Position numbers and translations under genes: made by a program. From Alteromonas sp. RKMC-009 (lineage in GTDB: Bacteria > Pseudomonadota > Gammaproteobacteria > Enterobacterales > Alteromonadaceae), in contig NZ_CP031010.1 in assembly GCF_003584565.2 (NCBI RefSeq), positions 124,001-188,000 on the forward strand: 64,000 nucleotides of DNA, written 5' to 3'. The notes under the pieces were generated by a model. It made no database searches. It was not told the DNA's origin and saw only the letters and a list, made by a program, of their open reading frames with translations. Shown in pieces: positions 1-64,000 of this stretch; position 1 is the first letter of the stretch; each line of letters starts with the position of its first letter.

Positions 1-76
1 TAATCTGCCCGTAAGCCCGGTTTTCTTATCGGGACCGCGCTGTAGTCTGAGTCTTTTACCTTACCGGACTACCTGA

Positions 77-949
77 ATGACATATCCCGCCTGTGCTTTT
101 CTGTTCATGATTATCACTGTCTTCTCTGCTGCTGCGCTGGCAAATAAGCCTGTTGATGAGGAAAAGTTGCCTTTGCAACTCGCTTCACAGTACTCAGATT
201 CGATTGATATTCAAAATTACCTGATAAGTGAAAAGCTGGATGGCGTCCGGGCCCGGTGGACGGGTACAGAACTGAAAACACGAAACGGCAATAAAATACA
301 TGCGCCTGAATGGTTTACTGCGAACTGGCCGGCACAGGCGCTGGACGGGGAGTTGTGGACGAAGCGTGATGATTTTCAGCGTATTGCATCGGTAGTACTA
401 CGGGATACGCCGGATGAACGGTGGCAGGAAGTCAGCATGATGGTGTTCGACTTGCCGGGGTCCGCAAAGCCCTTTGCTGAGCGGGTAAAACTAATCAATA
501 AGCTGGTGGCCAGCACAAACAGTACTGCGCTTAAAGCTGTGCCTCAGGAGCAGATGGCTACTGCAGCAACTTTGGAACAAAGGCTGGATGAGGTCGTTAA
601 TGCGGGCGGTGAAGGGCTTATGCTGCATCACAGGCAGGCCCTGTATAAGGACGGTCGCAGTGAGCTGCTGCTGAAACTAAAACGTCACGAAGATGATGAA
701 GCAGAAGTGATTGGCTATGTGTCAGGGAAAGGCAAATATGCAGGACTGACCGGCTCGCTCATTGTACAAAGCCGGAATGGCCTCACTTTTAAAGTAGGCA
801 GTGGCCTGAGCGATGCCGATCGCGCCAGTCCGCCACCGGTGGGCAGTTGGATAACGTATAAATTTTACGGCAGAACACAAAAAGGTCTGCCCAGGTTTGC
901 CAGTTTTATGCGGGTGAGGCCGGACAAGGATATGGGAAATCATCAGTAA
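77..949 (+). CDS. ligE: Secreted ATP-dependent DNA ligase, LigE type
   Basis: A 290-residue minimal ATP-dependent DNA ligase with an N-terminal signal peptide (about residues 1-22), so probably periplasmic. The nucleotidyltransferase motifs are visible in order: motif I SEKLDGVRA with the adenylated lysine near residue 53, motif III LDGELW, motif IV EGLMLHH and motif V LLKLKRH, followed by a short OB-fold region. Length and the lack of extra domains fit LigE of Gram-negative bacteria, a family proposed to act on extracellular or incoming DNA. It stands alone and converges with vanR. The start is the first ATG and gives a clean signal peptide, although no strong ribosome binding site is seen. 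Confidence 0.88.
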   Translation: MTYPACAFLFMIITVFSAAALANKPVDEEKLPLQLASQYSDSIDIQNYLISEKLDGVRARWTGTELKTRNGNKIHAPEWFTANWPAQALDGELWTKRDDFQRIASVVLRDTPDERWQEVSMMVFDLPGSAKPFAERVKLINKLVASTNSTALKAVPQEQMATAATLEQRLDEVVNAGGEGLMLHHRQALYKDGRSELLLKLKRHEDDEAEVIGYVSGKGKYAGLTGSLIVQSRNGLTFKVGSGLSDADRASPPPVGSWITYKFYGRTQKGLPRFASFMRVRPDKDMGNHQ

Positions 950-981
950 AGAGAGTCACATCTCTGCCGGCTTCTCTTTGC

Positions 982-1692
982 TCACTTTTGCCCGGCTAAC
1001 CGGTACACTTTCACTGACGAAGAGTCCCGCACTGCATCAAACCGCACCAGTGCAGCATGGGCGTGTTCTTTCATTAAGGCTTCTGCACGCGCTCCCTGAC
1101 GGTTTAGCAAGGCATCAACAACGGCATAGTGCTGCTGGTGTGCGTAAAGCAGGCGCCGGTATTCCCTGGCGCTGTCTTTCGGGTCAAATACCATGGCGCT
1201 GACCGAGGCCATGGGTAAAAATTCGTTGGGCTGCAATGCCGCCGCAATGGCAGGATTGCAACTGGCTTCAAGGATCACCGAATGGAAGGTGTTGTTCATT
1301 TCTACATAACGCTGGACATCATCATCGGTGAGTTCGCCGTCAGCAAAAATTTCATCGCCCTCATGCAGGCATTCTGCTAACTGTGCCTGATGCGCTTCGC
1401 TCAGACCTTTCTCTGCCGCCAGCCGCGCGGCTAATCCTTCCAGCACACCACGCACTTCCACAGAACCGTTTATGTCTTCCTGATTAAGATGACGTACCTG
1501 ATAACCACGTCGCGGGAGTTTGGTAAGCAGTCCTTCCTGCGCTAACTGTCTGAATGCAATACGTACCGGAGTGCGTGAAACACCAAGTGCCTCTGCGGTG
1601 GGGATTTCCGCCAGTCGCTCACCCGGAGCAAAATCACCGGAAAGGATTTTGTTTCTCAGAATACTGATAACAGCGTGTTTACCTGTAACCAA
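982..1692 (-). CDS. vanR: VanR-type GntR/FCD repressor of vanillate demethylase genes
   Basis: A GntR-family regulator with an N-terminal winged helix (motif LAEIPTAEALGVSRTPVRIA) and a C-terminal helical FCD ligand domain. It is divergent from vanAB. Perfect ATTGGATCCAAT palindromes, the known operator sequence of Caulobacter VanR, lie between the genes, so repression relieved by vanillate is likely. The reading frame is open to an ATG at 1824, but that would add 44 residues unlike the family and would place a third operator-like site (1788-1799) inside the gene. A TTG at 1692, preceded by CAGG six bases upstream, gives the usual VanR length. The start is therefore inferred. Confidence 0.85.
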   Translation of the reverse strand: MVTGKHAVISILRNKILSGDFAPGERLAEIPTAEALGVSRTPVRIAFRQLAQEGLLTKLPRRGYQVRHLNQEDINGSVEVRGVLEGLAARLAAEKGLSEAHQAQLAECLHEGDEIFADGELTDDDVQRYVEMNNTFHSVILEASCNPAIAAALQPNEFLPMASVSAMVFDPKDSAREYRRLLYAHQQHYAVVDALLNRQGARAEALMKEHAHAALVRFDAVRDSSSVKVYRLAGQK

Positions 1693-1787
1693 AATGAACC
1701 TGTTGTTAATGCTGTACAAACTGAGACAAGCATACACGCCCCCGTGTAAAACATCATGTACTCCGTGAGACAACGCGCATTTCTTTC

Positions 1788-1799
1788 TTTGGATCCATT
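1788..1799. promoter_or_regulatory. Degenerate VanR operator-like site
   Basis: TTTGGATCCATT matches the perfect palindrome ATTGGATCCAAT at 10 of 12 positions. Its centre is 62 bp from the next site. It lies about 95 bp upstream of the proposed TTG start of vanR and may help autoregulation. Confidence 0.45.
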
Positions 1800-1849
1800 C
1801 TTGTTTGCGAAACCGGATTAACACTATTTTTTAGTCCGAATAATGATCT

Positions 1850-1861
1850 ATTGGATCCAAT
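1850..1861. promoter_or_regulatory. VanR operator, perfect palindrome
   Basis: ATTGGATCCAAT, a perfect 12-bp palindrome in the vanR-vanA intergenic region. It is identical to the operator described for VanR of Caulobacter. It lies 69 bp upstream of the vanA start. Confidence 0.8.
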
Positions 1862-1903
1862 ATTAAAGTTAGTGTAGGGTTAATGCCGTTACTTTACTTT
1901 AAC

Positions 1904-1915
1904 ATTGGATCCAAT
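1904..1915. promoter_or_regulatory. VanR operator, perfect palindrome next to vanA
   Basis: A second identical ATTGGATCCAAT, 14 bp before the vanA start codon and 54 bp centre to centre from the previous copy. Its position would block transcription initiation or early elongation of vanAB. Confidence 0.8.
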
Positions 1916-1929
1916 TTCAGGGTGTTCCT

Positions 1930-2991
1930 ATGACGACGTTTATGAAAAATACCTGGTATGTGGCTGCAGCAGCTGACGAGGTCAATACCACTGCGCCACT
2001 TGGCAGAACCGTATGCAATATCGACATTGCTTTTTATCGTGATGAAACAGGGGCAATTCAGGCCGTTGAAGATTTCTGTCCTCACCGGGGAGCGCCCTTG
2101 TCGCTGGGTTACGTGGAAGAGGGCAAGCTGGTATGCGGTTATCACGGTTTGCAAATGGACAAAACCGGTAAAACCCATTCTATGCCTAATCAGAGAACGG
2201 AGCGTTTTCCCTGCATCCGCGCTATTCCTGTTGAGGAAAAGTATGGCTATATCTGGATATGGCCCGGCGACAAAGAAAAAGCCTGTGTGTCTGACATTCC
2301 TCATCTCGAGTGGGCAGAAAGTCCTGAGTGGGCGTACGGCGGCGGGCTGTATGAAATCGCCTGTGATTACCGGCTGATGATAGACAACCTCATGGATTTA
2401 ACGCACGAAACTTACGTGCATGCCACCAGTATCGGACAAAAGGAAATTGATGAAACACCGGTAAAAACCACTATGGAAGGTAAGCAGGTGGTCACCAGCC
2501 GGTTTATGGAAAATATCATGCCTCCGCCATTCTGGCAGGCAGCGATGGAGATGAACGGGCTGGATAAGAATGCGCCGGTAGACCGCTGGCAAATTTGCCG
2601 CTTCGACTTACCCAGTCATGTGATGATTGAAGTGGGCGTAGCTCTGGCCGGTAATGGCGGGTATCACGCACCCGACGAGGTGAAAGCCAGCAGTATCGTG
2701 GTGGATTTCATCACGCCGGCGACCGACACCTCTATTCTGTACTTCTGGGGCATGGCCAGAAAATTTAAACCGCAGGATCCGGCGCTGACCGATAAAATTC
2801 GCGAGGGGCAGGGTAAAATTTTTGCCGAAGATCAAGAAATGCTGGAACGTCAGCAACGGAATCTCAGCCGCTATCCTGAACGCCATTTACTGAAACTGGA
2901 TATCGACGCTGGCGGTGTGCAGGCAAGACGCATGATCACAAAAGCCATCAAGCTTGAATCGGAGTCTTCTGTTGCGGAGCAAGTGGCATGA
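1930..2991 (+). CDS. vanA: Vanillate O-demethylase oxygenase subunit
   Basis: The Rieske non-heme iron oxygenase that removes the O-methyl group of vanillate to give protocatechuate and formaldehyde. The Rieske centre ligands are visible as Cys50-x-His52 and Cys69-x2-His72 (CPHRG...CGYHG). The mononuclear iron histidines are in LTHETYVHA (about 159 and 164). Length (353 aa) is normal for the family. The stop overlaps the vanB start (ATGA), so the two are co-translated. Related monooxygenases (dicamba or aryl ether demethylases) share this fold, but the VanR-type operators upstream favour vanillate or a close methoxy-aromatic. Confidence 0.92.
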   Translation: MTTFMKNTWYVAAAADEVNTTAPLGRTVCNIDIAFYRDETGAIQAVEDFCPHRGAPLSLGYVEEGKLVCGYHGLQMDKTGKTHSMPNQRTERFPCIRAIPVEEKYGYIWIWPGDKEKACVSDIPHLEWAESPEWAYGGGLYEIACDYRLMIDNLMDLTHETYVHATSIGQKEIDETPVKTTMEGKQVVTSRFMENIMPPPFWQAAMEMNGLDKNAPVDRWQICRFDLPSHVMIEVGVALAGNGGYHAPDEVKASSIVVDFITPATDTSILYFWGMARKFKPQDPALTDKIREGQGKIFAEDQEMLERQQRNLSRYPERHLLKLDIDAGGVQARRMITKAIKLESESSVAEQVA

Positions 2992-3929
2992 TTAAGGCTA
3001 CGGTCGTCTCTAAAATCTTACTCAATGACTCGGTATGTCAGTTAAAGCTGGTGGCTGAAAATGGCCTCCGGTTGCCTGAGTGGCAAGCCGGTGCGCACAT
3101 TGATGTGCAGTTGCCGGGTGATTTCACCCGTCAGTATTCTCTGTGCGGTCAGCCGCAAGATAATCATTACACCATCGCCGTACTAAAAGATAAACAAAGC
3201 CGTGGCGGCTCTGTGAGCGTGCACGAAACAGTGCAGAAAGGCGACACGCTGATCATCAGTGAGCCCCGTAATCACTTTGCCCTCGATAACAGCGATGCGC
3301 CCTGCTACCTGTTTGCTGCGGGTATTGGTATTACGCCCATTGTGACCATGGCTGAAGCCTGTCAGAAAGCAGGGCGGTCGTTCCGTGTTTTCTATGCAGT
3401 TGCTGACGACAAACGGGCCGTGTATGCAGACCGGCTCGGACCGGCATCCTGTGTGCACGTTATCAGTAAGGCTGCATTCGTCGGTAAGCGGGTTGATCTG
3501 AACAGTTGTTTTTATGGTGCGCCTGATAAAGCACAGGTGTATGTGTGCGGGCCGGGCGCGTTTATACAAGATGTACTCAGTGCGGCAAAGAACGCCGGGT
3601 TATCGCCTTCACAACTGCACCGCGAGTTTTTCACCGCAGCAGAAACAGATACCTCATCAGATGAAGCATTTGAAATTGAACTCAAATCCAGTGGTGACAT
3701 TTTCACCGTGAATAAAGACAGCACAATCCTCTCGGTACTGGAAGAAAATGACGTGTTTGTGCCGGTTTCCTGTGAAGAAGGGGTGTGCGGCACCTGTGTC
3801 ACCGGCTTGCTGGATGGCGAAGCTGAGCACCGCGATGTTTTTCTCACCGACGAAGAAAAACAACAGATGAGACTGATCACCCCTTGCTGTTCGAGGGCCA
3901 GAAGCGGACGCTTAGTGCTGGATCTGTAG
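2988..3929 (+). CDS. vanB: Vanillate O-demethylase reductase subunit
   Basis: The electron-transfer partner of VanA, passing electrons from NAD(P)H through flavin and a 2Fe-2S cluster to the Rieske oxygenase. The order is a flavin-binding domain with RQYSLCG (about 49-54), a nucleotide-binding domain with AAGIGITPI (about 110-118), and a C-terminal plant-type ferredoxin domain with Cys262, Cys267, Cys270 and Cys300. This is the phthalate dioxygenase reductase layout and has the family length (313 aa). The start codon overlaps the vanA stop. Confidence 0.92.
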   Translation: MIKATVVSKILLNDSVCQLKLVAENGLRLPEWQAGAHIDVQLPGDFTRQYSLCGQPQDNHYTIAVLKDKQSRGGSVSVHETVQKGDTLIISEPRNHFALDNSDAPCYLFAAGIGITPIVTMAEACQKAGRSFRVFYAVADDKRAVYADRLGPASCVHVISKAAFVGKRVDLNSCFYGAPDKAQVYVCGPGAFIQDVLSAAKNAGLSPSQLHREFFTAAETDTSSDEAFEIELKSSGDIFTVNKDSTILSVLEENDVFVPVSCEEGVCGTCVTGLLDGEAEHRDVFLTDEEKQQMRLITPCCSRARSGRLVLDL

Positions 3930-3944
3930 AATGCTGAAAAACTC

Positions 3945-3976
3945 AATCGTGAATGTGCGTCAGTATATTCACGATT
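3945..3976 (+). terminator. Possible terminator after vanB
   Basis: A perfect 10-bp inverted repeat (AATCGTGAAT and ATTCACGATT) with a 12-base loop lies 16 bp after the vanB stop, followed by a short T-rich stretch. The stem is AT-rich, so strength is uncertain. Confidence 0.5.
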
Positions 3977-4305
3977 TTAAGCGTTTCTTCTTTAAGTTAC
4001 CCGACCCACTCCTACGTTCGTCGAATATGGTATCGCAGCCTTTCCATATACTCTGAGCATACAGAGTCTCTCATCGTAATATGTACAAACACATACACTT
4101 GACTGACGATTCTTTTCAGAAAATATAAATACTGTAAAAAGAAACGTAAAAATATGAACAGGGCAATTGAAAAGTGTGTCTTTTGTTTGCGTTTGATGGT
4201 GTTTTCTCTTTTAAACTCTTTTGAACTCATATTTGTGATCCGTTACAAAGCAGAACACAGACATAAAAATTTAAGATATTTTATAAACAGGAGGTTTTCA
4301 TCACT
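3977..4305. other. AT-rich intergenic stretch without a supported gene
   Basis: About 330 bp between the vanB hairpin and the glycosyltransferase cluster. Short reading frames exist on both strands but have no convincing start context or recognisable product. It presumably carries the promoter of the downstream cluster. An AGGAGG ribosome binding site lies at 4289-4294, an unusually long 11 bases before the next ATG. Confidence 0.5.
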
Positions 4306-5232
4306 ATGGCTATCACAGCAGTTTTGCCATTATGTATACAGGGAAGTTACGGTGTTGATGATCTGGGCCGTACGGAAATTTTATTTGCTACGTTCAGCGC
4401 GTTTAATGCCGCTGAGGTTTTCAGTGAGTTTCTGATTGTCTGTCCACCGGATGAAGTGGATATTATTCGCCGTCGCACTGCGAAGTGGTCAGAATTTTCT
4501 ATCCGCGTGATGTCTGAAGAAGCGCTAATTCCGGAATTTGAAAAGCACCGTCATGTCCGCGGCTGGCGTAAGCAGCAAATCGTCAAGCTGGCAGCACCGA
4601 GAGCGATAACCACGCCTTATTATCTGACACTGGATGCCGACGCAATTTGCCTGCGTCCGTTAACCGAATCGCTTTTATTACCCGGCGGCAAAGCGCTTAT
4701 CCAGTACGAGCAGCGGGCGCAGCATCCCAAATGGTGGAAGTCCTCCGCCCGCATCTTAAAAATGTCCGGCGATGTGGGCAATCCTGAGCTGGGCATGACA
4801 GTAACTCCGGCGCTGATGGCCAGTGACATCAGCGAAGCTACCGGCGAAGAAATTGCCGCTAACCTGCGTGGTAAGGGGTCTTGGGTGGATAAATTATGCG
4901 GTCTGCATAATCCTAAATCGCCAACGAACTGGACCCTCTACCGGCATCGCCGTGGCAGATGGACCGAATATTCTCTGTATTATCTGACGGCGCACAAGCG
5001 CAATATGTTGGAGCAATACCACGTGGATGCCTGCACAGCTGAAAATCCTCAGGCGCTGCTTATTCACGATTCACACCCTTTTGAAGCCTGGCAGGCAGAG
5101 CAAAGCTTCGCCCCGAACGGACACGGTTTATTTTGTGTTGTAAACAGCAGTATGCGGTTTGACAATAATCTTGTATGGGACAAAATAGCGCCTTTCATCC
5201 CGGGTCCTGAGAGGAAGCTTCATGCCAGCTAA
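4306..5232 (+). CDS. DUF6492-type glycosyltransferase
   Basis: A 308-residue protein resembling the DUF6492 family of predicted glycosyltransferases. A DxD-like motif (LTLDADAICLRPL, about residue 106) follows the conserved RGWRKQQIVKL segment, as expected for a metal-dependent GT-A nucleotide-sugar site. No signal peptide or membrane segment is seen, so it probably acts at the cytoplasmic face. It overlaps the next glycosyltransferase gene by 11 bp, which points to one operon making a surface glycan or lipopolysaccharide part. Donor and acceptor are unknown. Confidence 0.7.
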   Translation: MAITAVLPLCIQGSYGVDDLGRTEILFATFSAFNAAEVFSEFLIVCPPDEVDIIRRRTAKWSEFSIRVMSEEALIPEFEKHRHVRGWRKQQIVKLAAPRAITTPYYLTLDADAICLRPLTESLLLPGGKALIQYEQRAQHPKWWKSSARILKMSGDVGNPELGMTVTPALMASDISEATGEEIAANLRGKGSWVDKLCGLHNPKSPTNWTLYRHRRGRWTEYSLYYLTAHKRNMLEQYHVDACTAENPQALLIHDSHPFEAWQAEQSFAPNGHGLFCVVNSSMRFDNNLVWDKIAPFIPGPERKLHAS

Positions 5233-5998
5233 ACGGCAGTTATCCTGTTTTGTTATTGCCAAAAATGAAGGCGACAGAATTGAGCGTTGCCTGAAATCAC
5301 TGCATGGCTGGGTCGATCAACTCATTGTGCTGGACTCAGGAAGTACGGATGATACCGTCGGTATCGCCAAAAAGTATGCAGACGAGGTCATCGAAACAGA
5401 CTGGCCGGGTTACGGTGTACAACGAAACCGTGCCCTCACTTACTGTAAACATGACTGGGTACTGAACATCGATGCCGATGAAGAAGTCACGCCTGCTCTC
5501 AGAGATGAAATTGTGGCGGTGTTGTCCTCAGAGCACCTGTCTGCAAATTTCATAAAATGCCCCTGGCACACTGTCTTTTTGGGCTCTGTGCTGAAGCACG
5601 GACGTTACAGCACGCCGCAGGGTAAATTGTTCCTAAAGCACGGTGCGAAGTTCAAAGAAGCCAGCGTGCATGAATCGCTGATTCTGGAAAAAGAGCAGGT
5701 ACTGGTGCTGAAATCGCCTTTATTGCATTACAGCTGGCGTAACTATAAACACGCTATCGATAAGCATGTACAGTACGCGGTATTGTCTGCAAAAGATAAA
5801 TTTGCCCGTGGTAAAAAGGCGTCGCTGGGTTATGCCTGTCTGCGTTTCTTTACCGATTTTCTGCAACAGTATGTGCTTCGTGGTGGCTTTCTGGATGGCA
5901 GAGCCGGATTGATGATGGCCATTATTCTTGCCCAGTACGGGTTTCATAAATACGCCGCACTGTGGGCCATGAACAGAGAAGGAAGTACCGGTGAGTAA
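5222..5998 (+). CDS. Family 2 glycosyltransferase, WaaE/KdtX-like
   Basis: A 258-residue GT-A fold enzyme. The N-terminus has the GT2 pattern FVIAKNEGDRIERCL, then VLDSGSTDDT, then the metal-binding NIDADEEV (about 82-89). The pattern matches WaaE-like beta-glycosyltransferases that add sugars to the lipopolysaccharide inner core. A hydrophobic C-terminal segment may contact the membrane. It overlaps both neighbours (11 bp and 8 bp), so the three genes are translationally coupled. The sugar transferred cannot be told from sequence. Confidence 0.8.
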   Translation: MPAKRQLSCFVIAKNEGDRIERCLKSLHGWVDQLIVLDSGSTDDTVGIAKKYADEVIETDWPGYGVQRNRALTYCKHDWVLNIDADEEVTPALRDEIVAVLSSEHLSANFIKCPWHTVFLGSVLKHGRYSTPQGKLFLKHGAKFKEASVHESLILEKEQVLVLKSPLLHYSWRNYKHAIDKHVQYAVLSAKDKFARGKKASLGYACLRFFTDFLQQYVLRGGFLDGRAGLMMAIILAQYGFHKYAALWAMNREGSTGE

Positions 5999-6761
5999 CC
6001 CGTGTCCACTGAGTGTTTATCTGATTACGTTCAATGAAGCTGAAAGGCTGGACGAGGTGCTCTCTGCTGTCAGCTTTGCTGCAGAAATTATAGTGGTGGA
6101 CTCCGGCAGTACCGATGACACTATCATGATTGCAGAGCGTCACGGGGCCAGAGTGATCCACCGGAACTGGCCCGGCTTTGCTAAACAAAAGGCCTTTGCG
6201 ATGAGTCAGTGTACTCAGCCCTGGTTACTGAACCTTGATGGTGACGAGGTGCTGAGTGAAGAATCCGCAGCACACATTCAAACGGTAGTTACCGGCGAAA
6301 ACCCGTCTCACGGTGCGTACCGCCTGCACTTCGAAGATATTTTCTGGGGCAGACCCATGTCGTCGAAAGCGGCAAAGCGCCATATTGTGCGGTTGTTCAG
6401 ACAGGGCACTGCCCGATACCCGGAAGATCGTATGGTGCATGAAAATGTGAAACTGGAAAAGGGTACCACCACCGGCGATATTAAAGGGCTGGTCATGCAC
6501 TATGGCTATGGCAGTACCGAACTGCTGATGAATAAACAGAACAGTTATTCATCGCTGAAAGCGCAGCAGAAATTTAACAGCAACAAAAAACCGTCTTTGC
6601 TGAAATTGTTGCTGGTTTTCCCGCTGACTTTTTTAAAAACTTACCTGTTCAAACGGCATTTCATGTCCGGCAAGCGGGGACTGACCCACGCGTACATTGA
6701 ATCGATGTATGCATTTTTAAAAGAAGCGAAGCTGTTCGAGCTGACTGAGCGGAATAAATAG
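5991..6761 (+). CDS. Family 2 glycosyltransferase, second WaaE-like paralogue
   Basis: A 256-residue GT2 enzyme related to the preceding gene: VYLITFNEAERLDEVL, VVDSGSTDDTIMIA and NLDGDEVLSEES correspond to the same three motifs. It begins with GTG inside the end of the upstream gene. The gene pair probably arose by tandem duplication and presumably adds successive residues to the same glycan. Its C-terminal half is rich in basic residues near a hydrophobic stretch (about 200-215), consistent with membrane association. Confidence 0.8.
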   Translation: MSNPCPLSVYLITFNEAERLDEVLSAVSFAAEIIVVDSGSTDDTIMIAERHGARVIHRNWPGFAKQKAFAMSQCTQPWLLNLDGDEVLSEESAAHIQTVVTGENPSHGAYRLHFEDIFWGRPMSSKAAKRHIVRLFRQGTARYPEDRMVHENVKLEKGTTTGDIKGLVMHYGYGSTELLMNKQNSYSSLKAQQKFNSNKKPSLLKLLLVFPLTFLKTYLFKRHFMSGKRGLTHAYIESMYAFLKEAKLFELTERNK

Positions 6762-6910
6762 TACTCATAAGGTAGAAATTCAAAGTAACTAAAATCCGGA
6801 GTCCCGGACGATCAGGCAATAAAGCCGGACAATTACGTTATCCGCTTCTGGCAGCCTTGTGCTAAAAATAACGTTATAAGCAGCGTTTTTTTTCACCCGG
6901 GATCAGGAAT

Positions 6911-7846
6911 ATGCTTCACTCTGCAGCCATCGATATTATCAGCGATAAACTCGCTGACCGGATTAGCCGGCATACCGCCGGTCAGTCAAATGTGATCACT
7001 GATATTGCCGGGCTCAGTTTTTATCGCAAAGATGCGCCGACGGAGTGTACAACCTGCTTTGTTGAACCAAGTATCGCGCTGGTGGTACAGGGGGAAAAGC
7101 GGATGGCGTTGGGTAGTGACATCTTTCATTACAATCGCTACCGCTTTTTAATTACCTCACTGGATTTACCGGCGCAGGCGCAGATTTTAAAAGCAGAGCG
7201 TGCTGAGCCATATCTCGGTCTGGCGTTGCGGCTGGATTTTACCACAATGAGCGAACTGCTCATGCAAGCGTCTGCAGATACCAAAACCTTAGCCTCTTCT
7301 AACAGCGGTATGTCGGTCGGGAATACTACGCCGGAGTTGCTGGATGCCTGTGACCGGCTGGTTAGTCTGCTGGACGATAAGGCATCGCTTTCAGTGCTGG
7401 CTCCGCTAATTAAAAAAGAGATTTACTGGCGGGTTCTGAATTCGGAGCAGGGTGACAGACTCCGTCATATTATTTCAGCAGGAAGCCAGGGCTTAAGGAT
7501 AGCGAAAGCCATCGACTGGTTGAAAACTCATTTTACGCAATCTTATACCGTGGAAGAGCTGGCGGAACGTGCGCAAATGAGTAAATCCACCTTCCATCAT
7601 CATTTCAGACAGCTCACCTCTATGAGCCCGCTGCAATATCAGAAAAGCCTTAAACTGATGGAAGCCAGACGTCTTATGATAGGCGAACAAATTGACGCTT
7701 CGGACGCTGCATACCGTGTGGGCTATGAAAGTCCTTCCCAGTTTTCCCGTGAGTATTCGCGGTATTTTGGGAACTCTCCGAAGCGGGATGTGGAAGCGCA
7801 ATGGCGTATGATCGAAGGCGAAAAAAGGACTCTGCAGGCGGGGTGA
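6911..7846 (+). CDS. AraC-family transcriptional regulator
   Basis: A 311-residue regulator with an N-terminal AraC_N cupin-like effector domain (about 20-180; pattern PSIALVVQGEKRMALG). The C-terminal double helix-turn-helix spans about 200-300, with YTVEELAERAQMSKSTFHHH and a second helix around YESPSQFSREYSRYFG. It stands alone upstream and converges with a LysR gene. The target is unknown; relatives often control an adjacent oxidoreductase or efflux gene, and none directly adjoins on the same strand. AGGAAT precedes the ATG. Confidence 0.85.
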   Translation: MLHSAAIDIISDKLADRISRHTAGQSNVITDIAGLSFYRKDAPTECTTCFVEPSIALVVQGEKRMALGSDIFHYNRYRFLITSLDLPAQAQILKAERAEPYLGLALRLDFTTMSELLMQASADTKTLASSNSGMSVGNTTPELLDACDRLVSLLDDKASLSVLAPLIKKEIYWRVLNSEQGDRLRHIISAGSQGLRIAKAIDWLKTHFTQSYTVEELAERAQMSKSTFHHHFRQLTSMSPLQYQKSLKLMEARRLMIGEQIDASDAAYRVGYESPSQFSREYSRYFGNSPKRDVEAQWRMIEGEKRTLQAG

Positions 7847-7866
7847 CAGTGAACATCACCGCGCCT

Positions 7867-8763
7867 TTATTCCTGATATTTCAACCGGTCGATAACCAGT
7901 CGCATGGCTGAACTGATCTGCCGGTTGCTGGAAATACACAAATGGTAGCCGTCGAAAGGCGGGCACCAGTCCGCAAGTACACGGCGTAATGCACCGCTTT
8001 CTATTTCATTTTCTACTTCCTGTTCAGTGACAAAGGCAATGCCGTGGCCCTCACGTGCCGCATCAATACACATATCGCTTTCACTGAAAATGAACGGGCC
8101 TGATACTTTTTTTACGATCTCAATACCGTCCTTTTCAAACTCCCAGTCATAGGCCGGTGCCAGCGCATTAAACCGCAGAGACAGGCAGGCGTGATGGTCC
8201 AGTTCGTCGGGATGTTCGGGGACACCATGTTTTCGGAAGTAGTCAGGCGTAGCGACTGCTGCCAGTGATACAGGGGGGCCAATTTTTATCGCAATCATGT
8301 CGGGGCTGACAAATTCACGCAGCCTGACACCGGCATCAAAACGTTCCGCAGCAAGGTCATTCAGACGGCTGTCGAGGTTCAGTTCAATATTCACTTCGGG
8401 GTAATCCCGAACAATACCAGATATCTTCGGCCACAAAAGAAAACGGGCCGCAGGTTTACTGGCTGAAATCCGCACTGTTCCTTTGGGCGCATCGCCAAGC
8501 ATCCGCAGCTCTTCTATTCTGGCAGTGATCTGGCTGATACCGGGTTTCAGTGCAGCCAGCAACTTCTCGCCGGCATCAGTTACCGACACTTTTCGTGAGG
8601 TTCTGTGCAACAGCCGGATCCCCACCGAAGCCTCCAGTCTTCTCACCGCGTGGCTTACTGCCGACTGTGATACGCCCAGTGTTACAGCTGCGCGGGTAAA
8701 ACTCTTTTCCTCTGCGACCACCATAAAAAGTGACAAATCGCCCAGTTCGTCTCTGATCATCAC
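7867..8763 (-). CDS. LysR-family transcriptional regulator
   Basis: A 298-residue LysR-type regulator. The N-terminal winged helix contains KSFTRAAVTLGVSQSAVSHAVRRLE (positions about 20-44), followed by a substrate-binding-like effector domain. It is divergent from an MFS transporter gene, with 158 bp between the likely start codons, the classic arrangement in which LysR activates the neighbour. A TTGAT-GAA-ATCAA palindrome lies in the gap. The inducer is unknown. Confidence 0.87.
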   Translation of the reverse strand: MMIRDELGDLSLFMVVAEEKSFTRAAVTLGVSQSAVSHAVRRLEASVGIRLLHRTSRKVSVTDAGEKLLAALKPGISQITARIEELRMLGDAPKGTVRISASKPAARFLLWPKISGIVRDYPEVNIELNLDSRLNDLAAERFDAGVRLREFVSPDMIAIKIGPPVSLAAVATPDYFRKHGVPEHPDELDHHACLSLRFNALAPAYDWEFEKDGIEIVKKVSGPFIFSESDMCIDAAREGHGIAFVTEQEVENEIESGALRRVLADWCPPFDGYHLCISSNRQISSAMRLVIDRLKYQE

Positions 8764-8824
8764 ATTATCTCTTTCGCTAATCTGCCTGCCAGTGTACGCA
8801 GTGCCAGCATAAAAAACATCTTCT

Positions 8825-8837
8825 TTGATGAAATCAA
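8825..8837. promoter_or_regulatory. Palindrome in the LysR-MFS divergent promoter
   Basis: TTGAT-GAA-ATCAA, an inverted repeat with 5-bp arms between the lysR-type gene and the MFS gene. It fits a LysR binding site, but it is short and could be chance. Confidence 0.35.
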
Positions 8838-8921
8838 TTCATGGTTGAGATGACAGCGAGCCAATTGTTCGCTGTAAATAACGAAAATATAATTAACGTG
8901 AATTTTATTGAGCAGGTTGTA

Positions 8922-10112
8922 ATGAATAGAACTCATCAAAACGATAGCAGTAACAAAGCCGGTTACTGGAGTGCAGTGTTCTCAATGACACTGTGTGTTG
9001 CCATGCTGATTGCTTCTGAGTTTATGCCCGTCAGTTTGCTCACACCTATTGCAGATGGCCTGGATGCGACCAAAGGGCAGGCCGGTCAGGCAATTTCAGT
9101 CAGCGGTTTTTTTGCCGTTGTCGCCAGTCTGTTAACCAGCACTGTAGCAGGAAAACTGAACCGGAAATGGGTATTGCTGGCGATGACAGGGTGTATGCTG
9201 CTGTCACTGGTATTCATTGCTCTTGCGCCTGACTTCATCATGTTAATGGTAGCGAGAGCGTTACTTGGAATTTGTGTCGGCGGGTTCTGGTCGCTGGCGA
9301 CTGCTGTGATCATGCGCCTTGTACCGGCAGACAGTGTATCAAAGGCTTTGGCAATAATGTATTCGGGACAGGCGGTGGCTGCTGCATTCGCTGCTCCTCT
9401 TGGCAGCTACCTGGGTGATCTGATTGGTTGGCGCGGTGTCTTTTGGGTACTGGTACCTGTGGTGGCAGTTAATCTGATTTGGCAGATGATTTCACTGCCT
9501 TCGATGCCCACAGATAAAAAACAAGGTTTTGGTGAGATGTTCGGATTACTGAAACGGGGCTACTTTGCCCGCGGCATCATTGCCTCTATTTGTGTTTATG
9601 CCGGTGCATTTGCCATGTTTACGTATTTGCGGCCCTACATCGAATCTGAAGTGAAAGGGGACGTTCTTCTGCTTACCTTCCTGTTACTCTTACTCGGCGT
9701 AGCCGGATTCGCAGGCACCTGGCTTGGCGGCAAATTCGCAAACGATCACGCTGTACGCTTTCTGCAAGGGGTACCGCTGGTGATGAGTGTGGTAACCGCC
9801 GGACTTATCGGGTTAAGCGGTTCTGTATTCATGGTAGGTGTGCTGCTGGCTTTATGGGGCATCTGCAACACGGCTATGTCCATCGGCTGGATGACCTGGC
9901 TCAGTCAGAATGTGGATGATGCACCTGAAGCGGCGGGCAGTATTATAGTGGCGGCTATTCAGGCGGCGATACTTTTCGGTGCAGCAGCCGGCGGTGTATT
10001 ACTGGACGGTTTCGGTATCAATGTGACCTTTGCAGGCAGTGTGGTGCTGACGCTGGCATCGTTATGTCTGGTGGGGAGTGGTCGCGGAGTGCTTAAGCCT
10101 CAGGCGGAGTGA
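8922..10112 (+). CDS. MFS transporter, DHA1 sugar/drug efflux type
   Basis: A 12-helix major facilitator of about 396 residues, resembling AraJ/YdhP-like proton-coupled efflux proteins. The motif SEFMPVSLLTPIADGL in the first helix and the loop 2-3 region GKLNRKWVLL are typical. The frame is open to an ATG at 8841, but the ATG at 8922 places the first helix at the usual distance and follows an AGG six bases upstream, so it is preferred. It is divergent from a LysR regulator that probably controls it. The substrate is unknown. Its end abuts the convergent histidine kinase gene. Confidence 0.82.
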   Translation: MNRTHQNDSSNKAGYWSAVFSMTLCVAMLIASEFMPVSLLTPIADGLDATKGQAGQAISVSGFFAVVASLLTSTVAGKLNRKWVLLAMTGCMLLSLVFIALAPDFIMLMVARALLGICVGGFWSLATAVIMRLVPADSVSKALAIMYSGQAVAAAFAAPLGSYLGDLIGWRGVFWVLVPVVAVNLIWQMISLPSMPTDKKQGFGEMFGLLKRGYFARGIIASICVYAGAFAMFTYLRPYIESEVKGDVLLLTFLLLLLGVAGFAGTWLGGKFANDHAVRFLQGVPLVMSVVTAGLIGLSGSVFMVGVLLALWGICNTAMSIGWMTWLSQNVDDAPEAAGSIIVAAIQAAILFGAAAGGVLLDGFGINVTFAGSVVLTLASLCLVGSGRGVLKPQAE

Positions 10113-10122
10113 TTACTCCGCC
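10103..10122. repeat. Hairpin across two convergent stop codons
   Basis: GGCGGAGT-GATT-ACTCCGCC, an 8-bp perfect stem with a 4-base loop. It is formed by the last codons of the MFS gene (plus strand) and of the histidine kinase gene (minus strand); both proteins end in Ala-Glu. It has no T-tract and could be a bidirectional terminator-like hairpin. Confidence 0.5.
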
Positions 10123-10967
10123 ATCAGGTTATGCAGTTTGAACGACACAACAAAACCGCCTTCCGGCGTGCTTTCATTATAAATGTCGCTGGCCAGTGTT
10201 ACTTTTACCAGGTTGTACACCACACTCAATCCCAGGCCCGCGTTTCCTGCACCCCGTTTAGTGGTGTAGAAAGGCTCAAACACTTTTTTGAGTTCTTCTT
10301 CGGTGATCCCCACACCGTCATCGGCAAAAGTAAACTGATACCCGTCGCCGGCGGGGGCAATGGTGATGGTAATTTTGCAATGCTCATGACCCGGGCCTGA
10401 GGCGTGGATCATCACATTGGATGTGAGTGCCGTCAGGATCTGAATAAGCACGGCCGGGTAGGTGGTGACGATGATTTTAGGTGGAAATCTTGGAATAAAA
10501 GTAATGGTTTTATTCTGAGAATGATGCTCATAGGAGGCGATAAATTCTGTGACCAGTTCTGATACGTTTACCTGCTCCAGCTGGCTGGCTTCTTCAGACT
10601 TTTTAACCGCAACTTTCTTAAAGCTGGTCAGCAGCTTCGATGCGCGCTGCATGTTCTTCAGCATACTGGAAGTGATGTCCTGCGAAGTCTCCAGGAACTC
10701 TGCGAATTTATCGGTATCAAGCTCGCCGTTGTCAAAGTCCTGTTTGAGTTCGTCAAGCAGTTCCATCAACAGCGTGCAGTTTGCAATATTAACACCCAGG
10801 GGCGTGTTGATTTCGTGGGAGACACCGGCAACCAGTCCGCCCACTGCATCCATTTTTTCAGATTCAAACTGCTTTTCCTGATCTGTTTGAGAGGATGAAT
10901 TTTCAAATGCTTTGTTCATGTACGTCAATTCAGTTTCAGTGCTGAGAACCAAAAAGCAGGGGAGCAT
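10113..10967 (-). CDS. Orphan soluble sensor histidine kinase
   Basis: A 284-residue kinase with no transmembrane segment and almost no sensory region before the dimerisation domain. The phospho-acceptor is His51 in VSHEINTPLG. The ATPase domain follows, with DDGVGI (G1), FEPFYTTKRGAG (F box) and GLGLSVVY (G2). No response regulator lies nearby. Two starts are possible: ATG at 10967, preceded by AGGCGACAT, or an internal ATG at 10919 giving MNKAFEN. It may receive input from a partner protein or work as the kinase module of a phosphorelay. Confidence 0.8.
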   Translation of the reverse strand: MLPCFLVLSTETELTYMNKAFENSSSQTDQEKQFESEKMDAVGGLVAGVSHEINTPLGVNIANCTLLMELLDELKQDFDNGELDTDKFAEFLETSQDITSSMLKNMQRASKLLTSFKKVAVKKSEEASQLEQVNVSELVTEFIASYEHHSQNKTITFIPRFPPKIIVTTYPAVLIQILTALTSNVMIHASGPGHEHCKITITIAPAGDGYQFTFADDGVGITEEELKKVFEPFYTTKRGAGNAGLGLSVVYNLVKVTLASDIYNESTPEGGFVVSFKLHNLMAE

Positions 10968-11093
10968 ATGTCGCCTGCTGTACCTGATAAAATCGTAGTG
11001 GCTAAAAAGCAGAACTGCAAAAAAAGTGACGGGTCAGTTGCGGGGGAAAGTGGTACATATTTGCACCACTCAGAGGGGAAACGGGTAGTGGAT

Positions 11094-11456
11094 CTACTGG
11101 TAGTCTTCACCGGCTGCAGCCGTAAACGCCATTTCTACCAGCCAGTCCGGATCAGTCAGTTCCACTTTCACACAAGCGCGGCTGGGGGCTGTCCCTTCGT
11201 CAAACCATTCGTCCCATACCGCATTGAGGCGGTCTACATTGGCAAAGTCGGTTATATAAATAGTGACAGTAAGAATTCGGGACTTGTCGCTGCCCACCAG
11301 TGCCAGCATGGCTTCAGCCTGAGAAAACACGGCTTTTACCTGTGCTTCGATAGTGGTGGCGCTTTCGTCTTCCGGTACTTCAACAAAGTTCGCGATACCG
11401 TTAAAAACAGTGACTTCAGACCAGCGTCGGGTGGGATTAATTCGATGTATTTTCAT
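11094..11456 (-). CDS. RidA-family (YjgF/YER057c/UK114) protein
   Basis: A 120-residue protein of the RidA family, trimeric enzymes that hydrolyse reactive enamine/imine intermediates. The family's substrate-binding arginine is in PSRACVKVEL (about residue 98), and the C-terminal VEMAFTA carries the glutamate seen in deaminase-active members. It lies upstream of the histidine kinase on the same strand with a 126-bp gap and is probably transcribed separately. It may be a divergent subfamily member rather than housekeeping RidA. Confidence 0.85.
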   Translation of the reverse strand: MKIHRINPTRRWSEVTVFNGIANFVEVPEDESATTIEAQVKAVFSQAEAMLALVGSDKSRILTVTIYITDFANVDRLNAVWDEWFDEGTAPSRACVKVELTDPDWLVEMAFTAAAGEDYQ

Positions 11457-11631
11457 GGCTGTGAGGCTTTCATTGCAAAACGTCTAGTGTGGCATTTTTG
11501 CTCCGGTAAATCGACCCGAAGGATCACCGCGCATTAATGAGTTTTACTAATAACGCTGTGTGAGACTTAGTGATTATCGTTTGTGGTGACCGCCGGTATG
11601 GTGATGCACGGGGATGTATAAGGAGAAAAGA

Positions 11632-12474
11632 ATGTTATTCAAAACACTGAACAGTGGCGAAACGATGCCGGCTCTGGGTCTGGGCGTGTATCAGGTTGAG
11701 GAACCGCGGCTGTGTACCCGCTGCGTGGAAATTGCGCTGGATACCGGTTATCGCATGTTTGACACTGCATCAGCCTATCGCAATGAAAAAGCGGTGGGTG
11801 AGGCGGTCAGAACCAGTCATGTTGCCAGGCAGGATATCTTTCTGACAACCAAATTATGGATCTCTGACATGGGGTATGACTCAACCTTAAAAGCAGTAGA
11901 AACATCCCTGAACAACCTGGGCACGGACTATCTGGATTTGTATCTTATCCATCAACCTCTCAATGATATTTACGGCTCATGGCGCGCCATGGAAAGGTTG
12001 CACAAAGAAGGTGTGCTGAAAAGTATCGGAGTCAGTAATTTTCATTCCGACCGGATTGCTGATTTAATCGCCTTTAACGAGATTAAACCGGCGGTAAATC
12101 AAATCGAATATAACCCTTTCTATCAGCGCAAAGCCGAGCTGGAATATCTGAAAACTAAGGGTATTGCGCTGGAGTCATGGGCACCGTTCACTGAAGGGCG
12201 GCATAATTTGTTTGAATTGCCAGAGCTTAAGGCCATTGCAGGAAAGTACGGCAAATCCGTGGCTCAGGTAGTGCTGCGCTGGCAACTTCAGGAAGGTGTC
12301 ATTGTGATCCCGAAATCAGTAACGCCTTCCCGCATTAAAGAAAATTTTGAGGTGTTTGATTTTGAGTTAACTGCAGATGACATCGCACAAATTGAAGCTC
12401 TGGACCGTAAACAAAGTTGTTTCTTTTCTCACAGAGATCCGCAAACCATCGAGTTTCTGGCATCTTATAAATAG
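11632..12474 (+). CDS. Aldo/keto reductase
   Basis: A 280-residue (beta/alpha)8 NADPH-dependent reductase of the AKR5-like group (2,5-diketo-gluconate reductase type). The catalytic tetrad is visible: Asp and Tyr in MFDTASAYRNE, Lys in FLTTKLW and His in YLIHQPL. The C-terminal nucleotide-binding loop is VIPKSVTPSRIKEN. An ATG exists at 11614, but AGGAG at 11621-11625 sits six bases before the ATG at 11632, so that start is used. It is monocistronic. The substrate is an unspecified aldehyde or ketone. Confidence 0.88.
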   Translation: MLFKTLNSGETMPALGLGVYQVEEPRLCTRCVEIALDTGYRMFDTASAYRNEKAVGEAVRTSHVARQDIFLTTKLWISDMGYDSTLKAVETSLNNLGTDYLDLYLIHQPLNDIYGSWRAMERLHKEGVLKSIGVSNFHSDRIADLIAFNEIKPAVNQIEYNPFYQRKAELEYLKTKGIALESWAPFTEGRHNLFELPELKAIAGKYGKSVAQVVLRWQLQEGVIVIPKSVTPSRIKENFEVFDFELTADDIAQIEALDRKQSCFFSHRDPQTIEFLASYK

Positions 12475-12680
12475 GCTGGCAAAGTGTTGGTATTAACTAA
12501 GCAAACGCGGAATAAGATGTAGAGCAGGTCAGCGATGAAAATGCTTCCGCCACTGAAGAGCTTTGTTTCCCGTAGCGATCTGGCCAGCAAAAACATTTAT
12601 CCGTTTAATACGAACACCGGCTTCTTCAGCCGTCAGATAAATATAAACACTAAGCGGATACATTTAAAACGTGAATCCGG

Positions 12681-13778
12681 TTACCACCATTTTTGTTGCG
12701 GCAGCGATTCCAGTGTGAATGTTTCGCCAATGTGTGGTGTTGCTACATTCAGGTTCTTGCCTTCGGCGGCCCTGGTGAACCGGATCACAGGCTCGTTCCA
12801 GTCATGAAAAGCGAGGTCGAACTTACCCCAGTGGATTGGCATCACGTTCTTCGCTTTAACATCCAGCGATGCCTGCACGGACTCTTCCGGCAACATGTGA
12901 ATTTCCGGCCAGTAGGGGCTGTAAGCGCCGTCTTCCATAAATGCCATATCGAAAGGACCAAACCGCTTTCCTATTTCGGCAAAATCGGGGCTGTAGCCAC
13001 CGTCACCACTGAAATATACCGACACTTCGGGTGCCTGAACAACCCACGAACCCCACAGTGTGTCATTGCGTTGTCCGGGCTTGCGGCCGCTGAAATGTTT
13101 CGACGGCGTGAATATAAACCGCGTATCATTCAGCATGGCATCACCGAACCAGTCCAGCTCAGTAATTTTACTGTCGTCTATACCCCATTTCAGTAAATGC
13201 GCCCGCACAGCAAGGGGGACATAGAAGTGACCTGTTTTACTATCAAGCTCTGCGATGGCTTTGGCATCCAGATGGTCATAGTGGTCATGAGAAATCAGTA
13301 CCGCGTCGATATACGGAAGACCGTCGATAGTGAGCTTTTTATCCGCCGGATACGGTGTGCCAATCAACCACACAGGAGAAGCGCGGTAAAAAACAGGATC
13401 CGTCAGCACAGTCATTGAACCGGTGTTGATAAGAATGGTGGAGTGTCCGAACCAGGTAAACGGAGGTGTTTGCTGTGCAACAAAATCCGGCAATTTCGCC
13501 GGCAGCAAGCCGGTAGGGTGCTTACCCGCCGGCGGGAAGATAACCGAATTCAGCCATTTTCCCATGGGAGGCTTCGCGCTGTCGGGATTGTCGGAAACTG
13601 GGTGGCGGTTAACAAAAATGTCGTCTTTAAAGTTATCGGAAGCCAGCATCCGCGCCCGGGTTTGTTCATCAGGCTTACCACCAAATACCGGCGACAATGT
13701 CACAAATAAAAAACCGCTGACAAACAGCAGTATCACAATGGCCAGCGACCAGACCAGTAATTTCTTCATAACACCCAA
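12681..13778 (-). CDS. Membrane-anchored metallo-beta-lactamase-fold hydrolase (UlaG/NAPE-PLD-like)
   Basis: A 365-residue protein with an N-terminal hydrophobic anchor (about 8-30). The metallo-hydrolase domain has the zinc motif SHDHYDHLDA (HxHxDH, about residue 161) and the conserved core WFGHSTILI and TDPVFYRASP. It resembles UlaG-like lactonases and NAPE-PLD-type phosphodiesterases, so hydrolysis of a lactone or phosphodiester in the periplasm is likely. It is a single gene, convergent with the aldo/keto reductase. About 200 bp separate the two without a visible gene. Confidence 0.8.
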   Translation of the reverse strand: MGVMKKLLVWSLAIVILLFVSGFLFVTLSPVFGGKPDEQTRARMLASDNFKDDIFVNRHPVSDNPDSAKPPMGKWLNSVIFPPAGKHPTGLLPAKLPDFVAQQTPPFTWFGHSTILINTGSMTVLTDPVFYRASPVWLIGTPYPADKKLTIDGLPYIDAVLISHDHYDHLDAKAIAELDSKTGHFYVPLAVRAHLLKWGIDDSKITELDWFGDAMLNDTRFIFTPSKHFSGRKPGQRNDTLWGSWVVQAPEVSVYFSGDGGYSPDFAEIGKRFGPFDMAFMEDGAYSPYWPEIHMLPEESVQASLDVKAKNVMPIHWGKFDLAFHDWNEPVIRFTRAAEGKNLNVATPHIGETFTLESLPQQKWW

Positions 13779-13961
13779 AGCAGGTACTCCGGCAACTTAC
13801 TCACCGTCATTTAGTGCGTTCAAAAATTATCAGCTAAATCGTGGCAGGGACGCAATCTTTCTGCGTTCAAGTCAGTACTATGCCGATTTTCCGGCTGGTA
13901 AAGCAAGGCAGGGGTGAAGAGTGACTTGGGTTCATATTTTAAAGGATACCTTCATATGTGG

Positions 13962-13975
13962 CATTTGGTAAGGCC
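13962..13975 (+). promoter_or_regulatory. TTGGTA-type operator candidate 1
   Basis: CATTTGGTAAGGCC. Thirteen bases of it (13963-13975) are exactly the reverse complement of 14183-14195. The TTGGT/ACCAA core resembles GntR-family operators such as those of UxuR/ExuR. Confidence 0.45.
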
Positions 13976-14014
13976 GGTTGTTATGTGTTGAATATGGGAT
14001 TTACTCTATGAAAA

Positions 14015-14023
14015 TACCAAATG
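14015..14023 (-). promoter_or_regulatory. TTGGTA-type operator candidate 2
   Basis: TACCAAATG, the exact reverse complement of CATTTGGTA at 13962-13970. Together they form an inverted pair about 50 bp apart. Confidence 0.35.
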
Positions 14024-14182
14024 TTAATATATCTATATTTTTGATGACTGCTATCCATATCTTGGTAGCAACCGTATATGCATGAAATTAATAAATTTTT
14101 CATTATGTTTTGCATTGTTGGCCGTAGGGTTTCAAGAAAGTTGTTAACAGAAGGTTGTCAATGTTTATATTTAACGTATATT

Positions 14183-14195
14183 GGCCTTACCAAAT
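14183..14195 (-). promoter_or_regulatory. TTGGTA-type operator candidate 3
   Basis: GGCCTTACCAAAT. With the preceding bases it also reads TTGG-CCTTA-CCAA, a small inverted repeat. It lies 48 bp before the receptor start, a position suited to repression. Confidence 0.45.
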
Positions 14196-14243
14196 ATTTC
14201 TGTTTTACCAATTTCAAATGAAAAGAGTTATTTGAGAGAACTT

Positions 14244-16532
14244 ATGAAACCTGCGAGCGAAAAAAATCTATCACCATTAGCCATTTGTATTTCTGCACTC
14301 GTATCGGGCGTTTCGATTGATGCCGTGGCCGCCGAGCTTGAAATTATTGAAGTAAAGGCGCAAAAGCGAGCCCAGGCGCAGCAAACTATACCTGTAGCCG
14401 TGTCAGTACTAGGAGAAAGCGCCCTTGAAAGACTCGATGTAAAGAACTTTGACGATGTGACCCGGGTCTCTCCATCATTGACGGTAGAGCATGGTGACGA
14501 TCCTCAATCAAGTAGCATTCGCATGCGGGGCGTCGGCACATCAGCTTATAGCATCGGTGTGGAATCCAGTGTGGCGGTGGTTGTCGATGAAGTGCCGCTG
14601 ATGATGGCTGCACAAGCTTTTAGTAATCTTACAGATATACAGCAGGTCGAAGTGTTAAGAGGTCCTCAGGGAACCCTGTTTGGTAAGAATGCGTCTGCGG
14701 GTGTTGTAAACGTAACCACTAAAGCGCCATCGCCGGATTTCGAAGGCAGGGTGGAAGCAGGCCTGACAAGTGATGATGAGGTCAAAGGCCTGATAACCTT
14801 ATCCGGCCCTGCTTCAGATACGCTGAGTTATCGGATTAATGGCTATTACAAAGATCGTGACGGCTATCTTAATAACTTAACTACCGGCGAAAAAGAAAAC
14901 GGTGAGAAGAGCCATGGCTTGCGCGGAAAATTACTCTGGTATGCAACAGATGAGCTAGACGCCACGCTAATTTACGACATCTCACATATCGAAGGTGGAA
15001 GTACCCCCACCTGGGTCGATGCAGAAGAAGGGGTTGTTGGTGAAGGCGAGGTGCCGGGAGAAGATAATCGCAACGTCAGACGTGATATACCCAATGAGTT
15101 CGAAACAGACCAGTCGCTGGCTGTTCTTAAGCTAAATTATAATATCAATGACGATCTGGTATTTACTTCCGTATCAAGCTTTCAGTCATTTGAACAAGCA
15201 GCTATTGCAGATGCCGATTTGACAGACGTTGCGATCGAAGATGCTTTTCCTCCATTTCTGCAAGAGAGATTCAATCCACTGGGGCTGACCGGCCCTCAGG
15301 TTGAGCAAAAAGGCTACATTGACGCTGATGCTTTTACCCAGGAACTGCGTCTCACCGGTACATTGTTTGAAAAATTCGAATTCATAACCGGGCTTTTTTA
15401 TAGCGATCAATCGGTATACCGGGATTTCGATCGAAAGCCTTTGGTGTTCGTGCTTGATAAATGGGATGCGCAAGCGGACTCAGAATCCATCGCTTTGTTC
15501 GGGCAGGGGGCTTACGAGATTTCAGAAAGTACTTTTGTTGATGTAGGGCTTCGCTTCAACCATGAAAAAATATCTGTCGACTTCAATGATTATTATGCGA
15601 ACGGATATGTGTTGAATCCAACCAGTGCTGCTACTTTCAGTGGAAATGATGATCAGGATGCTGTTACCGGTAAGGTCGCACTTCGTCATTTTCTCGAAAA
15701 TGGCACCATGATATTTGGCTCTGTAAGTACAGGCTATAAAGGTCAGGCTTATGATGTTGCATCCGGGTTTACGCAAAATGACGCGGACAACCCAATTGGG
15801 GAAGAAACGTCGGTATCTTACGAACTAGGCATAAAAGGGTTTTCTGATAGCCGGAATTTTAGCTATGAAATCATTGCGTTTATGACAGATTTCGAGGATT
15901 ACCAGGCACAGGGCGGTCGTAATGACGAAAATGGCGCGCCAGTGTTCACGTTGAATAATGTGGGTGAGCTTCGCACTAAAGGCATAGAAACCGAGTTCTC
16001 TTATCAGGCTACTGATGCTTTGCGATTGGATGCTTCCATTGCTTATACCGACGCTGTTATTGAGTCGTTCGTCAATGCGCCCTGTTACGGTGGACAAACT
16101 GAAGCTGAAGGCTGCACATTGTCTGCAGATATAGAAGGCCTGAATGTACAGGACTTAAGCGGACATGACCTCAATAACTCTCCCGATTTCAAATACAACC
16201 TTGCCGCTTATTGGGAACAGCCTGCTCAGGGATACGAATTCAGCTGGTTTGCGCAGGCAAGTTACCAGTGGCAAGACGATGTAAGCTACGACTTGTACGG
16301 CGACCCGTTAAACCGTCAGGAAGCATATGGGATTGCTAACGCCGGCGTTGGCATCGTGGACAACCAGGATCGTTACAAAGTGACCGTATTCGTCAACAAC
16401 CTTTTTGATGAAAATTATTCTATGGGTTACACAAATTATGATGAGCGTTTTCAGGGCCTGACAGCACTCTCGAAACGTTGGTCGCGGGGAGCTATGCGCT
16501 ATTTCGGTGTAAACGTGTCTTATCGATTCTGA
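14244..16532 (+). CDS. TonB-dependent receptor upstream of a GH2 enzyme
   Basis: A 762-residue outer-membrane receptor for active uptake of a ligand, probably an oligosaccharide given the next gene. A signal peptide ends near AVAA, then an IIEVKAQKR TonB-box region, a plug domain with RMRGVGTS and VEVLRGPQGTLFGKNASAG, and a 22-strand barrel ending in the aromatic VSYRF. The frame extends upstream to 14181, but the ATG at 14244 follows GAGAG and opens directly into a signal peptide. A hairpin separates it from the GH2 gene, so receptor and enzyme may be made at different levels. Confidence 0.88.
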   Translation: MKPASEKNLSPLAICISALVSGVSIDAVAAELEIIEVKAQKRAQAQQTIPVAVSVLGESALERLDVKNFDDVTRVSPSLTVEHGDDPQSSSIRMRGVGTSAYSIGVESSVAVVVDEVPLMMAAQAFSNLTDIQQVEVLRGPQGTLFGKNASAGVVNVTTKAPSPDFEGRVEAGLTSDDEVKGLITLSGPASDTLSYRINGYYKDRDGYLNNLTTGEKENGEKSHGLRGKLLWYATDELDATLIYDISHIEGGSTPTWVDAEEGVVGEGEVPGEDNRNVRRDIPNEFETDQSLAVLKLNYNINDDLVFTSVSSFQSFEQAAIADADLTDVAIEDAFPPFLQERFNPLGLTGPQVEQKGYIDADAFTQELRLTGTLFEKFEFITGLFYSDQSVYRDFDRKPLVFVLDKWDAQADSESIALFGQGAYEISESTFVDVGLRFNHEKISVDFNDYYANGYVLNPTSAATFSGNDDQDAVTGKVALRHFLENGTMIFGSVSTGYKGQAYDVASGFTQNDADNPIGEETSVSYELGIKGFSDSRNFSYEIIAFMTDFEDYQAQGGRNDENGAPVFTLNNVGELRTKGIETEFSYQATDALRLDASIAYTDAVIESFVNAPCYGGQTEAEGCTLSADIEGLNVQDLSGHDLNNSPDFKYNLAAYWEQPAQGYEFSWFAQASYQWQDDVSYDLYGDPLNRQEAYGIANAGVGIVDNQDRYKVTVFVNNLFDENYSMGYTNYDERFQGLTALSKRWSRGAMRYFGVNVSYRF

Positions 16533-16546
16533 CACTAACATGATTA

Positions 16547-16583
16547 ACAAAAGCAGTATGACAACAATCCATGCTGCTTTTGT
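16547..16583 (+). terminator. Hairpin between TBDR and GH2 genes
   Basis: ACAAAAGCAG and CTGCTTTTGT form a 10-bp perfect stem, extendable by three pairs including one wobble, followed by CATTTT. It fits a partial terminator or an mRNA-stabilising hairpin at the end of the receptor gene. Confidence 0.6.
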
Positions 16584-16610
16584 CATTTTAAACATATTTA
16601 AGGAGAGTTC

Positions 16611-19322
16611 ATGAAGCGTTGTAGCGCACTCTTTTTCATCTTACCCGCGGTTTGTATTCTTATCGCTTGTACTCAGGTTGCTGATTTTAATGCTGACTTA
16701 CCAAAAAATGTGGAAGTACGAGACCAGCAAACACTGAATAACGACTGGCAGTTTATCTTTGCCGATGAAATTCCAGCGGGTATCCATGCCCCAACATTTA
16801 AATGGACTGGCGCAGAGTATGTCTCCGTGCCCCATTCCTGGAACCGCGTAGGCTATTATCTCGATGATCAGTCAGCTCATATTCATAACGCAGGCAATAT
16901 TAATAATACGCAGGGTAAGGGCCTCTACCGGAAAGTGTTTAATGTACCTGCACAGACTGAAAATAAAAGGCTTTGGCTGGAATTTGATGCAGTAAGTCGT
17001 GTGGCAAATGTGTGGGTTAATGGAGAATTTGCCGGTGAACATCGCGGAAGCTTTAATCGTTTTCGCTTTGATATCACTGACCTCATAAACGTAGGCCGAC
17101 CTAACGTTCTGGTGGTTCAGGCAGACAACAGCAAGCCAACAGCAGATTCAACCACTGCAGATACGTTACCTATTGCCGGAGATTTTTTTGTACATGGGGG
17201 AATTTACCGGCCGGTAAGACTTATCACAACGAGTAATATTCATGTTGATATGAAAGACTTTGGTGGTCCTGGCGTTTACGCGACTACCGCGGTTGAGGGC
17301 GACAAGGCGGTGGTTAGCATCGAAAGCAGGATCACTAGCAATGAAGGCGAAGCAGAAAACGTAACGCTACTTACTCAATTGACTGACGATACTGGAAAGA
17401 TAGTAGCAAAAGATGTCCGGGATATTTTGCTTCAGCCGGATGAAACAGAAATAACCGATGTGTCTCTTTCCGTATCTTCACCACAATTATGGCAAGGTAT
17501 AGATGACCCTTATTTATACACGCTCGCAGTGTCGATATTAGACAACAATGACAATCTCCTCGATACGGTGAAGCAAAATATCGGCTTGCGCACCATTGAT
17601 ATCTCGGCAGATAAAGGATTGACGTTAAATGGTCAATCCCTTGAGCTTCGCGGTGTGGGCTATCATCAGGACAGAGAAGGAAAAGGTTGGGCAGTCTCTG
17701 CTGAAGAAATAGAAGAAGATGTGCAATTGCTGATGGATATGGGGGTAAATACTATCCGGCTGGCACATTATCCTCATGGTCAGCCAGTGCACGATTTGGC
17801 TGACAAACTTGGCCTGTTGTTGTGGGACGAAATCCCGCTTGTTTCTGCGTGGCGTTACGGCGAGGAACATGAGGCTGTAAATACCGCGTTAGCTGATAAC
17901 GCCAGTCTGCAACTCACAGAAATGGTTAAGCAGAACTTTAATCACCCCTCTGTAGCGGTATGGGGTATAGCCAACGAAGTTGACTTTGGTGCCGTCGTCC
18001 CCGTGTTCGTGCAGAGTAGTCCCGGCTCTAATCCTGATCCGCGACCTATCTTAAATCGCTTGAAAGCGGAAGTAGCGCAGTTGGATCCGACGCGTAACTC
18101 GACGTTAGCCAACTGTTGTGCGGGTGTGCCAACATGGGATCAGTCAAAGGTGCCCAACACCTCCGCTATCACCACTACTACGGGCGCAAACCGCTATTTT
18201 GGCTGGTACTACGGCGAGCCTGCAGGCCTGGCGGAGAACCTCGACGCCTTGCATAAGCAATATCCGGAGCAGCCGCTGGCTGTCACTGAATACGGCGCAG
18301 GCGGAGCGCCTAGCTTCCATTCTGACAATCCTCTGGGAGGGCCGGTAGCGGCAACCGGCAGAAATCAGCCGGAAGAGTATATGAGCTATGTGCATGAGGA
18401 GAATTGGCGCGTACTCAGTGCGCGGGATTACCTGTGGGCAAACTGGATTTGGAATGGTTTTGACTTTGCGACAACTACTCGAAGAGAAGGTGACTCACAG
18501 GATATTAATACCAAAGGGCTCATCACTTATGATCGCGCCATAAAGAAGGATGCATATTATTTCTACCAGGCGAACTGGTCAGCTCACCCTATGGTTCATA
18601 TTGCTTCACGGCGCTATATACAGCGGGCTTACCAAACCACCGATATCAAGGTGTACAGTAACGGCAAACAAGTCGAGTTGTTGGTGAATGATCGGGAAGT
18701 GAGTGAGGCTCCTGATTGCGATCAGAACACCTGTGTCTGGCGGGATGTGCGGCTAGTGGCTGGACAAAATAAGATTGTAGCGCGGGCAAGTAGTTTCGCT
18801 TCCGCACCTTCAGATCGCGTTGAAGACAGTGTGATGTGGCATCTGGATGAATCGCAGATCAACGCATATTACATTGATGCGGGCGCCATTATGTCAGCGG
18901 ATTCGTCAAAAGCCCATTTCGGCTCGGATGACTTCTTTACCGGAGGAAAAGCAATGTCGCTTGATAAGCCAGGGGGGTGGGGTAGACCATCAGTTAAAGC
19001 AGTAATCGGGAATACGCAAGAGCAGGCTTTGCATACAACTTACCGTGCCGGTGAGTTCTCATATCATTTACCGTTGGATAACGGGCAGTATAAGGTCACA
19101 CTCTCTTTAGTCGCTCCAGACAGTAAAAGCCGCTTTGATGTATTCGCGGAGGGAAGTACTCTGTTTGTGAATATCTCTGGAAAACAAAATGCAGATGGAA
19201 GTTTTACCGCGTTTACGGTGGCAGAAAATGTGAATGTGGCAGATGGCAGTCTTGAACTCAGTTTTAAGCCGTCAGTAGGTGACGCTTATGTGTCAGCAAT
19301 AAGTGTGATGCCCGTTAAGTAA
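16611..19322 (+). CDS. Lipoprotein glycoside hydrolase family 2
   Basis: A 903-residue GH2 enzyme exported as a lipoprotein (lipobox ILIAC near residue 20). After a jelly-roll sugar-binding domain and an immunoglobulin-like domain comes the TIM barrel, with acid/base Glu in WGIANEVDF (about 455) and nucleophile Glu in AVTEYGAGG (about 559). The last 150 residues (from about YYIDAGA) resemble a malectin-like carbohydrate-binding module. GH2 covers beta-galactosidase, beta-glucuronidase and beta-mannosidase; the exact activity cannot be fixed here. Its partner is the upstream receptor, and TTGGTA-type operators suggest uronate-linked (GntR) control. Confidence 0.88.
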   Translation: MKRCSALFFILPAVCILIACTQVADFNADLPKNVEVRDQQTLNNDWQFIFADEIPAGIHAPTFKWTGAEYVSVPHSWNRVGYYLDDQSAHIHNAGNINNTQGKGLYRKVFNVPAQTENKRLWLEFDAVSRVANVWVNGEFAGEHRGSFNRFRFDITDLINVGRPNVLVVQADNSKPTADSTTADTLPIAGDFFVHGGIYRPVRLITTSNIHVDMKDFGGPGVYATTAVEGDKAVVSIESRITSNEGEAENVTLLTQLTDDTGKIVAKDVRDILLQPDETEITDVSLSVSSPQLWQGIDDPYLYTLAVSILDNNDNLLDTVKQNIGLRTIDISADKGLTLNGQSLELRGVGYHQDREGKGWAVSAEEIEEDVQLLMDMGVNTIRLAHYPHGQPVHDLADKLGLLLWDEIPLVSAWRYGEEHEAVNTALADNASLQLTEMVKQNFNHPSVAVWGIANEVDFGAVVPVFVQSSPGSNPDPRPILNRLKAEVAQLDPTRNSTLANCCAGVPTWDQSKVPNTSAITTTTGANRYFGWYYGEPAGLAENLDALHKQYPEQPLAVTEYGAGGAPSFHSDNPLGGPVAATGRNQPEEYMSYVHEENWRVLSARDYLWANWIWNGFDFATTTRREGDSQDINTKGLITYDRAIKKDAYYFYQANWSAHPMVHIASRRYIQRAYQTTDIKVYSNGKQVELLVNDREVSEAPDCDQNTCVWRDVRLVAGQNKIVARASSFASAPSDRVEDSVMWHLDESQINAYYIDAGAIMSADSSKAHFGSDDFFTGGKAMSLDKPGGWGRPSVKAVIGNTQEQALHTTYRAGEFSYHLPLDNGQYKVTLSLVAPDSKSRFDVFAEGSTLFVNISGKQNADGSFTAFTVAENVNVADGSLELSFKPSVGDAYVSAISVMPVK

Positions 19323-19342
19323 AATAGAATGCGTGTTATTTC

Positions 19343-19376
19343 GCCCGGCCGTGAACAGCGTGCCCGGGCTTTTTTT
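19343..19376 (+). terminator. Rho-independent terminator after the GH2 gene
   Basis: GCCCGG at 19343-19348 pairs with CCGGGC at 19364-19369, followed directly by seven T residues, 20 bp after the GH2 stop codon. Confidence 0.75.
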
Positions 19377-19432
19377 GACTCTTTTTATAGAGTGTAGCAA
19401 TATGTAGCAAATCATATTTTATTGGTATATTC

Positions 19433-19639
19433 ATGGGCATTGTTAAAATCTCCGAACAATTGCACGAAGAAGTGCGTAAGAACAGTGTGGTGATGGAGCG
19501 TTCTATCAATTCGCAGGCTGAGTTCTGGATGAAAATCGGGAGACTTGCAGAGCAAAACCCCACGCTTACCTATGAGCAAATTCTGGAACAGGAAAAACGT
19601 CAGCAAAACGTATCTACAGTGAGGTTGGTTCATGAGTAA
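19433..19639 (+). CDS. ParD-like antitoxin-family small protein
   Basis: A 68-residue protein resembling the ParD_like (DUF3423) family: an N-terminal VKISEQLHEEVRKNS ribbon-helix-helix-like stretch, SINSQAEFWMKIGRLAEQNP in the middle, and a charged C-terminal tail. It overlaps the following methionine aminopeptidase gene by 8 bp, so the two are co-translated. The family is named as a type II antitoxin, but no classical ParE toxin lies beside it. Its real role, perhaps autoregulating or modulating the aminopeptidase, is open. Confidence 0.7.
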   Translation: MGIVKISEQLHEEVRKNSVVMERSINSQAEFWMKIGRLAEQNPTLTYEQILEQEKRQQNVSTVRLVHE

Positions 19640-20402
19640 TGTATCGATAAAAAATGCACAGGAAATCGCATTGATGCGTGAATCCGGTCGGTTACTGGCC
19701 AGTGTATTTCATGCGCTGGACAAAGAAATTCAGGCCGGCATGACCACCATGGAAGTGAATGATTTCGTCGATGCATTCATCACTGATACCTTGCAGGCAA
19801 GACCGGCCAGCAAAGGGCAGTACGGCTATGAATATGTGCTTAATTCATCGGTAAACGAAGTGGTATGTCACGGCGTGCCGTCGGTGGCAAAGAAGCTGCG
19901 GGAAGGGGATATCGTGAATGTGGATATCACGCTTGAGAAAAATGGCTTTATTGCCGACAGCAGCAAAATGTATTGCATCGGTAAAGTATCACCCATTGCG
20001 AAAAAGCTCGTAGATACGACTTACGAAGCCATGTGGAAAGGCATCGAAACTGTAAAGCCAGGCGCTACACTGGGTGATATTGGTCATGCTATTCAGTCGC
20101 ATGTAGAAAAAGAAGGCTTCAGTGTCGTGCGGGATTACTGCGGGCACGGTATTGGCCGTGAAATGCATGAAGAACCGCAAGTTGTGCACTATGGCCGTAA
20201 GGGCACTGGCATGCATTTAGTGCCGGGCATGACATTTACCATTGAGCCGATGATTAATCAGGGCACCTACAAAACCAAGCAAAAGAAAGACGGCTGGACA
20301 GTGGTGACCCGCGACAAAAAACTCTCAGCACAATGGGAGCACACCATTCTGGTGACTGAAACCGGGTTCGAAGTGCTTACGTTGCGGGATGAAGAGAAGT
20401 AG
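19632..20402 (+). CDS. map: Type I methionine aminopeptidase
   Basis: A 256-residue pita-bread metallopeptidase that removes initiator methionine. Expected metal ligands and catalytic histidines are present: His in CHGVPS, Asp in NVDITL, Asp in ADSSKMY, His in GHGIGREMHEEP (two), Glu in TIEPMI and Glu in EHTILVT. Normal type I length. It starts inside the ParD-like gene, unlike the housekeeping map gene that usually stands near rpsB, so it is probably a second paralogue. Whether the coupling to an antitoxin-like protein is functional cannot be judged from sequence. Confidence 0.9.
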   Translation: MSNVSIKNAQEIALMRESGRLLASVFHALDKEIQAGMTTMEVNDFVDAFITDTLQARPASKGQYGYEYVLNSSVNEVVCHGVPSVAKKLREGDIVNVDITLEKNGFIADSSKMYCIGKVSPIAKKLVDTTYEAMWKGIETVKPGATLGDIGHAIQSHVEKEGFSVVRDYCGHGIGREMHEEPQVVHYGRKGTGMHLVPGMTFTIEPMINQGTYKTKQKKDGWTVVTRDKKLSAQWEHTILVTETGFEVLTLRDEEK

Positions 20403-20491
20403 TAAGCAACAAAGACTGGCCAGAGTGACGGCTTGAACGTGCTTATAATTTGGTCTATAAATGAGCTTCATTCCGACGTAGGGGGTAAGTT

Positions 20492-20752
20492 GTGCAAATT
20501 AAGCCAATAAGTTTTATAGAAAAACATGCAGCAGATCTGCCTGTTGACGAACCTATTGTTGTGACGCAAAACGGGGAGCCTGCCTACGTTATCGAGAATT
20601 ATGCTCAGAGAAAGTTCAGGGATGATGCTATCGCAATGCTGAAAATGTCCACGTTTTCCGAAAAAGATGTAGCTGCGGGTGAAGTGATTGATTCTGATGT
20701 TCTTAAAACCCGTCTGAGGCAAAAACTAAAGGCTGCGTCTGAGAGCCGCTAA
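20492..20752 (+). CDS. Phd/YefM-family antitoxin
   Basis: An 86-residue protein with the Phd/YefM fold: an N-terminal dimerisation and DNA-binding half (PIVVTQNGEPAYVIENY, about 21-37) and a flexible charged C-terminus that would wrap the toxin. It starts with GTG behind a strong GGGGG ribosome binding site. The toxin gene follows after 29 bp. The unit probably autoregulates through its own promoter. Confidence 0.8.
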   Translation: MQIKPISFIEKHAADLPVDEPIVVTQNGEPAYVIENYAQRKFRDDAIAMLKMSTFSEKDVAAGEVIDSDVLKTRLRQKLKAASESR

Positions 20753-20781
20753 TTTGTTTCCAAGCAGAAAGGAACTCTGCC

Positions 20782-21120
20782 GTGGACTACTCCATTTACT
20801 ATACGAAGACATTTGAACAACTTGTTGAACTCTGTGTTCAGCACCTGGCCCCATTCACTTCAGAGGAAGAAGTGCTGGAAAGAGTATTCAGGGCAATTGA
20901 GCGTTTTGAATTCACATTGGCTGCAGGCTCTGAGGCTGCTCCTGTTTCTCCTTATCTGTCGACACTGGGCGTCTTTAATTACAGAGAGTTTAATGTCGAT
21001 GGCTTTCGAATATTGTATCGCCACGATCGGGCTGCAGATGCCATCATCGTCGTTCTCTTCTGTTCTCAGAAACAAGATCTGGTTGCGCTTCTCGTAGATT
21101 ACTGTCTTATTTACAAATGA
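20782..21120 (+). CDS. RelE/ParE-superfamily toxin
   Basis: A 112-residue protein of the RelE/ParE superfamily, partner of the Phd-type antitoxin just upstream. The order is an N-terminal helical hairpin (YYTKTFEQLVELCVQHL), then the beta-sheet core with NYREFNVDGFRILYRHD and AIIVVLFCSQKQDLVALL. It begins with GTG after AAGGA. It could be a ribosome-dependent mRNase or a gyrase poison; the residues do not decide. A hairpin with a short T-tract follows directly. Confidence 0.78.
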   Translation: MDYSIYYTKTFEQLVELCVQHLAPFTSEEEVLERVFRAIERFEFTLAAGSEAAPVSPYLSTLGVFNYREFNVDGFRILYRHDRAADAIIVVLFCSQKQDLVALLVDYCLIYK

Positions 21121-21130
21121 CAAGATAACA

Positions 21131-21153
21131 AAGGCAGCCGAAGCTGCCTTTTT
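21131..21153 (+). terminator. Terminator after the toxin gene
   Basis: AAGGCAGC-CGAA-GCTGCCTT, an 8-bp perfect stem with a stable CGAA tetraloop followed by TTT. It lies between the toxin gene and the convergent GH3 gene and could serve both. Confidence 0.8.
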
Positions 21154-21175
21154 CATTAGCGCTTAAACATCAGGA

Positions 21176-23188
21176 TTAGAACGTCAGTCCTGCGCGGCGT
21201 TTATACAGCGGGTTTTCGCTGTCGTCTGCATAACCGGGTTTCTGTGCTTCTACGGCTTCATCAGAAGAAGGCAGCTCCAGCGGCAGGGTGCCGGTGGGTG
21301 ATACTTTGCCGGTTAGCACATCAATCACGGCATCGTCAGCACTACCGAAGTTAGCCAGAATAGCGCCTGCGGTATTGTTCAATTCACCCATGATCATGGG
21401 GCGTTCCAGGAAGACGGATAAGATAGTTGGCACTTGCTGGCTGACGGCCAACATTTGCTGATACTTCTCATCGTCTTCGCGGAATGACACGCGGCCTTCG
21501 TTCTGGCGGCTGCCGAAGAAGTGGTTCGGATGCAGCTTTTCACTTGGCGTTGAGAAGCGGAAAATCGCAAAGTCGGCTTGGGCCGGGTCGGTCACAACTT
21601 CAAAGCCACGAGCGGTAAGTGCCTCTGCATTTAAGCCATCAACGAACACTTTCTTCATCGAGTCAGCCAGTGGCAGCAGCTTATCTGCATTTTTCAGTAG
21701 CACCTGAGATTTTGCCTGAACTTCCCGTGCCAGTGCCCGCCATTCCGGTTTACCTACATTCGATGCTGCAGTCGCTTCATCCACGTAGGGGTTGTCGAAT
21801 AAACCGAGCTCAAACTTCAGTGTAAGAATACGGGTGGCCGACTCATCGATACGCGCTTCTGTCAGTTTGCCTTCATGTACCGCGTTAACGATGATTTCAG
21901 GCTGGTCTTCACCGCCGAACTGGTCGATACCTGCGGTAATACCTTTCACGAAACGCTCAGGAATCGTCAGGTCTTCCACACCCCACGGCGTCGCAATTTC
22001 CCGCACACCTTGTGGTTTAGTCGGTGCCTTGCATTCTTCGCTACAGTCCCGGGTTACCGCCCAGTCTGAAACAACAACACCTTTAAAGCCGGCATCGCCG
22101 CGCAGCAGGTTTTGCAGTATTTGTTTGTTGAAGCCCGGGCTTACTGCTTCTACCGGCTCACCGTCTACAGTGATGCCGTGTAAGATAGGATACGCAGGCA
22201 TAATGCCGGTGGTTTTGGCTTCGAAAGCTCCGTCAAATGCGCGGATATGGTCTTCAAAACTGGTATCGTCCAGTTGGGCATTGCGGCCGTAATAGTTATG
22301 GCCATCAAAACCTTCTACCGCTGCACCGTAACCCACCCAGTGTTTGGTAACAGTTGATACGCCTTCCGGCGTGATGCCATCAGAACTGCCCTGGAAACCA
22401 CGAATATACGCGCCAACCTGCTTACTCACTTCACCAGCATGGCTACCGAAGGTGGCAATGATACGGGGCCAGCGGGGTTCAGTGGCTAAGTCAGCCTGCG
22501 GTGATAACGCCATGGTAAAACCGGTTGCACGGTATTCCTGACGGGTAATGTCACCAAACTGTTCGGTAATTTCAGGGTCGTTCAGCGCACCAAAACCAAG
22601 AGGCTCAGGCCACTGCGTGAAACCATCGGTAGACTCTGCAGCACCTAGCACGTACTGGAAGTGGTTGCGCGGGTCGGTACTGATGATAGCAGGAATACCC
22701 AGCCGGGTGGTTTCTGCCAGTGCCTGAACTTTGTTGTTCTCAACGGCCAGATCTGCCGGAGACATATTCAGGCGGCTGATATAACTGCCGATGTGTTTAT
22801 CTTTGAACAGTGATGTGGCGACATCGATGTCATAGCCGTCCTGAGAAAAACCGGCAAATCCATTTTTACCAGGCAGTGTGCCGTGCACCATTTCACCGGC
22901 TTTTTCTTCCAGCGTCATGCGTGCAACCAGGTCGGCCACACGTTCTTCAACCGGCAAACGCCAGTCTTCATACGGGGTAAGTTTGCCATCGGCATTCAAA
23001 TCACGGAAAGTCAGGCCGTCCTGTTCGATAACCGCTTTGCTGGTGGTTTTTACCGCCACCTGGCTTACAGGGGCAGAATCTTTCTTCGGTTGCTCAACCC
23101 GGGAGGGCGAGGGTTTCTCGCCACAACCAGTAAGCATAGCGGTAGTGATAAGGCAGGCACTACCCAATGTTGCTGTATGCTTTTTCAT
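21176..23188 (-). CDS. Lipoprotein GH3 beta-glycosidase
   Basis: A 670-residue family 3 glycoside hydrolase exported as a lipoprotein (lipobox LTGC near residue 22). The TIM-barrel domain carries the nucleophile Asp in GVVVSDWAV (about residue 372) and the substrate-binding TKHWVGYGA motif (about 286). The alpha/beta sandwich domain follows. Beta-glucosidase or exo-glucanase activity is likely. It lies 23 bp after the GH78 rhamnosidase on the same strand, so the two are one operon. Together they could strip terminal rhamnose and then glucose from a rhamnoglucoside or rhamnose-containing glycan. Confidence 0.87.
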   Translation of the reverse strand: MKKHTATLGSACLITTAMLTGCGEKPSPSRVEQPKKDSAPVSQVAVKTTSKAVIEQDGLTFRDLNADGKLTPYEDWRLPVEERVADLVARMTLEEKAGEMVHGTLPGKNGFAGFSQDGYDIDVATSLFKDKHIGSYISRLNMSPADLAVENNKVQALAETTRLGIPAIISTDPRNHFQYVLGAAESTDGFTQWPEPLGFGALNDPEITEQFGDITRQEYRATGFTMALSPQADLATEPRWPRIIATFGSHAGEVSKQVGAYIRGFQGSSDGITPEGVSTVTKHWVGYGAAVEGFDGHNYYGRNAQLDDTSFEDHIRAFDGAFEAKTTGIMPAYPILHGITVDGEPVEAVSPGFNKQILQNLLRGDAGFKGVVVSDWAVTRDCSEECKAPTKPQGVREIATPWGVEDLTIPERFVKGITAGIDQFGGEDQPEIIVNAVHEGKLTEARIDESATRILTLKFELGLFDNPYVDEATAASNVGKPEWRALAREVQAKSQVLLKNADKLLPLADSMKKVFVDGLNAEALTARGFEVVTDPAQADFAIFRFSTPSEKLHPNHFFGSRQNEGRVSFREDDEKYQQMLAVSQQVPTILSVFLERPMIMGELNNTAGAILANFGSADDAVIDVLTGKVSPTGTLPLELPSSDEAVEAQKPGYADDSENPLYKRRAGLTF

Positions 23189-23211
23189 TAATCGTGTCCT
23201 TGACCGGATAA

Positions 23212-26200
23212 TTATTCGTTAACGGCGCCTGTGATCTGGTAAGTACCTGAACCTAATGAAAAGGTGTTCAATTCACCGGCACGGGAAACGTTAGCTACGA
23301 ACTTACTGGCTGTCACATTCTCGCCGTCAATCTTCAATGCTTGCTGCGCGCCGGGTAACGAAATTGTTGCTGTCGTGTTAGCAGGAATGGTTACCCGGTA
23401 GTCAAACTTACCATCTTTTACTTGCCAGTGGCTCGAAATTTTTCCGTAAGGTGAATCATATTCAGCTTTTACCCAGTCAATTTCGTTCTGCGGGTCAAAC
23501 TCCGGCTTCAACGCAAAGGTTTTAAAACCGGGGCTCAGTCGTTGAATACCGCCTGAGTGGCTGATTAACCATTCACCGATAGCACCGAATGAATAGTGGT
23601 TGAAGGAGTTCATGCTGTTATTGCCACCGAATCCGTCTTCTACTGTGTAACCGTTCAGGCGTTCCCAAATTGTTGTTGCACCCTGGTCGATAGGATACAA
23701 CCACGACGGATACTGGTCGTTGAGCAATAAGCGGTATGCATCACCGGTATAGCCATTCTCAGACAGCGCTTTGCTGATCCAGGCAGTACCAATAAAGCCG
23801 GTCATCAAAGAGTAAGCCGGGCGGGTTTTCCCTGCATCGTCAACGTTTTGTGACGATACCGAACGGGTGAGCTTCTCTGCCATCGCTGCTGCGTTATCTT
23901 CGTTGAATGCGTTCATCGCCAGACCAACCGCAAACGAGGTTTGGGTGTCTGCTACTGCCCATTCTGCCGGTGGAGCCACCGGATTAAACATACTCGGGCC
24001 GCCCACCAGGCCAACGGTTTGCTGTTCATCATTCACGAACTTATCGTTAAAGAAGGCTTTGCGTTCATCATACTGATTGCGGTACTCGCGGGCCTGCGCA
24101 TCATCGCCCAGTACCGCTGCTACCTGCGCCATAATATCCAGCGCATAAATGTGATAAGCGGTAGCCAGATAATCTGCACCTAACTGATTGTTCTGCGGGC
24201 CTAACCAGTCTCCTAAACCTGAGTCAGTGCTTAAGCCGGTTTCGCTGTCGATGGAGTCGTGCAGGAATGTCATGTATTCATTCATGGACGCGTAGTGTTC
24301 AGCGAGCAAGCCTTTATCACCATATTGAAAGTAGGTTTCCCACGCAACGGTGATACCGGCTACGCCCCACAGCACGCCACCGAAACCGCCGCCAACAGGA
24401 GCAACGTCTGCATACCGGCCACTGTCAGCCTGAGTATCCCGCATTGCCTGTAAATGGCGACGCATAAACTGTGAGGCATCACTCACATACGTCGCGGTGG
24501 GGGCAAACACGTTGATGTCGCCGGACCAGCCCATACGTTCGTTTCGCTGTGGACAGTCAGTCGGTACAGACAGAAAGTTATCTACGTTAGACCATGTCAG
24601 GTTTGACCATAGCTGATTAACCTTGTCGTCTGAACATTCGTAACTGGCAGTCAGCGCCTGTACTGAACTTACTACCACACCGTTGACCGCTTCAAGGGGC
24701 AGAGGCTTTTCAATGCCTGTGACTTCAATGTACTGGAAGCCATGTGAAGTGTAATGCGGCTCAAAGGTTTGCTCGCCGTCAGTCATGATATAGATATCCT
24801 GACTGAGTGCGGCGCGATAATTTTCTGTCATGATCATGCCCACGTTCGGGCCTGATTCTGGTAAGTCCGGATAGAGCATTTCGGCAAAGCGCACGGTAAC
24901 GGCTTCACCTGATTTACCGTCTGCGAAATGCAGACGAGGTACGCCAACGATATTTTGTCCAAGGTCGTAGACAAACACGCCGGGTCGCACCTCTTCCACA
25001 CTTTTTGCCTGAACGGTGGTAAATTTACGGGCCGGTTCACCAATTTGCCCGATAAGCTTCATATTGTCGTACGACAGCGTTTGTGCAGGGCGCATCATGT
25101 TTGGTTGTACATTCTGCGCTTTTGTTTCCTCAAGAGAAATTTCAACTGCCGGTTCCCATTCACCTTCAAACGACGGGGTCGCCCAGCCTGCCTGCGCTTC
25201 TGCGATTCGGGCATCGTACACTTCACCCATAGACAAACTGCCGTACACTACCGGTGACGTGTCGCTGAACTGCCAGCTGCCCGGTTGGGTAACCACAATA
25301 CTCTCAGAGCCGTCTTCATAGGTAATGACCAGTTGCGCGAGCAACGACTGTCGATCACCAAATCCATTCCAGGTGTTGCCGAAGCCCAGCATACCGCTCC
25401 ACCAACCTTCGCCCAGCCGTGCGCCCATGGCGTTTTCACCTTTTTGAATGGCACTGGTGACATCATAAGACTGATAAAGGTGGGTCAGGTTGTATTGGGT
25501 AAGGCCCGGATTGTAATAATCGTTACTAACCTTTTCACCGTTCACATAGTATTCGTAAATGCCCCGCGCGGTCACATACAGACGGGCTTTGCTGACGGCC
25601 TTTTCTGCCACATCAAACTCAGTACGTAACTGCGGCATACCGTTTTTTTGGGTATCAACAACAACCAGCTGGCTGTCATCAGAGCCGGTGAAGGTAATCC
25701 CTGCTTTGGTATCGCTGACCTGAGCAGATTTTTCTGCGAATGCAGCGCCATGCTCGGCGCCATTAAACAGCACGCTGTGAGGCGTGTGCATGTTGCTCAC
25801 CGTCAGATTGCTTACTGTGACGGTTGTACCAGCATCTGCCGCTACACCTATATCGTTAAGCATGCCATAGGTAACATAGTCGTGGTTGTGACCCAGAGGA
25901 TTCAGCTGTACCGTTGCCCCTTCCACCAGTGGCGGAAACATCATCTGGAATCCGGATTTTTCTTCAGATTCCGCACCCACCCAGAATGCAGGGTTGCCAT
26001 CTAACTGAACGGTGACATTGCCGAATTCATTATTGATAAGCAGGTGGTGAGGTTTAAAACGGTTATAGGCATTGATCAATGATTGCTTAATATCGAAGGA
26101 TTTAACCGGTGTATCTGCGTTGTCATCCGGCGTGTAACCGGCACGGTAAAAGTTCAGCGTCGCCGGTTCACCGTTTTCAACACCTTCCACGTCCAGCTCA

Positions 26201-26844
26201 ATCTTGAAATAACTCTCGTCTTCGCCGCTTTCTACCTGATAGATATTCTTATACTTATCCATCATTCTCGGGTCATTAGCCGCATAAACAATACCGCCGG
26301 CTGTACCACCTTCAGCAATGGTGATATCTGCACCGATACGGAAGAGAGGCAGATAATCGCCATACAGGGGGAGGGCGTTGTCATCACCACCAATCCAGGT
26401 TGCGCCGTTCCAGGCATTCAGTGAGGTATCCAGTAAGCCTGTTTCAAAAGTAGAGGTGGCTTCACTCGCATCGCCTTCGCTGTCCCATACCGTCAGCTGC
26501 CATGTGTACTGTGTACGCGGGCTTAAAGGCTTGCCCTTATAGGTAATATGCAGCGCTTCTGAGGAGTTTTGTTTGCCGGAGTCCCATACCTGCGCGCCGT
26601 TTTCATCTGTCACGCGGATGCGGTAAGCCGACTGGCTAAGACCTTTTGCTCCGCCTTTGGCTGACATCTGCCAACTAAAACGGGGCGTAGTGACGTCAAT
26701 GCCAATGGGTTGGGTGCGATAGTCAGTTTTCAGTGCTGCAAGATCAAACTGATCAGTAACACTTCCGACGCTGCCAGTTCCTCCGCAAGCTGAAAGTAAC
26801 GTGGCGGGTGCTGCAACAGCAAGGGTGAGAATAAGTTTGCGCAT
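23212..26844 (-). CDS. Lipoprotein GH78 alpha-L-rhamnosidase
   Basis: A large (about 1210 aa) family 78 alpha-L-rhamnosidase. The start at 26844 gives a lipoprotein signal (LLSAC near residue 20) and has GGAG six to seven bases upstream; an ATG at 26940 would bury the signal and the operator. An N-terminal fibronectin-like domain, beta-sandwich and carbohydrate-binding regions precede the (alpha/alpha)6 catalytic barrel, with TDCPQRNERMGWSGD (about 760-775) carrying the family's catalytic acidic residues. A C-terminal beta-sandwich ends the protein. It releases L-rhamnose for the pathway encoded downstream. It is divergent from a TBDR, and a TGATTG-type operator lies 77 bp before its start. 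Confidence 0.9.
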   Translation of the reverse strand: MRKLILTLAVAAPATLLSACGGTGSVGSVTDQFDLAALKTDYRTQPIGIDVTTPRFSWQMSAKGGAKGLSQSAYRIRVTDENGAQVWDSGKQNSSEALHITYKGKPLSPRTQYTWQLTVWDSEGDASEATSTFETGLLDTSLNAWNGATWIGGDDNALPLYGDYLPLFRIGADITIAEGGTAGGIVYAANDPRMMDKYKNIYQVESGEDESYFKIELDVEGVENGEPATLNFYRAGYTPDDNADTPVKSFDIKQSLINAYNRFKPHHLLINNEFGNVTVQLDGNPAFWVGAESEEKSGFQMMFPPLVEGATVQLNPLGHNHDYVTYGMLNDIGVAADAGTTVTVSNLTVSNMHTPHSVLFNGAEHGAAFAEKSAQVSDTKAGITFTGSDDSQLVVVDTQKNGMPQLRTEFDVAEKAVSKARLYVTARGIYEYYVNGEKVSNDYYNPGLTQYNLTHLYQSYDVTSAIQKGENAMGARLGEGWWSGMLGFGNTWNGFGDRQSLLAQLVITYEDGSESIVVTQPGSWQFSDTSPVVYGSLSMGEVYDARIAEAQAGWATPSFEGEWEPAVEISLEETKAQNVQPNMMRPAQTLSYDNMKLIGQIGEPARKFTTVQAKSVEEVRPGVFVYDLGQNIVGVPRLHFADGKSGEAVTVRFAEMLYPDLPESGPNVGMIMTENYRAALSQDIYIMTDGEQTFEPHYTSHGFQYIEVTGIEKPLPLEAVNGVVVSSVQALTASYECSDDKVNQLWSNLTWSNVDNFLSVPTDCPQRNERMGWSGDINVFAPTATYVSDASQFMRRHLQAMRDTQADSGRYADVAPVGGGFGGVLWGVAGITVAWETYFQYGDKGLLAEHYASMNEYMTFLHDSIDSETGLSTDSGLGDWLGPQNNQLGADYLATAYHIYALDIMAQVAAVLGDDAQAREYRNQYDERKAFFNDKFVNDEQQTVGLVGGPSMFNPVAPPAEWAVADTQTSFAVGLAMNAFNEDNAAAMAEKLTRSVSSQNVDDAGKTRPAYSLMTGFIGTAWISKALSENGYTGDAYRLLLNDQYPSWLYPIDQGATTIWERLNGYTVEDGFGGNNSMNSFNHYSFGAIGEWLISHSGGIQRLSPGFKTFALKPEFDPQNEIDWVKAEYDSPYGKISSHWQVKDGKFDYRVTIPANTTATISLPGAQQALKIDGENVTASKFVANVSRAGELNTFSLGSGTYQITGAVNE

Positions 26845-26920
26845 GCAAATCTCCGGTACATACCTGATGGCAATCTGTTCAAGTGAAACTGAATATATCG
26901 TCAGTTTTCCTGAAACGTTA

Positions 26921-26936
26921 TGATTGAAAGTGATTG
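26921..26936 (+). promoter_or_regulatory. Rhamnose-regulon operator upstream of GH78
   Basis: TGATTGAAAGTGATTG, a direct repeat of TGATTG with 10-bp (one helical turn) periodicity. It differs by one base from the consensus seen at 32564-32579. Confidence 0.65.
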
Positions 26937-27208
26937 GCATGTTGCCCTAAGCATATAGATGTTGTCAATGTGTTAACGGCGGTTCACCGGAAACGAATGG
27001 TTTTGGAGGCGTGTGAGTGTTACCAACCGGACTGAATAATCCGCGCCGGTGTAGTGCGCTGTAAAGTGATTAGCGCATTTTGGATGCGCTGCAAAGCATG
27101 TTTTATCAACTTTACATCCAGTTCTGCGTCGATCTGTCAGTTCGCAAAAAATTGCTTGTTTTTTATCCATGAATTTTATCAATAGCTGGTATTAATCATA
27201 TTTGTTTG

Positions 27209-27224
27209 TGATTGTTATTGACTG
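27209..27224 (+). promoter_or_regulatory. Weak rhamnose-regulon operator upstream of the TBDR
   Basis: TGATTGTTATTGACTG matches the 16-base TGATTGAAAATGATTG pattern at 12 positions. It lies 121 bp upstream of the receptor start. A further TGATTG-like copy (ATGATTGTC) lies at 27229-27237. Confidence 0.4.
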
Positions 27225-27344
27225 CATATGATTGTCGATGTACTTTGTTGCCTCAATGTTAATTAATATCGAGCAGTTTTAATAAAAATAACACGCTGCC
27301 AAAAATTAGATAAATCACTGACACAACCACGCAAGGAGTTGAAA

Positions 27345-30005
27345 ATGGCTTCATTTTCAGGACTGACAACCACACCAGTTTTCCGCCGTTCTGTACTCGC
27401 GGCACTTATCACTGCTTCTTTTTCTCAATGTGCAGTTGCACAGGAAGCAGAGTCTGCACAATCTGAACCGGATCCAATGGTAGAAACCATTGAAGTTCGT
27501 GGTTCAGCAACTGGTACCCTTATCCGCGGTGCAACACCGGTAGGTACTAACGTTGTAGGGATTTCAGAAGAAGATGTCGCTGAAATTGGTGTGCCTGACA
27601 GCAACGAACTTCTTGCACAAATTCCGCAAATGACCAGCACCTTCAACAGCCGCCCGACCATGGCGACTGATATTGGTCAGGGCATGCCGATGCCAAAATT
27701 GCGGGATATCGGTACCGGTGGTGGTAGCACGACACTGGTACTGCTGAACGGTTTACGTTTACCGGGGTCGGGTATTATCCAAACCGTTCCAAATGCTGCG
27801 GCCATTCCTCCTTCAGTATTAAGCACGGTAGAAGTGGTAATGGATGGTGGTTCTTCTATTTACGGTTCTGATGCCATTGCCGGGGTGGTTAACTTTATCA
27901 CCCAGCGTCCGAAAGATGGTGTGACCGTAAACCTTGAAGGTGGATTCGGTGACAGTTATACCGCAGGTTCCCTTAACCTGACTGCCGGTACTTCATGGGA
28001 TTCCGGTGCGGCGATGTTGTCTTTCTATCACGCGGAAAACGGTGATGTGATGGGCTCAGACCGTGATTTTATTACTGCTGACAGCACAAGCAACGGCGGC
28101 GGTGACTACCGTACCCGTCAGTGCAGCCCGGGCAATATCACGGCAAACGGGACCAGTTACCGCATGGACACGCTGACAGAAGGCAGTAATTTATGTGATC
28201 CTAACGATGGTATTTCTTATGTACCGGAACAAAAGCAGGACACCATCTTCCTGGCTCTGGAGCAGGAATTTTCTGACAACGTTTTCCTCAACCTGAATAC
28301 TTACTATAGCGACTGGGGTGTAGACATTACCGGCGATGCGACCAACGCGTTAACGGATCTGGGTGCTTCCGGCACGATAACGTCAGATAACCCTTATTTC
28401 ACAGCTATCGGTGATGAAACTTCGCAAACTGTGGACTTCAGCTTTTCTGACGTAGTTGGCCCGGGCGCGAAAAACAGCAGCGACTTTAAAGCGTTTTCTT
28501 TCATGCCGGAACTGACCGTAGAATTACCGAACTACTGGCGTCTGAAAGCCGCATACAGTTACGGCTGGGCGGAAACCCACGGTGAAGAAACCGGCGTAAA
28601 TGCGACTGCCGTTGCTACTGCGCTGGCCGGCACGGATGTATCTACTGCGCTGAACCCGTACGATGTAGCTTCAACAGACCCTGCGGTACTGAGCAGTATT
28701 CTTTCTTACTACGGTACTCTGGGTGATGCCAAGCAAACCCACCATCAGATCCGTCTTACACTGGATGGTGCTATTTATTCCTTACCGGCCGGTGATGTGA
28801 TGCTGGCTGTGGGTACTGAATACTTTAAACAAAACTATGACGTTTCGTTCGGCGGTGGCGCAGCAGATGCCCTGCAAATGACAGAAACATCCGCGTCACG
28901 CAACGTGAAGTCTGTTTTCAGTGAAGTGGTTGTGCCGGTGATGGATGACATCGATGCCGGTACTATCGACTTTACTGCATCCATCCGTTACGACAGTTAC
29001 AACGATGTGGGCAGCACGACCAATCCGAAGATTGGTGTGGATTATTCACCTACGGACAATTTACGTCTGCGTGCACAATGGGGTACCTCATTCCAGGCGC
29101 CAAGTCTGGCAGACTCCGGTGCAGCCGTTGATACCCGTGCGATTACAATGAGTGTCAGTCCGTTCATGGCGCCGGATGCCGCTGATTCTGACTTCTATCG
29201 CGGTACTATTATTCTTGCCGGAGGTAGCGACGGACTGCAGCCTGAAGAATCTGAGTCATACAGCGTAGGTTTCGACTGGACACCAGAGTTCTCTGAGGGA
29301 CTGAAAGTCAGCATGACCTATTTCGATGTGGACTATTCAAGTGCAATCAGCCTGGCACCGTTCTACACGCCTAGCGTACTGTTCAGCACGGAAGGTTACT
29401 CGGATTACTACACAATTAATCCAACACTGGATGAGGCGCTGGCAGCGGCTGATGGCATGCGCATTGACGGTCAGTCCATCGAAAGTCTGTATGCTGACGG
29501 CAATTCAGCCTACGTCCTTTTCGATGCCCGCCGAAACAATATGACGGCCACCAAGCTGTCAGGTATCGATTTCGACATCGCCAAAGAATGGCAAACCAGC
29601 TTTGGTAGCGTGAATGCCAGCGTCGCCGGTTCTTATACTCTGGACAGAACATTCCAGCCTGTACAGGGCGCGGCGTATCAGGATGAAAAAGGTACCGATG
29701 AGCGTGGTGACTACAACCTGTTAGCCCAGGTAGGTGCGACTTACGAAAACATGCTGGGTACTGTGCGTATTCTTCACACCGATGGCTGGGAAAACGCGGT
29801 TGCTTCAGCAGACTCTCTGACCACAGTAAATCTGTTCGGTAAGTACGATTTAGGCGAATATGAGTTTGTGGAAGAGGCATCTGTTACTGTAAACGTAGAC
29901 AACCTGTTCGACGAAGATGCAGTTTACTATGATGATGCAAACGGCTTTATCAGTGGTTCAACACTGGGCCGGGTGATTTATCTGGGACTGAATCTTAAGA
30001 TGTAA
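27345..30005 (+). CDS. TonB-dependent receptor of the rhamnoside locus
   Basis: An 886-residue outer-membrane receptor. It has a long signal peptide (to about residue 32), a TonB-box-like VETIEVRGS, a plug domain with LVLLNGLRLPG and VEVVMDGGSSIYGSDAIAG, and a barrel ending LGLNLKM. The ATG at 27345 is six bases after AAGGAG. The plug resembles the oligosaccharide-type receptors of Alteromonadales. Position between GH78 and the rhamnose kinase implies uptake of a rhamnose-containing ligand. A strong terminator follows, so the downstream kinase may rely on readthrough or its own promoter. Confidence 0.9.
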   Translation: MASFSGLTTTPVFRRSVLAALITASFSQCAVAQEAESAQSEPDPMVETIEVRGSATGTLIRGATPVGTNVVGISEEDVAEIGVPDSNELLAQIPQMTSTFNSRPTMATDIGQGMPMPKLRDIGTGGGSTTLVLLNGLRLPGSGIIQTVPNAAAIPPSVLSTVEVVMDGGSSIYGSDAIAGVVNFITQRPKDGVTVNLEGGFGDSYTAGSLNLTAGTSWDSGAAMLSFYHAENGDVMGSDRDFITADSTSNGGGDYRTRQCSPGNITANGTSYRMDTLTEGSNLCDPNDGISYVPEQKQDTIFLALEQEFSDNVFLNLNTYYSDWGVDITGDATNALTDLGASGTITSDNPYFTAIGDETSQTVDFSFSDVVGPGAKNSSDFKAFSFMPELTVELPNYWRLKAAYSYGWAETHGEETGVNATAVATALAGTDVSTALNPYDVASTDPAVLSSILSYYGTLGDAKQTHHQIRLTLDGAIYSLPAGDVMLAVGTEYFKQNYDVSFGGGAADALQMTETSASRNVKSVFSEVVVPVMDDIDAGTIDFTASIRYDSYNDVGSTTNPKIGVDYSPTDNLRLRAQWGTSFQAPSLADSGAAVDTRAITMSVSPFMAPDAADSDFYRGTIILAGGSDGLQPEESESYSVGFDWTPEFSEGLKVSMTYFDVDYSSAISLAPFYTPSVLFSTEGYSDYYTINPTLDEALAAADGMRIDGQSIESLYADGNSAYVLFDARRNNMTATKLSGIDFDIAKEWQTSFGSVNASVAGSYTLDRTFQPVQGAAYQDEKGTDERGDYNLLAQVGATYENMLGTVRILHTDGWENAVASADSLTTVNLFGKYDLGEYEFVEEASVTVNVDNLFDEDAVYYDDANGFISGSTLGRVIYLGLNLKM

Positions 30006-30021
30006 TTCAGTGCATGAACTG

Positions 30022-30049
30022 AAAGCGGAGTCTGCAGACTCCGCTTTTT
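30022..30049 (+). terminator. Strong terminator after the rhamnoside TBDR
   Basis: A perfect 26-bp palindrome (13-bp arms starting AAAGCGGAGTCTG) ending in a run of five T residues at 30045-30049. Confidence 0.85.
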
Positions 30050-30131
30050 GTCGTTCAAAGTAAGGCTTAGAAACGGCCTGAGCACTGACGAAAGCAACAT
30101 GACGGAACACAATAAATGCAGGAGAAAAATC

Positions 30132-31511
30132 ATGCTTAAAGCCGTTCTGGATATAGGCAAAACCCACATTAAATTGCTGTTGGTAGATAACGGTAAAGAA
30201 TGCGCCAGCTTCAGCTGTAAGAATGCGCCCATTGCCGGCATGTATCCTCAGGCAGATGTGGAAGGCATATGGAACTGGCTGGCAGAAACCTTACGCTCCT
30301 GCACACTTACGCCTGATATCAACGCTTTTGTTGTCACCACTCACGGCGCGACGGCTGCGTTAGTGAATACAAACGCCCCTGAAGGAGAGCAACTGGCACT
30401 GCCGGTCCTTGATTATGAATATCAGGGCGTAGAGAGTTGCTCTGATGCTTATGAAAGTGTGCATCCTGACTTTTCAGAAACCTTGTCACCCGCGTTGCCT
30501 GCAGGTTTGAATCTGGGTAAACAATTATTCTGGTTACAGCAGAAGTATAAAGAGGCGTTCGACTCAGCCTCAACCATTTTGCTTTATCCGCAGTACTGGG
30601 CCTGGCGTCTCGGTGGCTCACCGGCTGCAGAAGTAACATCTTTGGGGTGTCATACCGATATGTGGCAACCTCAGATAAAAGACTACTCTTCGCTGATTGA
30701 TAAGTGTGGCTGGCGGGAGAAAATGCCGGCACTTAAAAACGCATGGGATTGTCTTGGCACCGTGTCGGCACAGGTTGCAAAGGAAACCGGATTATCTGAA
30801 CAGTGCGAAATTTTTGCCGGTATTCACGACAGCAATGCCAGCCTGCTGCGCTATTTGTCACTGGCGAAAAGTGGCGAGAGTTTCAACGTGATTTCTACCG
30901 GAACCTGGACCATTCTGATGCAGGCAAACGGTAACACCGGCAAACTTGCCAGCTATAAAGATACCCTGGCCAACGTGGATATTTTCTCTAACCCGGTCAG
31001 TTGCGCACGTTTCATGGGCGGACGGGAATACGAAAGCATTTGTACTTCTCTGGGCGGCAACATTCGCATGAGTGCTGAAGCCGGGGATATTCAGCAGGCG
31101 CTGGATGAAGGCTGGATGGTGACGCCGGATTACAGTCAGGGGAACGGCCCTTTCGGTGGCCTCACTGCAAAACAATTATGTCCGGATGCGCCGCCTGCTC
31201 CCCAGGCTATTGCGACACTGTATTGTGCGCTGATGATTGATCAACGGTTAACTGATCTGCATTCCACCGGCACGATATATATAGAAGGGGCTTTCCTGAA
31301 GAACCCGATGTTATGTCAGTTAGTCGCGCAGCTACGTCCGGGCCAGACTGTTATGCTCTCCCGTGACAATACGGGGACTGTAATGGGCGCGGCGAGTTTA
31401 ATTCACTTTGATAAACAGGCTGCAGCTGAACTGGACTTAGTGCCCTGTGAACCTGCTGCATTTGATAAGTTGGAAGCGTACCGGGAAAAATGGTACAACG
31501 CGATTGGATGA
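30132..31511 (+). CDS. rhaK: Rhamnulokinase, FGGY family
   Basis: A 459-residue FGGY sugar kinase, probably phosphorylating L-rhamnulose to L-rhamnulose 1-phosphate. The N-terminal phosphate loop VLDIGKTHIKLLLVD, the catalytic-Asp segment GIHDSNASLL, and the ATP-binding ISTGTWTILM and GTVMGAASL are visible. It is the RhaK-like type rather than enteric RhaB. The ATG at 30132 follows AGGAG; a longer frame from 30048 would run through the terminator and is not used. Context with RhaI and RhaEW supports the substrate. It is followed by the DeoR regulator. Confidence 0.85.
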   Translation: MLKAVLDIGKTHIKLLLVDNGKECASFSCKNAPIAGMYPQADVEGIWNWLAETLRSCTLTPDINAFVVTTHGATAALVNTNAPEGEQLALPVLDYEYQGVESCSDAYESVHPDFSETLSPALPAGLNLGKQLFWLQQKYKEAFDSASTILLYPQYWAWRLGGSPAAEVTSLGCHTDMWQPQIKDYSSLIDKCGWREKMPALKNAWDCLGTVSAQVAKETGLSEQCEIFAGIHDSNASLLRYLSLAKSGESFNVISTGTWTILMQANGNTGKLASYKDTLANVDIFSNPVSCARFMGGREYESICTSLGGNIRMSAEAGDIQQALDEGWMVTPDYSQGNGPFGGLTAKQLCPDAPPAPQAIATLYCALMIDQRLTDLHSTGTIYIEGAFLKNPMLCQLVAQLRPGQTVMLSRDNTGTVMGAASLIHFDKQAAAELDLVPCEPAAFDKLEAYREKWYNAIG

Positions 31512-31515
31512 ATCT

Positions 31516-31529
31516 ATCATATTCAATCA
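31516..31529 (-). promoter_or_regulatory. Rhamnose-regulon operator upstream of the DeoR gene
   Basis: On the minus strand TGATTGAATATGAT, one mismatch from the core TGATTGAAAATGAT. A further TTGATTGATTG follows at 31543-31553. The position, 83-96 bp upstream of the regulator, suggests autoregulation. Confidence 0.6.
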
Positions 31530-31611
31530 AAAACTTGGTGTTTTGATTGATTGTGCTTGAACAGGTGACTATATTATCGCTTACACGAATAACAATTATA
31601 CAGGCAACACC

Positions 31612-32397
31612 ATGCTGGAGAAGCAACGTCACCAGCTCATTCTGGATATCCTTGATGAGAGCACCTTTGTGAGTGTGCGCGACTTGTGCGCGCAACTTAA
31701 CTCGTCTGAAGCGACCATTCGTCGTGACTTAAACAAACTGGCTGATGCGAAGAAAATTAAAAAAATTCGCGGCGGCGCGCAGGTGTTAGACAGTAAGACC
31801 GTGTCTAATATCCGTCTTTCCGGTAATGCATTTCTGGTGGACAGAGAGCGCAATACCAGTACTAAGCAACTCATTGCCAAAGCGGCTACTGACATGTGTG
31901 AAGACGGCGAATCTATCATCATCAATGGCGGTACATCCACGTTCATGATGTCTGAGTTTCTCGCCGAAAGACGCATGAACATTCTGACGAACTCCTTTGT
32001 ACTTGCACATGAGTTACTGGAAAACAGTCAGAATCAGGTCACGCTCCCCGGCGGGGAAGTGTACCGCAAGCAAAGTATCATTCTCAGCTCATTCGAAAAC
32101 GACACCACACAAAACTACCGTGGCAGTAAAATGTTCATGGGTTCACCCGGTGTCAGTGAATTCGGCGTAATGGAAACCGATCCACTGCTTATTCTGGCGG
32201 AGCAAAAACTCCGTAAGCGGGCTGATAAACTTATCGTACTGGCTGACAGCAGTAAAATTGGCGTGAAAGGTAATCTGATTTTCTGCGGATTGTCTGAAGT
32301 CGATACGGTCATCACCGACAGTAATGCAGCACCCGAAGCACTGGATAAAATCCGCGAATTCGGTGTGAATGTGATTGTGGTCGAGGCCTGCGATTAA
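31612..32397 (+). CDS. rhaR: DeoR-family regulator of rhamnose catabolism
   Basis: A 261-residue DeoR/GlpR-type repressor. The N-terminal helix-turn-helix is VSVRDLCAQLNSSEATIRRDL (about 22-42, family signature near RRDLNKL), and the C-terminal sugar-phosphate-sensing DeoRC domain has INGGTSTFMM and LADSSKIG. The inducer is probably a phosphorylated intermediate such as rhamnulose 1-phosphate. It sits between kinase and aldolase genes, and TGATTG-repeat sites stand before its own gene, rhaEW, rhaT and the rhamnosidase gene, so it is the likely local regulator. The name is by role, not by enteric RhaR (AraC-type) homology. Confidence 0.82.
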   Translation: MLEKQRHQLILDILDESTFVSVRDLCAQLNSSEATIRRDLNKLADAKKIKKIRGGAQVLDSKTVSNIRLSGNAFLVDRERNTSTKQLIAKAATDMCEDGESIIINGGTSTFMMSEFLAERRMNILTNSFVLAHELLENSQNQVTLPGGEVYRKQSIILSSFENDTTQNYRGSKMFMGSPGVSEFGVMETDPLLILAEQKLRKRADKLIVLADSSKIGVKGNLIFCGLSEVDTVITDSNAAPEALDKIREFGVNVIVVEACD

Positions 32398-32563
32398 GAT
32401 TTACCACTTGTACAAACAGAGCGCGGTATCCTTCCGCGTTCTTTTCAGCTTCTGTCTCTGAATCAGCCCTGCCTTCATCAACAACTGCTAAACATCCGCA
32501 AATCGTCACCCCCGAATAAATTTATACAACCCTTAAAATACTTGTAACAATTCTGTTATATTG

Positions 32564-32579
32564 TGATTGGAAATGATTG
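32564..32579 (+). promoter_or_regulatory. Rhamnose-regulon operator upstream of rhaEW
   Basis: TGATTGGAAATGATTG, with TGATTG repeated at a 10-bp interval, 97-112 bp upstream of the rhaEW start. Additional ATTG-containing repeats follow at 32585-32606. Confidence 0.65.
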
Positions 32580-32675
32580 ACAAAGATTGTATTGGATGTA
32601 TATTGAATCATTAATGAATTAATGAGTCTCACAAAAGACCAGTTTCAATTAATTAACTTCACAGGATGCCTATAA

Positions 32676-34868
32676 ATGCCTTATCAGCCAGATGAATACA
32701 AACACGTTAAATATCTGTGGGAAGACGAGGTTGCAGATAAACTCGATCCCGTAGAAAACCTGGTATACCGCTCGAATAAGCTGGGCGAAGACCAGCGTAT
32801 TACTAATACCGGCGGCGGTAATACTTCGGCAAAGTTAATGGAAAAAGATCCGTTAACCGGTGAAGAAACTGAAGTGCTGTGGGTAAAAGGCTCCGGTGGC
32901 GATCTGCGTACATCAAAGAAAGAAAACTTCTCTTCTTTATACCAGGACAAACTGAACGCACTTGACGGCGTGTATCAGGACTATTCAGATAAAGGCTATA
33001 AGTCTGCCGGTGAAGACCGTATGGTCGGCATGTTCAAGCACTGTAACTTCTGCCTGAATCCACGGGCCTCGTCTATTGATACGCCTCTGCATTCAATGAT
33101 TGACGAAAAGCACGTTGATCACCTGCACCCGAATGCCGTTATCTCCGTTGCATCCTGTAAGGCGCAGAAAGAACTGACTGAAGTGATCTGGGGCGGCAAG
33201 CTGGCCTATGTGCCGTGGATGCGTCCCGGTTGGGAAGCGGCGAAACTGTGTGAAGACACCTATGCTGCGAGCCCTGACATCTGGGGTATTCTGTTAGGTC
33301 AGCACGGTCACACCAACTGGTCATCTGAAAGTAAAAGCTGTTACGAAACTTCTTTATGGGTTATCGAAACAGCGGCACGTTACATTGAAGAGCATGACAA
33401 AGGCGAAATGACCTTTGGTGGTCAGAAGTATCAGTCTCTGGACGATGCAGCCCGTACTGATCTGTTAAAAGACTTTTTACCGGTAGCCCGCGGCCTGCTT
33501 TCTAATAAAGTGAAGTTCATCGGTACTGTACAAACTGATGATGCCACACTGCGCTTCGTAAACAGCGTTGATGCGCCCCGTCTGGCTGAGTTAGGTACAT
33601 CGTGTCCAGACCACTTCCTGCGTACTAAAATTAAGCCGCTGTTCGTCGATTTCGATCCGCAGAATGACGACTTCGATACCCTGATCACTAAGTTTAAAGC
33701 TGGTCTGGAAAAGTATCGTGAAGATTACACGGCATATTACGAAGCCTGTAAACGTGAAGATTCTCCGGCTATGCGTGACCCGAGCCCGACGGTTGTACTG
33801 ATTCCGGGTGTAGGCATGATTGCCTGGGGCAAGAACAAGAGTGAATCCCGCGTTACTGCAGAATTCTATAACTGTGCTATTGAAGTAATGCGTGGTGCAG
33901 AAGCGATTTCTGAATATACCGCGCTGCCAGCTCAGGAAGCGTTTGATATTGAATACTGGGCGTTAGAAGAAGCAAAACTTCAGCGAATGCCGGCAGAAGC
34001 GCCACTGGCCCGCGACGTGGTTGTAGTGATTGGTGCCGGTGACGGTATCGGTAAAGCGACAGCGCACCGTGTTGCTAAAGAAGGTGCCCACGTAGTGTGT
34101 GCAGACCTTAACCTTGAGAACGCACAGCGCACCGCGAAAGAACTTACTGATAAATATGGTCAGGGAATTGGTGTAGCCGGTACAGGGATTTCTGCCTGTG
34201 GCCCGGCTGTAGCACTTCAGGCTGACATCACTAAACGTGAAACCGTGGAAGAGTTGTTCACACAGGTACTGCTGGCGTATGGCGGTCTGGATAAAGTGAT
34301 TGTGACTGCGGGTGTATTCATCGCAGAAGGCGCAGACATGGCGAAGAACGATCAAATCTTCGACCTGAGCTTTGGCGTGAATGTGAAAGGCGGTTATGTG
34401 GTTGGCTCAACGGCTCAGAAAATCTGGGAAGCGCAGGGCCTGAAAGGCGCACTGGTACTGACTACCAGCGTGAATGCAGCCGTATCGAAGAAAGGTTCTC
34501 TGGCGTACGACACCAGTAAAGCTGCGGCAAACCATCTGGTTCGCGAACTGGCGGTTACCTTGTCACCGCTGGTCAACGTAAATGCACTGGCACCGGCAAC
34601 AGTTGTGCAGGGCAGTAACATGTTCCCGAGAGACCGCGTGATTTCATCACTGACCAAGTACGATATTGCTCATGATGAAAGTGAAAGCACGGAAGAATTA
34701 CGTAACAAGCTGGCGCAATTCTATGCACAGCGCACGTTAACCAAACAACCTATCACACCGGATGATCAAGCCGAGGCGGCCTATCTTCTTGTATCCGGTC
34801 AACTGAGCAAAACAACCGGGCAAGTGATCAGTGTAGACGGCGGTCTGCATGAAGCTTTCCTGAGATAA
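32676..34868 (+). CDS. rhaEW: Bifunctional rhamnulose-1-phosphate aldolase / lactaldehyde dehydrogenase
   Basis: A 730-residue fusion. The N-terminal class II aldolase domain (about 1-430) splits rhamnulose 1-phosphate into dihydroxyacetone phosphate and L-lactaldehyde; metal-binding histidines are in TPLHSMIDEKHVDHLHPNA. The C-terminal short-chain dehydrogenase domain (about 450-730) has a nucleotide-binding GAGDGIG and a catalytic Tyr-x3-Lys in AYDTSKAA, and would oxidise lactaldehyde to L-lactate. The layout matches RhaEW of known rhamnose regulons. It is 10 bp upstream of rhaI, so they form one operon. Confidence 0.92.
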   Translation: MPYQPDEYKHVKYLWEDEVADKLDPVENLVYRSNKLGEDQRITNTGGGNTSAKLMEKDPLTGEETEVLWVKGSGGDLRTSKKENFSSLYQDKLNALDGVYQDYSDKGYKSAGEDRMVGMFKHCNFCLNPRASSIDTPLHSMIDEKHVDHLHPNAVISVASCKAQKELTEVIWGGKLAYVPWMRPGWEAAKLCEDTYAASPDIWGILLGQHGHTNWSSESKSCYETSLWVIETAARYIEEHDKGEMTFGGQKYQSLDDAARTDLLKDFLPVARGLLSNKVKFIGTVQTDDATLRFVNSVDAPRLAELGTSCPDHFLRTKIKPLFVDFDPQNDDFDTLITKFKAGLEKYREDYTAYYEACKREDSPAMRDPSPTVVLIPGVGMIAWGKNKSESRVTAEFYNCAIEVMRGAEAISEYTALPAQEAFDIEYWALEEAKLQRMPAEAPLARDVVVVIGAGDGIGKATAHRVAKEGAHVVCADLNLENAQRTAKELTDKYGQGIGVAGTGISACGPAVALQADITKRETVEELFTQVLLAYGGLDKVIVTAGVFIAEGADMAKNDQIFDLSFGVNVKGGYVVGSTAQKIWEAQGLKGALVLTTSVNAAVSKKGSLAYDTSKAAANHLVRELAVTLSPLVNVNALAPATVVQGSNMFPRDRVISSLTKYDIAHDESESTEELRNKLAQFYAQRTLTKQPITPDDQAEAAYLLVSGQLSKTTGQVISVDGGLHEAFLR

Positions 34869-34878
34869 GAGGTGACTT

Positions 34879-36174
34879 ATGTTAAGAAGAATTGATGCAT
34901 CCATTATCAGCGATGACAACGAAAAGCTGAAAGGGCACTTAGACGCAGATTACGCTGCGCTGGCAGATAAACTGGCACGCCAGGATATCGATATTGAGAA
35001 AATCACTGAGCTGGCCGGCGAATTCCAGGTTGCCGTACCTTCATGGGGTACAGGTACCGGCGGCACCCGTTTTGCCCGTTTCCCCGGTGAAGGCGAGCCG
35101 CGCAATATCTGGGAAAAGCTGGAAGACTGCGCAGTGATCAACGAAATGTCAGGTTGTACTGACAGCGTATCGCCTCACTTCCCCTGGGATGTGGTTGACG
35201 ATTTCTCTGAGCTGAAGCAAAAAGCAGATGAGTATGGTCTGAAGTGGGTATCGGTGAACTCAAACACGTTCCAGGACCAGCGCGGCCAGGAACACTCTTA
35301 CAAGTATGGCAGTTTGAGCAACACCAAAAAAGAATCCCGTGACCTGGCGATTCAGCACAACCTTGATGTGATTGGCTACGGTCAGCAACTCGGTGCAAAA
35401 AGCCTGACAGTATGGGTTGGCGACGGTTCAAACCATCCCGGCCAGCAACATTTCCAACGTGCATTCGAGCGTTACCTTGCCAGCATGGAAGAAGTGTATA
35501 AAGGCTTGCCCGATGACTGGGAAATGCACATTGAACACAAAATGTTCGAGCCTGCATTCTACTCAACAATCATTCAGGACTGGGGTTCAAACCTGCTTGC
35601 CGCTATGCACTTAGGGCCTAAGTGTAAGTCTCTGGTTGATTTGGGTCACCATGCACCGAATACCAACATTGAAATGATTGTGTCACGCTTAATTCAGTTC
35701 AAGAAGCTGGGCGGTTTCCATTTCAATGACAGTAAATATGGTGACGATGACCTGGACAGTGGTTCACTGCATCCTTATCAGCAGTTCCTGATCTTTAACG
35801 AACTGGTTGATGCTGAATATCGTCAGCAGGACGAGTTCGGTCCGGCGTATATGCTTGATCAGTCACACAACGTGACCGACCCGGCAGAGAGCCTGATCAA
35901 TTCAGCCATTGAAGTACAGCGCTCTTACGTCAAAGCATTGCTGGTTAACCGCGAAGCCCTGTATGGTTTCCAGGAAGACAATGATGCACTGATGGCGTCA
36001 CTTGAGCTGAAAAATGCGTTCAACCTGGATGTATCACCTATTCTGGCGATGGCGCGTTACCGTAAAGGTTCACCGATCAACCCTCTTGGTGTTTACCGCG
36101 GTGTTGGTTATCGTGAAACCATGGCAAAAGAGCGTCCACGCGACCCCAATGCCACCGGTTCTGGTATTGTCTGA
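34879..36174 (+). CDS. rhaI: L-rhamnose isomerase, RhaI type
   Basis: A 431-residue TIM-barrel sugar isomerase converting L-rhamnose to L-rhamnulose, of the RhaI family that replaces enteric RhaA. Metal-site segments are visible: HIEHKMFEPAFYS (Glu), LVDLGHHAPNTN (Asp/His) and GGFHFNDSKYGDDDLDSG. The length fits the family. It lies directly behind rhaEW with RBS AAGAGGTGA. A terminator follows, so lldD is probably made separately or by readthrough. Confidence 0.92.
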   Translation: MLRRIDASIISDDNEKLKGHLDADYAALADKLARQDIDIEKITELAGEFQVAVPSWGTGTGGTRFARFPGEGEPRNIWEKLEDCAVINEMSGCTDSVSPHFPWDVVDDFSELKQKADEYGLKWVSVNSNTFQDQRGQEHSYKYGSLSNTKKESRDLAIQHNLDVIGYGQQLGAKSLTVWVGDGSNHPGQQHFQRAFERYLASMEEVYKGLPDDWEMHIEHKMFEPAFYSTIIQDWGSNLLAAMHLGPKCKSLVDLGHHAPNTNIEMIVSRLIQFKKLGGFHFNDSKYGDDDLDSGSLHPYQQFLIFNELVDAEYRQQDEFGPAYMLDQSHNVTDPAESLINSAIEVQRSYVKALLVNREALYGFQEDNDALMASLELKNAFNLDVSPILAMARYRKGSPINPLGVYRGVGYRETMAKERPRDPNATGSGIV

Positions 36175-36205
36175 TTCAGACGGACTGTGAATTTGGCCTG
36201 AAGAT

Positions 36206-36230
36206 ACAGCTCGCGTTTGCGGGCTGTTTT
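36206..36230 (+). terminator. Terminator after rhaI
   Basis: ACAGCTCGC-GTTT-GCGGGCTGT with one G-T wobble, followed by TTT, 32 bp after the rhaI stop. Confidence 0.65.
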
Positions 36231-36275
36231 GTATCTGAGGGCTGTGGATCTGTAGCATGAGAACGGAAAACAATA

Positions 36276-37421
36276 ATGCGATTAAGCCAGTGTCATAATT
36301 TTCATGATTTTCGTAAGTTGGCGCAGAAGCGTTTGCCGGGGCCAATTTTTAACTACATCGATGGCGGTGCTGACGATGAAACCACGTTACGCCGCAACAC
36401 GTCGGCTTTCCGTGAGTGTGATCTGATCCCCCGTGTACTCACCGGGGTGAAAGATATTGATTTGAGTGTTGAAGTGATGGGGCAAAAACTGCAGTTGCCG
36501 GTTTATTTGTCACCAACCGCACTGCAACGTTTGTTTCATCATCAGGGTGAACGGGCTGTGGCAGCGGTCGCAGAGCAATTCGGTACCATGTTTGGTGTGT
36601 CATCCCTCGGCACAGTCAGCATGGAGGAAATTGCTAAGCAATACGATACGCCTCAGGTATATCAGTTCTATTTCCATAAAGATCGCGGTCTCAACAGAGC
36701 CATGATGGAGCGGGCGAAAGAGTCTGGTATCGAAGTGATGATGCTTACTGTCGATTCCATTACCGGCGGTAACCGCGAACGGGATTTACGTACCGGTTTC
36801 TCCATTCCTTTCCGGTTGAATCTGGCGGGCTTGTGGCAGTTTGCGACTAAGCCGGCGTGGGGCATTAACTATGTCACCCATGAAAAATTTTCGCTGCCGC
36901 AACTGGATGCCCACATTAATATGGGCGGTTCAACCAGCTCTATTGGTGACTACTTCACAAACATGCTCGACCCGTCGATGAACTGGAAAGACGTGGCAGA
37001 GATGGTGAAATTTTGGGACGGCCAGTTCTGTCTCAAAGGGATTATGAGTGCCGACGATGCTAAACGTGCCGTTGATATCGGCTGTACCGGCATTGTGATT
37101 TCAAACCACGGTGGCCGTCAGCTTGATGGTTCCCGAAGTTCCTTTGATCACCTGGCTGAAATTGTTGATGCCGTTGGTGACCAGATTGACGTTATGTTCG
37201 ACAGTGGTATTCAGCGCGGTACACATGTACTCAAAGCATTAGCGCTGGGTGCGAAAGCGGTCGGACTGGGGCGCTATTATCTTTATGCACTGGCAGCGGC
37301 TGGTCAGAAGGGCGTAGAGCGTGCGATGCAGCAAATGGTGGCTGAAATCGAACGGGACATGCGCCTGATGGGCTGTAGCAAAATCAGTGAGCTGAACCGC
37401 GACCACGTGCGGTTCAGATAA
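36276..37421 (+). CDS. lldD: FMN-dependent L-lactate dehydrogenase
   Basis: A 381-residue alpha-hydroxy-acid oxidase/dehydrogenase. The FMN-binding barrel is recognised by IFNYIDGGADDE near the N-terminus, the catalytic His in IVISNHGGRQLDGS (about 270) and FDSGIQRGTHVLKAL. It would oxidise L-lactate, the product of lactaldehyde oxidation by RhaEW, to pyruvate and pass electrons to the quinone pool, closing the rhamnose route. Relatives include mandelate and glycolate oxidases, but the position supports lactate. Confidence 0.87.
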   Translation: MRLSQCHNFHDFRKLAQKRLPGPIFNYIDGGADDETTLRRNTSAFRECDLIPRVLTGVKDIDLSVEVMGQKLQLPVYLSPTALQRLFHHQGERAVAAVAEQFGTMFGVSSLGTVSMEEIAKQYDTPQVYQFYFHKDRGLNRAMMERAKESGIEVMMLTVDSITGGNRERDLRTGFSIPFRLNLAGLWQFATKPAWGINYVTHEKFSLPQLDAHINMGGSTSSIGDYFTNMLDPSMNWKDVAEMVKFWDGQFCLKGIMSADDAKRAVDIGCTGIVISNHGGRQLDGSRSSFDHLAEIVDAVGDQIDVMFDSGIQRGTHVLKALALGAKAVGLGRYYLYALAAAGQKGVERAMQQMVAEIERDMRLMGCSKISELNRDHVRFR

Positions 37422-37451
37422 GCGTTTTGTACACTTTGTAAAAATAAGCAC

Positions 37452-37473
37452 GCACGCAGGCTAGCCTGCGTGC
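37452..37473. terminator. Perfect palindrome after lldD
   Basis: A 22-bp perfect palindrome with 11-bp arms starting GCACGCAGGCT, 30 bp after lldD. No T-tract follows, so it may be a weak terminator or an RNA-processing hairpin. Confidence 0.55.
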
Positions 37474-37601
37474 TGTCATTCTGATGCCCTCCATCTATCC
37501 CTGAATCCTGATTCAATCCGTTAACAGTTCTCCGGATCTCCTTTAAATACATCACTGTATGCGTATCCCTGCACCTCATGATTACTACTTTTGAATATTT
37601 G

Positions 37602-37617
37602 TGATTGAAAATGATTA
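37602..37617 (+). promoter_or_regulatory. Rhamnose-regulon operator upstream of rhaT
   Basis: TGATTGAAAATGATTA, 112-127 bp before rhaT, with one mismatch from TGATTGAAAATGATTG. A further GTGTGATTTAC follows at 37621-37631. Confidence 0.65.
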
Positions 37618-37728
37618 AAAGTGTGTGATTTACATAAAATTATTGTGTATGCTGGCAATTGTATTGTTTAAATGATGTAAACCCGTTACTTAAAAATTAC
37701 ATGCGGGTGGTGTACCGGGAGTAAAGGC

Positions 37729-38787
37729 ATGACACCAAATCCATTACTAGGGGTATTGTTTCACTGGCTGGGCGGTTTGTTCTCTGCCAGTTTCTATGTT
37801 CCGTACAAACGCATTCAAAAGTGGTCATGGGAAATCTTCTGGCTGACCGGTGGTATTTTCAGCTGGTTCCTGTGCCCCTGGTTTTTCGCGATGGTCCAGA
37901 CCGAAGATTTATTTGGCGTTCTGGGCAGTACACCGGCAAGCACATTGCAGCAATGTTTCCTTTGGGGTCTGGGCTGGGGCTTTGGCGGTTTAACCTTTGG
38001 GCTGGCTGTACGCTACATGGGTATCTCGTCAGGCATGGCTATCGTGCTGGGTCTTACTACAGTATTAGGGACGTTAGGCCCACCTATATTTGATGGCACA
38101 ATCGGTGCCGTACTGGCAACCACCAGTGGCCAGTTTGCTGTAGGCGGTACGTTGATGACCCTCGTCGGGGTTATTGTTGTTGCCAGGGCGACTGCTGAAA
38201 AGAACCGCAGTCTCGGCACCACAGAAGAAGCCGAAACCATTGATATGAAAAAAGGCTTAGCCATCGCCGCGTTTTCCGGCGTCATGTCTGCCTGTTTTGC
38301 TTTCGGTATTGCGGCGGGTAAACCCATCCGTGAACTGACTCTTGAAGCCGGCACCGATCATCTCTGGCAGGGTTTGCCTGTATTGTGTGTTGTATTGCTG
38401 GGTGGTTTAACGACTAACGCTGTCTGGTGTATTTATCTGATTGCGAAAAATGGTTCTGCCAAAGAATTTTTTGGTCAGGTCGCCAAAGGCACTGAGCGTC
38501 TGCAGGGCAACACGATGGTGAAAAACTATCTGCTGGCTGCATTAGGCGGTGCATTCTGGTACTTCCAGTTCTTCTTTTACACCATGGGCGAAAGCAACAT
38601 GGGTAAATACGAGTTTTCCAGCTGGACCATTCATATGGCCAGTATCATCATTTTCTCCACGCTGTGGGGATTAGCGTTGATGGAATGGAAAGGCAGCAAC
38701 AAAAAGAGTCGTATGCTTCTGCTGACCGGTATCTCTTTACTTGTTCTTGCCACGCTGGTGATCGGCGTAGGTAACTCTCTGCAATAA
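37729..38787 (+). CDS. rhaT: L-rhamnose/proton symporter
   Basis: A 352-residue inner-membrane protein with about ten hydrophobic segments, matching RhaT of the drug/metabolite transporter superfamily. The start NPLLGVLFHWLGGLFSASFYV and the segment YKRIQKWSWE are characteristic. It brings free L-rhamnose, released in the periplasm by the GH78 enzyme, into the cytoplasm for RhaI. It has its own promoter region with a DeoR-type site. It is monocistronic. Confidence 0.93.
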   Translation: MTPNPLLGVLFHWLGGLFSASFYVPYKRIQKWSWEIFWLTGGIFSWFLCPWFFAMVQTEDLFGVLGSTPASTLQQCFLWGLGWGFGGLTFGLAVRYMGISSGMAIVLGLTTVLGTLGPPIFDGTIGAVLATTSGQFAVGGTLMTLVGVIVVARATAEKNRSLGTTEEAETIDMKKGLAIAAFSGVMSACFAFGIAAGKPIRELTLEAGTDHLWQGLPVLCVVLLGGLTTNAVWCIYLIAKNGSAKEFFGQVAKGTERLQGNTMVKNYLLAALGGAFWYFQFFFYTMGESNMGKYEFSSWTIHMASIIIFSTLWGLALMEWKGSNKKSRMLLLTGISLLVLATLVIGVGNSLQ

Positions 38788-38967
38788 CGTAACAGTCCCT
38801 AGCGCCGGCCTTGGTATGGTTTCCAGTAGGTTGGCGCGCTTAATTCCTTTCCGGTACGCTGAGCTGTATTGTCAGCCGGTTAAGTGACAAAACTTAATTT
38901 CCTTTTGTGCGTTCAAATTATAAAGGCTTCCGGGCCTTGTCTTGCATTATTCACAAGAGGTAGTTGT

Positions 38968-39612
38968 ATGAATATCAATAAATTGCTGGGTCAGGTTTTA
39001 AATTCTTCTGCGGTAAAACAACACAAAGATAAATTAAGCGGTCTGACAGGGTCATCAGGCTCCTCCGGCGCAAGTTTATTGAAAAAGGCTGGCCTTGGCG
39101 CTGCGGGCGGTTCATTGCTGACATCTATGTTGAAAAAAGGCAAAGGCTCAACCTTGCTGAAGGTGGGTGGTGCCGCGGCGATAGGTGCACTGGCGTACAA
39201 AATCTACAATAATTATCAGATAGAGCAATCTGCTGCGCGAAAGCGGGAAACGTTTGAAGACAACGACCCTCAACATCCGGTAATTATTCTTAAAGCCATG
39301 ATAGCGGCAGCCAAAGCGGATGGTCATATTGATGAGGCGGAATTGTCCCGTATTCACGATGCCCTTGCTAAGTCTGACGCAGGATCTGATGAGAAGGTCT
39401 TCCTGGAGGGAGAGATTAATAAACCGCTGGATCCGGCAGACGTGGCAGCAATGGCAACTTCACCCGCAATGGCCGCAGAAATATACCTGGCATCATTGTT
39501 GGTGATCGATGAACAGAACCATATGGAGAAGGTCTACCTCAGAGAATTAGCGGCTTTGCTGCAGTTGGATGATGAAATGGTACGTCGTCTTAACGAGAGT
39601 GGCAGAACGTAA
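38968..39612 (+). CDS. DUF533 / TerB-like protein
   Basis: A 214-residue protein of the DUF533 (YebE-like) family. A glycine- and alanine-rich hydrophobic stretch (about 45-75) could be a membrane segment. The C-terminal TerB-like helical domain has IILKAMIAAAKADGHIDEAE (about 105-124), whose acidic residues resemble a metal-binding helix. The ATG at 38968 follows AGAGG; a frame open from 38884 is not used. The function of the family is unknown. It is not linked to its neighbours. Confidence 0.75.
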   Translation: MNINKLLGQVLNSSAVKQHKDKLSGLTGSSGSSGASLLKKAGLGAAGGSLLTSMLKKGKGSTLLKVGGAAAIGALAYKIYNNYQIEQSAARKRETFEDNDPQHPVIILKAMIAAAKADGHIDEAELSRIHDALAKSDAGSDEKVFLEGEINKPLDPADVAAMATSPAMAAEIYLASLLVIDEQNHMEKVYLRELAALLQLDDEMVRRLNESGRT

Positions 39613-39740
39613 ACGAATAGAATTTCATACCTGAAAGTTTTCAAATCCCATCCAAAGGTATCTTTTTCCAGAACCAAAAAAACGATATTGTTGTGCTACA
39701 TTTTTAATCAGTCGATGCAGATACCCATTCAGGACAGATT

Positions 39741-40418
39741 ATGAAAAAGTTATGTAGTGCAGCAGTATTGGCGTTCGCCGCCGTTTCTTCACCCGTCAGC
39801 GCCATCAGCGAGGGTGAGTATTATTATCTTCCAAGTGATCTTTGTGAAACCGCCAGTACCGAAAATGTGAGCCAGAACAAGCTGCTTACCGTTATCGGCA
39901 ATAACTCTCAGTCGCAGGTGCAACTGAATCTGGAATTACTGGCAGACTATCCTGAAACAGGACTGAGTTATCTTGAACAGGCGCAAAACGCTGCACAAAT
40001 TGCGATTGTAGAAAAAGCTTCAAAAAACTGGGTACACTTCACGCAGGACAATATGTACATCTTAGGGAAAGAAAAAATCCCTTTGTCTGAAGCCGCTAAA
40101 ATTCCGGCTATCCTTGCTAACTCACCGGAAAAAGCTGAAGCGTATCTGAGTAAAATCGAGTCTCTGGCGAAACGCTACAACTTAAAAGACGATGACATTA
40201 TTATCGTGCAGACCGGTGCCCGGGTGCTGGTGCAGGACGATACCAACGAAGTATTCCTGAAATCTTTCTTTACAGCATTTGATGCCAGACGGGTAGAAAA
40301 GCATCTGCTGACTATCGACCATCACGCTCCGATGATGCAGTCACTGGAAGTGGCCTTCCATGAAAAGCGCAGCCATGGTGCATGCGGTGTGAAAACCCAG
40401 GATGTCGCTAAGCTTTAA
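39741..40418 (+). CDS. Secreted protein of unknown function
   Basis: A 225-residue protein not recognised. A clear signal peptide (about residues 1-21, cleavage near VSA) predicts periplasmic location. The mature part is mostly helical with low-complexity SQVQLNLE and ALA-rich stretches. Cysteines occur at about positions 36 and 217, possibly a disulphide. It stands alone between DUF533 and the zinc locus, with a hairpin after it. Confidence 0.6.
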   Translation: MKKLCSAAVLAFAAVSSPVSAISEGEYYYLPSDLCETASTENVSQNKLLTVIGNNSQSQVQLNLELLADYPETGLSYLEQAQNAAQIAIVEKASKNWVHFTQDNMYILGKEKIPLSEAAKIPAILANSPEKAEAYLSKIESLAKRYNLKDDDIIIVQTGARVLVQDDTNEVFLKSFFTAFDARRVEKHLLTIDHHAPMMQSLEVAFHEKRSHGACGVKTQDVAKL

Positions 40419-40430
40419 TACAGTCCGGTA

Positions 40431-40470
40431 ATCGTTGCTCCCGGCAGTCATCTGTGCGCGGAGCAATGAT
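40431..40470 (+). terminator. Hairpin after the unknown secreted protein
   Basis: ATCGTTGCTCC and GGAGCAATGAT form an 11-bp stem with one wobble and an 18-base loop. A T-rich stretch follows about 13 bases later. Confidence 0.5.
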
Positions 40471-40567
40471 TTCAAATCCGCTATTTTTTCTTCTGAACTT
40501 CCCCGTTTTCTTCTGCAACAAATTTCAACACATTCACATCTTATCTTCTGAGGAATTGTTGTAATCC

Positions 40568-40590
40568 TAATTGATACATTATAACATTTC
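40568..40590. promoter_or_regulatory. Zur box-like site A
   Basis: The right half TATAACATTTC is identical to the gammaproteobacterial Zur consensus half-site; the left half matches 7 of 11. It directly precedes a second site, 2 bp apart. Confidence 0.55.
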
Positions 40591-40592
40591 AG

Positions 40593-40615
40593 TAGTTGTT
40601 ATAATATAACATATC
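40593..40615. promoter_or_regulatory. Zur box-like site B
   Basis: The core is the palindrome GTTATAATATAAC (40598-40610), the centre of the known Zur consensus. It ends just before the TGGAG ribosome binding site of the DUF2796 gene, so Zur would block transcription when zinc is plentiful. Confidence 0.75.
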
Positions 40616-40625
40616 TGGAGTGATT

Positions 40626-41234
40626 ATGGCTTTATCTTCTGTTCGCATTTTCATGGCAGCCACATCCGCAGCCGTTCTTTTATGTTTAGCTCCTTTTTCT
40701 GCAGCCTATGCCCTGGCAGGCAAGCATATTCACGGACACGGGCAGTTACTCGTTGCCCAGGATGAGAGTAACTGGCAGCTTCAATTTTCAATTCCTGCAG
40801 CGGATTTACTGGGTTTCGAGCATGCACCGGAAAGTGATGAACAGATGCAGCAGGTACATCAAATTGAAAAACAAATAAGTGAGTACAGCAACGTTTTCTC
40901 AGTAGACGGAAATTGCCAGCTGGTCAGTCAGGAGATTGATTTTCCCCACCACGAATCTCCTGAACACAACGTTGGCCATGAAACTCATGGCTCGCTGCAT
41001 GAAGATGAGCAACACCATGACGGGGAGCATCACGACGAGGATCATCATGATGCGCACCATCACGAAGATGTCACGTTAGCCTATCAATTATCTTGTGGTG
41101 ACGACATTTCTGAAATGACGGTAACCCTTTTTCGTCTTGCTCCATCATTGTCAGCCCTGGAAGTTCAGTGGGTAAACGACAAAGGTCAGGGGATGACTGA
41201 CGCCACACCTCAAAGCGCAACAGTAAGCTGGTAA
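40626..41234 (+). CDS. zrgA: Periplasmic His-rich DUF2796 zinc-binding protein (ZrgA-like)
   Basis: A 202-residue secreted protein with a signal peptide (about 1-30), the conserved mature start GKHIHGHGQLLVA, and a histidine/aspartate-rich zinc-binding loop (about 115-150 with HHDGEHHDEDHHDAHHHED). This is the DUF2796/ZrgA family, Zur-regulated zinc-uptake proteins first described in Vibrio. A GTG at 40620 is also in frame, but the ATG at 40626 is five bases after TGGAG. The next gene follows within 7 bp. It probably gathers zinc for the adjacent ABC system. Confidence 0.82.
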   Translation: MALSSVRIFMAATSAAVLLCLAPFSAAYALAGKHIHGHGQLLVAQDESNWQLQFSIPAADLLGFEHAPESDEQMQQVHQIEKQISEYSNVFSVDGNCQLVSQEIDFPHHESPEHNVGHETHGSLHEDEQHHDGEHHDEDHHDAHHHEDVTLAYQLSCGDDISEMTVTLFRLAPSLSALEVQWVNDKGQGMTDATPQSATVSW

Positions 41235-41241
41235 ATATCAC

Positions 41242-41673
41242 ATGCAAAATACTCCTCTTTACAACGGAAATACTATGCCGCGAATTCAGGAAACGGGCGA
41301 TAAAATCGCTATCGCACTTTCATCTTTATGCGTTGTTCACTGCGTACTCACACCATTATTAATCATCGCCTTACCCACTTTCGGCGGGCTTGCAATCCCC
41401 GACCACGAAGTCTTCCATCAGGTTTTACTGTTTTTTGTTGTACCGGTAGGTCTTGTGGCGTTACTTGCCGGTTACCGGCATCACAAGAATGGCAAAGTAC
41501 TTTCCTGCGGACTGGCAGGTTTGTTTCTGCTTACCCTCGCCGGCACGGTTGCCCATGACATTGCCGGTGAAGAAGGAGAGACGGTGTTAACCATAATCGC
41601 CTCACTATTTATCGTCATCGCACATATTCAGAACTTTCGAAAGCGAAACCTCACCCGCTGTGAGCACGCCTGA
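41242..41673 (+). CDS. MerC-domain membrane protein
   Basis: A 143-residue inner-membrane protein with four hydrophobic segments and the cysteine motif SSLCVVHC in the first, as in MerC-family metal carriers. It is 7 bp behind zrgA and so falls under the same Zur sites. This suggests a role in zinc transfer rather than mercury, since no merA, merR or merT lies near. An alternative ATG at 41275 is possible. A histidine-containing loop (YRHHKNG) separates two helices. Confidence 0.75.
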   Translation: MQNTPLYNGNTMPRIQETGDKIAIALSSLCVVHCVLTPLLIIALPTFGGLAIPDHEVFHQVLLFFVVPVGLVALLAGYRHHKNGKVLSCGLAGLFLLTLAGTVAHDIAGEEGETVLTIIASLFIVIAHIQNFRKRNLTRCEHA

Positions 41674-41790
41674 AATACCGATTGTTAAACGCTCAGAACA
41701 GGCACCACCATGCACCGCAATAAATTACCTGTTACCGGAAAGCGGTGAAAAACACCTGATCATGACACTGGATTTTATGTAAGGCCCTTT

Positions 41791-42354
41791 TTACTCAAAC
41801 AGTTCGTAACGATCCACATTCAGTGTGTAAGCTGCGGTGCCTAATTCATGCTGACGGGTTTGAATATCCACTTCGCCCTCGAACCAGAATGGCTGCTGCA
41901 AATCCTCTAACGCCAGTCCTTGCTCATAGCTCACATAAATAATCTGGTTAGGCGGTGGCGGCGGCATATGCAGACAGGCACCAAAGTAGGGTACGATGAA
42001 AAATTCGGTCACTAACTTTTCTTCATTTTGTTGAAGAGGGACCACGTAGCCCGGAATTTTAATTGAACGGCCGTCGAATTCAGGAATGACCTGCACAGAG
42101 CTTAACGCCTGCTTGAAACGCTCTACTTTCTCATCTTCAAACGAGTTCTGTGTAAACGCCTTTACAGAATCTTGTTGAGATCCGTCCTTAACATTGCTTA
42201 GATAGTCAGGTGGGTCCAGCAGGGCAGCCAAATCACTGGCCGGCATTAACGCGGTCCACTCTATTTCTTCATATTCGGTAGCAGATAGTGACGCGCTGAA
42301 GGGAAACGTACTCATACACATTAAAATTGCGATTTGTCTCAGGATTCGTTTCAT
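41791..42354 (-). CDS. DUF3299 secreted protein
   Basis: A 187-residue protein with a signal peptide (about 1-25) and the DUF3299 signature FGACLHMPPPPPNQ (about 133-146). Families of this type travel with Zur-controlled ABC genes, and here the gene is divergent from the ATPase gene, sharing an 80-bp control region with a GATGTTATAACATC palindrome. Periplasmic, probably an accessory of the zinc transporter; its chemistry is not known. Confidence 0.78.
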   Translation of the reverse strand: MKRILRQIAILMCMSTFPFSASLSATEYEEIEWTALMPASDLAALLDPPDYLSNVKDGSQQDSVKAFTQNSFEDEKVERFKQALSSVQVIPEFDGRSIKIPGYVVPLQQNEEKLVTEFFIVPYFGACLHMPPPPPNQIIYVSYEQGLALEDLQQPFWFEGEVDIQTRQHELGTAAYTLNVDRYELFE

Positions 42355-42387
42355 TAAAAGCGTCTCTATTGGTTAGGTAAAATGCCC

Positions 42388-42401
42388 GATGTTATAACAT
42401 C
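42388..42401. promoter_or_regulatory. Zur-like palindrome in the divergent promoter
   Basis: GATGTTATAACATC, a perfect palindrome between the DUF3299 gene and the ABC ATPase gene, built from the same GTTATA/TATAAC halves as the sites at 40568-40615 but with a shorter centre. TATAATAAC follows at 42411-42419. Confidence 0.55.
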
Positions 42402-42433
42402 ACCAGATTCTATAATAACGATAAGAGTTCAGT

Positions 42434-43138
42434 TTGAATAGTCAGCATACCAGCACTTCGTCGGCTTCTGTCGCGATACATCTCAAAGATGTGGTTCATC
42501 AGTATCCGAAAAGTAAAACCCGCATGACGCTGCCGGAATGGACAGTGGAAAAAGGTGAACGCATCTTTTTGCATGGCCCGTCGGGCTCGGGAAAGACCAC
42601 GTTATTGAATATGCTGGCCGGTGTGCTGAATGCAGACAGTGGTGATATTACCTTGCTGGGCGAGGATTTCTCTTCACTGTCATCCGGTAAGCGGGACGGG
42701 TTCCGTGCCCGGCACATCGGCGTAGTATTCCAGCAATTTAACCTGGTGCCTCATCTCAGTGTTTTGAAGAACATCGAACTGGCCGCTTATTTCGGTGGTA
42801 ACAAAGGCAATATCGAAAGCAAAGCAGGGGGCTTGATCAACGCACTAAAATTGCCTGCAGAAGTGTTAACCCAGTCAGCCAAAAGCCTGAGTGTGGGGCA
42901 GCAACAACGGGTGGCCATTGCCCGCGCGCTCATCAATGAACCTGAAATTCTGCTGGTGGATGAGCCAACCTCTGCGCTGGATACCGACGCCCGTGATGCT
43001 TTTATGACTCTGCTGATTGATCTGTGTAAACAACATCACACTACGCTTATCTTCGTCAGTCATGATAAAAGCCTCGCGCAGTATCTGTCGTCATCGGTGT
43101 CTTTGCAGTCGTTATGCTCATTTAGTGAGGTGGCGTAA
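42434..43138 (+). CDS. ABC transporter ATP-binding protein (LolD/MacB-like)
   Basis: A 234-residue ATPase with Walker A GPSGSGKTTLL, the signature LSVGQQQRVAIARAL, Walker B ILLVDEPTSALD and an H-loop VSHD. The sequence is of the LolD/MacB exporter type, pairing with the FtsX-like permease that starts on its last base (TAATG). It begins with TTG, preceded by AAGAG seven bases away. It belongs to the zinc locus and would drive the permease. Confidence 0.88.
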   Translation: MNSQHTSTSSASVAIHLKDVVHQYPKSKTRMTLPEWTVEKGERIFLHGPSGSGKTTLLNMLAGVLNADSGDITLLGEDFSSLSSGKRDGFRARHIGVVFQQFNLVPHLSVLKNIELAAYFGGNKGNIESKAGGLINALKLPAEVLTQSAKSLSVGQQQRVAIARALINEPEILLVDEPTSALDTDARDAFMTLLIDLCKQHHTTLIFVSHDKSLAQYLSSSVSLQSLCSFSEVA

Positions 43139-44373
43139 TGTTGTTATCTTTTGCAGTAAGCAGTTTACGAAGCCGCGCGAAGTCAGTGCTGCTTACTTTT
43201 CTTTCGTTGCTCATCAGTATCAGTGTATTACTCAGTGTTGAGCACATCCGCCTGCAGGCAGAAGCCAGCTTCAATCGCACGGTGTCCGGTGTGGACTTAA
43301 TTGTCGGTGCGCCAAGCGGACAGATGAACCTCATGCTCTACAGTATTTTCCGCATGGGCAGTCCCACCAATAACGTGGAATACGACAGTTTTGAAATGCT
43401 CGAAAATAACGAACAGGTAAGCTGGGCAATTCCTATCGCACTGGGAGACTCTCATCACGGTTACCGCGTGTTAGGTACCAATCAAACCTACTTCGATCAG
43501 TATAAGTACGGTAATAAGCAGCATTTAGCCTTTGCTGACGGCGAACCGTTCAAAGGCATATTCGACACCGTCATCGGTGCGGAAGTGGCAAAGAAGCTGG
43601 GCTATAAGGTCGGCGATAAGATTGTTATTGCCCACGGTACCGGAGCAGTAAGTTTTACTAATCACGACCAGTCGCCTTTTAACATTACCGGTATTCTCGC
43701 GCCTACCGGCACGCCGGTTGATAAAACCGTACATGTGAGTTTGGCGGGTATCGAGGCCATGCATCTGGCGCCTTCCCAACTGAAAGACATCCTCGCAAAC
43801 CCCGATGATTTTTCCAATCCGCTGGTTCAGCCTGACAGCGTAACCGCCGTGTTGTTGGGACTTAAATCGAAATTTGCCACGTTCACTTTACAGCGGGCGC
43901 TGAACAATTATGAAGATGACAGACTCATGGCCATTCTGCCCGGCGTGGCCATGGCTGAGTTGTGGAAGATGATGGGCACGGTGGAAAATATTCTGCGCGT
44001 GATCAGCGTACTGATCCTGGTGTCGTCACTATTCGGCCTGTCTACCATGCTGCTGGCTTCTATGCAGCAGCGGGAAAAAGAGATTGCAGTGCTCCGTATA
44101 TTAGGTGCCGGAGCTGGTGTGGTCTTCTTGCTTATTTTAACCGAAGCCCTTGTCATTGCTGTCAGTGCCAGTGTCGTGTCACTGGGGTTAGTCACATCCA
44201 TTTTTGCCGGCGCGAAAGGCTGGCTGGCCAGTGAGTATGGCCTGTTTTTATCTGCCAATGTGTTTAATACGCACAGTGCAATGGTTATTGGTGCTGTGGT
44301 AGTAGCAACGCTTATTACCTCGCTGTTGCCCGCCATTGACGCCTATCGCAGTGCTATTCACTCAAGGCTATAG
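43138..44373 (+). CDS. FtsX/MacB-type ABC permease
   Basis: A 411-residue permease with one N-terminal transmembrane helix, a large periplasmic MacB-like core domain (about 40-270) and three C-terminal helices forming the FtsX domain. It overlaps the ATPase stop by one base, so translation is coupled. MacB-type permeases usually move lipids or proteins or transmit force rather than importing ions. A role in zinc supply, as in zrg loci, may therefore be indirect. Confidence 0.85.
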   Translation: MLLSFAVSSLRSRAKSVLLTFLSLLISISVLLSVEHIRLQAEASFNRTVSGVDLIVGAPSGQMNLMLYSIFRMGSPTNNVEYDSFEMLENNEQVSWAIPIALGDSHHGYRVLGTNQTYFDQYKYGNKQHLAFADGEPFKGIFDTVIGAEVAKKLGYKVGDKIVIAHGTGAVSFTNHDQSPFNITGILAPTGTPVDKTVHVSLAGIEAMHLAPSQLKDILANPDDFSNPLVQPDSVTAVLLGLKSKFATFTLQRALNNYEDDRLMAILPGVAMAELWKMMGTVENILRVISVLILVSSLFGLSTMLLASMQQREKEIAVLRILGAGAGVVFLLILTEALVIAVSASVVSLGLVTSIFAGAKGWLASEYGLFLSANVFNTHSAMVIGAVVVATLITSLLPAIDAYRSAIHSRL

Positions 44374-44386
44374 CGGGCAATAAAAG

Positions 44387-45658
44387 TCAATTTGCCCCGC
44401 GCTGCAATCTGCGTTCTGCTCTATTGGTTGCAAGCCGCTGCTGATACCAAAGCAGTGGCGCGCACACGCAAAACAGTCCCAGCGCATAGAGCATCTTTGT
44501 GCCCAGTCCCACAGCGATGGTGGCGCAGAACAGGCAGCTCAGCATTACCAGTGGACGGTGCTTTACTGATAAAAGACGGACAGCCGCCAGCATGCTCGCC
44601 AGGTAAATGAGTACAAACACGCCATTAACCCAACCAATCAGGTCTTCCAGGTTGTACGCACCGTAATGGGTGATAACCAAGGTGAGTGTCATGACGATAA
44701 GTACGCATTGCAGTGCCCGTTGAGGCACGTTGTGCTGGTTAAGGCTTTGAAAGTAACCCGGTAAAACTTTATCGTTGCTTAAACTCCAGGTTAACCGTGC
44801 CAGACTGGCTGTGTACACATTCACAGTTGCCAGGCCGCCTGCCACTCCGAGGGCGCCGATAACCGCCGCGCCACCACCGGAGAAGATCTGATCAAATACG
44901 ATGACCATACTCAGAGAATCCGACACCGGCGTGTCGATGAGCAGCCAAGTACAGCCCAGATAAATTAAACCCACCAGTATTGTGCCGGTCATAATTGCGG
45001 GGACTAAATCCCGTCCCGGGTTTTTAAAATCGTCGGCCAGATGGGAAATGGCTTCTATGCCGAGAAAACTCCAGAACGCGATGCCCATGGCGGCCAGCAT
45101 AGGATTCATATCAAAAGGCGTAGACGTTGCCTCAGGGATTAGTTCGCCCGACGCTACAGGCTGACCTGCCAACATAGCGATGACCACTAAGGTAATCACC
45201 AGGGTAAGGATAAGCTGCAAGGTGGAAGAAAACTGAATACCCCGATAATTAAGCGCAAATAGCAGCGCGATAATACCCAGCTGAACGGACAGCGCCCAGT
45301 CTGGTGAGAGACCAAACAGCGTTTCGATAAACCAGTACGTCATAATGATGGCAGCAGGCGCGCCAATAGGTACCACAAATAAGAAAAGCAAACCGATAGT
45401 CCTGCCTGCAGATTTGCCAAACGCCTTTTCAACAAAATAGGCCGGACCGCCCGCATGAGGGTAGCGGGAAGAGAGTTTAGCAAACACCATGGCAACGGGC
45501 AGTATTGCCACTGTTAGCACAAGCCAGCTGATCATTGCCCAGTGGCCAGCGGTGTTAATGGTCATCTGTGGCAGAATAAATACGCTGGTACCCAGCAAAG
45601 TGGTGGTCAGCAGCCCGGCGCCCTGCCAGCGTCCAATTTTGTTATTTGCATCGTGCAT
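44387..45658 (-). CDS. yjeH: YjeH-type amino-acid exporter
   Basis: An APC-superfamily transporter of about 423 residues with around twelve helices. The N-terminal GAGLLTTTLLGTSVFILPQ and HAGGPAYFVEKAFG match YjeH, which exports methionine and branched-chain amino acids in E. coli. The frame is open to an ATG at 45727, but the start at 45658 (MHDANNK) gives the family N-terminus. It is divergent from an Lrp-type regulator, with an Lrp-like palindrome between them. It converges with the FtsX-type permease gene. Confidence 0.82.
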   Translation of the reverse strand: MHDANNKIGRWQGAGLLTTTLLGTSVFILPQMTINTAGHWAMISWLVLTVAILPVAMVFAKLSSRYPHAGGPAYFVEKAFGKSAGRTIGLLFLFVVPIGAPAAIIMTYWFIETLFGLSPDWALSVQLGIIALLFALNYRGIQFSSTLQLILTLVITLVVIAMLAGQPVASGELIPEATSTPFDMNPMLAAMGIAFWSFLGIEAISHLADDFKNPGRDLVPAIMTGTILVGLIYLGCTWLLIDTPVSDSLSMVIVFDQIFSGGGAAVIGALGVAGGLATVNVYTASLARLTWSLSNDKVLPGYFQSLNQHNVPQRALQCVLIVMTLTLVITHYGAYNLEDLIGWVNGVFVLIYLASMLAAVRLLSVKHRPLVMLSCLFCATIAVGLGTKMLYALGLFCVCAPLLWYQQRLATNRAERRLQRGAN

Positions 45659-45760
45659 GGTGATAAACAAACCCAATCGTACTGCATTAATTTCAATTGC
45701 GTAATATACTGCGTTTTTGCGCTTCATAACGTGTTACTTTGCGTGCATTCAGCGCGTTGT

Positions 45761-45779
45761 TGCCGTCATTTTGACGGCA
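45761..45779. promoter_or_regulatory. Lrp-type operator between yjeH and the lrp-like gene
   Basis: TGCCGTCA-TTT-TGACGGCA, 8-bp perfect arms with a 3-base centre, 35 bp before the regulator start. A further half site, AATGACGG, lies at 45800-45807. Confidence 0.6.
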
Positions 45780-45814
45780 GAAAGACTTTTTACCTGCAAA
45801 ATGACGGAATTACG

Positions 45815-46234
45815 ATGGACAAATTCGATCAGGCTATTCTTGCTCAGCTCCGACAAAATGCCCGGGCCAGTATTTCAGCGATTGCCGATGAAGTGGGCCT
45901 GTCACGTTCCGCCGTCACAGAACGGATCAAGAAACTGGAATCGAACAATGTGATCCGCGGCTATCAGGTTATGTTGTCAGAATCGCAAAAAGAAGGTGTT
46001 GCGGCTTATCTGGAAATCCAGCATAAGCGGGCGCGGTGCGCAGATGTGGTGCCCTATTTTCGCGCTATTCCCGAGGTGGTGTCGTGCTATGGTGTTACCG
46101 GCGAGTGCGACCTGATCGTGCTGATAAAAGCAGACACCATGCGCCGGCTACATGAAATCCGTGAACATATCGATACTATCGACGACATCATCAAAATCAA
46201 AACTCACGTGGTGCTGAATCAGTGGTTGGGGTAA
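45815..46234 (+). CDS. Lrp/AsnC-family regulator
   Basis: A 139-residue Lrp-type regulator. The N-terminal winged helix contains ASISAIADEVGLSRSAVTERIKKLE and the C-terminal RAM effector domain spans about 60-139 (VVSCYGVTGECDLIVLI). The ATG at 45815 gives the normal length; the frame runs open far upstream without a family match. It is divergent from yjeH, with a palindrome in the gap, so it likely activates that exporter in response to an amino acid and regulates itself. A LysR gene follows after 30 bp. Confidence 0.87.
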   Translation: MDKFDQAILAQLRQNARASISAIADEVGLSRSAVTERIKKLESNNVIRGYQVMLSESQKEGVAAYLEIQHKRARCADVVPYFRAIPEVVSCYGVTGECDLIVLIKADTMRRLHEIREHIDTIDDIIKIKTHVVLNQWLG

Positions 46235-46264
46235 CTTCGTCTTAACTGAAGCGGGAACACACAA

Positions 46265-47182
46265 ATGCTCAGAAATACCAACCTCAACTTGCTTCGCACG
46301 TTACACGTATTGTTGCAGGAAGCCCATGTGAGCAAAGCAGCGCAACGACTTCATATCACCCAGTCAGCGGTGAGCAGGCAGTTGGCGCAGCTTCGTGATA
46401 TCTGGCAGGACGAATTGCTGGTACGCAATGGTAATGTGCTTATCATGACGCCAAAAGCTGAAATGCTGAAAGCGAAGCTCGACACGCTGATGGACGATTT
46501 CGATTTGCTGCTGGCTGAAACCGTATTCGACCCTGAAAACTGGTTTGGTGAGCTGGTGCTGTCGTCGAGCGATTATGTCGCCCAGTATGTCATGCCGGAT
46601 GTATGCAAGCTACTCAATACGCAAGCGCCAAACCTGACGGTGAGCTTGCGGCTGTGGGAGCCCGAATATATTCACCGGCTCCACGAACTTAATATTGATA
46701 TCGCTTCCACTATGTTGCCGCAAAAGCCGGATGGCATTTCTGGTATCCGCATTGGCGCGGACCATTCGGTGCTGGTGATGCACCAGTCACATCCACTGGC
46801 TTCAAAAAAGCATGTCACCGTGAACGAACTGATTGCTTATCCGCATATTAAAATTACCGGTGGGGCGGACAAAGATACCTTTGTTGATGACATGCTGCGG
46901 CAGCAAGACTTACAGCGCCGGGTTCATTTGCGGGTGCCCTTCTTCAATGCGGCATTAAGCCATTTGCAAGTATTCGACGGGCTAATGGTGATGCCAGAGC
47001 ACATTGCTGAGAGTTTGGGAGACAGCTGGAATATTGTGCACAAGCCACTGCCTTTCGACGTTGATGAAAACCAGTACTGGCTTATCTGGCATCCAAAATA
47101 TGATAACGACATCAGACATAAATGGGCGCGGGAGCAGGTAAAAGACGCGATTGCTCATTGCGAAAGCTCAATCCAACTTTGA
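46265..47182 (+). CDS. LysR-family regulator next to LysE
   Basis: A 305-residue LysR-type regulator. The winged helix has HVSKAAQRLHITQSAVSRQLAQLRD (about 22-46). The effector domain resembles NodD/LinR-type members (LLAETVFDPENWFGELVLSSSDY). It sits 100 bp upstream of, and in the same direction as, the LysE-family exporter, which it may control. The inducer is unknown. It is separated from the Lrp-like gene by 30 bp. Confidence 0.87.
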   Translation: MLRNTNLNLLRTLHVLLQEAHVSKAAQRLHITQSAVSRQLAQLRDIWQDELLVRNGNVLIMTPKAEMLKAKLDTLMDDFDLLLAETVFDPENWFGELVLSSSDYVAQYVMPDVCKLLNTQAPNLTVSLRLWEPEYIHRLHELNIDIASTMLPQKPDGISGIRIGADHSVLVMHQSHPLASKKHVTVNELIAYPHIKITGGADKDTFVDDMLRQQDLQRRVHLRVPFFNAALSHLQVFDGLMVMPEHIAESLGDSWNIVHKPLPFDVDENQYWLIWHPKYDNDIRHKWAREQVKDAIAHCESSIQL

Positions 47183-47282
47183 TTGCTTTGTGGTATTACT
47201 CTAAATCATAGTTATGATGATATCTTATGATTTCCAGTTATGTTTATGATGCTTCTACAATGCAGGAAATTGGAGGGGCATC

Positions 47283-47894
47283 ATGACCATCGTTGTATTT
47301 TTCACTTTATTTTCTGTTTGTTTGTTGGGAGCCATGTCGCCTGGTCCGAGTCTGGCAGTTGTGACTAAACATGCGCTGTCCGGCGGGCGTTTTAATGGGC
47401 TTTGTACTGCATGGGCCCATGCGTCGGGTGTTTTTTTCTATGCGTTATTAACCAGTTCAGGGTTGGCCGTGCTGCTGCAACATTCGCCAGTTTTGTTTAA
47501 AGCACTCACCTGGCTGGGAGCCGGGTACCTGGCTTATCTTGGGGTAAAATCGCTGATGTCGAAGGGCGGCATCCAGGCGCAATTGCAGTCTGGCAAAAAA
47601 GTCTCTGCGCTGGCAGCAGCAGGGGATGGCCTGGCAATATCATTGTTCAATCCTAAGATCGCACTCTTTTTTATTGCCCTGTTCAGTCAGTTTATCGGTG
47701 TGGCCGAAAACATGGCGGAAACCGCAGTTATCGTTGCAACCCCAGCATTGATTGACGGGCTGTGGTACACGCTGATTGCCGTGGTGATGTCGAGTCAGGC
47801 GGTAGTACAACGGATTCAGGCAAAAGCAGGCATTATTGATAAGGTCACCGGCGGGGTGTTGATCTTACTGGCTTTAAAAGCGGTGTCACTTTAA
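47283..47894 (+). CDS. LysE/RhtB-family amino-acid exporter
   Basis: A 203-residue inner-membrane exporter with about six hydrophobic segments and the family motif GAMSPGPSLAVVTKHALSGG at the N-terminus. Substrates in this family are homoserine, threonine, lysine or related compounds; the sequence does not decide which. GGAGGGG gives a strong ribosome binding site. A good terminator follows. With YjeH and Lrp this makes a small amino-acid efflux area. Confidence 0.87.
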   Translation: MTIVVFFTLFSVCLLGAMSPGPSLAVVTKHALSGGRFNGLCTAWAHASGVFFYALLTSSGLAVLLQHSPVLFKALTWLGAGYLAYLGVKSLMSKGGIQAQLQSGKKVSALAAAGDGLAISLFNPKIALFFIALFSQFIGVAENMAETAVIVATPALIDGLWYTLIAVVMSSQAVVQRIQAKAGIIDKVTGGVLILLALKAVSL

Positions 47895-47901
47895 GAAAAT
47901 T

Positions 47902-47927
47902 AAAAATGGAATTAACATTCCATTTTT
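47902..47927 (+). terminator. Terminator after the LysE gene
   Basis: AAAAATGGAAT-TAAC-ATTCCATTTTT, an 11-bp perfect stem ending in five T residues, directly after the stop codon. Confidence 0.8.
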
Positions 47928-48053
47928 CAATTAAAGCTATTTATAGAATCAATTTTTAATCAGCAGGAATTTTAGTCACAGTGTTACCGTGACCATAAGC
48001 TTATCATTCCAGTTGAGTCGTGAAGGTCGTCAGGCCTGCGTGTCACACTTACC

Positions 48054-48094
48054 GGTTGCGAAAGCGGACTTCCCTTATGTTCACTTTCGCAACC
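48054..48094. repeat. Inverted repeat between lysE and tetR genes
   Basis: GGTTGCGAAAG and CTTTCGCAACC are perfect 11-bp arms around a 19-base loop. No T-tract lies next to it. It may be an mRNA 3'-end hairpin or the remnant of a small mobile repeat. A mini-hairpin GCGCT-TTGC-AGCGC with TTTT follows at 48120-48137. Confidence 0.5.
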
Positions 48095-48143
48095 ATTTCC
48101 CCTGATCACCATACAGACCGCGCTTTGCAGCGCTTTTACAGGT

Positions 48144-48800
48144 TTAACGGATATTATCAGGGTGTCCGAGCAGGTAATGCAGTGTTATTTCGCTCAAGTC
48201 TTCCAGCATTTCGTCCCAGTCTTCTTCACCACTGGTGGAGTCCACAAAACCCAGCCCCAGAAAACGGGATAAAGCAGAATAGGCATACATAAAACCACGG
48301 TGAACGGCACGGGTTGGATCGGGTTGAGTAATTTCATCTTTGCATTCTAAAAGCAGCTTAAGAAAGTCCTCGGTATTTTGCCAGGCGTGTTGTTTACCAA
48401 TTTCCCGCACCACTTCATCTACCACAGAAATTTCCATTAGCGGCCGTAGAATTCCCTGATATTTGCGAAGGATATCGCCATACTGACGAATAACCGCCGG
48501 CACCAGTTGCCTGAGCTTCAGGTTTTGTCTGCGGATCATGTTAATTGCTACAGCTGAGTCGACTTCCAGCGCTTCGAGTTCGTTGCGCTGAACCTGACGG
48601 ATCAGGTTCTCTTTGCTGTTAAAGCGGTTATAGATAGAACCGATAGAGACGTTGGCACGCTTACTCACTTCCTGAAGCGTAAATTCTGCGTAACCTTTTT
48701 CGATTAATAAGTCGGCGGCGGCCCGAAGCAAGCGCTCCAGAGAAGCCCGGCTCCGACTCTGCTTCGGTTCCCTGTGAAATTCAGTAGTATCTGTACTCAA
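48144..48800 (-). CDS. TetR-family regulator of the glycoside locus
   Basis: A 218-residue TetR-type repressor. The N-terminal helix-turn-helix is FTLQEVSKRANVSIGSIYNRF (about 40-60), followed by an unclassified ligand domain. It is divergent from the MFS transporter and the C-glycoside-type operon; an inverted repeat TTAGAAT-CTGT-ATTCTAA stands 30 bp before that transporter. It probably represses that operon, and perhaps the TBDR at 54260 where a similar site occurs, until a glycoside or its aglycone binds. Confidence 0.85.
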   Translation of the reverse strand: MSTDTTEFHREPKQSRSRASLERLLRAAADLLIEKGYAEFTLQEVSKRANVSIGSIYNRFNSKENLIRQVQRNELEALEVDSAVAINMIRRQNLKLRQLVPAVIRQYGDILRKYQGILRPLMEISVVDEVVREIGKQHAWQNTEDFLKLLLECKDEITQPDPTRAVHRGFMYAYSALSRFLGLGFVDSTSGEEDWDEMLEDLSEITLHYLLGHPDNIR

Positions 48801-48982
48801 ACGGGTATTCCAATTAACAATTTAACGTCATTTTATGCCCTGAATAATAGCGTTTTTCGCCGCAGATAAACACTGGTTTATCGTGGCGGGGCGTGATCAC
48901 GGCAGTGCCGTTACTTTCTCACGTTAGAATATTACGGCAAAGTTGTAAAAAATTATTTAAACAAATGTGCTTGATCCAATTT

Positions 48983-49000
48983 TTAGAATCTGTATTCTAA
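48983..49000. promoter_or_regulatory. TetR-type operator before the MFS operon
   Basis: TTAGAATCTGTATTCTAA, perfect 7-bp arms with a 4-base centre, 30 bp upstream of the transporter start. Confidence 0.65.
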
Positions 49001-49029
49001 GAACATATTCTGAAGCTGGACCATTTTGA

Positions 49030-50256
49030 ATGAAATCTGTTATCGCTTTTTTCAAACGGCTGGAGCAAATACCGCAGGGCCTGATCATTGTTATCTCTGC
49101 ATTTCTTCCTCTCTTCGCCATCGTGTCGATGTTTCCGGCATTGCCGTCCATCATCGACCACTTCAAAGACCATCCTAATGCCCGGGAGCTTGTGCCGCTA
49201 ATTGTGTCGGCGCCCGGGTTAACTATCGCGCTAACCGCTTCTTTTGCCGGTGTACTGGTAGACAAATACGGCAGGGTACGGTTGCTACTGTGGGCAACCT
49301 GTCTGTACGGTGTATTCGGTGTGGCGCCTTTCTTCTTAACTGACATCTACGCCATGTTCGCCAGCCGTCTGCTGCTGGGCTTTGCTGAAGCCATCATCAT
49401 TACTGCGGTAAATACGTTAATTGCTGATTACTGGGAAGATGAAGGTCGTCGCGACTGGTTATTCCTGCAAGGACTGGCCGGGCCGTTCCTCGGCGCTATT
49501 GTTATCCGCACCGCAGGCCCTGCTACGGAAATTCAATGGAACGGCGTGTTCCTGATTTACTCAGTGGCTTTCGTTATTTTCCTGCTGATGCTGAAGTATT
49601 TAAAAGAGCCGGCGCGTCAGGTGAAAGCGGGAGTCGCCAGTGCAGTAGAAGCCGTCAACAAAGTGCCGTTTCCCACCGCTACCATGGCTGCGATTGGCGC
49701 AGTAACCCTGCTGTCATCGGCACTGTACTACGTATTTATTATTTCCGGTGGACTGGTGTTCCGCGAGCTCGGCATTAACGAGCCGTCACGGATCAGCGAA
49801 TTGTCAGCCATTCCCAGTTTGTTCGTAATGGTGGGAGCATTCCTCTTCCGCTTACTGGGTGGCAAGTCGAATGCAATTCAAATCGGCAGCTTCCTGGTAG
49901 TGCTGTGTGGTGGCCTGCTTATTATGGGCACCGCCAACAGCGTAGAAATGCTGGTTCTGGGTCTGGTTATTCAACAAACCGGTGCCGGTATGTCTGTACC
50001 CAGTCTGATTGCCTGGACACAAACTAAAGTCCCAGCCCAACACCGCGGTCGGGGTATGGGAGTGTGGGCATCGTGTTTCTTCTTCGGTCAGTTCTCCAGC
50101 CCCTGGCTGGTGGCCCGCATCGAATCGATAACCGGCAGTGTGCATGGCGCATTTGCTGTGGCGGGTGGCATTGGCCTGGCGGCCGGCTGCATCGGCCTGC
50201 TTCTTCACTTCAAGTCTGACTCCGGCTCTAAAACAGCCAGTGCCGGTCAGCACTAA
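49030..50256 (+). CDS. MFS transporter of the glycoside operon
   Basis: A 408-residue major facilitator with twelve predicted helices, first gene of a six-gene array that runs in one direction to the TBDR. The loop 2-3 motif GVLVDKYGRVRLLLWA is standard MFS. It probably imports the 3-keto glycoside made in the periplasm, or its intact parent, for the cytoplasmic lyase-like pair that follows 33 bp later. An export role for the aglycone cannot be excluded. A TetR-type operator stands directly upstream. Confidence 0.82.
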   Translation: MKSVIAFFKRLEQIPQGLIIVISAFLPLFAIVSMFPALPSIIDHFKDHPNARELVPLIVSAPGLTIALTASFAGVLVDKYGRVRLLLWATCLYGVFGVAPFFLTDIYAMFASRLLLGFAEAIIITAVNTLIADYWEDEGRRDWLFLQGLAGPFLGAIVIRTAGPATEIQWNGVFLIYSVAFVIFLLMLKYLKEPARQVKAGVASAVEAVNKVPFPTATMAAIGAVTLLSSALYYVFIISGGLVFRELGINEPSRISELSAIPSLFVMVGAFLFRLLGGKSNAIQIGSFLVVLCGGLLIMGTANSVEMLVLGLVIQQTGAGMSVPSLIAWTQTKVPAQHRGRGMGVWASCFFFGQFSSPWLVARIESITGSVHGAFAVAGGIGLAAGCIGLLLHFKSDSGSKTASAGQH

Positions 50257-50289
50257 TTAAACAAGAATACTCTTTGGGAGAAAACTCAC

Positions 50290-51279
50290 ATGGCAATTAA
50301 GCGTGGCGTGAGCCTTTATAGCTACCAGAACGAAACGTTTCTGGGTGAAATGACACTGGACGATTGTATTCGTGTGTGTGCAGAGATGGGCGCGAATGGT
50401 ATTGAAGTCATCGGCGAGCAGTCGTTCTGGGGTCACCCGGAGCAATCCATTGAAGATGCGGCGATTGAAGGCTGGCACGAATCAATTAAAAAGCATGGCG
50501 CAGTGCCGGTTGCTTTGGATTTCATGATTGACTACAAGCGCTACAAGGGTCGCATCATGACACTTGAAGAGCAGGTGGAAAGCATCAAAAAAGACATCGC
50601 ACTGGCAAAGCGCCTGGGTACGCCGTTCATGCGTGTGCTGGTGTCAATCGACCCTGATGTACTGGTAGCTGCAGCGCCGTTTGCTGAAGAAGCCGGCGTT
50701 AAACTGCTGGTAGAAGTGCATGCCCCGCTGCATTTCGATCATCCGTGGATTTTACGTCACGCCGAAGCATTTGATAAATCCGGCTCTGACGCGCTGGGTT
50801 TCCTGCCTGATATGGGCATGTTCCTCGATAAATTCCCGCCTTGCTGGAAAGCCCGCTTTATTCGTAATGGTGTGCCGCAGAATATTGCTGATTACATTGA
50901 AAAGGCCTACGAAGACCGTGTTCTCAGTGAGTATGTGATCCAGAACGTGCGTGAAATGGGTGGTACAGGCCCTTCACTGGGTATGGCTGAAACCCTGCGT
51001 CACAACGGTGCGTTTGCGCCGGAACGTATGCTGCCGCACATGGATCGTATTCATAACATCCACGGCAAGTTCTATGAAATGACCGAAGACTGCATTGAGC
51101 CGGCCATTCCCTATGAGCGCATTATCCAGGTACTCACCAAAGGTAATTACGACGGTTACATTTGTTCTGAATATGAAGGTAACCGTTGGATTGAAGATGC
51201 GCATACCGTGGATTCGGTAGAGCAGGTCAGACGCCAGCAAAAAATGCTGGAAAACCTTATCAACAAATATCAGCGCTAA
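50290..51279 (+). CDS. TIM-barrel isomerase-like protein, putative C-glycoside deglycosidase alpha subunit
   Basis: A 329-residue sugar phosphate isomerase/epimerase-like TIM barrel (AP endonuclease 2 superfamily). Metal-site residues are apparent in LVEVHAPLHF (Glu/His, about 140), GFLPDMGMF (Asp, about 176), HNIHGKFYEM (His, about 256) and YICSEYEGN (Glu, about 297). Immediate coupling (12 bp) to a DUF6379 protein is the gene pair known from CarB/CarC and DfgA/DfgB, which split the C-C bond of 3-keto C-glycosides. Without such a partner it would only be called an isomerase, so the specific role is an inference. Confidence 0.75.
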   Translation: MAIKRGVSLYSYQNETFLGEMTLDDCIRVCAEMGANGIEVIGEQSFWGHPEQSIEDAAIEGWHESIKKHGAVPVALDFMIDYKRYKGRIMTLEEQVESIKKDIALAKRLGTPFMRVLVSIDPDVLVAAAPFAEEAGVKLLVEVHAPLHFDHPWILRHAEAFDKSGSDALGFLPDMGMFLDKFPPCWKARFIRNGVPQNIADYIEKAYEDRVLSEYVIQNVREMGGTGPSLGMAETLRHNGAFAPERMLPHMDRIHNIHGKFYEMTEDCIEPAIPYERIIQVLTKGNYDGYICSEYEGNRWIEDAHTVDSVEQVRRQQKMLENLINKYQR

Positions 51280-51291
51280 GGAGTCATTATT

Positions 51292-51687
51292 ATGTTTGAT
51301 AACAAAGTGATTGTAGAAAACAGCCTGACACGGGTGACCAGCGCTGAAGCGGGTTTTGATGGCGTAAGTGTACTGGCACGTTTGCCTTACTATCGTGGTC
51401 TGGGCCTGTCGATGGTTGAAAACATTGCAGTAACCGTTGATGACAAAATAGTGGCCCGGGAAGACACCCTGTTTTCTGTACGTGGAAACACCTGGACGCT
51501 CGATGAGATGGAAACCGAATACGGTGAACGCTGGAATTTTGGTGAAAAGGCCAAAGTACTGGTGAAGCTTCCTGAAGGGCTGGATGACGGCGAACATGAT
51601 ATTTCTGTTGCCATCACCATGCGGGTTTCTTATCTGCCGTTCGTGCCTACCACTAAAGATACAAAGCGTCTGGCGTTGCAGGGTTAA
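51292..51687 (+). CDS. DUF6379 protein, putative C-glycoside deglycosidase beta subunit
   Basis: A 131-residue beta-rich protein of the DUF6379 family, named for the beta subunit of C-glycoside deglycosidases (CarC, DfgB). The conserved N-terminus (FDNKVIVENSL), the SVRGNTWTLDEM segment and the C-terminal MRVSYLPFVPTT are visible. It has no signal peptide, so it is cytoplasmic with the preceding barrel protein. In known complexes the small subunit completes the active site. A short hairpin (TTGCAGG-GTTAAT-CCTGCAA, 51676-51695) spans its stop codon. Confidence 0.8.
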   Translation: MFDNKVIVENSLTRVTSAEAGFDGVSVLARLPYYRGLGLSMVENIAVTVDDKIVAREDTLFSVRGNTWTLDEMETEYGERWNFGEKAKVLVKLPEGLDDGEHDISVAITMRVSYLPFVPTTKDTKRLALQG

Positions 51688-51725
51688 TCCTGCAATTCCC
51701 TTCTCGTATCGCGTCGGAGCATAGC

Positions 51726-52301
51726 ATGACTGACTCAACTAATTCGTCACGCCGCCAGTTTATGGCAGGTGCATTAATGGCGGCGGCAGGCCTCACGGTA
51801 GCACCGCATACTATCTGGGCGGCAACGTCTGCATCTGCTGCTTTTGATCATAAAGCGATGCTGGATTGTCTTTGCGATATTGTTATCCCGGTCACAGACA
51901 CGCCCGGAGCCAAAGGCGTGAATGCCAGCGCTTTTGTTATGAAAGCGGCGGAACACGCCCTTAAAGGCGCGCAAATAAGTGATGTTGATACGTTTGCCGT
52001 TGCACTGAATGACTATGCCGGCGCAGATTTTTTGTCGGTTAAAGCAGAACAACAATTCAGCCTGATAGAAAAACTGGATGCGCAGGTCTACGACCGCGCA
52101 GCTTCTGCTTCCCTGCCGCCTGCGCTCATGCTGTGGCAAAAGATAAAGTCGCTGATCCTGGTGGCTTACTACACCTCTGAGGTGGGGGCATCGAAGGAGC
52201 TGAAGTATTTACTGATACCCGGCCAGTTCAAGCCGGATGTGCCGTTGAGTGAAGAACCGAGAGCCTGGTCAAACGACTGGACAGGAGTGAAGTACGGATG
52301 A
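51726..52301 (+). CDS. Tat-exported gluconate 2-dehydrogenase subunit 3-like small subunit
   Basis: A 191-residue protein with a twin-arginine signal (SRRQFMAGALMAAAG, about 8-22) and the gluconate dehydrogenase subunit 3 fold. In FAD-dependent sugar dehydrogenases this subunit carries the signal peptide for both chains, so the leaderless GMC subunit that follows (ATGA overlap) is exported with it. Export of the folded pair would place glycoside 3-oxidation in the periplasm. No cytochrome c subunit gene follows. Confidence 0.85.
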   Translation: MTDSTNSSRRQFMAGALMAAAGLTVAPHTIWAATSASAAFDHKAMLDCLCDIVIPVTDTPGAKGVNASAFVMKAAEHALKGAQISDVDTFAVALNDYAGADFLSVKAEQQFSLIEKLDAQVYDRAASASLPPALMLWQKIKSLILVAYYTSEVGASKELKYLLIPGQFKPDVPLSEEPRAWSNDWTGVKYG

Positions 52302-53998
52302 ATCAGTCTGATAGTACAACCTATGATGCCATCGTCGTTGGCTCCGGTATTACCGGAGGATGGGCGGCAAAAGAGCTCACCGAAAAAGGGCTAAAAGTGC
52401 TCATGCTGGAGCGGGGAGAAGATATTCCTCACCGTACCGGCTATAAACATGAAATGACGCCGCCCTGGGAAATGCCATTCCGCGGGGAAGGGGATCAGGC
52501 ATATTGGGAGAAACACTATCCCATTCAGCAACACAGCGGTCATCTCACCGAATGGACGGAAGACTACTGGGTAGACGACAGTGAACAGAGTTACGAAACT
52601 GCGCAGGAACCGGGCTTTCGATGGTTGCGAGGCTATCACCTGGGTGGCCGCTCCCTGATGTGGGGCCGGCAATGCTACCGTTGGAGTGATTACGATTTTG
52701 AATCGAACGCCAGAGACGGTCATGGCACCGACTGGCCTATCCGTTATAAAGATATTGCCGACTGGTATGATTATGTAGAGTCTTTTGTGGGTATTTCCGG
52801 TGCGAAAGAAAATCTGCCCCAGCTACCCGACGGGCAGTTTCAGCCGCCTATGGCATTAAATGCCGTCGAGCAGCACATGCGCGAGGAGATCTTTAAAACC
52901 TATCCGGATCGCTGTTTAACCATTGGCAGAACCGCCAACCTCACCGAGGGCAAGCCCGAAGAGGGGCGGGTGAACTGCCAGTACCGTAATATCTGCTCCC
53001 GGGGCTGTTCATTCGGTGCCTATTTCAGTACCCAAAGCAGCACTTTGCCAGCGGCGCAGAAAACCGGAAACTTAACCCTGCGAACCGACAGCGTGGTTGA
53101 AACCGTGATTTACGATAACAAGACGAAACGGGTTACCGGTGTCACGGTTATCGACCGGAAAACCAAAGAAAAACTGACGTATAACGGAAAGCTGGTATTT
53201 CTCTGTGCCGGTGCGTTTAACTCTGTTGCATTGATGCTGCGTTCCACGTCTGAAGCCTTTCCTGACGGGCTGGCCAATTCGTCGGGCACGCTGGGTAAAT
53301 ACATCATGGATCATGCCGGTACACTGGGCGTAGCGTCCATTATTCCCGGTTACGATGAACACTATTATCACGGCTCCCGTCCTACCGGCGTGGTGATCCC
53401 CCGCTTTGTGAACCTGGAAGAAAATGACAAACCTTACCTGCGCGGCTTCTCATACCAGGGCGGAGCTTATCGTTCTGGCTGGACCCGTGGCATGCGACAG
53501 GCCGGTGTGGGCGAGGCGTTCAAAGATGAGTTACAGGCACCCGGCCCGTGGAAATTCGTACTCACCACCTTTGCTGAGTGTTTGCCACAAGAGACCAACC
53601 GCATCACCCTCAGCGACACAAAAACTGATGCTGATGGCTTACCCCAACTGCGTATCGACTTTGCTTTCAGCGATAACGAATACAAGTTGCTGGCAGCAGC
53701 CAAAGAAGAAGCTGCAAAAATGGTGGAAGCGGCAGGCGGTAAGGTGCTGTTCGGCTCTGATAAACCCAATCCCGGAGGCTCGGCTATTCATGAAATGGGC
53801 GGAGCAAGAATGGGGAAAGATCCTAAAACCTCGGTACTCAATGGCTATAATCAAGCCCACGATATTCCGAATCTGTTTGTCACCGATGGCGCAGCAATGG
53901 CGTCTTCTGCCTGTCAGAACCCGTCTCTCACCTACATGGCGCTTACCGCCAGGGCTGTAGATTATGCAGTGAAAGCGCTGCAAGCGGGTGCAATCTGA
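52298..53998 (+). CDS. GMC-family FAD-dependent glucoside dehydrogenase catalytic subunit
   Basis: A 566-residue GMC oxidoreductase. The FAD-binding VVGSGITGGWAAKEL is at the N-terminus, LGGRSLMWGRQ is the second flavin motif, and the C-terminal active site has His in GGSAIHEMGGARMG and Asn in SACQNPSLTYMALTARA. The pattern is that of glucoside 3-dehydrogenases and FAD-dependent C-glycoside 3-oxidases. It overlaps the Tat subunit gene by 4 bp. A cysteine-rich segment (INCQYRNICSRGCSFG-like, about 225-240) suggests an iron-sulphur or disulphide element as in related dehydrogenases. Cytochrome or quinone would accept the electrons. Confidence 0.87.
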   Translation: MNQSDSTTYDAIVVGSGITGGWAAKELTEKGLKVLMLERGEDIPHRTGYKHEMTPPWEMPFRGEGDQAYWEKHYPIQQHSGHLTEWTEDYWVDDSEQSYETAQEPGFRWLRGYHLGGRSLMWGRQCYRWSDYDFESNARDGHGTDWPIRYKDIADWYDYVESFVGISGAKENLPQLPDGQFQPPMALNAVEQHMREEIFKTYPDRCLTIGRTANLTEGKPEEGRVNCQYRNICSRGCSFGAYFSTQSSTLPAAQKTGNLTLRTDSVVETVIYDNKTKRVTGVTVIDRKTKEKLTYNGKLVFLCAGAFNSVALMLRSTSEAFPDGLANSSGTLGKYIMDHAGTLGVASIIPGYDEHYYHGSRPTGVVIPRFVNLEENDKPYLRGFSYQGGAYRSGWTRGMRQAGVGEAFKDELQAPGPWKFVLTTFAECLPQETNRITLSDTKTDADGLPQLRIDFAFSDNEYKLLAAAKEEAAKMVEAAGGKVLFGSDKPNPGGSAIHEMGGARMGKDPKTSVLNGYNQAHDIPNLFVTDGAAMASSACQNPSLTYMALTARAVDYAVKALQAGAI

Positions 53999-54023
53999 CC
54001 CGGGTTCCTCCTTTCTTATATTT

Positions 54024-54041
54024 TTAGAATCTATTTTCCAA
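54024..54041. promoter_or_regulatory. TetR-type operator-like site before the TBDR
   Basis: TTAGAATCTATTTTCCAA agrees at 15 of 18 positions with TTAGAATCTGTATTCTAA at 48983-49000; the left arm and part of the centre are identical. Confidence 0.45.
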
Positions 54042-54259
54042 TAATGAGGTATCAATTTCCTTGATGCCTCTCATCATTAAGTTCGCGTTTTAGATAGCGG
54101 GAATTCCTGTATTTTATTTTTTGTTAACTAAATGTGTCATTCGGTACATGGGGTTAACAAAGGCGATGTGAGTGATGTCCGGTGGCATGGTGAAACGCAG
54201 CAAAGATTGCGGTAACCCGTCCACAGGCATTCGCATAAGAAGACATACAGGAAGCCAAA

Positions 54260-56584
54260 ATGAAAAACACGCAAATTTTCAAAGTCACGGCGCTGGCGGC
54301 TGCCATTGCCAGTCCGGTGCTTTACGCTCAAGAAACAGTTGAAACTGAGGAGTCTCAAGGGTTTGAAGTTATCCTTGTGGAAGCGCAGCGGACCACTCAA
54401 AACCTCCAGGAAGTGCCGGTGAGCGTTCAAGTGCTCTATGGTTCTGATCTGGCAGAACAGAATATCAATGAACTGACACAACTCTCTGTCATGGCGCCCA
54501 CACTGCAGGTGGGACAGGACAATACCTACGCCATTCGTGGCATCGGTTCCCAGATTTTTGCCGAGACTATCGACCCCAGCGTTGCGCTGGCCATTGACGG
54601 CGTAAGTCTGGGGAGAAATGCACTCGCCGGTCAGCCCTTCAACGACATTGCTTCAGTGGAAGTGCTGAACGGTCCGCAAGGCTTGCTATTCGGTAAAAAT
54701 GCGTCGGCAGGTCTGGTCAATATCGCAACGAAACGCCCGGTCATTGATGAAAGCTCAGGCAATATCTCATTTGAATACAATTTAAGAGATACCACGCCAA
54801 CAGATGCTACCGGCAAGATTGCAAAAGGCACTATTAATCTGCCGGTATCAGAAAATTCTGCTCTGCGCATCAATGCGTTGTATTCCATGCAGGACAGTAT
54901 TATCGACAACATCTATCCCAATACTGAACGTACGGACTTAGATCAGGAAAAGTCCGGGATTAAATTGAAGTACCTGTATGAAGATGGTCCGCTGAGCCTT
55001 TATTTTATTGGTGACTACAATAAGAACGAAGGCACCGGAGAGCGCTATGCCAGAACGTTCCGTGAAGTCGATCCTGACAGTGAGATTGTCGCGCTACTGG
55101 CAGCAGACAACATTACGCCAGGGCCAGAAAACATGACCAATAATTCCGATGGTGAGATGTTTCAGGACGTAGAAACCGGTGGGCTGCAGGGAGAAGTGGT
55201 TTACGCATTCAACAATGGTATGGAGCTTTTCAATATCGCTGCGTGGCGCTACTTCGACAGTGACGCGAACCTGCATAATGACTTTTCATCACTGCCCGAT
55301 ATCGTAAATAACCCGAACACCAATGAGTATGAACAGTTCTCCAATGAATTGCGTCTGGTGTTACCTGCCACTGAAAACTATTCCGGTCAGGTGGGCTTAT
55401 TCTATTTTGATTCAGAATCGAACATGACAAATAGTCTGGAAGTGCAGGGGCCGCCGCCGTTTGTGGCTGTTGGGTTCCCGTTCTGTGTGGAGGCTGAGAT
55501 ATCCGGTCCGCCACCGGGATGCCCTTACAGCAACGATGTGTTTTTAGGAAACGACTCTGTGACTACACTCACCCAGACCAGTTACGCCGCTTTCGGGCAG
55601 TTCGATTTCTATCTCACAGATAAACTCACTGCCACCGCCGGCGCCCGGGTAACGCAGGATGAAGTCACTTCCGATGTACTGCAAATGCAGAAAGATTATT
55701 TCATCGGTATCGGTGGCCCCCGTGGACAATTCAATGAATCAGTAGATAACACCAATCTGAGCTGGAAGCTGGGGGCACAGTACCAGTATGACGCCGACCT
55801 GATGATGTATGTGTCGGTAGGTCAGGGCTATAAAGCGCCGGGCTTTAATACCGACAATCAGGATAACGAAGCGATTCCGTTTGCCGTTGAAGATGAGATT
55901 TCTACCACCATCGAAGCAGGCTTTAAGAGCAAAGTGCTGGATGATAGGGTCATTTTCAACCTGTCAGTGTTTAATACCGATTTTGATAATTACCAGGCGC
56001 AGTCGTTTAATCTCGATGCTCAGGCTTTCATCATCCAGAATGCTGCCACCGTAACCTCGCGGGGTGCTGAAATTTCAGTAAGAGCACTGGCCAGTGACAA
56101 CCTGACTTTCTACTGGGATGCAGCCCTGCTGGATTCAACTTTCGATGAATTTGCGCAGGCATCCTGTACGCCAGACTCAACAGAGTGTGGCCCCGATGAT
56201 GCTTTTTTTGATGCATCCGGGTATTCCACACCACTGGCGGCAGATTTCACATCCACACTGAAGGCACAGTACGAGCAGGAAATCACGGCAACGATATACG
56301 GATTCCTTAATGCCAGCGTATATTACCGGTCTGATATTAATTACGGTATTGCATCGCCTTCAACAGAGCTTGATGCCATCACTACGTTTAACATCAGTGC
56401 AGGTTTTGAAACCGATGACGGCTTACGGGTGTGGGTATTCTGTAATAACTGTACCGACGAGAAATACCCCGTCTCTATGGGCTTTGATCCCGGTGAGAAT
56501 AACCGCGGCTTTGCCTCAATTCACCAAACCTGGGGGCTCAACTCAGTGCGCTCACTCGGTCTGGCTGCCTCCTGGGCATTTTAA
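54260..56584 (+). CDS. TonB-dependent receptor of the glycoside locus
   Basis: A 774-residue outer-membrane receptor with a signal peptide (to about residue 23), a TonB-box-like EVILVEAQR, a plug domain with YAIRGIGSQIF and VEVLNGPQGLLFGKNASAG, and a barrel ending in the aromatic AASWAF. It follows the GMC gene after 261 bp and probably imports the glycoside oxidised by that enzyme. A TetR-type site upstream suggests shared control. It is related in plug sequence to the receptors at 14244 and 62037. Confidence 0.9.
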   Translation: MKNTQIFKVTALAAAIASPVLYAQETVETEESQGFEVILVEAQRTTQNLQEVPVSVQVLYGSDLAEQNINELTQLSVMAPTLQVGQDNTYAIRGIGSQIFAETIDPSVALAIDGVSLGRNALAGQPFNDIASVEVLNGPQGLLFGKNASAGLVNIATKRPVIDESSGNISFEYNLRDTTPTDATGKIAKGTINLPVSENSALRINALYSMQDSIIDNIYPNTERTDLDQEKSGIKLKYLYEDGPLSLYFIGDYNKNEGTGERYARTFREVDPDSEIVALLAADNITPGPENMTNNSDGEMFQDVETGGLQGEVVYAFNNGMELFNIAAWRYFDSDANLHNDFSSLPDIVNNPNTNEYEQFSNELRLVLPATENYSGQVGLFYFDSESNMTNSLEVQGPPPFVAVGFPFCVEAEISGPPPGCPYSNDVFLGNDSVTTLTQTSYAAFGQFDFYLTDKLTATAGARVTQDEVTSDVLQMQKDYFIGIGGPRGQFNESVDNTNLSWKLGAQYQYDADLMMYVSVGQGYKAPGFNTDNQDNEAIPFAVEDEISTTIEAGFKSKVLDDRVIFNLSVFNTDFDNYQAQSFNLDAQAFIIQNAATVTSRGAEISVRALASDNLTFYWDAALLDSTFDEFAQASCTPDSTECGPDDAFFDASGYSTPLAADFTSTLKAQYEQEITATIYGFLNASVYYRSDINYGIASPSTELDAITTFNISAGFETDDGLRVWVFCNNCTDEKYPVSMGFDPGENNRGFASIHQTWGLNSVRSLGLAASWAF

Positions 56585-56592
56585 TCTCATCC

Positions 56593-56621
56593 AAAGCCAA
56601 CTCGCCGGGAGTTGGCTTTTT
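56593..56621 (+). terminator. Terminator after the glycoside-locus TBDR
   Basis: AAAGCCAACTC-GCCGG-GAGTTGGCTTT, an 11-bp perfect stem with TTTTT at its end. Confidence 0.82.
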
Positions 56622-56724
56622 CTTTATTCCGAATTTTCTGTGGGCCGGGTTGTACCTTGTGGGGGCGGTGTACTTCATTTTCAGAAGCAAATTCAGTTAA
56701 ACTTTGCTGAAAAGGAGTATCAAC

Positions 56725-57047
56725 ATGACTGCATTATTTGTTTACGGCACCTTACGGCAAGGTTTCCCAACGAGCATATACTTACCGCAATTGGCGGCGA
56801 ATTCGAAGCCGGATATCTGCACGGACATTTAATTGAAGAAGGGTGGGGCGCTGCACAGGGCTGCCCGGGATTAAAGCTTGCTGCACATGGGCAACGTATC
56901 GACGGTCAGGTATTCACGTCTCCCTCTTTGGATAAACATTGGCAAGGTCTCGATGATTTCGAAGGTGAAGAGTATGTGCGAACAGAAACCGAGATCCAGT
57001 TGATAAGCGGTGAAAAAACGAAAGCCTTTGTGTATGTTTTGAAGTAG
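56725..57047 (+). pseudogene. Frameshifted gamma-glutamylcyclotransferase-like gene
   Basis: The start ATG (after AAAGGAG) opens FVYGTLRQGF, the conserved beginning of the GGCT/AIG2 family, but this frame stops at 56832. The rest of the family sequence (EAGYLHGHLIEEGWGAAQG and DDFEGEEYVRTE with the catalytic Glu) continues in the next frame to 57047. One missing T in the GGTTTCCC run near 56763-56768 explains both. It is either a real inactivation or a homopolymer error in the assembly. It is convergent with the broken NTF2-like gene, with a hairpin between (57048-57069). Confidence 0.75.
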
Positions 57048-57069
57048 GGGCTGGCAATTACCAGCCCCC
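57048..57069. terminator. Convergent hairpin between GGCT and NTF2-like genes
   Basis: GGGGCTGG-CAATTA-CCAGCCCC, an 8-bp perfect GC-rich stem. There is no long T-tract; it may act as a terminator in both directions. Confidence 0.6.
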
Positions 57070-57076
57070 GGCGATG

Positions 57077-57254
57077 TTACTTTTCAATGGCCACGATACC
57101 GTAGGTACCGGAATTATCCGGATAGCTGGTGTCATCACAGTTACAATACGAGAAGGTTTCTGAGAAGGTGTAGTAGGGCTCAGGAATTCTTGGGTAAATC
57201 AATCCCGGACGTGATGGCGAGTAAACAGGATACGAATATGCCGGCTTTTTAAAG
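57077..57254 (-). pseudogene. 3' fragment of the IS-split NTF2-like gene
   Basis: This holds the displaced C-terminal coding part of the gene whose beginning lies at 58458-59210. Once the element and one target copy are removed, the reading frame runs on without a shift to a stop at 57077. The segment resembles the tail of the paralogue ending at 61778 (both have PYYTFSETFSY) and adds about 18 residues with Cys-Asn-Cys. Restored length is about 307 aa. Confidence 0.8.
57248..57254. repeat. Target-site duplication, left copy
   Basis: TTTAAAG, repeated exactly at 58458-58464 on the other side of the IS element. Confidence 0.8.
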
Positions 57255-58457
57255 TGAATTAGTTCCGACCAGATCTGACACATCGACTTGAAAAGATGAG
57301 AGTTACCCAGTTTGATAAAGGTGTCGAATCTTTATTAAACAAACCAAAAGGTAACTCTCATGTTGCATACTAGCAATCCAATCATTAAACACAAAGCAGG
57401 ATTACTTAATCTGGCCGAAGAACTCGGCAACGTCTCTAAGGCCTGTAAAGTGATGGGCGTATCCCGAGACACGTTTTATCGCTATCAGGAGTTAGTTGAA
57501 GATGGCGGTGTTGATTCACTAATCAGCAAATCCAGAAGAACACCTAACTTAAAGAATCGCGTTGATGAGCAGACCGAGCAAGCGGTACTCGTTCACGCCG
57601 TCGATTATCCCGCACACGGCCAAGCCAGAACCAGTAATGAACTTCGCAAGCAAGGCGTATTCGTGTCCGGCAGTGGCGTGCGTTCTATCTGGCTCCGTCA
57701 TAACCTTGAGAACTTTAAAAAGCGTCTGGCTGCTCTTGAGGAGAAGGTCGAGAAGGAAGGAATTATACTAACCGACGAGCAAGTTGCGGCACTGGAAAAG
57801 AAGAAGCAGGATGATGAGGCCTGCGGTGAAATTGAAACACATCATCCAGGCTATCTCGGCTCTCAGGACACGTTTTATGTTGGTAATTTGAAAGGTGTTG
57901 GTCGGATTTACCAGCAGACGTTTGTTGATACCTACAGCAAAATTGCGTTTGCTAAGCTCTACACAACGAAGACGCCTATCACCTCCGCAGATGTACTGAA
58001 TGATCGCGTCTTGCCGTTCTTCGAGGCTCAGTAGCTGCCAATGCTCAGAATTCTTACAGACAGAGGCACGGAATACTGTGGGAAGGTCGAACAGCATGAT
58101 TACCAGCTCTATCTGGCGATAAACGATATCGACCACACCAAAACAAAAGCCCGTCATCCCCAGACAAACGGTATCTGTGAACGCTTCCACAAAACCATTC
58201 TCAACGAGTTTTATCAGGTTACGTTCCGCAAGAAACTCTATGATTCACTGGAGATGTTGCAGAAAGATCTGGACGAGTGGCTGAATTATTACAACAATGA
58301 ACGAACTCATCAGGGCAAAATGTGCTGCGGCAGAACGCCAATGGAAACATTAATCGATGGGAAACAGATTTGGGCTGAGAAGAATTTAGCTCAAATCTAA
58401 TCTGACGCTGGCACCAGAAAAACTGGGTAACTGTCAGATCAGGTCTGAGCTAGTACA
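57255..58457 (+). mobile_element. IS481-family insertion sequence (about 1.2 kb)
   Basis: An insertion sequence bounded by a 7-bp TTTAAAG duplication. Its ends are imperfect inverted repeats starting with TG; the first 26 bases match at 21 positions, with an identical GATCTGACA inside. An inner copy of GTTACCCAGTTT is near both ends (57302-57313 and 58420-58431). It carries a DDE transposase split by an amber codon. It interrupts an NTF2-like gene on the opposite strand. Confidence 0.85.
57360..58400 (+). pseudogene. IS481-type DDE transposase with internal stop
   Basis: The transposase has an N-terminal helix-turn-helix (VSKACKVMGVSRDTFYRYQ, about 23-41) and a retroviral-type DDE domain: Asp in QTFVDTYSK, Asp in ILTDRGTEYCG and Glu in NGICERFHKTILNE. 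A TAG at 58032-58034 stops the frame after 224 residues, before the second Asp; the same frame resumes directly (MLRILTDRG at 58041) and runs to 58400. A single base change would restore a protein of about 346 aa. It is therefore probably inactive unless the stop is read through. Confidence 0.85.
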
Positions 58458-59210
58458 TTTAAAGCCTGGCGGCAGTCCTTCCATGCGTTCTCCGGCTTCA
58501 CGCATGGGGCCGGTATCTGCTTTGTGATCGGCTGCACCATTGATTACCGATAAGTTTTCAATCATCGATTCAGGCAGGCCAGGCGTAAAATCGTAGGCCA
58601 TTTGTAAATGCCAGATCTTCCATTTACCGTCTTCCAGAATGAAATCGCCGGCATATTTTTCCCAGAAAAAGACGCTGCCAACTTTAGCATCGTCGCCTTC
58701 AATGTTGGCCATTAAGCCCATACCAGGTGAATACCAGATCCCTTTCGCTGTTTTACCGTCACCGGCCACTTCAATCACCGGCGTGGTGTTGGTATGCATC
58801 GCCCACTCATGACCGGCGCCAAGGTTTGATTCTTCCAGTTTCAGTTCCGGCATAACTTTCTGCATGGCTTTTAATGCCAGTTCACGGTTTTTCTGATTTT
58901 CTTTACCATAAGCATTGCGCACAGTTTGTAAGCCATCCATCACCCACAGCGGGCTGGCAAAAACGGCAGAATCGGCAAACTTACCTTTCGCATCTACCCA
59001 AAGGGTGTCGACTTCTTCAAGGTTCATACCCGCAGCATGTAAATAGGCATGTTTGCTCATCACGTTTTGCACCTGAAGAGCTATATACGCGTGTTCACCT
59101 TTGCTGATAACCGGTCTGTTGTCTGCCATAGCTTCCCCGGATGCCATAAAGCCGGTGGTGGTAGAGAGAAGCACTGCCATAGCAACTGCTTTTACTGATG
59201 AATTAATCAT
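58434..59210 (-). pseudogene. NTF2/SnoaL-like secreted protein gene, interrupted by IS
   Basis: The 5' part encodes a signal peptide (about 1-29) and a cone-shaped NTF2/SnoaL-like domain (about 40-230, with VQNVMSKHAYLHAAGMN and WKIWHLQMAYDFTP). The frame enters the IS and ends there after eight foreign residues (stop at 58434-58436), losing about 57 native ones. The core domain is still complete, so partial function is possible. It is a close paralogue of the gene at 60699. RBS AAGGAAAG precedes the ATG. A LacI-type palindrome stands 71 bp upstream. NTF2-like proteins of this kind often act on aromatic or steroid-like substrates, but the role here is unknown. Confidence 0.82.
58458..58464. 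repeat. Target-site duplication, right copy
   Basis: TTTAAAG, the second exact copy flanking the IS481-type element. Confidence 0.8.
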
Positions 59211-59280
59211 TATCTTTCCTTAACGTTGATTTGTGCCGTGCACAATTTGAGAATACGTTGATGAATCTTTCTAAATACTT

Positions 59281-59296
59281 ATGGGAGCGCTCCCAT
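59281..59296. promoter_or_regulatory. LacI-type operator 1
   Basis: ATGGGAGCGCTCCCAT, a perfect 16-bp palindrome with the central CG typical of LacI-family sites. It lies between the NTF2-like gene (minus) and the lacI-type gene (plus). Confidence 0.8.
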
Positions 59297-59483
59297 GTTG
59301 TTGCGATGTCAAGTCGCGATGTCAAACCTGTCAAAATACATTGCAATGTAATTAAAATGTTATCAAATTGGTAATGGTTATGAAGTTAATCCAATTTATG
59401 GATGCCGTTCTTCTTGTTGCCCGCGAAGCGTGTAGAATAAAGTGAAAGGGATCAGATTCCTCAGTTAAGGGTCGGAGTAGCGG

Positions 59484-60515
59484 GTGTCATCGGATAATAA
59501 AAAAACAGTCAGAAAAATGAGCAGAGCAACCGGAGAAGATGTTGCAAGACTGGCTGGTGTTTCCAAATCTACCGTTTCGCGGATCTTTAATGGTGGAGTG
59601 GTTTCTCCGGTGGCGCGGGAAAAAATTCTGGCCGCGGCTAAAACGCTGCATTATCGTCCTAATCCTACCGCGCGTTCTCTCACAATAAAGCGTTCTTTTC
59701 TGGTGGGCGTTGCGATTACCCAGCTTGATAATCAATTTTATCCTGACTTTGTGCAGTTGCTGTCAGACAAGCTGGCATCTCAGGGATACAGAATTGTTTT
59801 ATTTGTGACACACGGTGAACGTGGAGATGATCCTACCCTTGAGGAAATTCTCAACTACAGCCTGGATGCTATCATCTTTGCTTCCAGTCGCAGTGCTACA
59901 ACAACGGCTGCGGCTTGTGCGGAAGCGGGTATACCCACAATCATGTTTAACAGTGTGGACCCGGTAGAAAACTGCAAGTGCATCAGTACCGATGACATTG
60001 ATGGTGCTGAGCAAATCGCGAAGGCGCTCTATGAGGCTGGTCACCGGTTCATCGGTGTACTGAAAGGACTGGAAGAGAGTGTGATTACCCGTCGCAGGGT
60101 GAGCGCGTTTTCAAACAAGATATGCGAGCTGGGCGGCGCAAAAGTGGTGGGTGAGAACTGCAACTTTCAGTTTGAATCAGCAAAACTGGCTACCCGCCGC
60201 CTGTTAACCCGGTTCCCTGATACAGATGCTATTTTTGCGTTAAACGATCATATGGCTCTGGCCTGCATGGAAGTGTGCCGGAATGAATTTCAACTTACGC
60301 CGGGTGAAGATATATCTATAATCGGGTTTGATGATGTGACGATATCTGGCTGGGGGACGTTTTCCCTTGCCAGTTTTGCTCATCCTCTGGGTCATATCAC
60401 CGATGAAATTGTAAACTATGTGCTGGCGTCACAGCGTGCAGAGCAGCCCGACACCTCGCCAGTCTATCTCAAAGGTGAACTGAGATACCGTTCATCATTG
60501 AAGTCTCCTTCTTAA
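59484..60515 (+). CDS. LacI-family regulator
   Basis: A 343-residue LacI-type repressor. The N-terminal helix-turn-helix and hinge are GEDVARLAGVSKSTVSRIFNG (about 17-37), and the periplasmic-binding-protein-like effector domain runs from about residue 70 (FLVGVAITQLDNQFYPDFVQ). It starts with GTG after GGAG; an ATG at 59517 is an alternative. Three GGGAGCG-NTCCC palindromes lie before the genes around it, giving a local regulon. The sugar or other inducer is not known. Confidence 0.87.
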   Translation: MSSDNKKTVRKMSRATGEDVARLAGVSKSTVSRIFNGGVVSPVAREKILAAAKTLHYRPNPTARSLTIKRSFLVGVAITQLDNQFYPDFVQLLSDKLASQGYRIVLFVTHGERGDDPTLEEILNYSLDAIIFASSRSATTTAAACAEAGIPTIMFNSVDPVENCKCISTDDIDGAEQIAKALYEAGHRFIGVLKGLEESVITRRRVSAFSNKICELGGAKVVGENCNFQFESAKLATRRLLTRFPDTDAIFALNDHMALACMEVCRNEFQLTPGEDISIIGFDDVTISGWGTFSLASFAHPLGHITDEIVNYVLASQRAEQPDTSPVYLKGELRYRSSLKSPS

Positions 60516-60627
60516 TGCTCTTCTGAGTACTTCCTTATCACTATTTGTTAATCAAATGTTTTAAATTCGTTTATTGGATTTTTCCGATTACTGAGTTTTA
60601 AGTAGTCTCATCGTCAAGTTTTCAAAT

Positions 60628-60643
60628 TTGGGAGCGATCCCAA
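60628..60643. promoter_or_regulatory. LacI-type operator 2
   Basis: TTGGGAGCGATCCCAA, one centre change from a perfect palindrome, 55 bp before the EF-hand/NTF2-like gene. Confidence 0.75.
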
Positions 60644-60698
60644 TTGGCTATCTGTCGGGGGATTCCTATTGCTCCCGGCGTGAACAAGGAGCATTACG

Positions 60699-61778
60699 GT
60701 GAAACGCATAATCTTAAGTTCTTTTATCGCTGGACAGTTCATATTAGCTGGCTGTGCGTCGACTTCAGCAGAACCCGGAGCCGGCGTGAGTGTTGCTAAC
60801 GCTGATTTTAGTCCGGTACTGGAAGCGGTTGATACTAACCGCGACGGAAAAATGTCCCGTGCAGAGTGGCAACATGCTGGTTTGCCAGCATCCTCTTTCG
60901 GCATGTTTGAAAAAGGTCGGGGTTTTGTTACTAAAGCCGATTTTGATGAGAATCCCGCTCCTCCGGGCATTGATATAAATGGTGACGGCAAGCTGACCGT
61001 TAACGAGTTCAGACAGTTCGACCGTATGATGTCTGCAAAAATGAACCCCCGCGAATCCATTTCTGCCGCTGAACGGGCGCTGGCAATGTGGGAAGTTCAA
61101 AATGTGATGAGTAAGCATGCTTACTATCACGCCGCTGCATTAAATCTGGAAGAAATCACCGCGATATGGGTAGACGAATATGGTGACAATGCGGCCACGG
61201 CTAAGTTCTCAAGCCCTGCCTGGGTAATGAATGGCATAAACACCATCAAAGGTGCTTATGGCAGGATAAATCAGGACAACCGTCAAAAAGCGCTGGAGAA
61301 GATTGCCAAAATTTATCCGGACATCGAAGTGACAGAAGCGAATCTTGGCGCAGGCCATGAGTGGGTGATGCATACCAATACGACACCTGTCATCGAGGTG
61401 GCGGGTGACGGTAAAACAGCGAAAGGGATCTGGTATTCACCGGGCATGGGGTTAATCACTGAATTTGAAGGTGATACCGCACGTGTTGACGGTACGTTTT
61501 TCTGGGAGAAATATGCCGCCGACTTCGTTAACGAAAACGGCGTTTGGAAAATCTGGCATTTGCAAATGGCGTATGACTTTACGCCCAAGCTGGATGATAA
61601 ATGGCTGGATTTTGAGAAGAAAGGCATGGTGCAAACCGGAGAACGGGACGGCGAAATGCCGGATGGTTTTTCAAAACCAGAATATTCCTACCCGTCTTAC
61701 AGTATGAAACGAGCCGCAACGATTTATCCGGCCATTCCTCAGCCTTACTACACCTTTTCAGAAACATTCAGTTATTGA
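60699..61778 (+). CDS. Lipoprotein with EF-hands and NTF2/SnoaL-like domain
   Basis: A 359-residue lipoprotein (lipobox LAGC near residue 19). Two EF-hand calcium loops come first (DTNRDGKMSRAEW about 49-61 and DINGDGKLTVNEF about 94-106). An NTF2/SnoaL-like domain (about 125-300) follows, nearly identical in part to the IS-split gene (37 of 38 residues around GHEWVMHTNTTPV). It begins with GTG seven bases after AAGGAG. A LacI-type operator lies upstream and a terminator follows. It is probably a periplasmic-face accessory or enzyme of the substrate imported by the next TBDR; activity unknown. Confidence 0.82.
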   Translation: MKRIILSSFIAGQFILAGCASTSAEPGAGVSVANADFSPVLEAVDTNRDGKMSRAEWQHAGLPASSFGMFEKGRGFVTKADFDENPAPPGIDINGDGKLTVNEFRQFDRMMSAKMNPRESISAAERALAMWEVQNVMSKHAYYHAAALNLEEITAIWVDEYGDNAATAKFSSPAWVMNGINTIKGAYGRINQDNRQKALEKIAKIYPDIEVTEANLGAGHEWVMHTNTTPVIEVAGDGKTAKGIWYSPGMGLITEFEGDTARVDGTFFWEKYAADFVNENGVWKIWHLQMAYDFTPKLDDKWLDFEKKGMVQTGERDGEMPDGFSKPEYSYPSYSMKRAATIYPAIPQPYYTFSETFSY

Positions 61779-61783
61779 GTTAT

Positions 61784-61807
61784 CGCCGCCCGGTCGGGCG
61801 GCGTTTT
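61784..61807 (+). terminator. Terminator after the EF-hand/NTF2-like gene
   Basis: CGCCGCCC-GGTC-GGGCGGCG, an 8-bp perfect GC-rich stem followed by TTTT. Confidence 0.85.
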
Positions 61808-61982
61808 ATCAGTCGTGGAAGCCGCTGCTTTGCCGCTGGTCAGGCTAATTCTGAGCTCTCCACATTAATTTCCAAAACTAGCGGGTATTTGTAACTCAAA
61901 TGTTTTGGATTTGTTAATTCGATTGGGCATGTAAAACAGGATTTTTAATAATCATCCACAGACGCTCCTGTCTGTAACGTTT

Positions 61983-61996
61983 TGGGAGCGCTCCCA
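61983..61996. promoter_or_regulatory. LacI-type operator 3
   Basis: TGGGAGCGCTCCCA, a perfect 14-bp palindrome 40 bp before the receptor start. Confidence 0.8.
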
Positions 61997-62036
61997 TAAG
62001 TGAAAAGAAGATTCGTTAACAGCAAGGACATGAGAT

Positions 62037-64000
62037 ATGAGAACTAATCAAAGAACATCACTTGCCAGTGCGGTTGTGCTGGCTTTGTCCGGCATTGCCG
62101 GTACTGCTGCTGCGCAAACAGATAAGAAAGATGACGATAAAACACTGGAAGTGATTGAAGTAACCGCGCAGAAGCGGGTGCAGAGTATCAATGATACCGC
62201 TATCGCCATCAGCGCAGTGAGTGGCGATGACATCACCAACCGCGGCGACAGCTCCTACGATGCTGCCATTAAAGGTACACCGTCTGTGAAAGTGCAGGGC
62301 ATTGCTCAGGGGGCTCAGGTATTTATTCGTGGTGTGGGTTCCCAGATCGATCCTGCCTTCGCCGACCCGGCAGTGGCAACGCTGATTGATGGTGTGTATA
62401 CCGGCAGAACTGAATCTGTGCAGGCGGGCACTTTCGACATCTCACGAATCGAGGTATTAAGGGGGCCGCAGGGAACCTTGTATGGCAGAAACGCGTCTGG
62501 CGGCTCGATGAACGTTATCACCCGCGACCCGGTGTTGGGTGACGTAGAAGGCTACGTCACTGCACAACTGGGCAACTTCAGTATGAAACGTCTGGAAGGC
62601 GCACTTAATCTACCCGTCGGCGAAGATTTTGCCATTCGTGTTGCCGGATATAAAAGTAGCCGGGATGGTTATTTAAGTGATGGCAGTATGGAAGATGACT
62701 CGTCAGCGTTACGGGTAAAAGCCCTGTATGTGCCTTCTGATGAAACCCGCGTGTTGTTCAAATACGAGAAATCCACCTATGAAGGCAATGCGGCAAATAC
62801 AGTGCCGGTAGAAGGATGGGAAGGTAACCTCACATTTCCGCCGTTTCTCGCTGCTTTCGCCCCGGATGGTTGGGTGACGGACAATCCTGACGACCCGTGG
62901 ACAAACGACAAGTATCACCAACCCGGCCTCAACAAGCGTGACTCGGTTACCTATTCATTGCAGGCGAGTCAGGACTTTGACTGGGCTACAGTTAATGTGA
63001 TTGCGGCTTATTCAAATCACGAAAACTCCGAGAAAACCAGTCATCTGTTCGGTATTACAGACCCGGATATCTTCCTCGCCTGTGGTTCATCGGATTGTTA
63101 CGACGATAATACCGGTAATGCAGATTATAAAACCGTTGAAGTACGCCTTGATTCACCGGCCAGCTCGGACGTAATGTGGATGGTTGGCGGTTATTTTCTG
63201 AAAAGTCAGGGGGATGTGGGCGGTGACGGACAGGAGCTGACACTGGGTGATGCCATTTATACTTACAACCAGGCGTTCGCTCCCAGTGAGACAAAAGCCA
63301 TTTTCGGGCAGATGACTTATCCGTTGTCGGATACCCTGCGTCTGACAGGTGGTTTGCGTTTCAGTAATGATACCCGGGAGAACAGTTATGAGCTGTATGA
63401 TCCCGAGGGTGTGCAACTTGAAACCGACAGTCAGACCACGGAAGACGACTCAGTTACGTGGAAAGCGGGTATAGAATATGATGTCAGCGACGATCAGCTT
63501 TTTTATGCGCATATTGCTTCCGGGTTTAAGCAAGGTGGCGTTAATACCACAGTGCCGGTGACGGATTTCGACCCTGAAGAATTGATCAGTTACGAAGCCG
63601 GTATGAAGAACACGCTGCTGGACAATCACCTGCAAGCCAACTTTGCCGTGTTCTACTATGATTACATGGATTACCAGGTCCCCACGCTGCAAAATATCCC
63701 CGTTGGTGATACCGGCGAGATATCTTCTTTCCCGGTGGTGCTGAATGCCGGAGACAGCACTATTTACGGTGCGGAAGCGACATTTGACTGGATTGTGTCA
63801 GATGCCGGCAGATTGAAAGCATCCATGAGCTATCTGAACACCGAATATGGCGAAACAGAGTTACCGGTCAACCCGTTTATCGACGGCGGCCCTTATCAAC
63901 TTGAAGGGCGGGAAATGGTCAACGCGCCTGAGCTTACCGCGATGCTGGGTTATGAGCACAGCTGGTATCTTGACAGCGGCTCACTGATTGCGGGCATCAC
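62037..64000 (+). CDS. TonB-dependent receptor, cut by the window edge
   Basis: The first 654 residues of an outer-membrane receptor; no stop occurs before the window ends. It has a signal peptide (to about AAAQ, residue 27), a TonB-box-like EVIEVTAQKR, a plug domain with IRGVGSQIDPAF and IEVLRGPQGTLYGRNASGG, and the start of the barrel. The ATG at 62037 is eight bases after AAGGA; another ATG at 62030 is too close to it. A LacI-type operator stands just upstream, so uptake is likely tied to the inducer of the neighbouring repressor. The ligand is unknown. Confidence 0.9.
   Translation, partial: MRTNQRTSLASAVVLALSGIAGTAAAQTDKKDDDKTLEVIEVTAQKRVQSINDTAIAISAVSGDDITNRGDSSYDAAIKGTPSVKVQGIAQGAQVFIRGVGSQIDPAFADPAVATLIDGVYTGRTESVQAGTFDISRIEVLRGPQGTLYGRNASGGSMNVITRDPVLGDVEGYVTAQLGNFSMKRLEGALNLPVGEDFAIRVAGYKSSRDGYLSDGSMEDDSSALRVKALYVPSDETRVLFKYEKSTYEGNAANTVPVEGWEGNLTFPPFLAAFAPDGWVTDNPDDPWTNDKYHQPGLNKRDSVTYSLQASQDFDWATVNVIAAYSNHENSEKTSHLFGITDPDIFLACGSSDCYDDNTGNADYKTVEVRLDSPASSDVMWMVGGYFLKSQGDVGGDGQELTLGDAIYTYNQAFAPSETKAIFGQMTYPLSDTLRLTGGLRFSNDTRENSYELYDPEGVQLETDSQTTEDDSVTWKAGIEYDVSDDQLFYAHIASGFKQGGVNTTVPVTDFDPEELISYEAGMKNTLLDNHLQANFAVFYYDYMDYQVPTLQNIPVGDTGEISSFPVVLNAGDSTIYGAEATFDWIVSDAGRLKASMSYLNTEYGETELPVNPFIDGGPYQLEGREMVNAPELTAMLGYEHSWYLDSGSLIAGI

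Follow-up and report, generated by a model that had tools for sequence, protein, structure and literature searches.

Alteromonas sp. RKMC-009 has a locus that probably equips this Gram-negative bacterium with a route for aryl C-glycosides under TetR control; the probable substrates are C-glucosyl flavonoids or similar polyphenols, and related O-glucosides would be accepted too. Ordinary glycosidases do not readily break C-glycosides, and to our knowledge little is known about their breakdown outside guts and soils. The window, that is, the whole stretch of DNA analyzed, comprises 64,000 nucleotides (contig NZ_CP031010.1, positions 124,001 to 188,000), and the coordinates below refer to it. The ORF list and translations confirmed six ORFs, all on one strand, and their Pfam domains bear out the array listed in the first-pass annotation (MFS transporter, TIM barrel, DUF6379 protein, Tat-signal subunit 3, GMC oxidoreductase, and TonB-dependent receptor). 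A divergent TetR gene, missing from that list, completes the locus:

48144..48800, minus strand: TetR-family regulator, divergent from the operon (Pfam TetR_N 8.9e-15)
48983..49000, no strand assigned: operator-like perfect palindrome TTAGAAT-CTGT-ATTCTAA, between the TetR gene and the operon
49030..50256, plus strand: MFS transporter, proposed inner-membrane importer of the oxidized glycoside (Pfam MFS_1 3.4e-30)
50290..51279, plus strand: C-glycoside deglycosidase (CGD) alpha subunit, a TIM barrel with a metal site (8qvc_A 2.3e-109; Pfam AP_endonuc_2 3.7e-13)
51292..51687, plus strand: CGD beta subunit, PF19906/DUF6379 (Pfam CGDB 4.1e-34; 8qvc_B 1.5e-22)
51726..52301, plus strand: gluconate 2-dehydrogenase subunit-3-like protein with a twin-arginine signal (Pfam Gluconate_2-dh3 1.6e-17)
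52298..53998, plus strand: GMC flavoprotein, putatively of the glucoside 3-dehydrogenase type (Pfam GMC_oxred_N/C 1.2e-16 / 4.8e-23)
54024..54041, no strand assigned: second operator-like site TTAGAAT-CTAT-TTTCCAA, with 2 mismatches, 227 bp before the receptor gene
54260..56584, plus strand: TonB-dependent receptor, proposed outer-membrane entry (Pfam TonB barrel 1.8e-36, Plug 4.4e-13)

The genes from MFS to GMC are arranged like an operon, with gaps of 33, 12, and 38 bp followed by a 4-bp overlap between subunit 3 and GMC. The receptor gene is separated from GMC by 261 bp that contain the operator-like site 54024–54041, and it is therefore probably a transcription unit of its own. PF19906 is named "C-glycoside deglycosidase beta subunit", the same proteins being called DUF6379 in other records, and the alpha and beta matches to solved CGD subunits are, at such E values, not due to chance. 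None of the ORFs and Pfam matches of the operon corresponds to a cytochrome c, an Rfam scan of the window at gathering scores returned no RNA, and the 14 NCBIfam matches to the MFS protein were all under the cut-off.

Gene content, CGD membership, active-site residues, the dehydrogenase-type GMC with its Tat partner, and operator-like sites before the operon and the receptor are all read from the sequence. We infer every reaction, compartment, and substrate of the pathway. The TonB-dependent receptor would bring the glycoside into the periplasm, where a GMC dehydrogenase, carried by the Tat pathway together with its small signal-bearing partner, would oxidize the sugar at C3. Import of the 3-keto glycoside would fall to the MFS protein, after which the cytoplasmic alpha/beta CGD would cut the C–C bond by metal-assisted beta-elimination, yielding the aglycone and 1,5-anhydro-D-erythro-hex-1-en-3-ulose. 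Elsewhere in the genome, sugar-isomerase-like proteins and enzymes that cleave aromatic rings are encoded, which would finish both halves.

The alpha subunit keeps all seven metal and catalytic residues (E142, H144, D174, H258, K260, E294, and E296), equivalent in order to E147, H149, D179, H269, K271, E305, and E307 of AgCGD2, a set defined there by the metal ligands Glu, Asp, His, Lys, and Glu and the catalytic His/Glu. Six of these residues are kept in 105/105 aligned alphas, and His258 in 103, with Gln in the other two. Beta Tyr34 corresponds to Tyr39 of PuCGE beta, the register being taken from a DgpB alignment of the system-4 paralog. The alpha and beta genes are adjacent here, and of the 80 related loci 76 have a beta once overlapping ORFs are filtered, or 79 by any hit. 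In PuCGE, Y39F is reported to abolish effectively all C-glucoside activity while lowering activity on 3-keto-phlorizin only 2.4-fold (PMC10628242). The beta Tyr bears on the strongest competing explanation, in which the same machinery naturally cleaves 3-keto O-glucosides of phenolics and its C-glycoside activity is incidental. According to PMC10628242, PuCGE acts on both C- and O-types, 3-keto-phlorizin included, and C-glycosides are argued to be a minor share of plant glycosides. However, the same source describes the O-specific AtOGE as a separate enzyme with no sequence similarity to CGE and reports that isolated PuCGE alpha retains slight O- but no C-activity, whereas here beta and its Tyr critical for C–C cleavage are invariant (104/104 aligned betas). 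Moreover, the GH3, GH43, GH78, and GH106 hydrolases encoded by the genome could handle O-linked sugars, and the nearest solved relative of alpha carries the title C-glucosyl deglycosidase. We therefore consider a primarily O-directed role rather unlikely and favor the C-glycoside route.

For the oxidizing step, the first-pass annotation had pointed to CarA, the FAD-dependent 3-oxidase of known examples; the GMC protein instead appears to be of the glucoside 3-dehydrogenase type. Its nearest solved structures, in both sequence and fold searches, are FAD glucose and fructose dehydrogenases, with 5.3e-41 to glucose dehydrogenase 6a2u versus 2e-12 to 1.5e-10, over the C-terminal part only, to 7dve, 7qf8, and 8qve. 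The entry 7dve, titled FAD-dependent C-glycoside oxidase, is taken here to be CarA. Likewise, the GMC model (pLDDT 76.9) gave a TMq of 0.63–0.64 to the CarA/G3Ox/DaCGO1 type versus 0.72–0.75 to the dehydrogenases. A CarA/G3Ox-type (pyranose oxidase family) identity was rejected on these C-terminal matches and lower TMq values. Among the 120 GMC homologs listed, two, both 70% identical, are labeled glucoside 3-dehydrogenase (cytochrome c) catalytic subunit, the others being choline dehydrogenase-like, GMC oxidoreductase, or unnamed. A C-x5-C-x3-C motif at residue 227 occurs in 45/45 GMCs of the same type in the 80 loci and is absent from the system-2 GMC of this genome; it presumably has the iron–sulfur role known from FAD-GDH. 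The subunit-3-like protein carries the twin-arginine motif SRRQFM at residue 8. The GMC protein thus seems to resemble cytochrome-linked glucoside 3-dehydrogenases and to have a partner exported through Tat, as would be expected if 3-oxidation were periplasmic; the assignment draws on homolog labels, the Tat partner, the Cys motif, and solved-structure matches. Rhizobium GlycDH (AEX01166.1), expressed with a Tat-pathway partner, is reported to oxidize C3 of puerarin and nothofagin and also to take orientin, vitexin, and isovitexin (PMC10628242).

The palindrome before the operon is the sole exact match in the 5.01-Mb genome, where 16 places, including 54024–54041, lie within two mismatches. 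Each of the four nearest loci (L016–L019) has a one-mismatch site ahead of its operon. Of 76 related loci, 62 carry the site, with 122 sites in all versus a mean of 1.1 for permuted palindromes. A TetR-family homolog is present in 64 of the 80 related loci, and each fixed residue of its recognition-helix region, VS[IV]GSIYxRF, is agreed by at least 65 of 66 aligned TetRs. The TetR protein at 48144–48800 is likely the reader of this operator. As no site within three mismatches precedes the CGD, TBDR, or GMC genes of system 3, and matches near system 4 appear only at three mismatches, the predicted regulon extends over CGD systems 1 and 2. No shared operator emerged convincingly from the inverted repeats of systems 3 and 4.

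Both a TonB-dependent receptor (TBDR) and a GMC gene were found in 42 of the 80 named related loci, and the full set, which besides these two comprises alpha, beta, subunit 3, and either an MFS or a GPH transporter, in 36, counts that carry no random-locus baseline. TBDR, MFS, and TetR genes are generally common, so that raw neighbor counts weigh less. Since L016–L018 show no TBDR within the stretch examined (shortened for L018) and that of L019 lies about 8 kb upstream, the position of the receptor beside GMC is not conserved among the nearest relatives. The receptor-linked array of the first-pass annotation stands for this genome, with an operator-like site before the receptor, but its GMC-adjacent placement is not kept in the nearest relatives. 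The abundance of such genes, the separate receptor unit, and its absence from reach in three of the four nearest loci would suit a reading in which the receptor, alone or with the MFS gene, serves another substrate and only the enzymes belong to glycoside cleavage. Nevertheless, the MFS operon and the receptor gene each have an operator-like site in front of them here, and in the 76 other loci the site precedes 14/52 MFS genes (control mean 0.03 genes), 11/58 TBDR genes (0.17), 12/42 subunit-3 genes (0.05), and 39/98 alpha genes (0.30). A TBDR and a transporter likewise accompany each of the remaining three CGD systems in this genome. Such chance neighborhood is accordingly held to be quite improbable, and homology and the shared operator-like sites support the proposed periplasmic oxidation with receptor-fed uptake.

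The alpha subunit is 52% identical to the Deinococcus aerius CGD by sequence comparison, 26–32% to AgCGD2, M. testaceum, and gut Firmicutes CGDs, and 15–19% to three barrel proteins of this genome that are not CGDs. With its AF2 model (pLDDT 82.4), the 16 best fold matches were all CGD chains (TMq 0.69–0.88), and the other 34 matches listed, including the two 3-keto-glucoside enzymes 8tcd and 6wn6, reached 0.52–0.61. In the tree, the non-CGD rows form long branches, one of them placed among CGDs; the tree leaves the choice between a CGD and another barrel isomerase undecided, and the identities and fold search decide it. Although Pfam gives only AP_endonuc_2, whose superfamily includes many isomerases, the reading of the barrel as an ordinary sugar(-phosphate) isomerase or epimerase was rejected on these identities and fold matches and on the adjoining CGD beta gene, and we give it hardly any weight. 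By sequence and predicted model, the barrel groups with CGDs, not epimerases. The identification of the TIM-barrel/DUF6379 pair as a CGD thus holds on the Pfam CGDB match, the 8qvc_A/B matches, and the D. aerius identity; the profile search and structure prediction suggested along with it recovered CGD subunits, and the grouping and active-site residues on which it was staked are those of a CGD.

The Alteromonas genome has four CGD loci, which fall into three sub-clades; the present locus is one of them, and loci of its kind are frequent in Sphingomonadales. Among 394 genomes of its order, CGD beta was found only in the host. Lineage-specific duplication of the four CGDs was rejected, as the tree requires four separate placements. 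Because the nearest relatives, apart from a few gammaproteobacteria, are Sphingomonadales, the locus was likely gained horizontally. The range given earlier, soil and gut bacteria, was too narrow: Mori et al. 2021 had already predicted CGD homologs in Proteobacteria and marine bacteria (PMC8563793).

In Deinococcus aetherius, genes for a VOC protein, a cyclase, a fumarylacetoacetate hydrolase, a prolyl-oligopeptidase-type hydrolase, and FAD oxidoreductases directly follow alpha–beta–GMC, an aglycone set that may resemble the Herbaspirillum naringenin (fde) operon. Comparable gene sets occur twice in the host, whose aglycone clusters lie at C1:200–207 and C1:262–268 kb, although the D. aetherius VOC protein had no match to that of the host at 1e-10. 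Within one Sphingomonas family, the aglycone-set hydrolase is present in 12/12 CGD-positive versus 15/137 CGD-negative genomes (Fisher p 1e-10). At least two aglycone-set genes lie within 10 kb in only 13 of the 80 loci. Across 76 loci, the operator precedes 2 of 12 VOC genes and none of the POP, FMO, FAAH, or cyclase genes, many of which may sit inside operons. The regions around three of the four host CGD loci also encode rhamnosidases, rhamnose catabolism, and aromatic-ring cleavage. A wider proposal, which we advance tentatively, is that an operator-defined C-glycoside regulon of receptor, periplasmic 3-dehydrogenase, importer, and CGD is common to Alpha- and Gammaproteobacteria. Joined by the FAD monooxygenase, VOC dioxygenase, cyclase, fumarylacetoacetate hydrolase, and alpha/beta hydrolase linked to it, this regulon could mineralize C-glucosyl flavonoids fully, perhaps hydroxylating and opening the sugar-bearing ring. 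Given four CGDs of three sub-clades in Alteromonas, three near rhamnoside and aromatic catabolism, marine bacteria might then be agents of C-glycoside turnover.

The key enzymes come from an already known family, but the literature searched yielded no description of the Gram-negative arrangement or of the DNA control signal that it shares. Nothing there joined C-glycoside with TonB-dependent or glucoside 3-dehydrogenase with 3-keto; the papers found on seagrass flavone C-glycosides contained nothing on this system, nor did the matches listed for Sphingomonas, Alteromonas, or TonB with C-glycosides describe it. The locus offers a concrete proposed Gram-negative architecture of receptor, periplasmic oxidation, and cytoplasmic C–C cleavage, and its operator sequence is a handle for finding and testing the members of the regulon, its substrates, and its inducers. 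New lyases would be a further gain, since such a lyase, run in reverse, makes aryl C-glycosides (PMC13273386).

Several known systems share parts of this architecture. AgCGD2, M. testaceum, DgpBC/PuCGD, DfgAB/EuCGD, 9m3a, and 9m3b agree with the present CGD in their metal and base residues, save that Gln replaces one His in the fused enzyme of M. testaceum. Furlanetto et al. in 2024 reportedly described a CGD and gene cluster of Deinococcus aerius for C-glucosyl flavonoids and xanthonoids. That CGD (PDB 8qvc/8qvd/8umc) is like the present one in alpha and beta and has identical active-site residues, whereas its oxidoreductase, DaCGO1, is of the pyranose-oxidase type, unlike the GMC found here. 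In D. aetherius, a sister species of D. aerius, a GMC enzyme and the aglycone set accompany the pair, but the 17-kb stretch there has an ABC sugar importer and a GntR regulator and lacks a TonB receptor, subunit 3, and the operator (within three mismatches). The CGDs of soil Actinobacteria and gut Firmicutes, to which CarBC belongs (PMC8563793), differ in their more distant alphas, other 3-oxidizing enzymes, and Gram-positive hosts without an outer membrane. According to PMC10628242, the Rhizobium–Agrobacterium pathway (GlycDH-Tat, AtOGE, hydratase, and Gfo) shares a Tat-partnered GMC C3-oxidizer in a Gram-negative host and the oxidation–elimination logic, but its eliminase is the O-specific AtOGE, unrelated in sequence to CGD. 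DdvT of Sphingobium sp. SYK-6 is a TonB-dependent receptor for an aromatic compound, a lignin-derived biphenyl, with no glycoside chemistry in the account given (PMC6874591). In Sphingomonadales (Novosphingobium, Sphingomonas, Sphingobium, and Croceicoccus; loci known from annotation only), alpha reaches 74% identity in named loci, with beta adjacent. Several of these loci are on megaplasmids. Some, unlike the present locus, contain two CGD pairs and Gfo/Idh/MocA, ThuA, and GH3 genes, and many share TetR, TBDR, GPH/MFS, GMC, and the same operator with it.

All six genes of the array proposed in the first-pass annotation were recovered in place in the 5.01 Mb genome of Alteromonas sp. RKMC-009, and its central reading, that the TIM-barrel protein (alpha, 50290-51279) and the DUF6379 protein (beta, 51292-51687) constitute a C-glycoside deglycosidase (CGD), was borne out by profile, sequence and fold comparison. 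The genes for the MFS transporter, alpha, beta, a gluconate 2-dehydrogenase subunit-3-like Tat-signal protein (subunit 3) and a GMC oxidoreductase form a tightly packed operon; the TonB-dependent receptor (TBDR) gene begins 261 bp after it, and one further gene completes this locus, hereafter system 1:
48144-48800, TetR gene, divergent from the operon
Two ORFs with transposase pieces lie directly right of the receptor (57360-58400), one IS481-like under the curated cut-off and the other an integrase-core piece, and ORFs in the stretch left of the window (L011) appeared transposase-like by eye.

Beta matched the Pfam family 'C-glycoside deglycosidase beta subunit' at 4.1e-34. Alpha, whose closest named homolog is from Alteromonas sp. 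1_MG-2023 (98% identical), is 52% identical to the Deinococcus aerius CGD and aligned nearly full length (residues 3-326) with its C-glucosyl deglycosidase structure 8qvc at 2.3e-109. Each residue that PMC8563793 assigns to metal binding or catalysis in AgCGD2 is kept (E142, H144, D174, H258, K260, E294 and E296); six of these seven occur in every one of the 105 aligned alphas, and His258 occurs in 103 of them. When the AlphaFold2 model of alpha (pLDDT 82.4) was used for a fold search, 16 CGD chains ranked first among the matches listed (TMq 0.69-0.88), and the remaining 34, comprising isomerases, epimerases and other barrels and including the 3-keto-glucoside enzymes 8tcd and 6wn6, scored 0.52-0.61. 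In PuCGE, beta Tyr39 is required for C-C cleavage and far less for C-O cleavage, according to PMC10628242. Its aligned equivalent here is Tyr34, and Tyr is found in 104 of 104 betas.

A CarA-type 3-oxidase was not upheld. The GMC protein (structural model pLDDT 76.9) does not resemble CarA. Among solved structures it comes closest to FAD glucose and fructose dehydrogenases (5.3e-41; TMq 0.72-0.75), and 7dve (which we take to be CarA), PsG3Ox and DaCGO1 are weaker by both sequence and fold. It carries a C-x5-C-x3-C motif, and its gene overlaps that of the small Tat-signal subunit by 4 bp. Two of the 120 listed homologs, both 70% identical, are labeled in their source as glucoside 3-dehydrogenase (cytochrome c) catalytic subunit, and others are named choline dehydrogenase-like or GMC oxidoreductase or are nameless. 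The published analog of this pair is the Rhizobium GlycDH with its Tat partner, which, according to PMC10628242, oxidizes both puerarin and nothofagin at C3, with orientin, vitexin and isovitexin also accepted. Since no obvious export signal was seen by reading the GMC sequence, we infer that the enzyme acts in the periplasm, co-exported with its Tat partner.

A PF19906 profile search of the genome gave four matching places, system 1 and the following on contig C1 (the window spans C1:124001-188000; L006 and L007 are host stretches):
C1:211-218 kb (L006 6065-13275), system 2: alpha and beta opposite GMC, then MFS and TBDR
C1:240.7-249 kb, system 3: fused beta-alpha protein, TBDR, MFS, subunit 3, GMC and TetR
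L007 15675-17048, the natural beta-alpha fusion CGD of system 3
C1:1316-1324 kb, system 4: TBDR, MFS_2-type sugar transporter, beta, alpha, subunit 3 and GMC
In a tree with some long branches, where one of three outgroup rows lands among the CGDs, system 1 falls within a proteobacterial clade (98/97) that meets the Deinococcus aerius enzymes at an unresolved node, systems 2 and 4 group with AgCGD2 (99/98), and system 3 groups with the fused Microbacterium testaceum CGD and EuCGD (100/99). Recent duplication is ruled out because the tree requires four separate placements. Gln replaces the metal-ligand His in the system 3 fusion and the fused M. testaceum CGD, where the other aligned CGDs have His. 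The system 2 GMC has no Cys motif and no subunit 3/Tat partner beside it, which suggests cytoplasmic 3-oxidation there. Novosphingobium mathurense (G061) has six CGDB matches; CGD multiplication is thus not confined to the Alteromonas.

Receptor, importer, oxidizer and lyase appear to form one system, for which a shared operator is the best evidence. The palindrome TTAGAAT-N4-ATTCTAA is a candidate TetR site, and its one exact genomic match falls between TetR and MFS. Allowing up to two mismatches, 7 of 16 genomic places lie at the promoters of system 1, of system 2 and of receptors near them (p 8e-11), or 5 of 14 without the two pattern-defining sites (p 1.5e-7). At up to three mismatches the total is not enriched (125 against 188 per strand for the reversed pattern), and only placement stands out. 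No good site was found at systems 3 and 4. The four nearest related loci (L016-L019) each carry the operator, with one mismatch, upstream of the MFS operon. The other 76 surveyed loci hold 122 sites in 62 loci (40 permuted palindromes: mean 1.1, maximum 13), and 104 of the 122 fall in the 300 bp ahead of a cluster gene. The genes preceded by a site number 39/98 for alpha, 12/95 for beta, 14/52 for MFS, 12/42 for subunit 3, 11/58 for TBDR, 10/60 for TetR, 4/55 for GPH and 0/46 for GMC; these counts are not probabilities, because related loci are not independent.

The neighborhood survey covered the 80 best named loci by alpha, some of which end at contig ends. Raw counts of genes within 10 kb, which have no random-locus baseline, were beta 76, TetR 64, TBDR 58, GPH 57, MFS 55, GMC 54 and subunit 3 42; TBDR and GMC occur together in 42 loci and the whole set in 36. 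No TBDR was seen within the stretches examined of L016-L018, and that of L019 lies about 8 kb upstream; this speaks against the receptor being a constant partner. In L016 (11416-12450), L018 (11410-12438, scanned) and L019 (11456-12457), though not in system 1, beta and subunit 3 are separated by a ThuA-family gene; a host ThuA gene whose N-terminus resembles theirs is located at C1:256738-257709, next to another TBDR-like ORF. The top four loci are gammaproteobacterial (an Aestuariibacter, an Alteromonadaceae MAG and one MAG with two loci), and the remainder are mainly Sphingomonadales, plus a handful from Burkholderiales, Pseudomonas, Pantoea, Azospirillaceae and Paracoccus; megaplasmids carry several of the relatives. 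In one sample of 60 genomes, two have CGDB: the host and G016, which are among the 36 of the host genus. Of 394 genomes drawn from the host's order only the host has it, as do 12 of 149 genomes of Sphingomonas panni's family. For the Alteromonas, horizontal acquisition is probable.

Our best guess is that system 1 feeds on a glycosylated polyphenol, probably flavonoid-like. Candidate substrate genes in the window, and the host's putative aglycone sets (L005, L006, L008 and L009 being host stretches), are:
1930-3929, VanA/VanB-like Rieske O-demethylase pair near the left edge
21176-38787, rhamnoside/L-rhamnose locus with GH3, GH78 alpha-L-rhamnosidase, rhamnose-type FGGY kinase, RhaT, rhamnose-type aldolase-dehydrogenase, isomerase-like barrel and FMN dehydrogenase
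27339-30005, TBDR of the rhamnoside locus
L008 17601 to L009 2987 and L005 15716 to L006 2357, putative aglycone ring-degradation sets
Beyond the window lie GH43, GH106 rhamnosidase and GH3 genes, a gallate dioxygenase (712 bits against a cut-off of 412) and a GPH symporter adjoining three sugar-isomerase-like genes. The putative aglycone sets, of which one is close to system 2 and the other beyond system 3, share four genes at 44-55% identity (FAD monooxygenase, VOC/glyoxalase-fold dioxygenase, fumarylacetoacetate hydrolase and alpha/beta hydrolase), with a cyclase in one. In the Deinococcus aetherius locus, the genes directly after alpha, beta and GMC encode a VOC protein, a cyclase, a fumarylacetoacetate hydrolase, a prolyl-oligopeptidase-type hydrolase and FAD oxidoreductases. 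Identity to the host's counterparts is 61.6% for the prolyl-oligopeptidase-type hydrolase, 42% for the cyclase, 29% for the fumarylacetoacetate hydrolase and 24-40% for the FAD proteins; for the VOC protein no match was obtained at 1e-10. A Croceicoccus marinus plasmid has the operator (one mismatch) upstream of the VOC gene in a VOC/hydrolase/CGD cluster, and in Sphingomonas panni's family the alpha/beta hydrolase occurs in 12/12 CGD-positive against 15/137 CGD-negative genomes, uncorrected for kinship. However, only 13 of the 80 loci have at least two aglycone-set genes within 10 kb, and across the 76 loci the operator precedes 2 of 12 VOC genes and none of the prolyl-oligopeptidase-type hydrolase, FAD monooxygenase, fumarylacetoacetate hydrolase or cyclase genes, which counts against the link.

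The first-pass annotation placed known CGDs in soil and gut bacteria; those hosts stand, though not as the sole range, because proteobacterial and marine CGDs were predicted in 2021 (PMC8563793). Among the papers listed by searches of the main texts of a mostly open-access literature, no description of the combined Gram-negative architecture or its operator was found. The CGD enzyme family and the 3-dehydrogenase are each already known, as are TonB receptors for aromatics (PMC6874591); what appears new is the combination of these components in a Gram-negative architecture, together with its operator.
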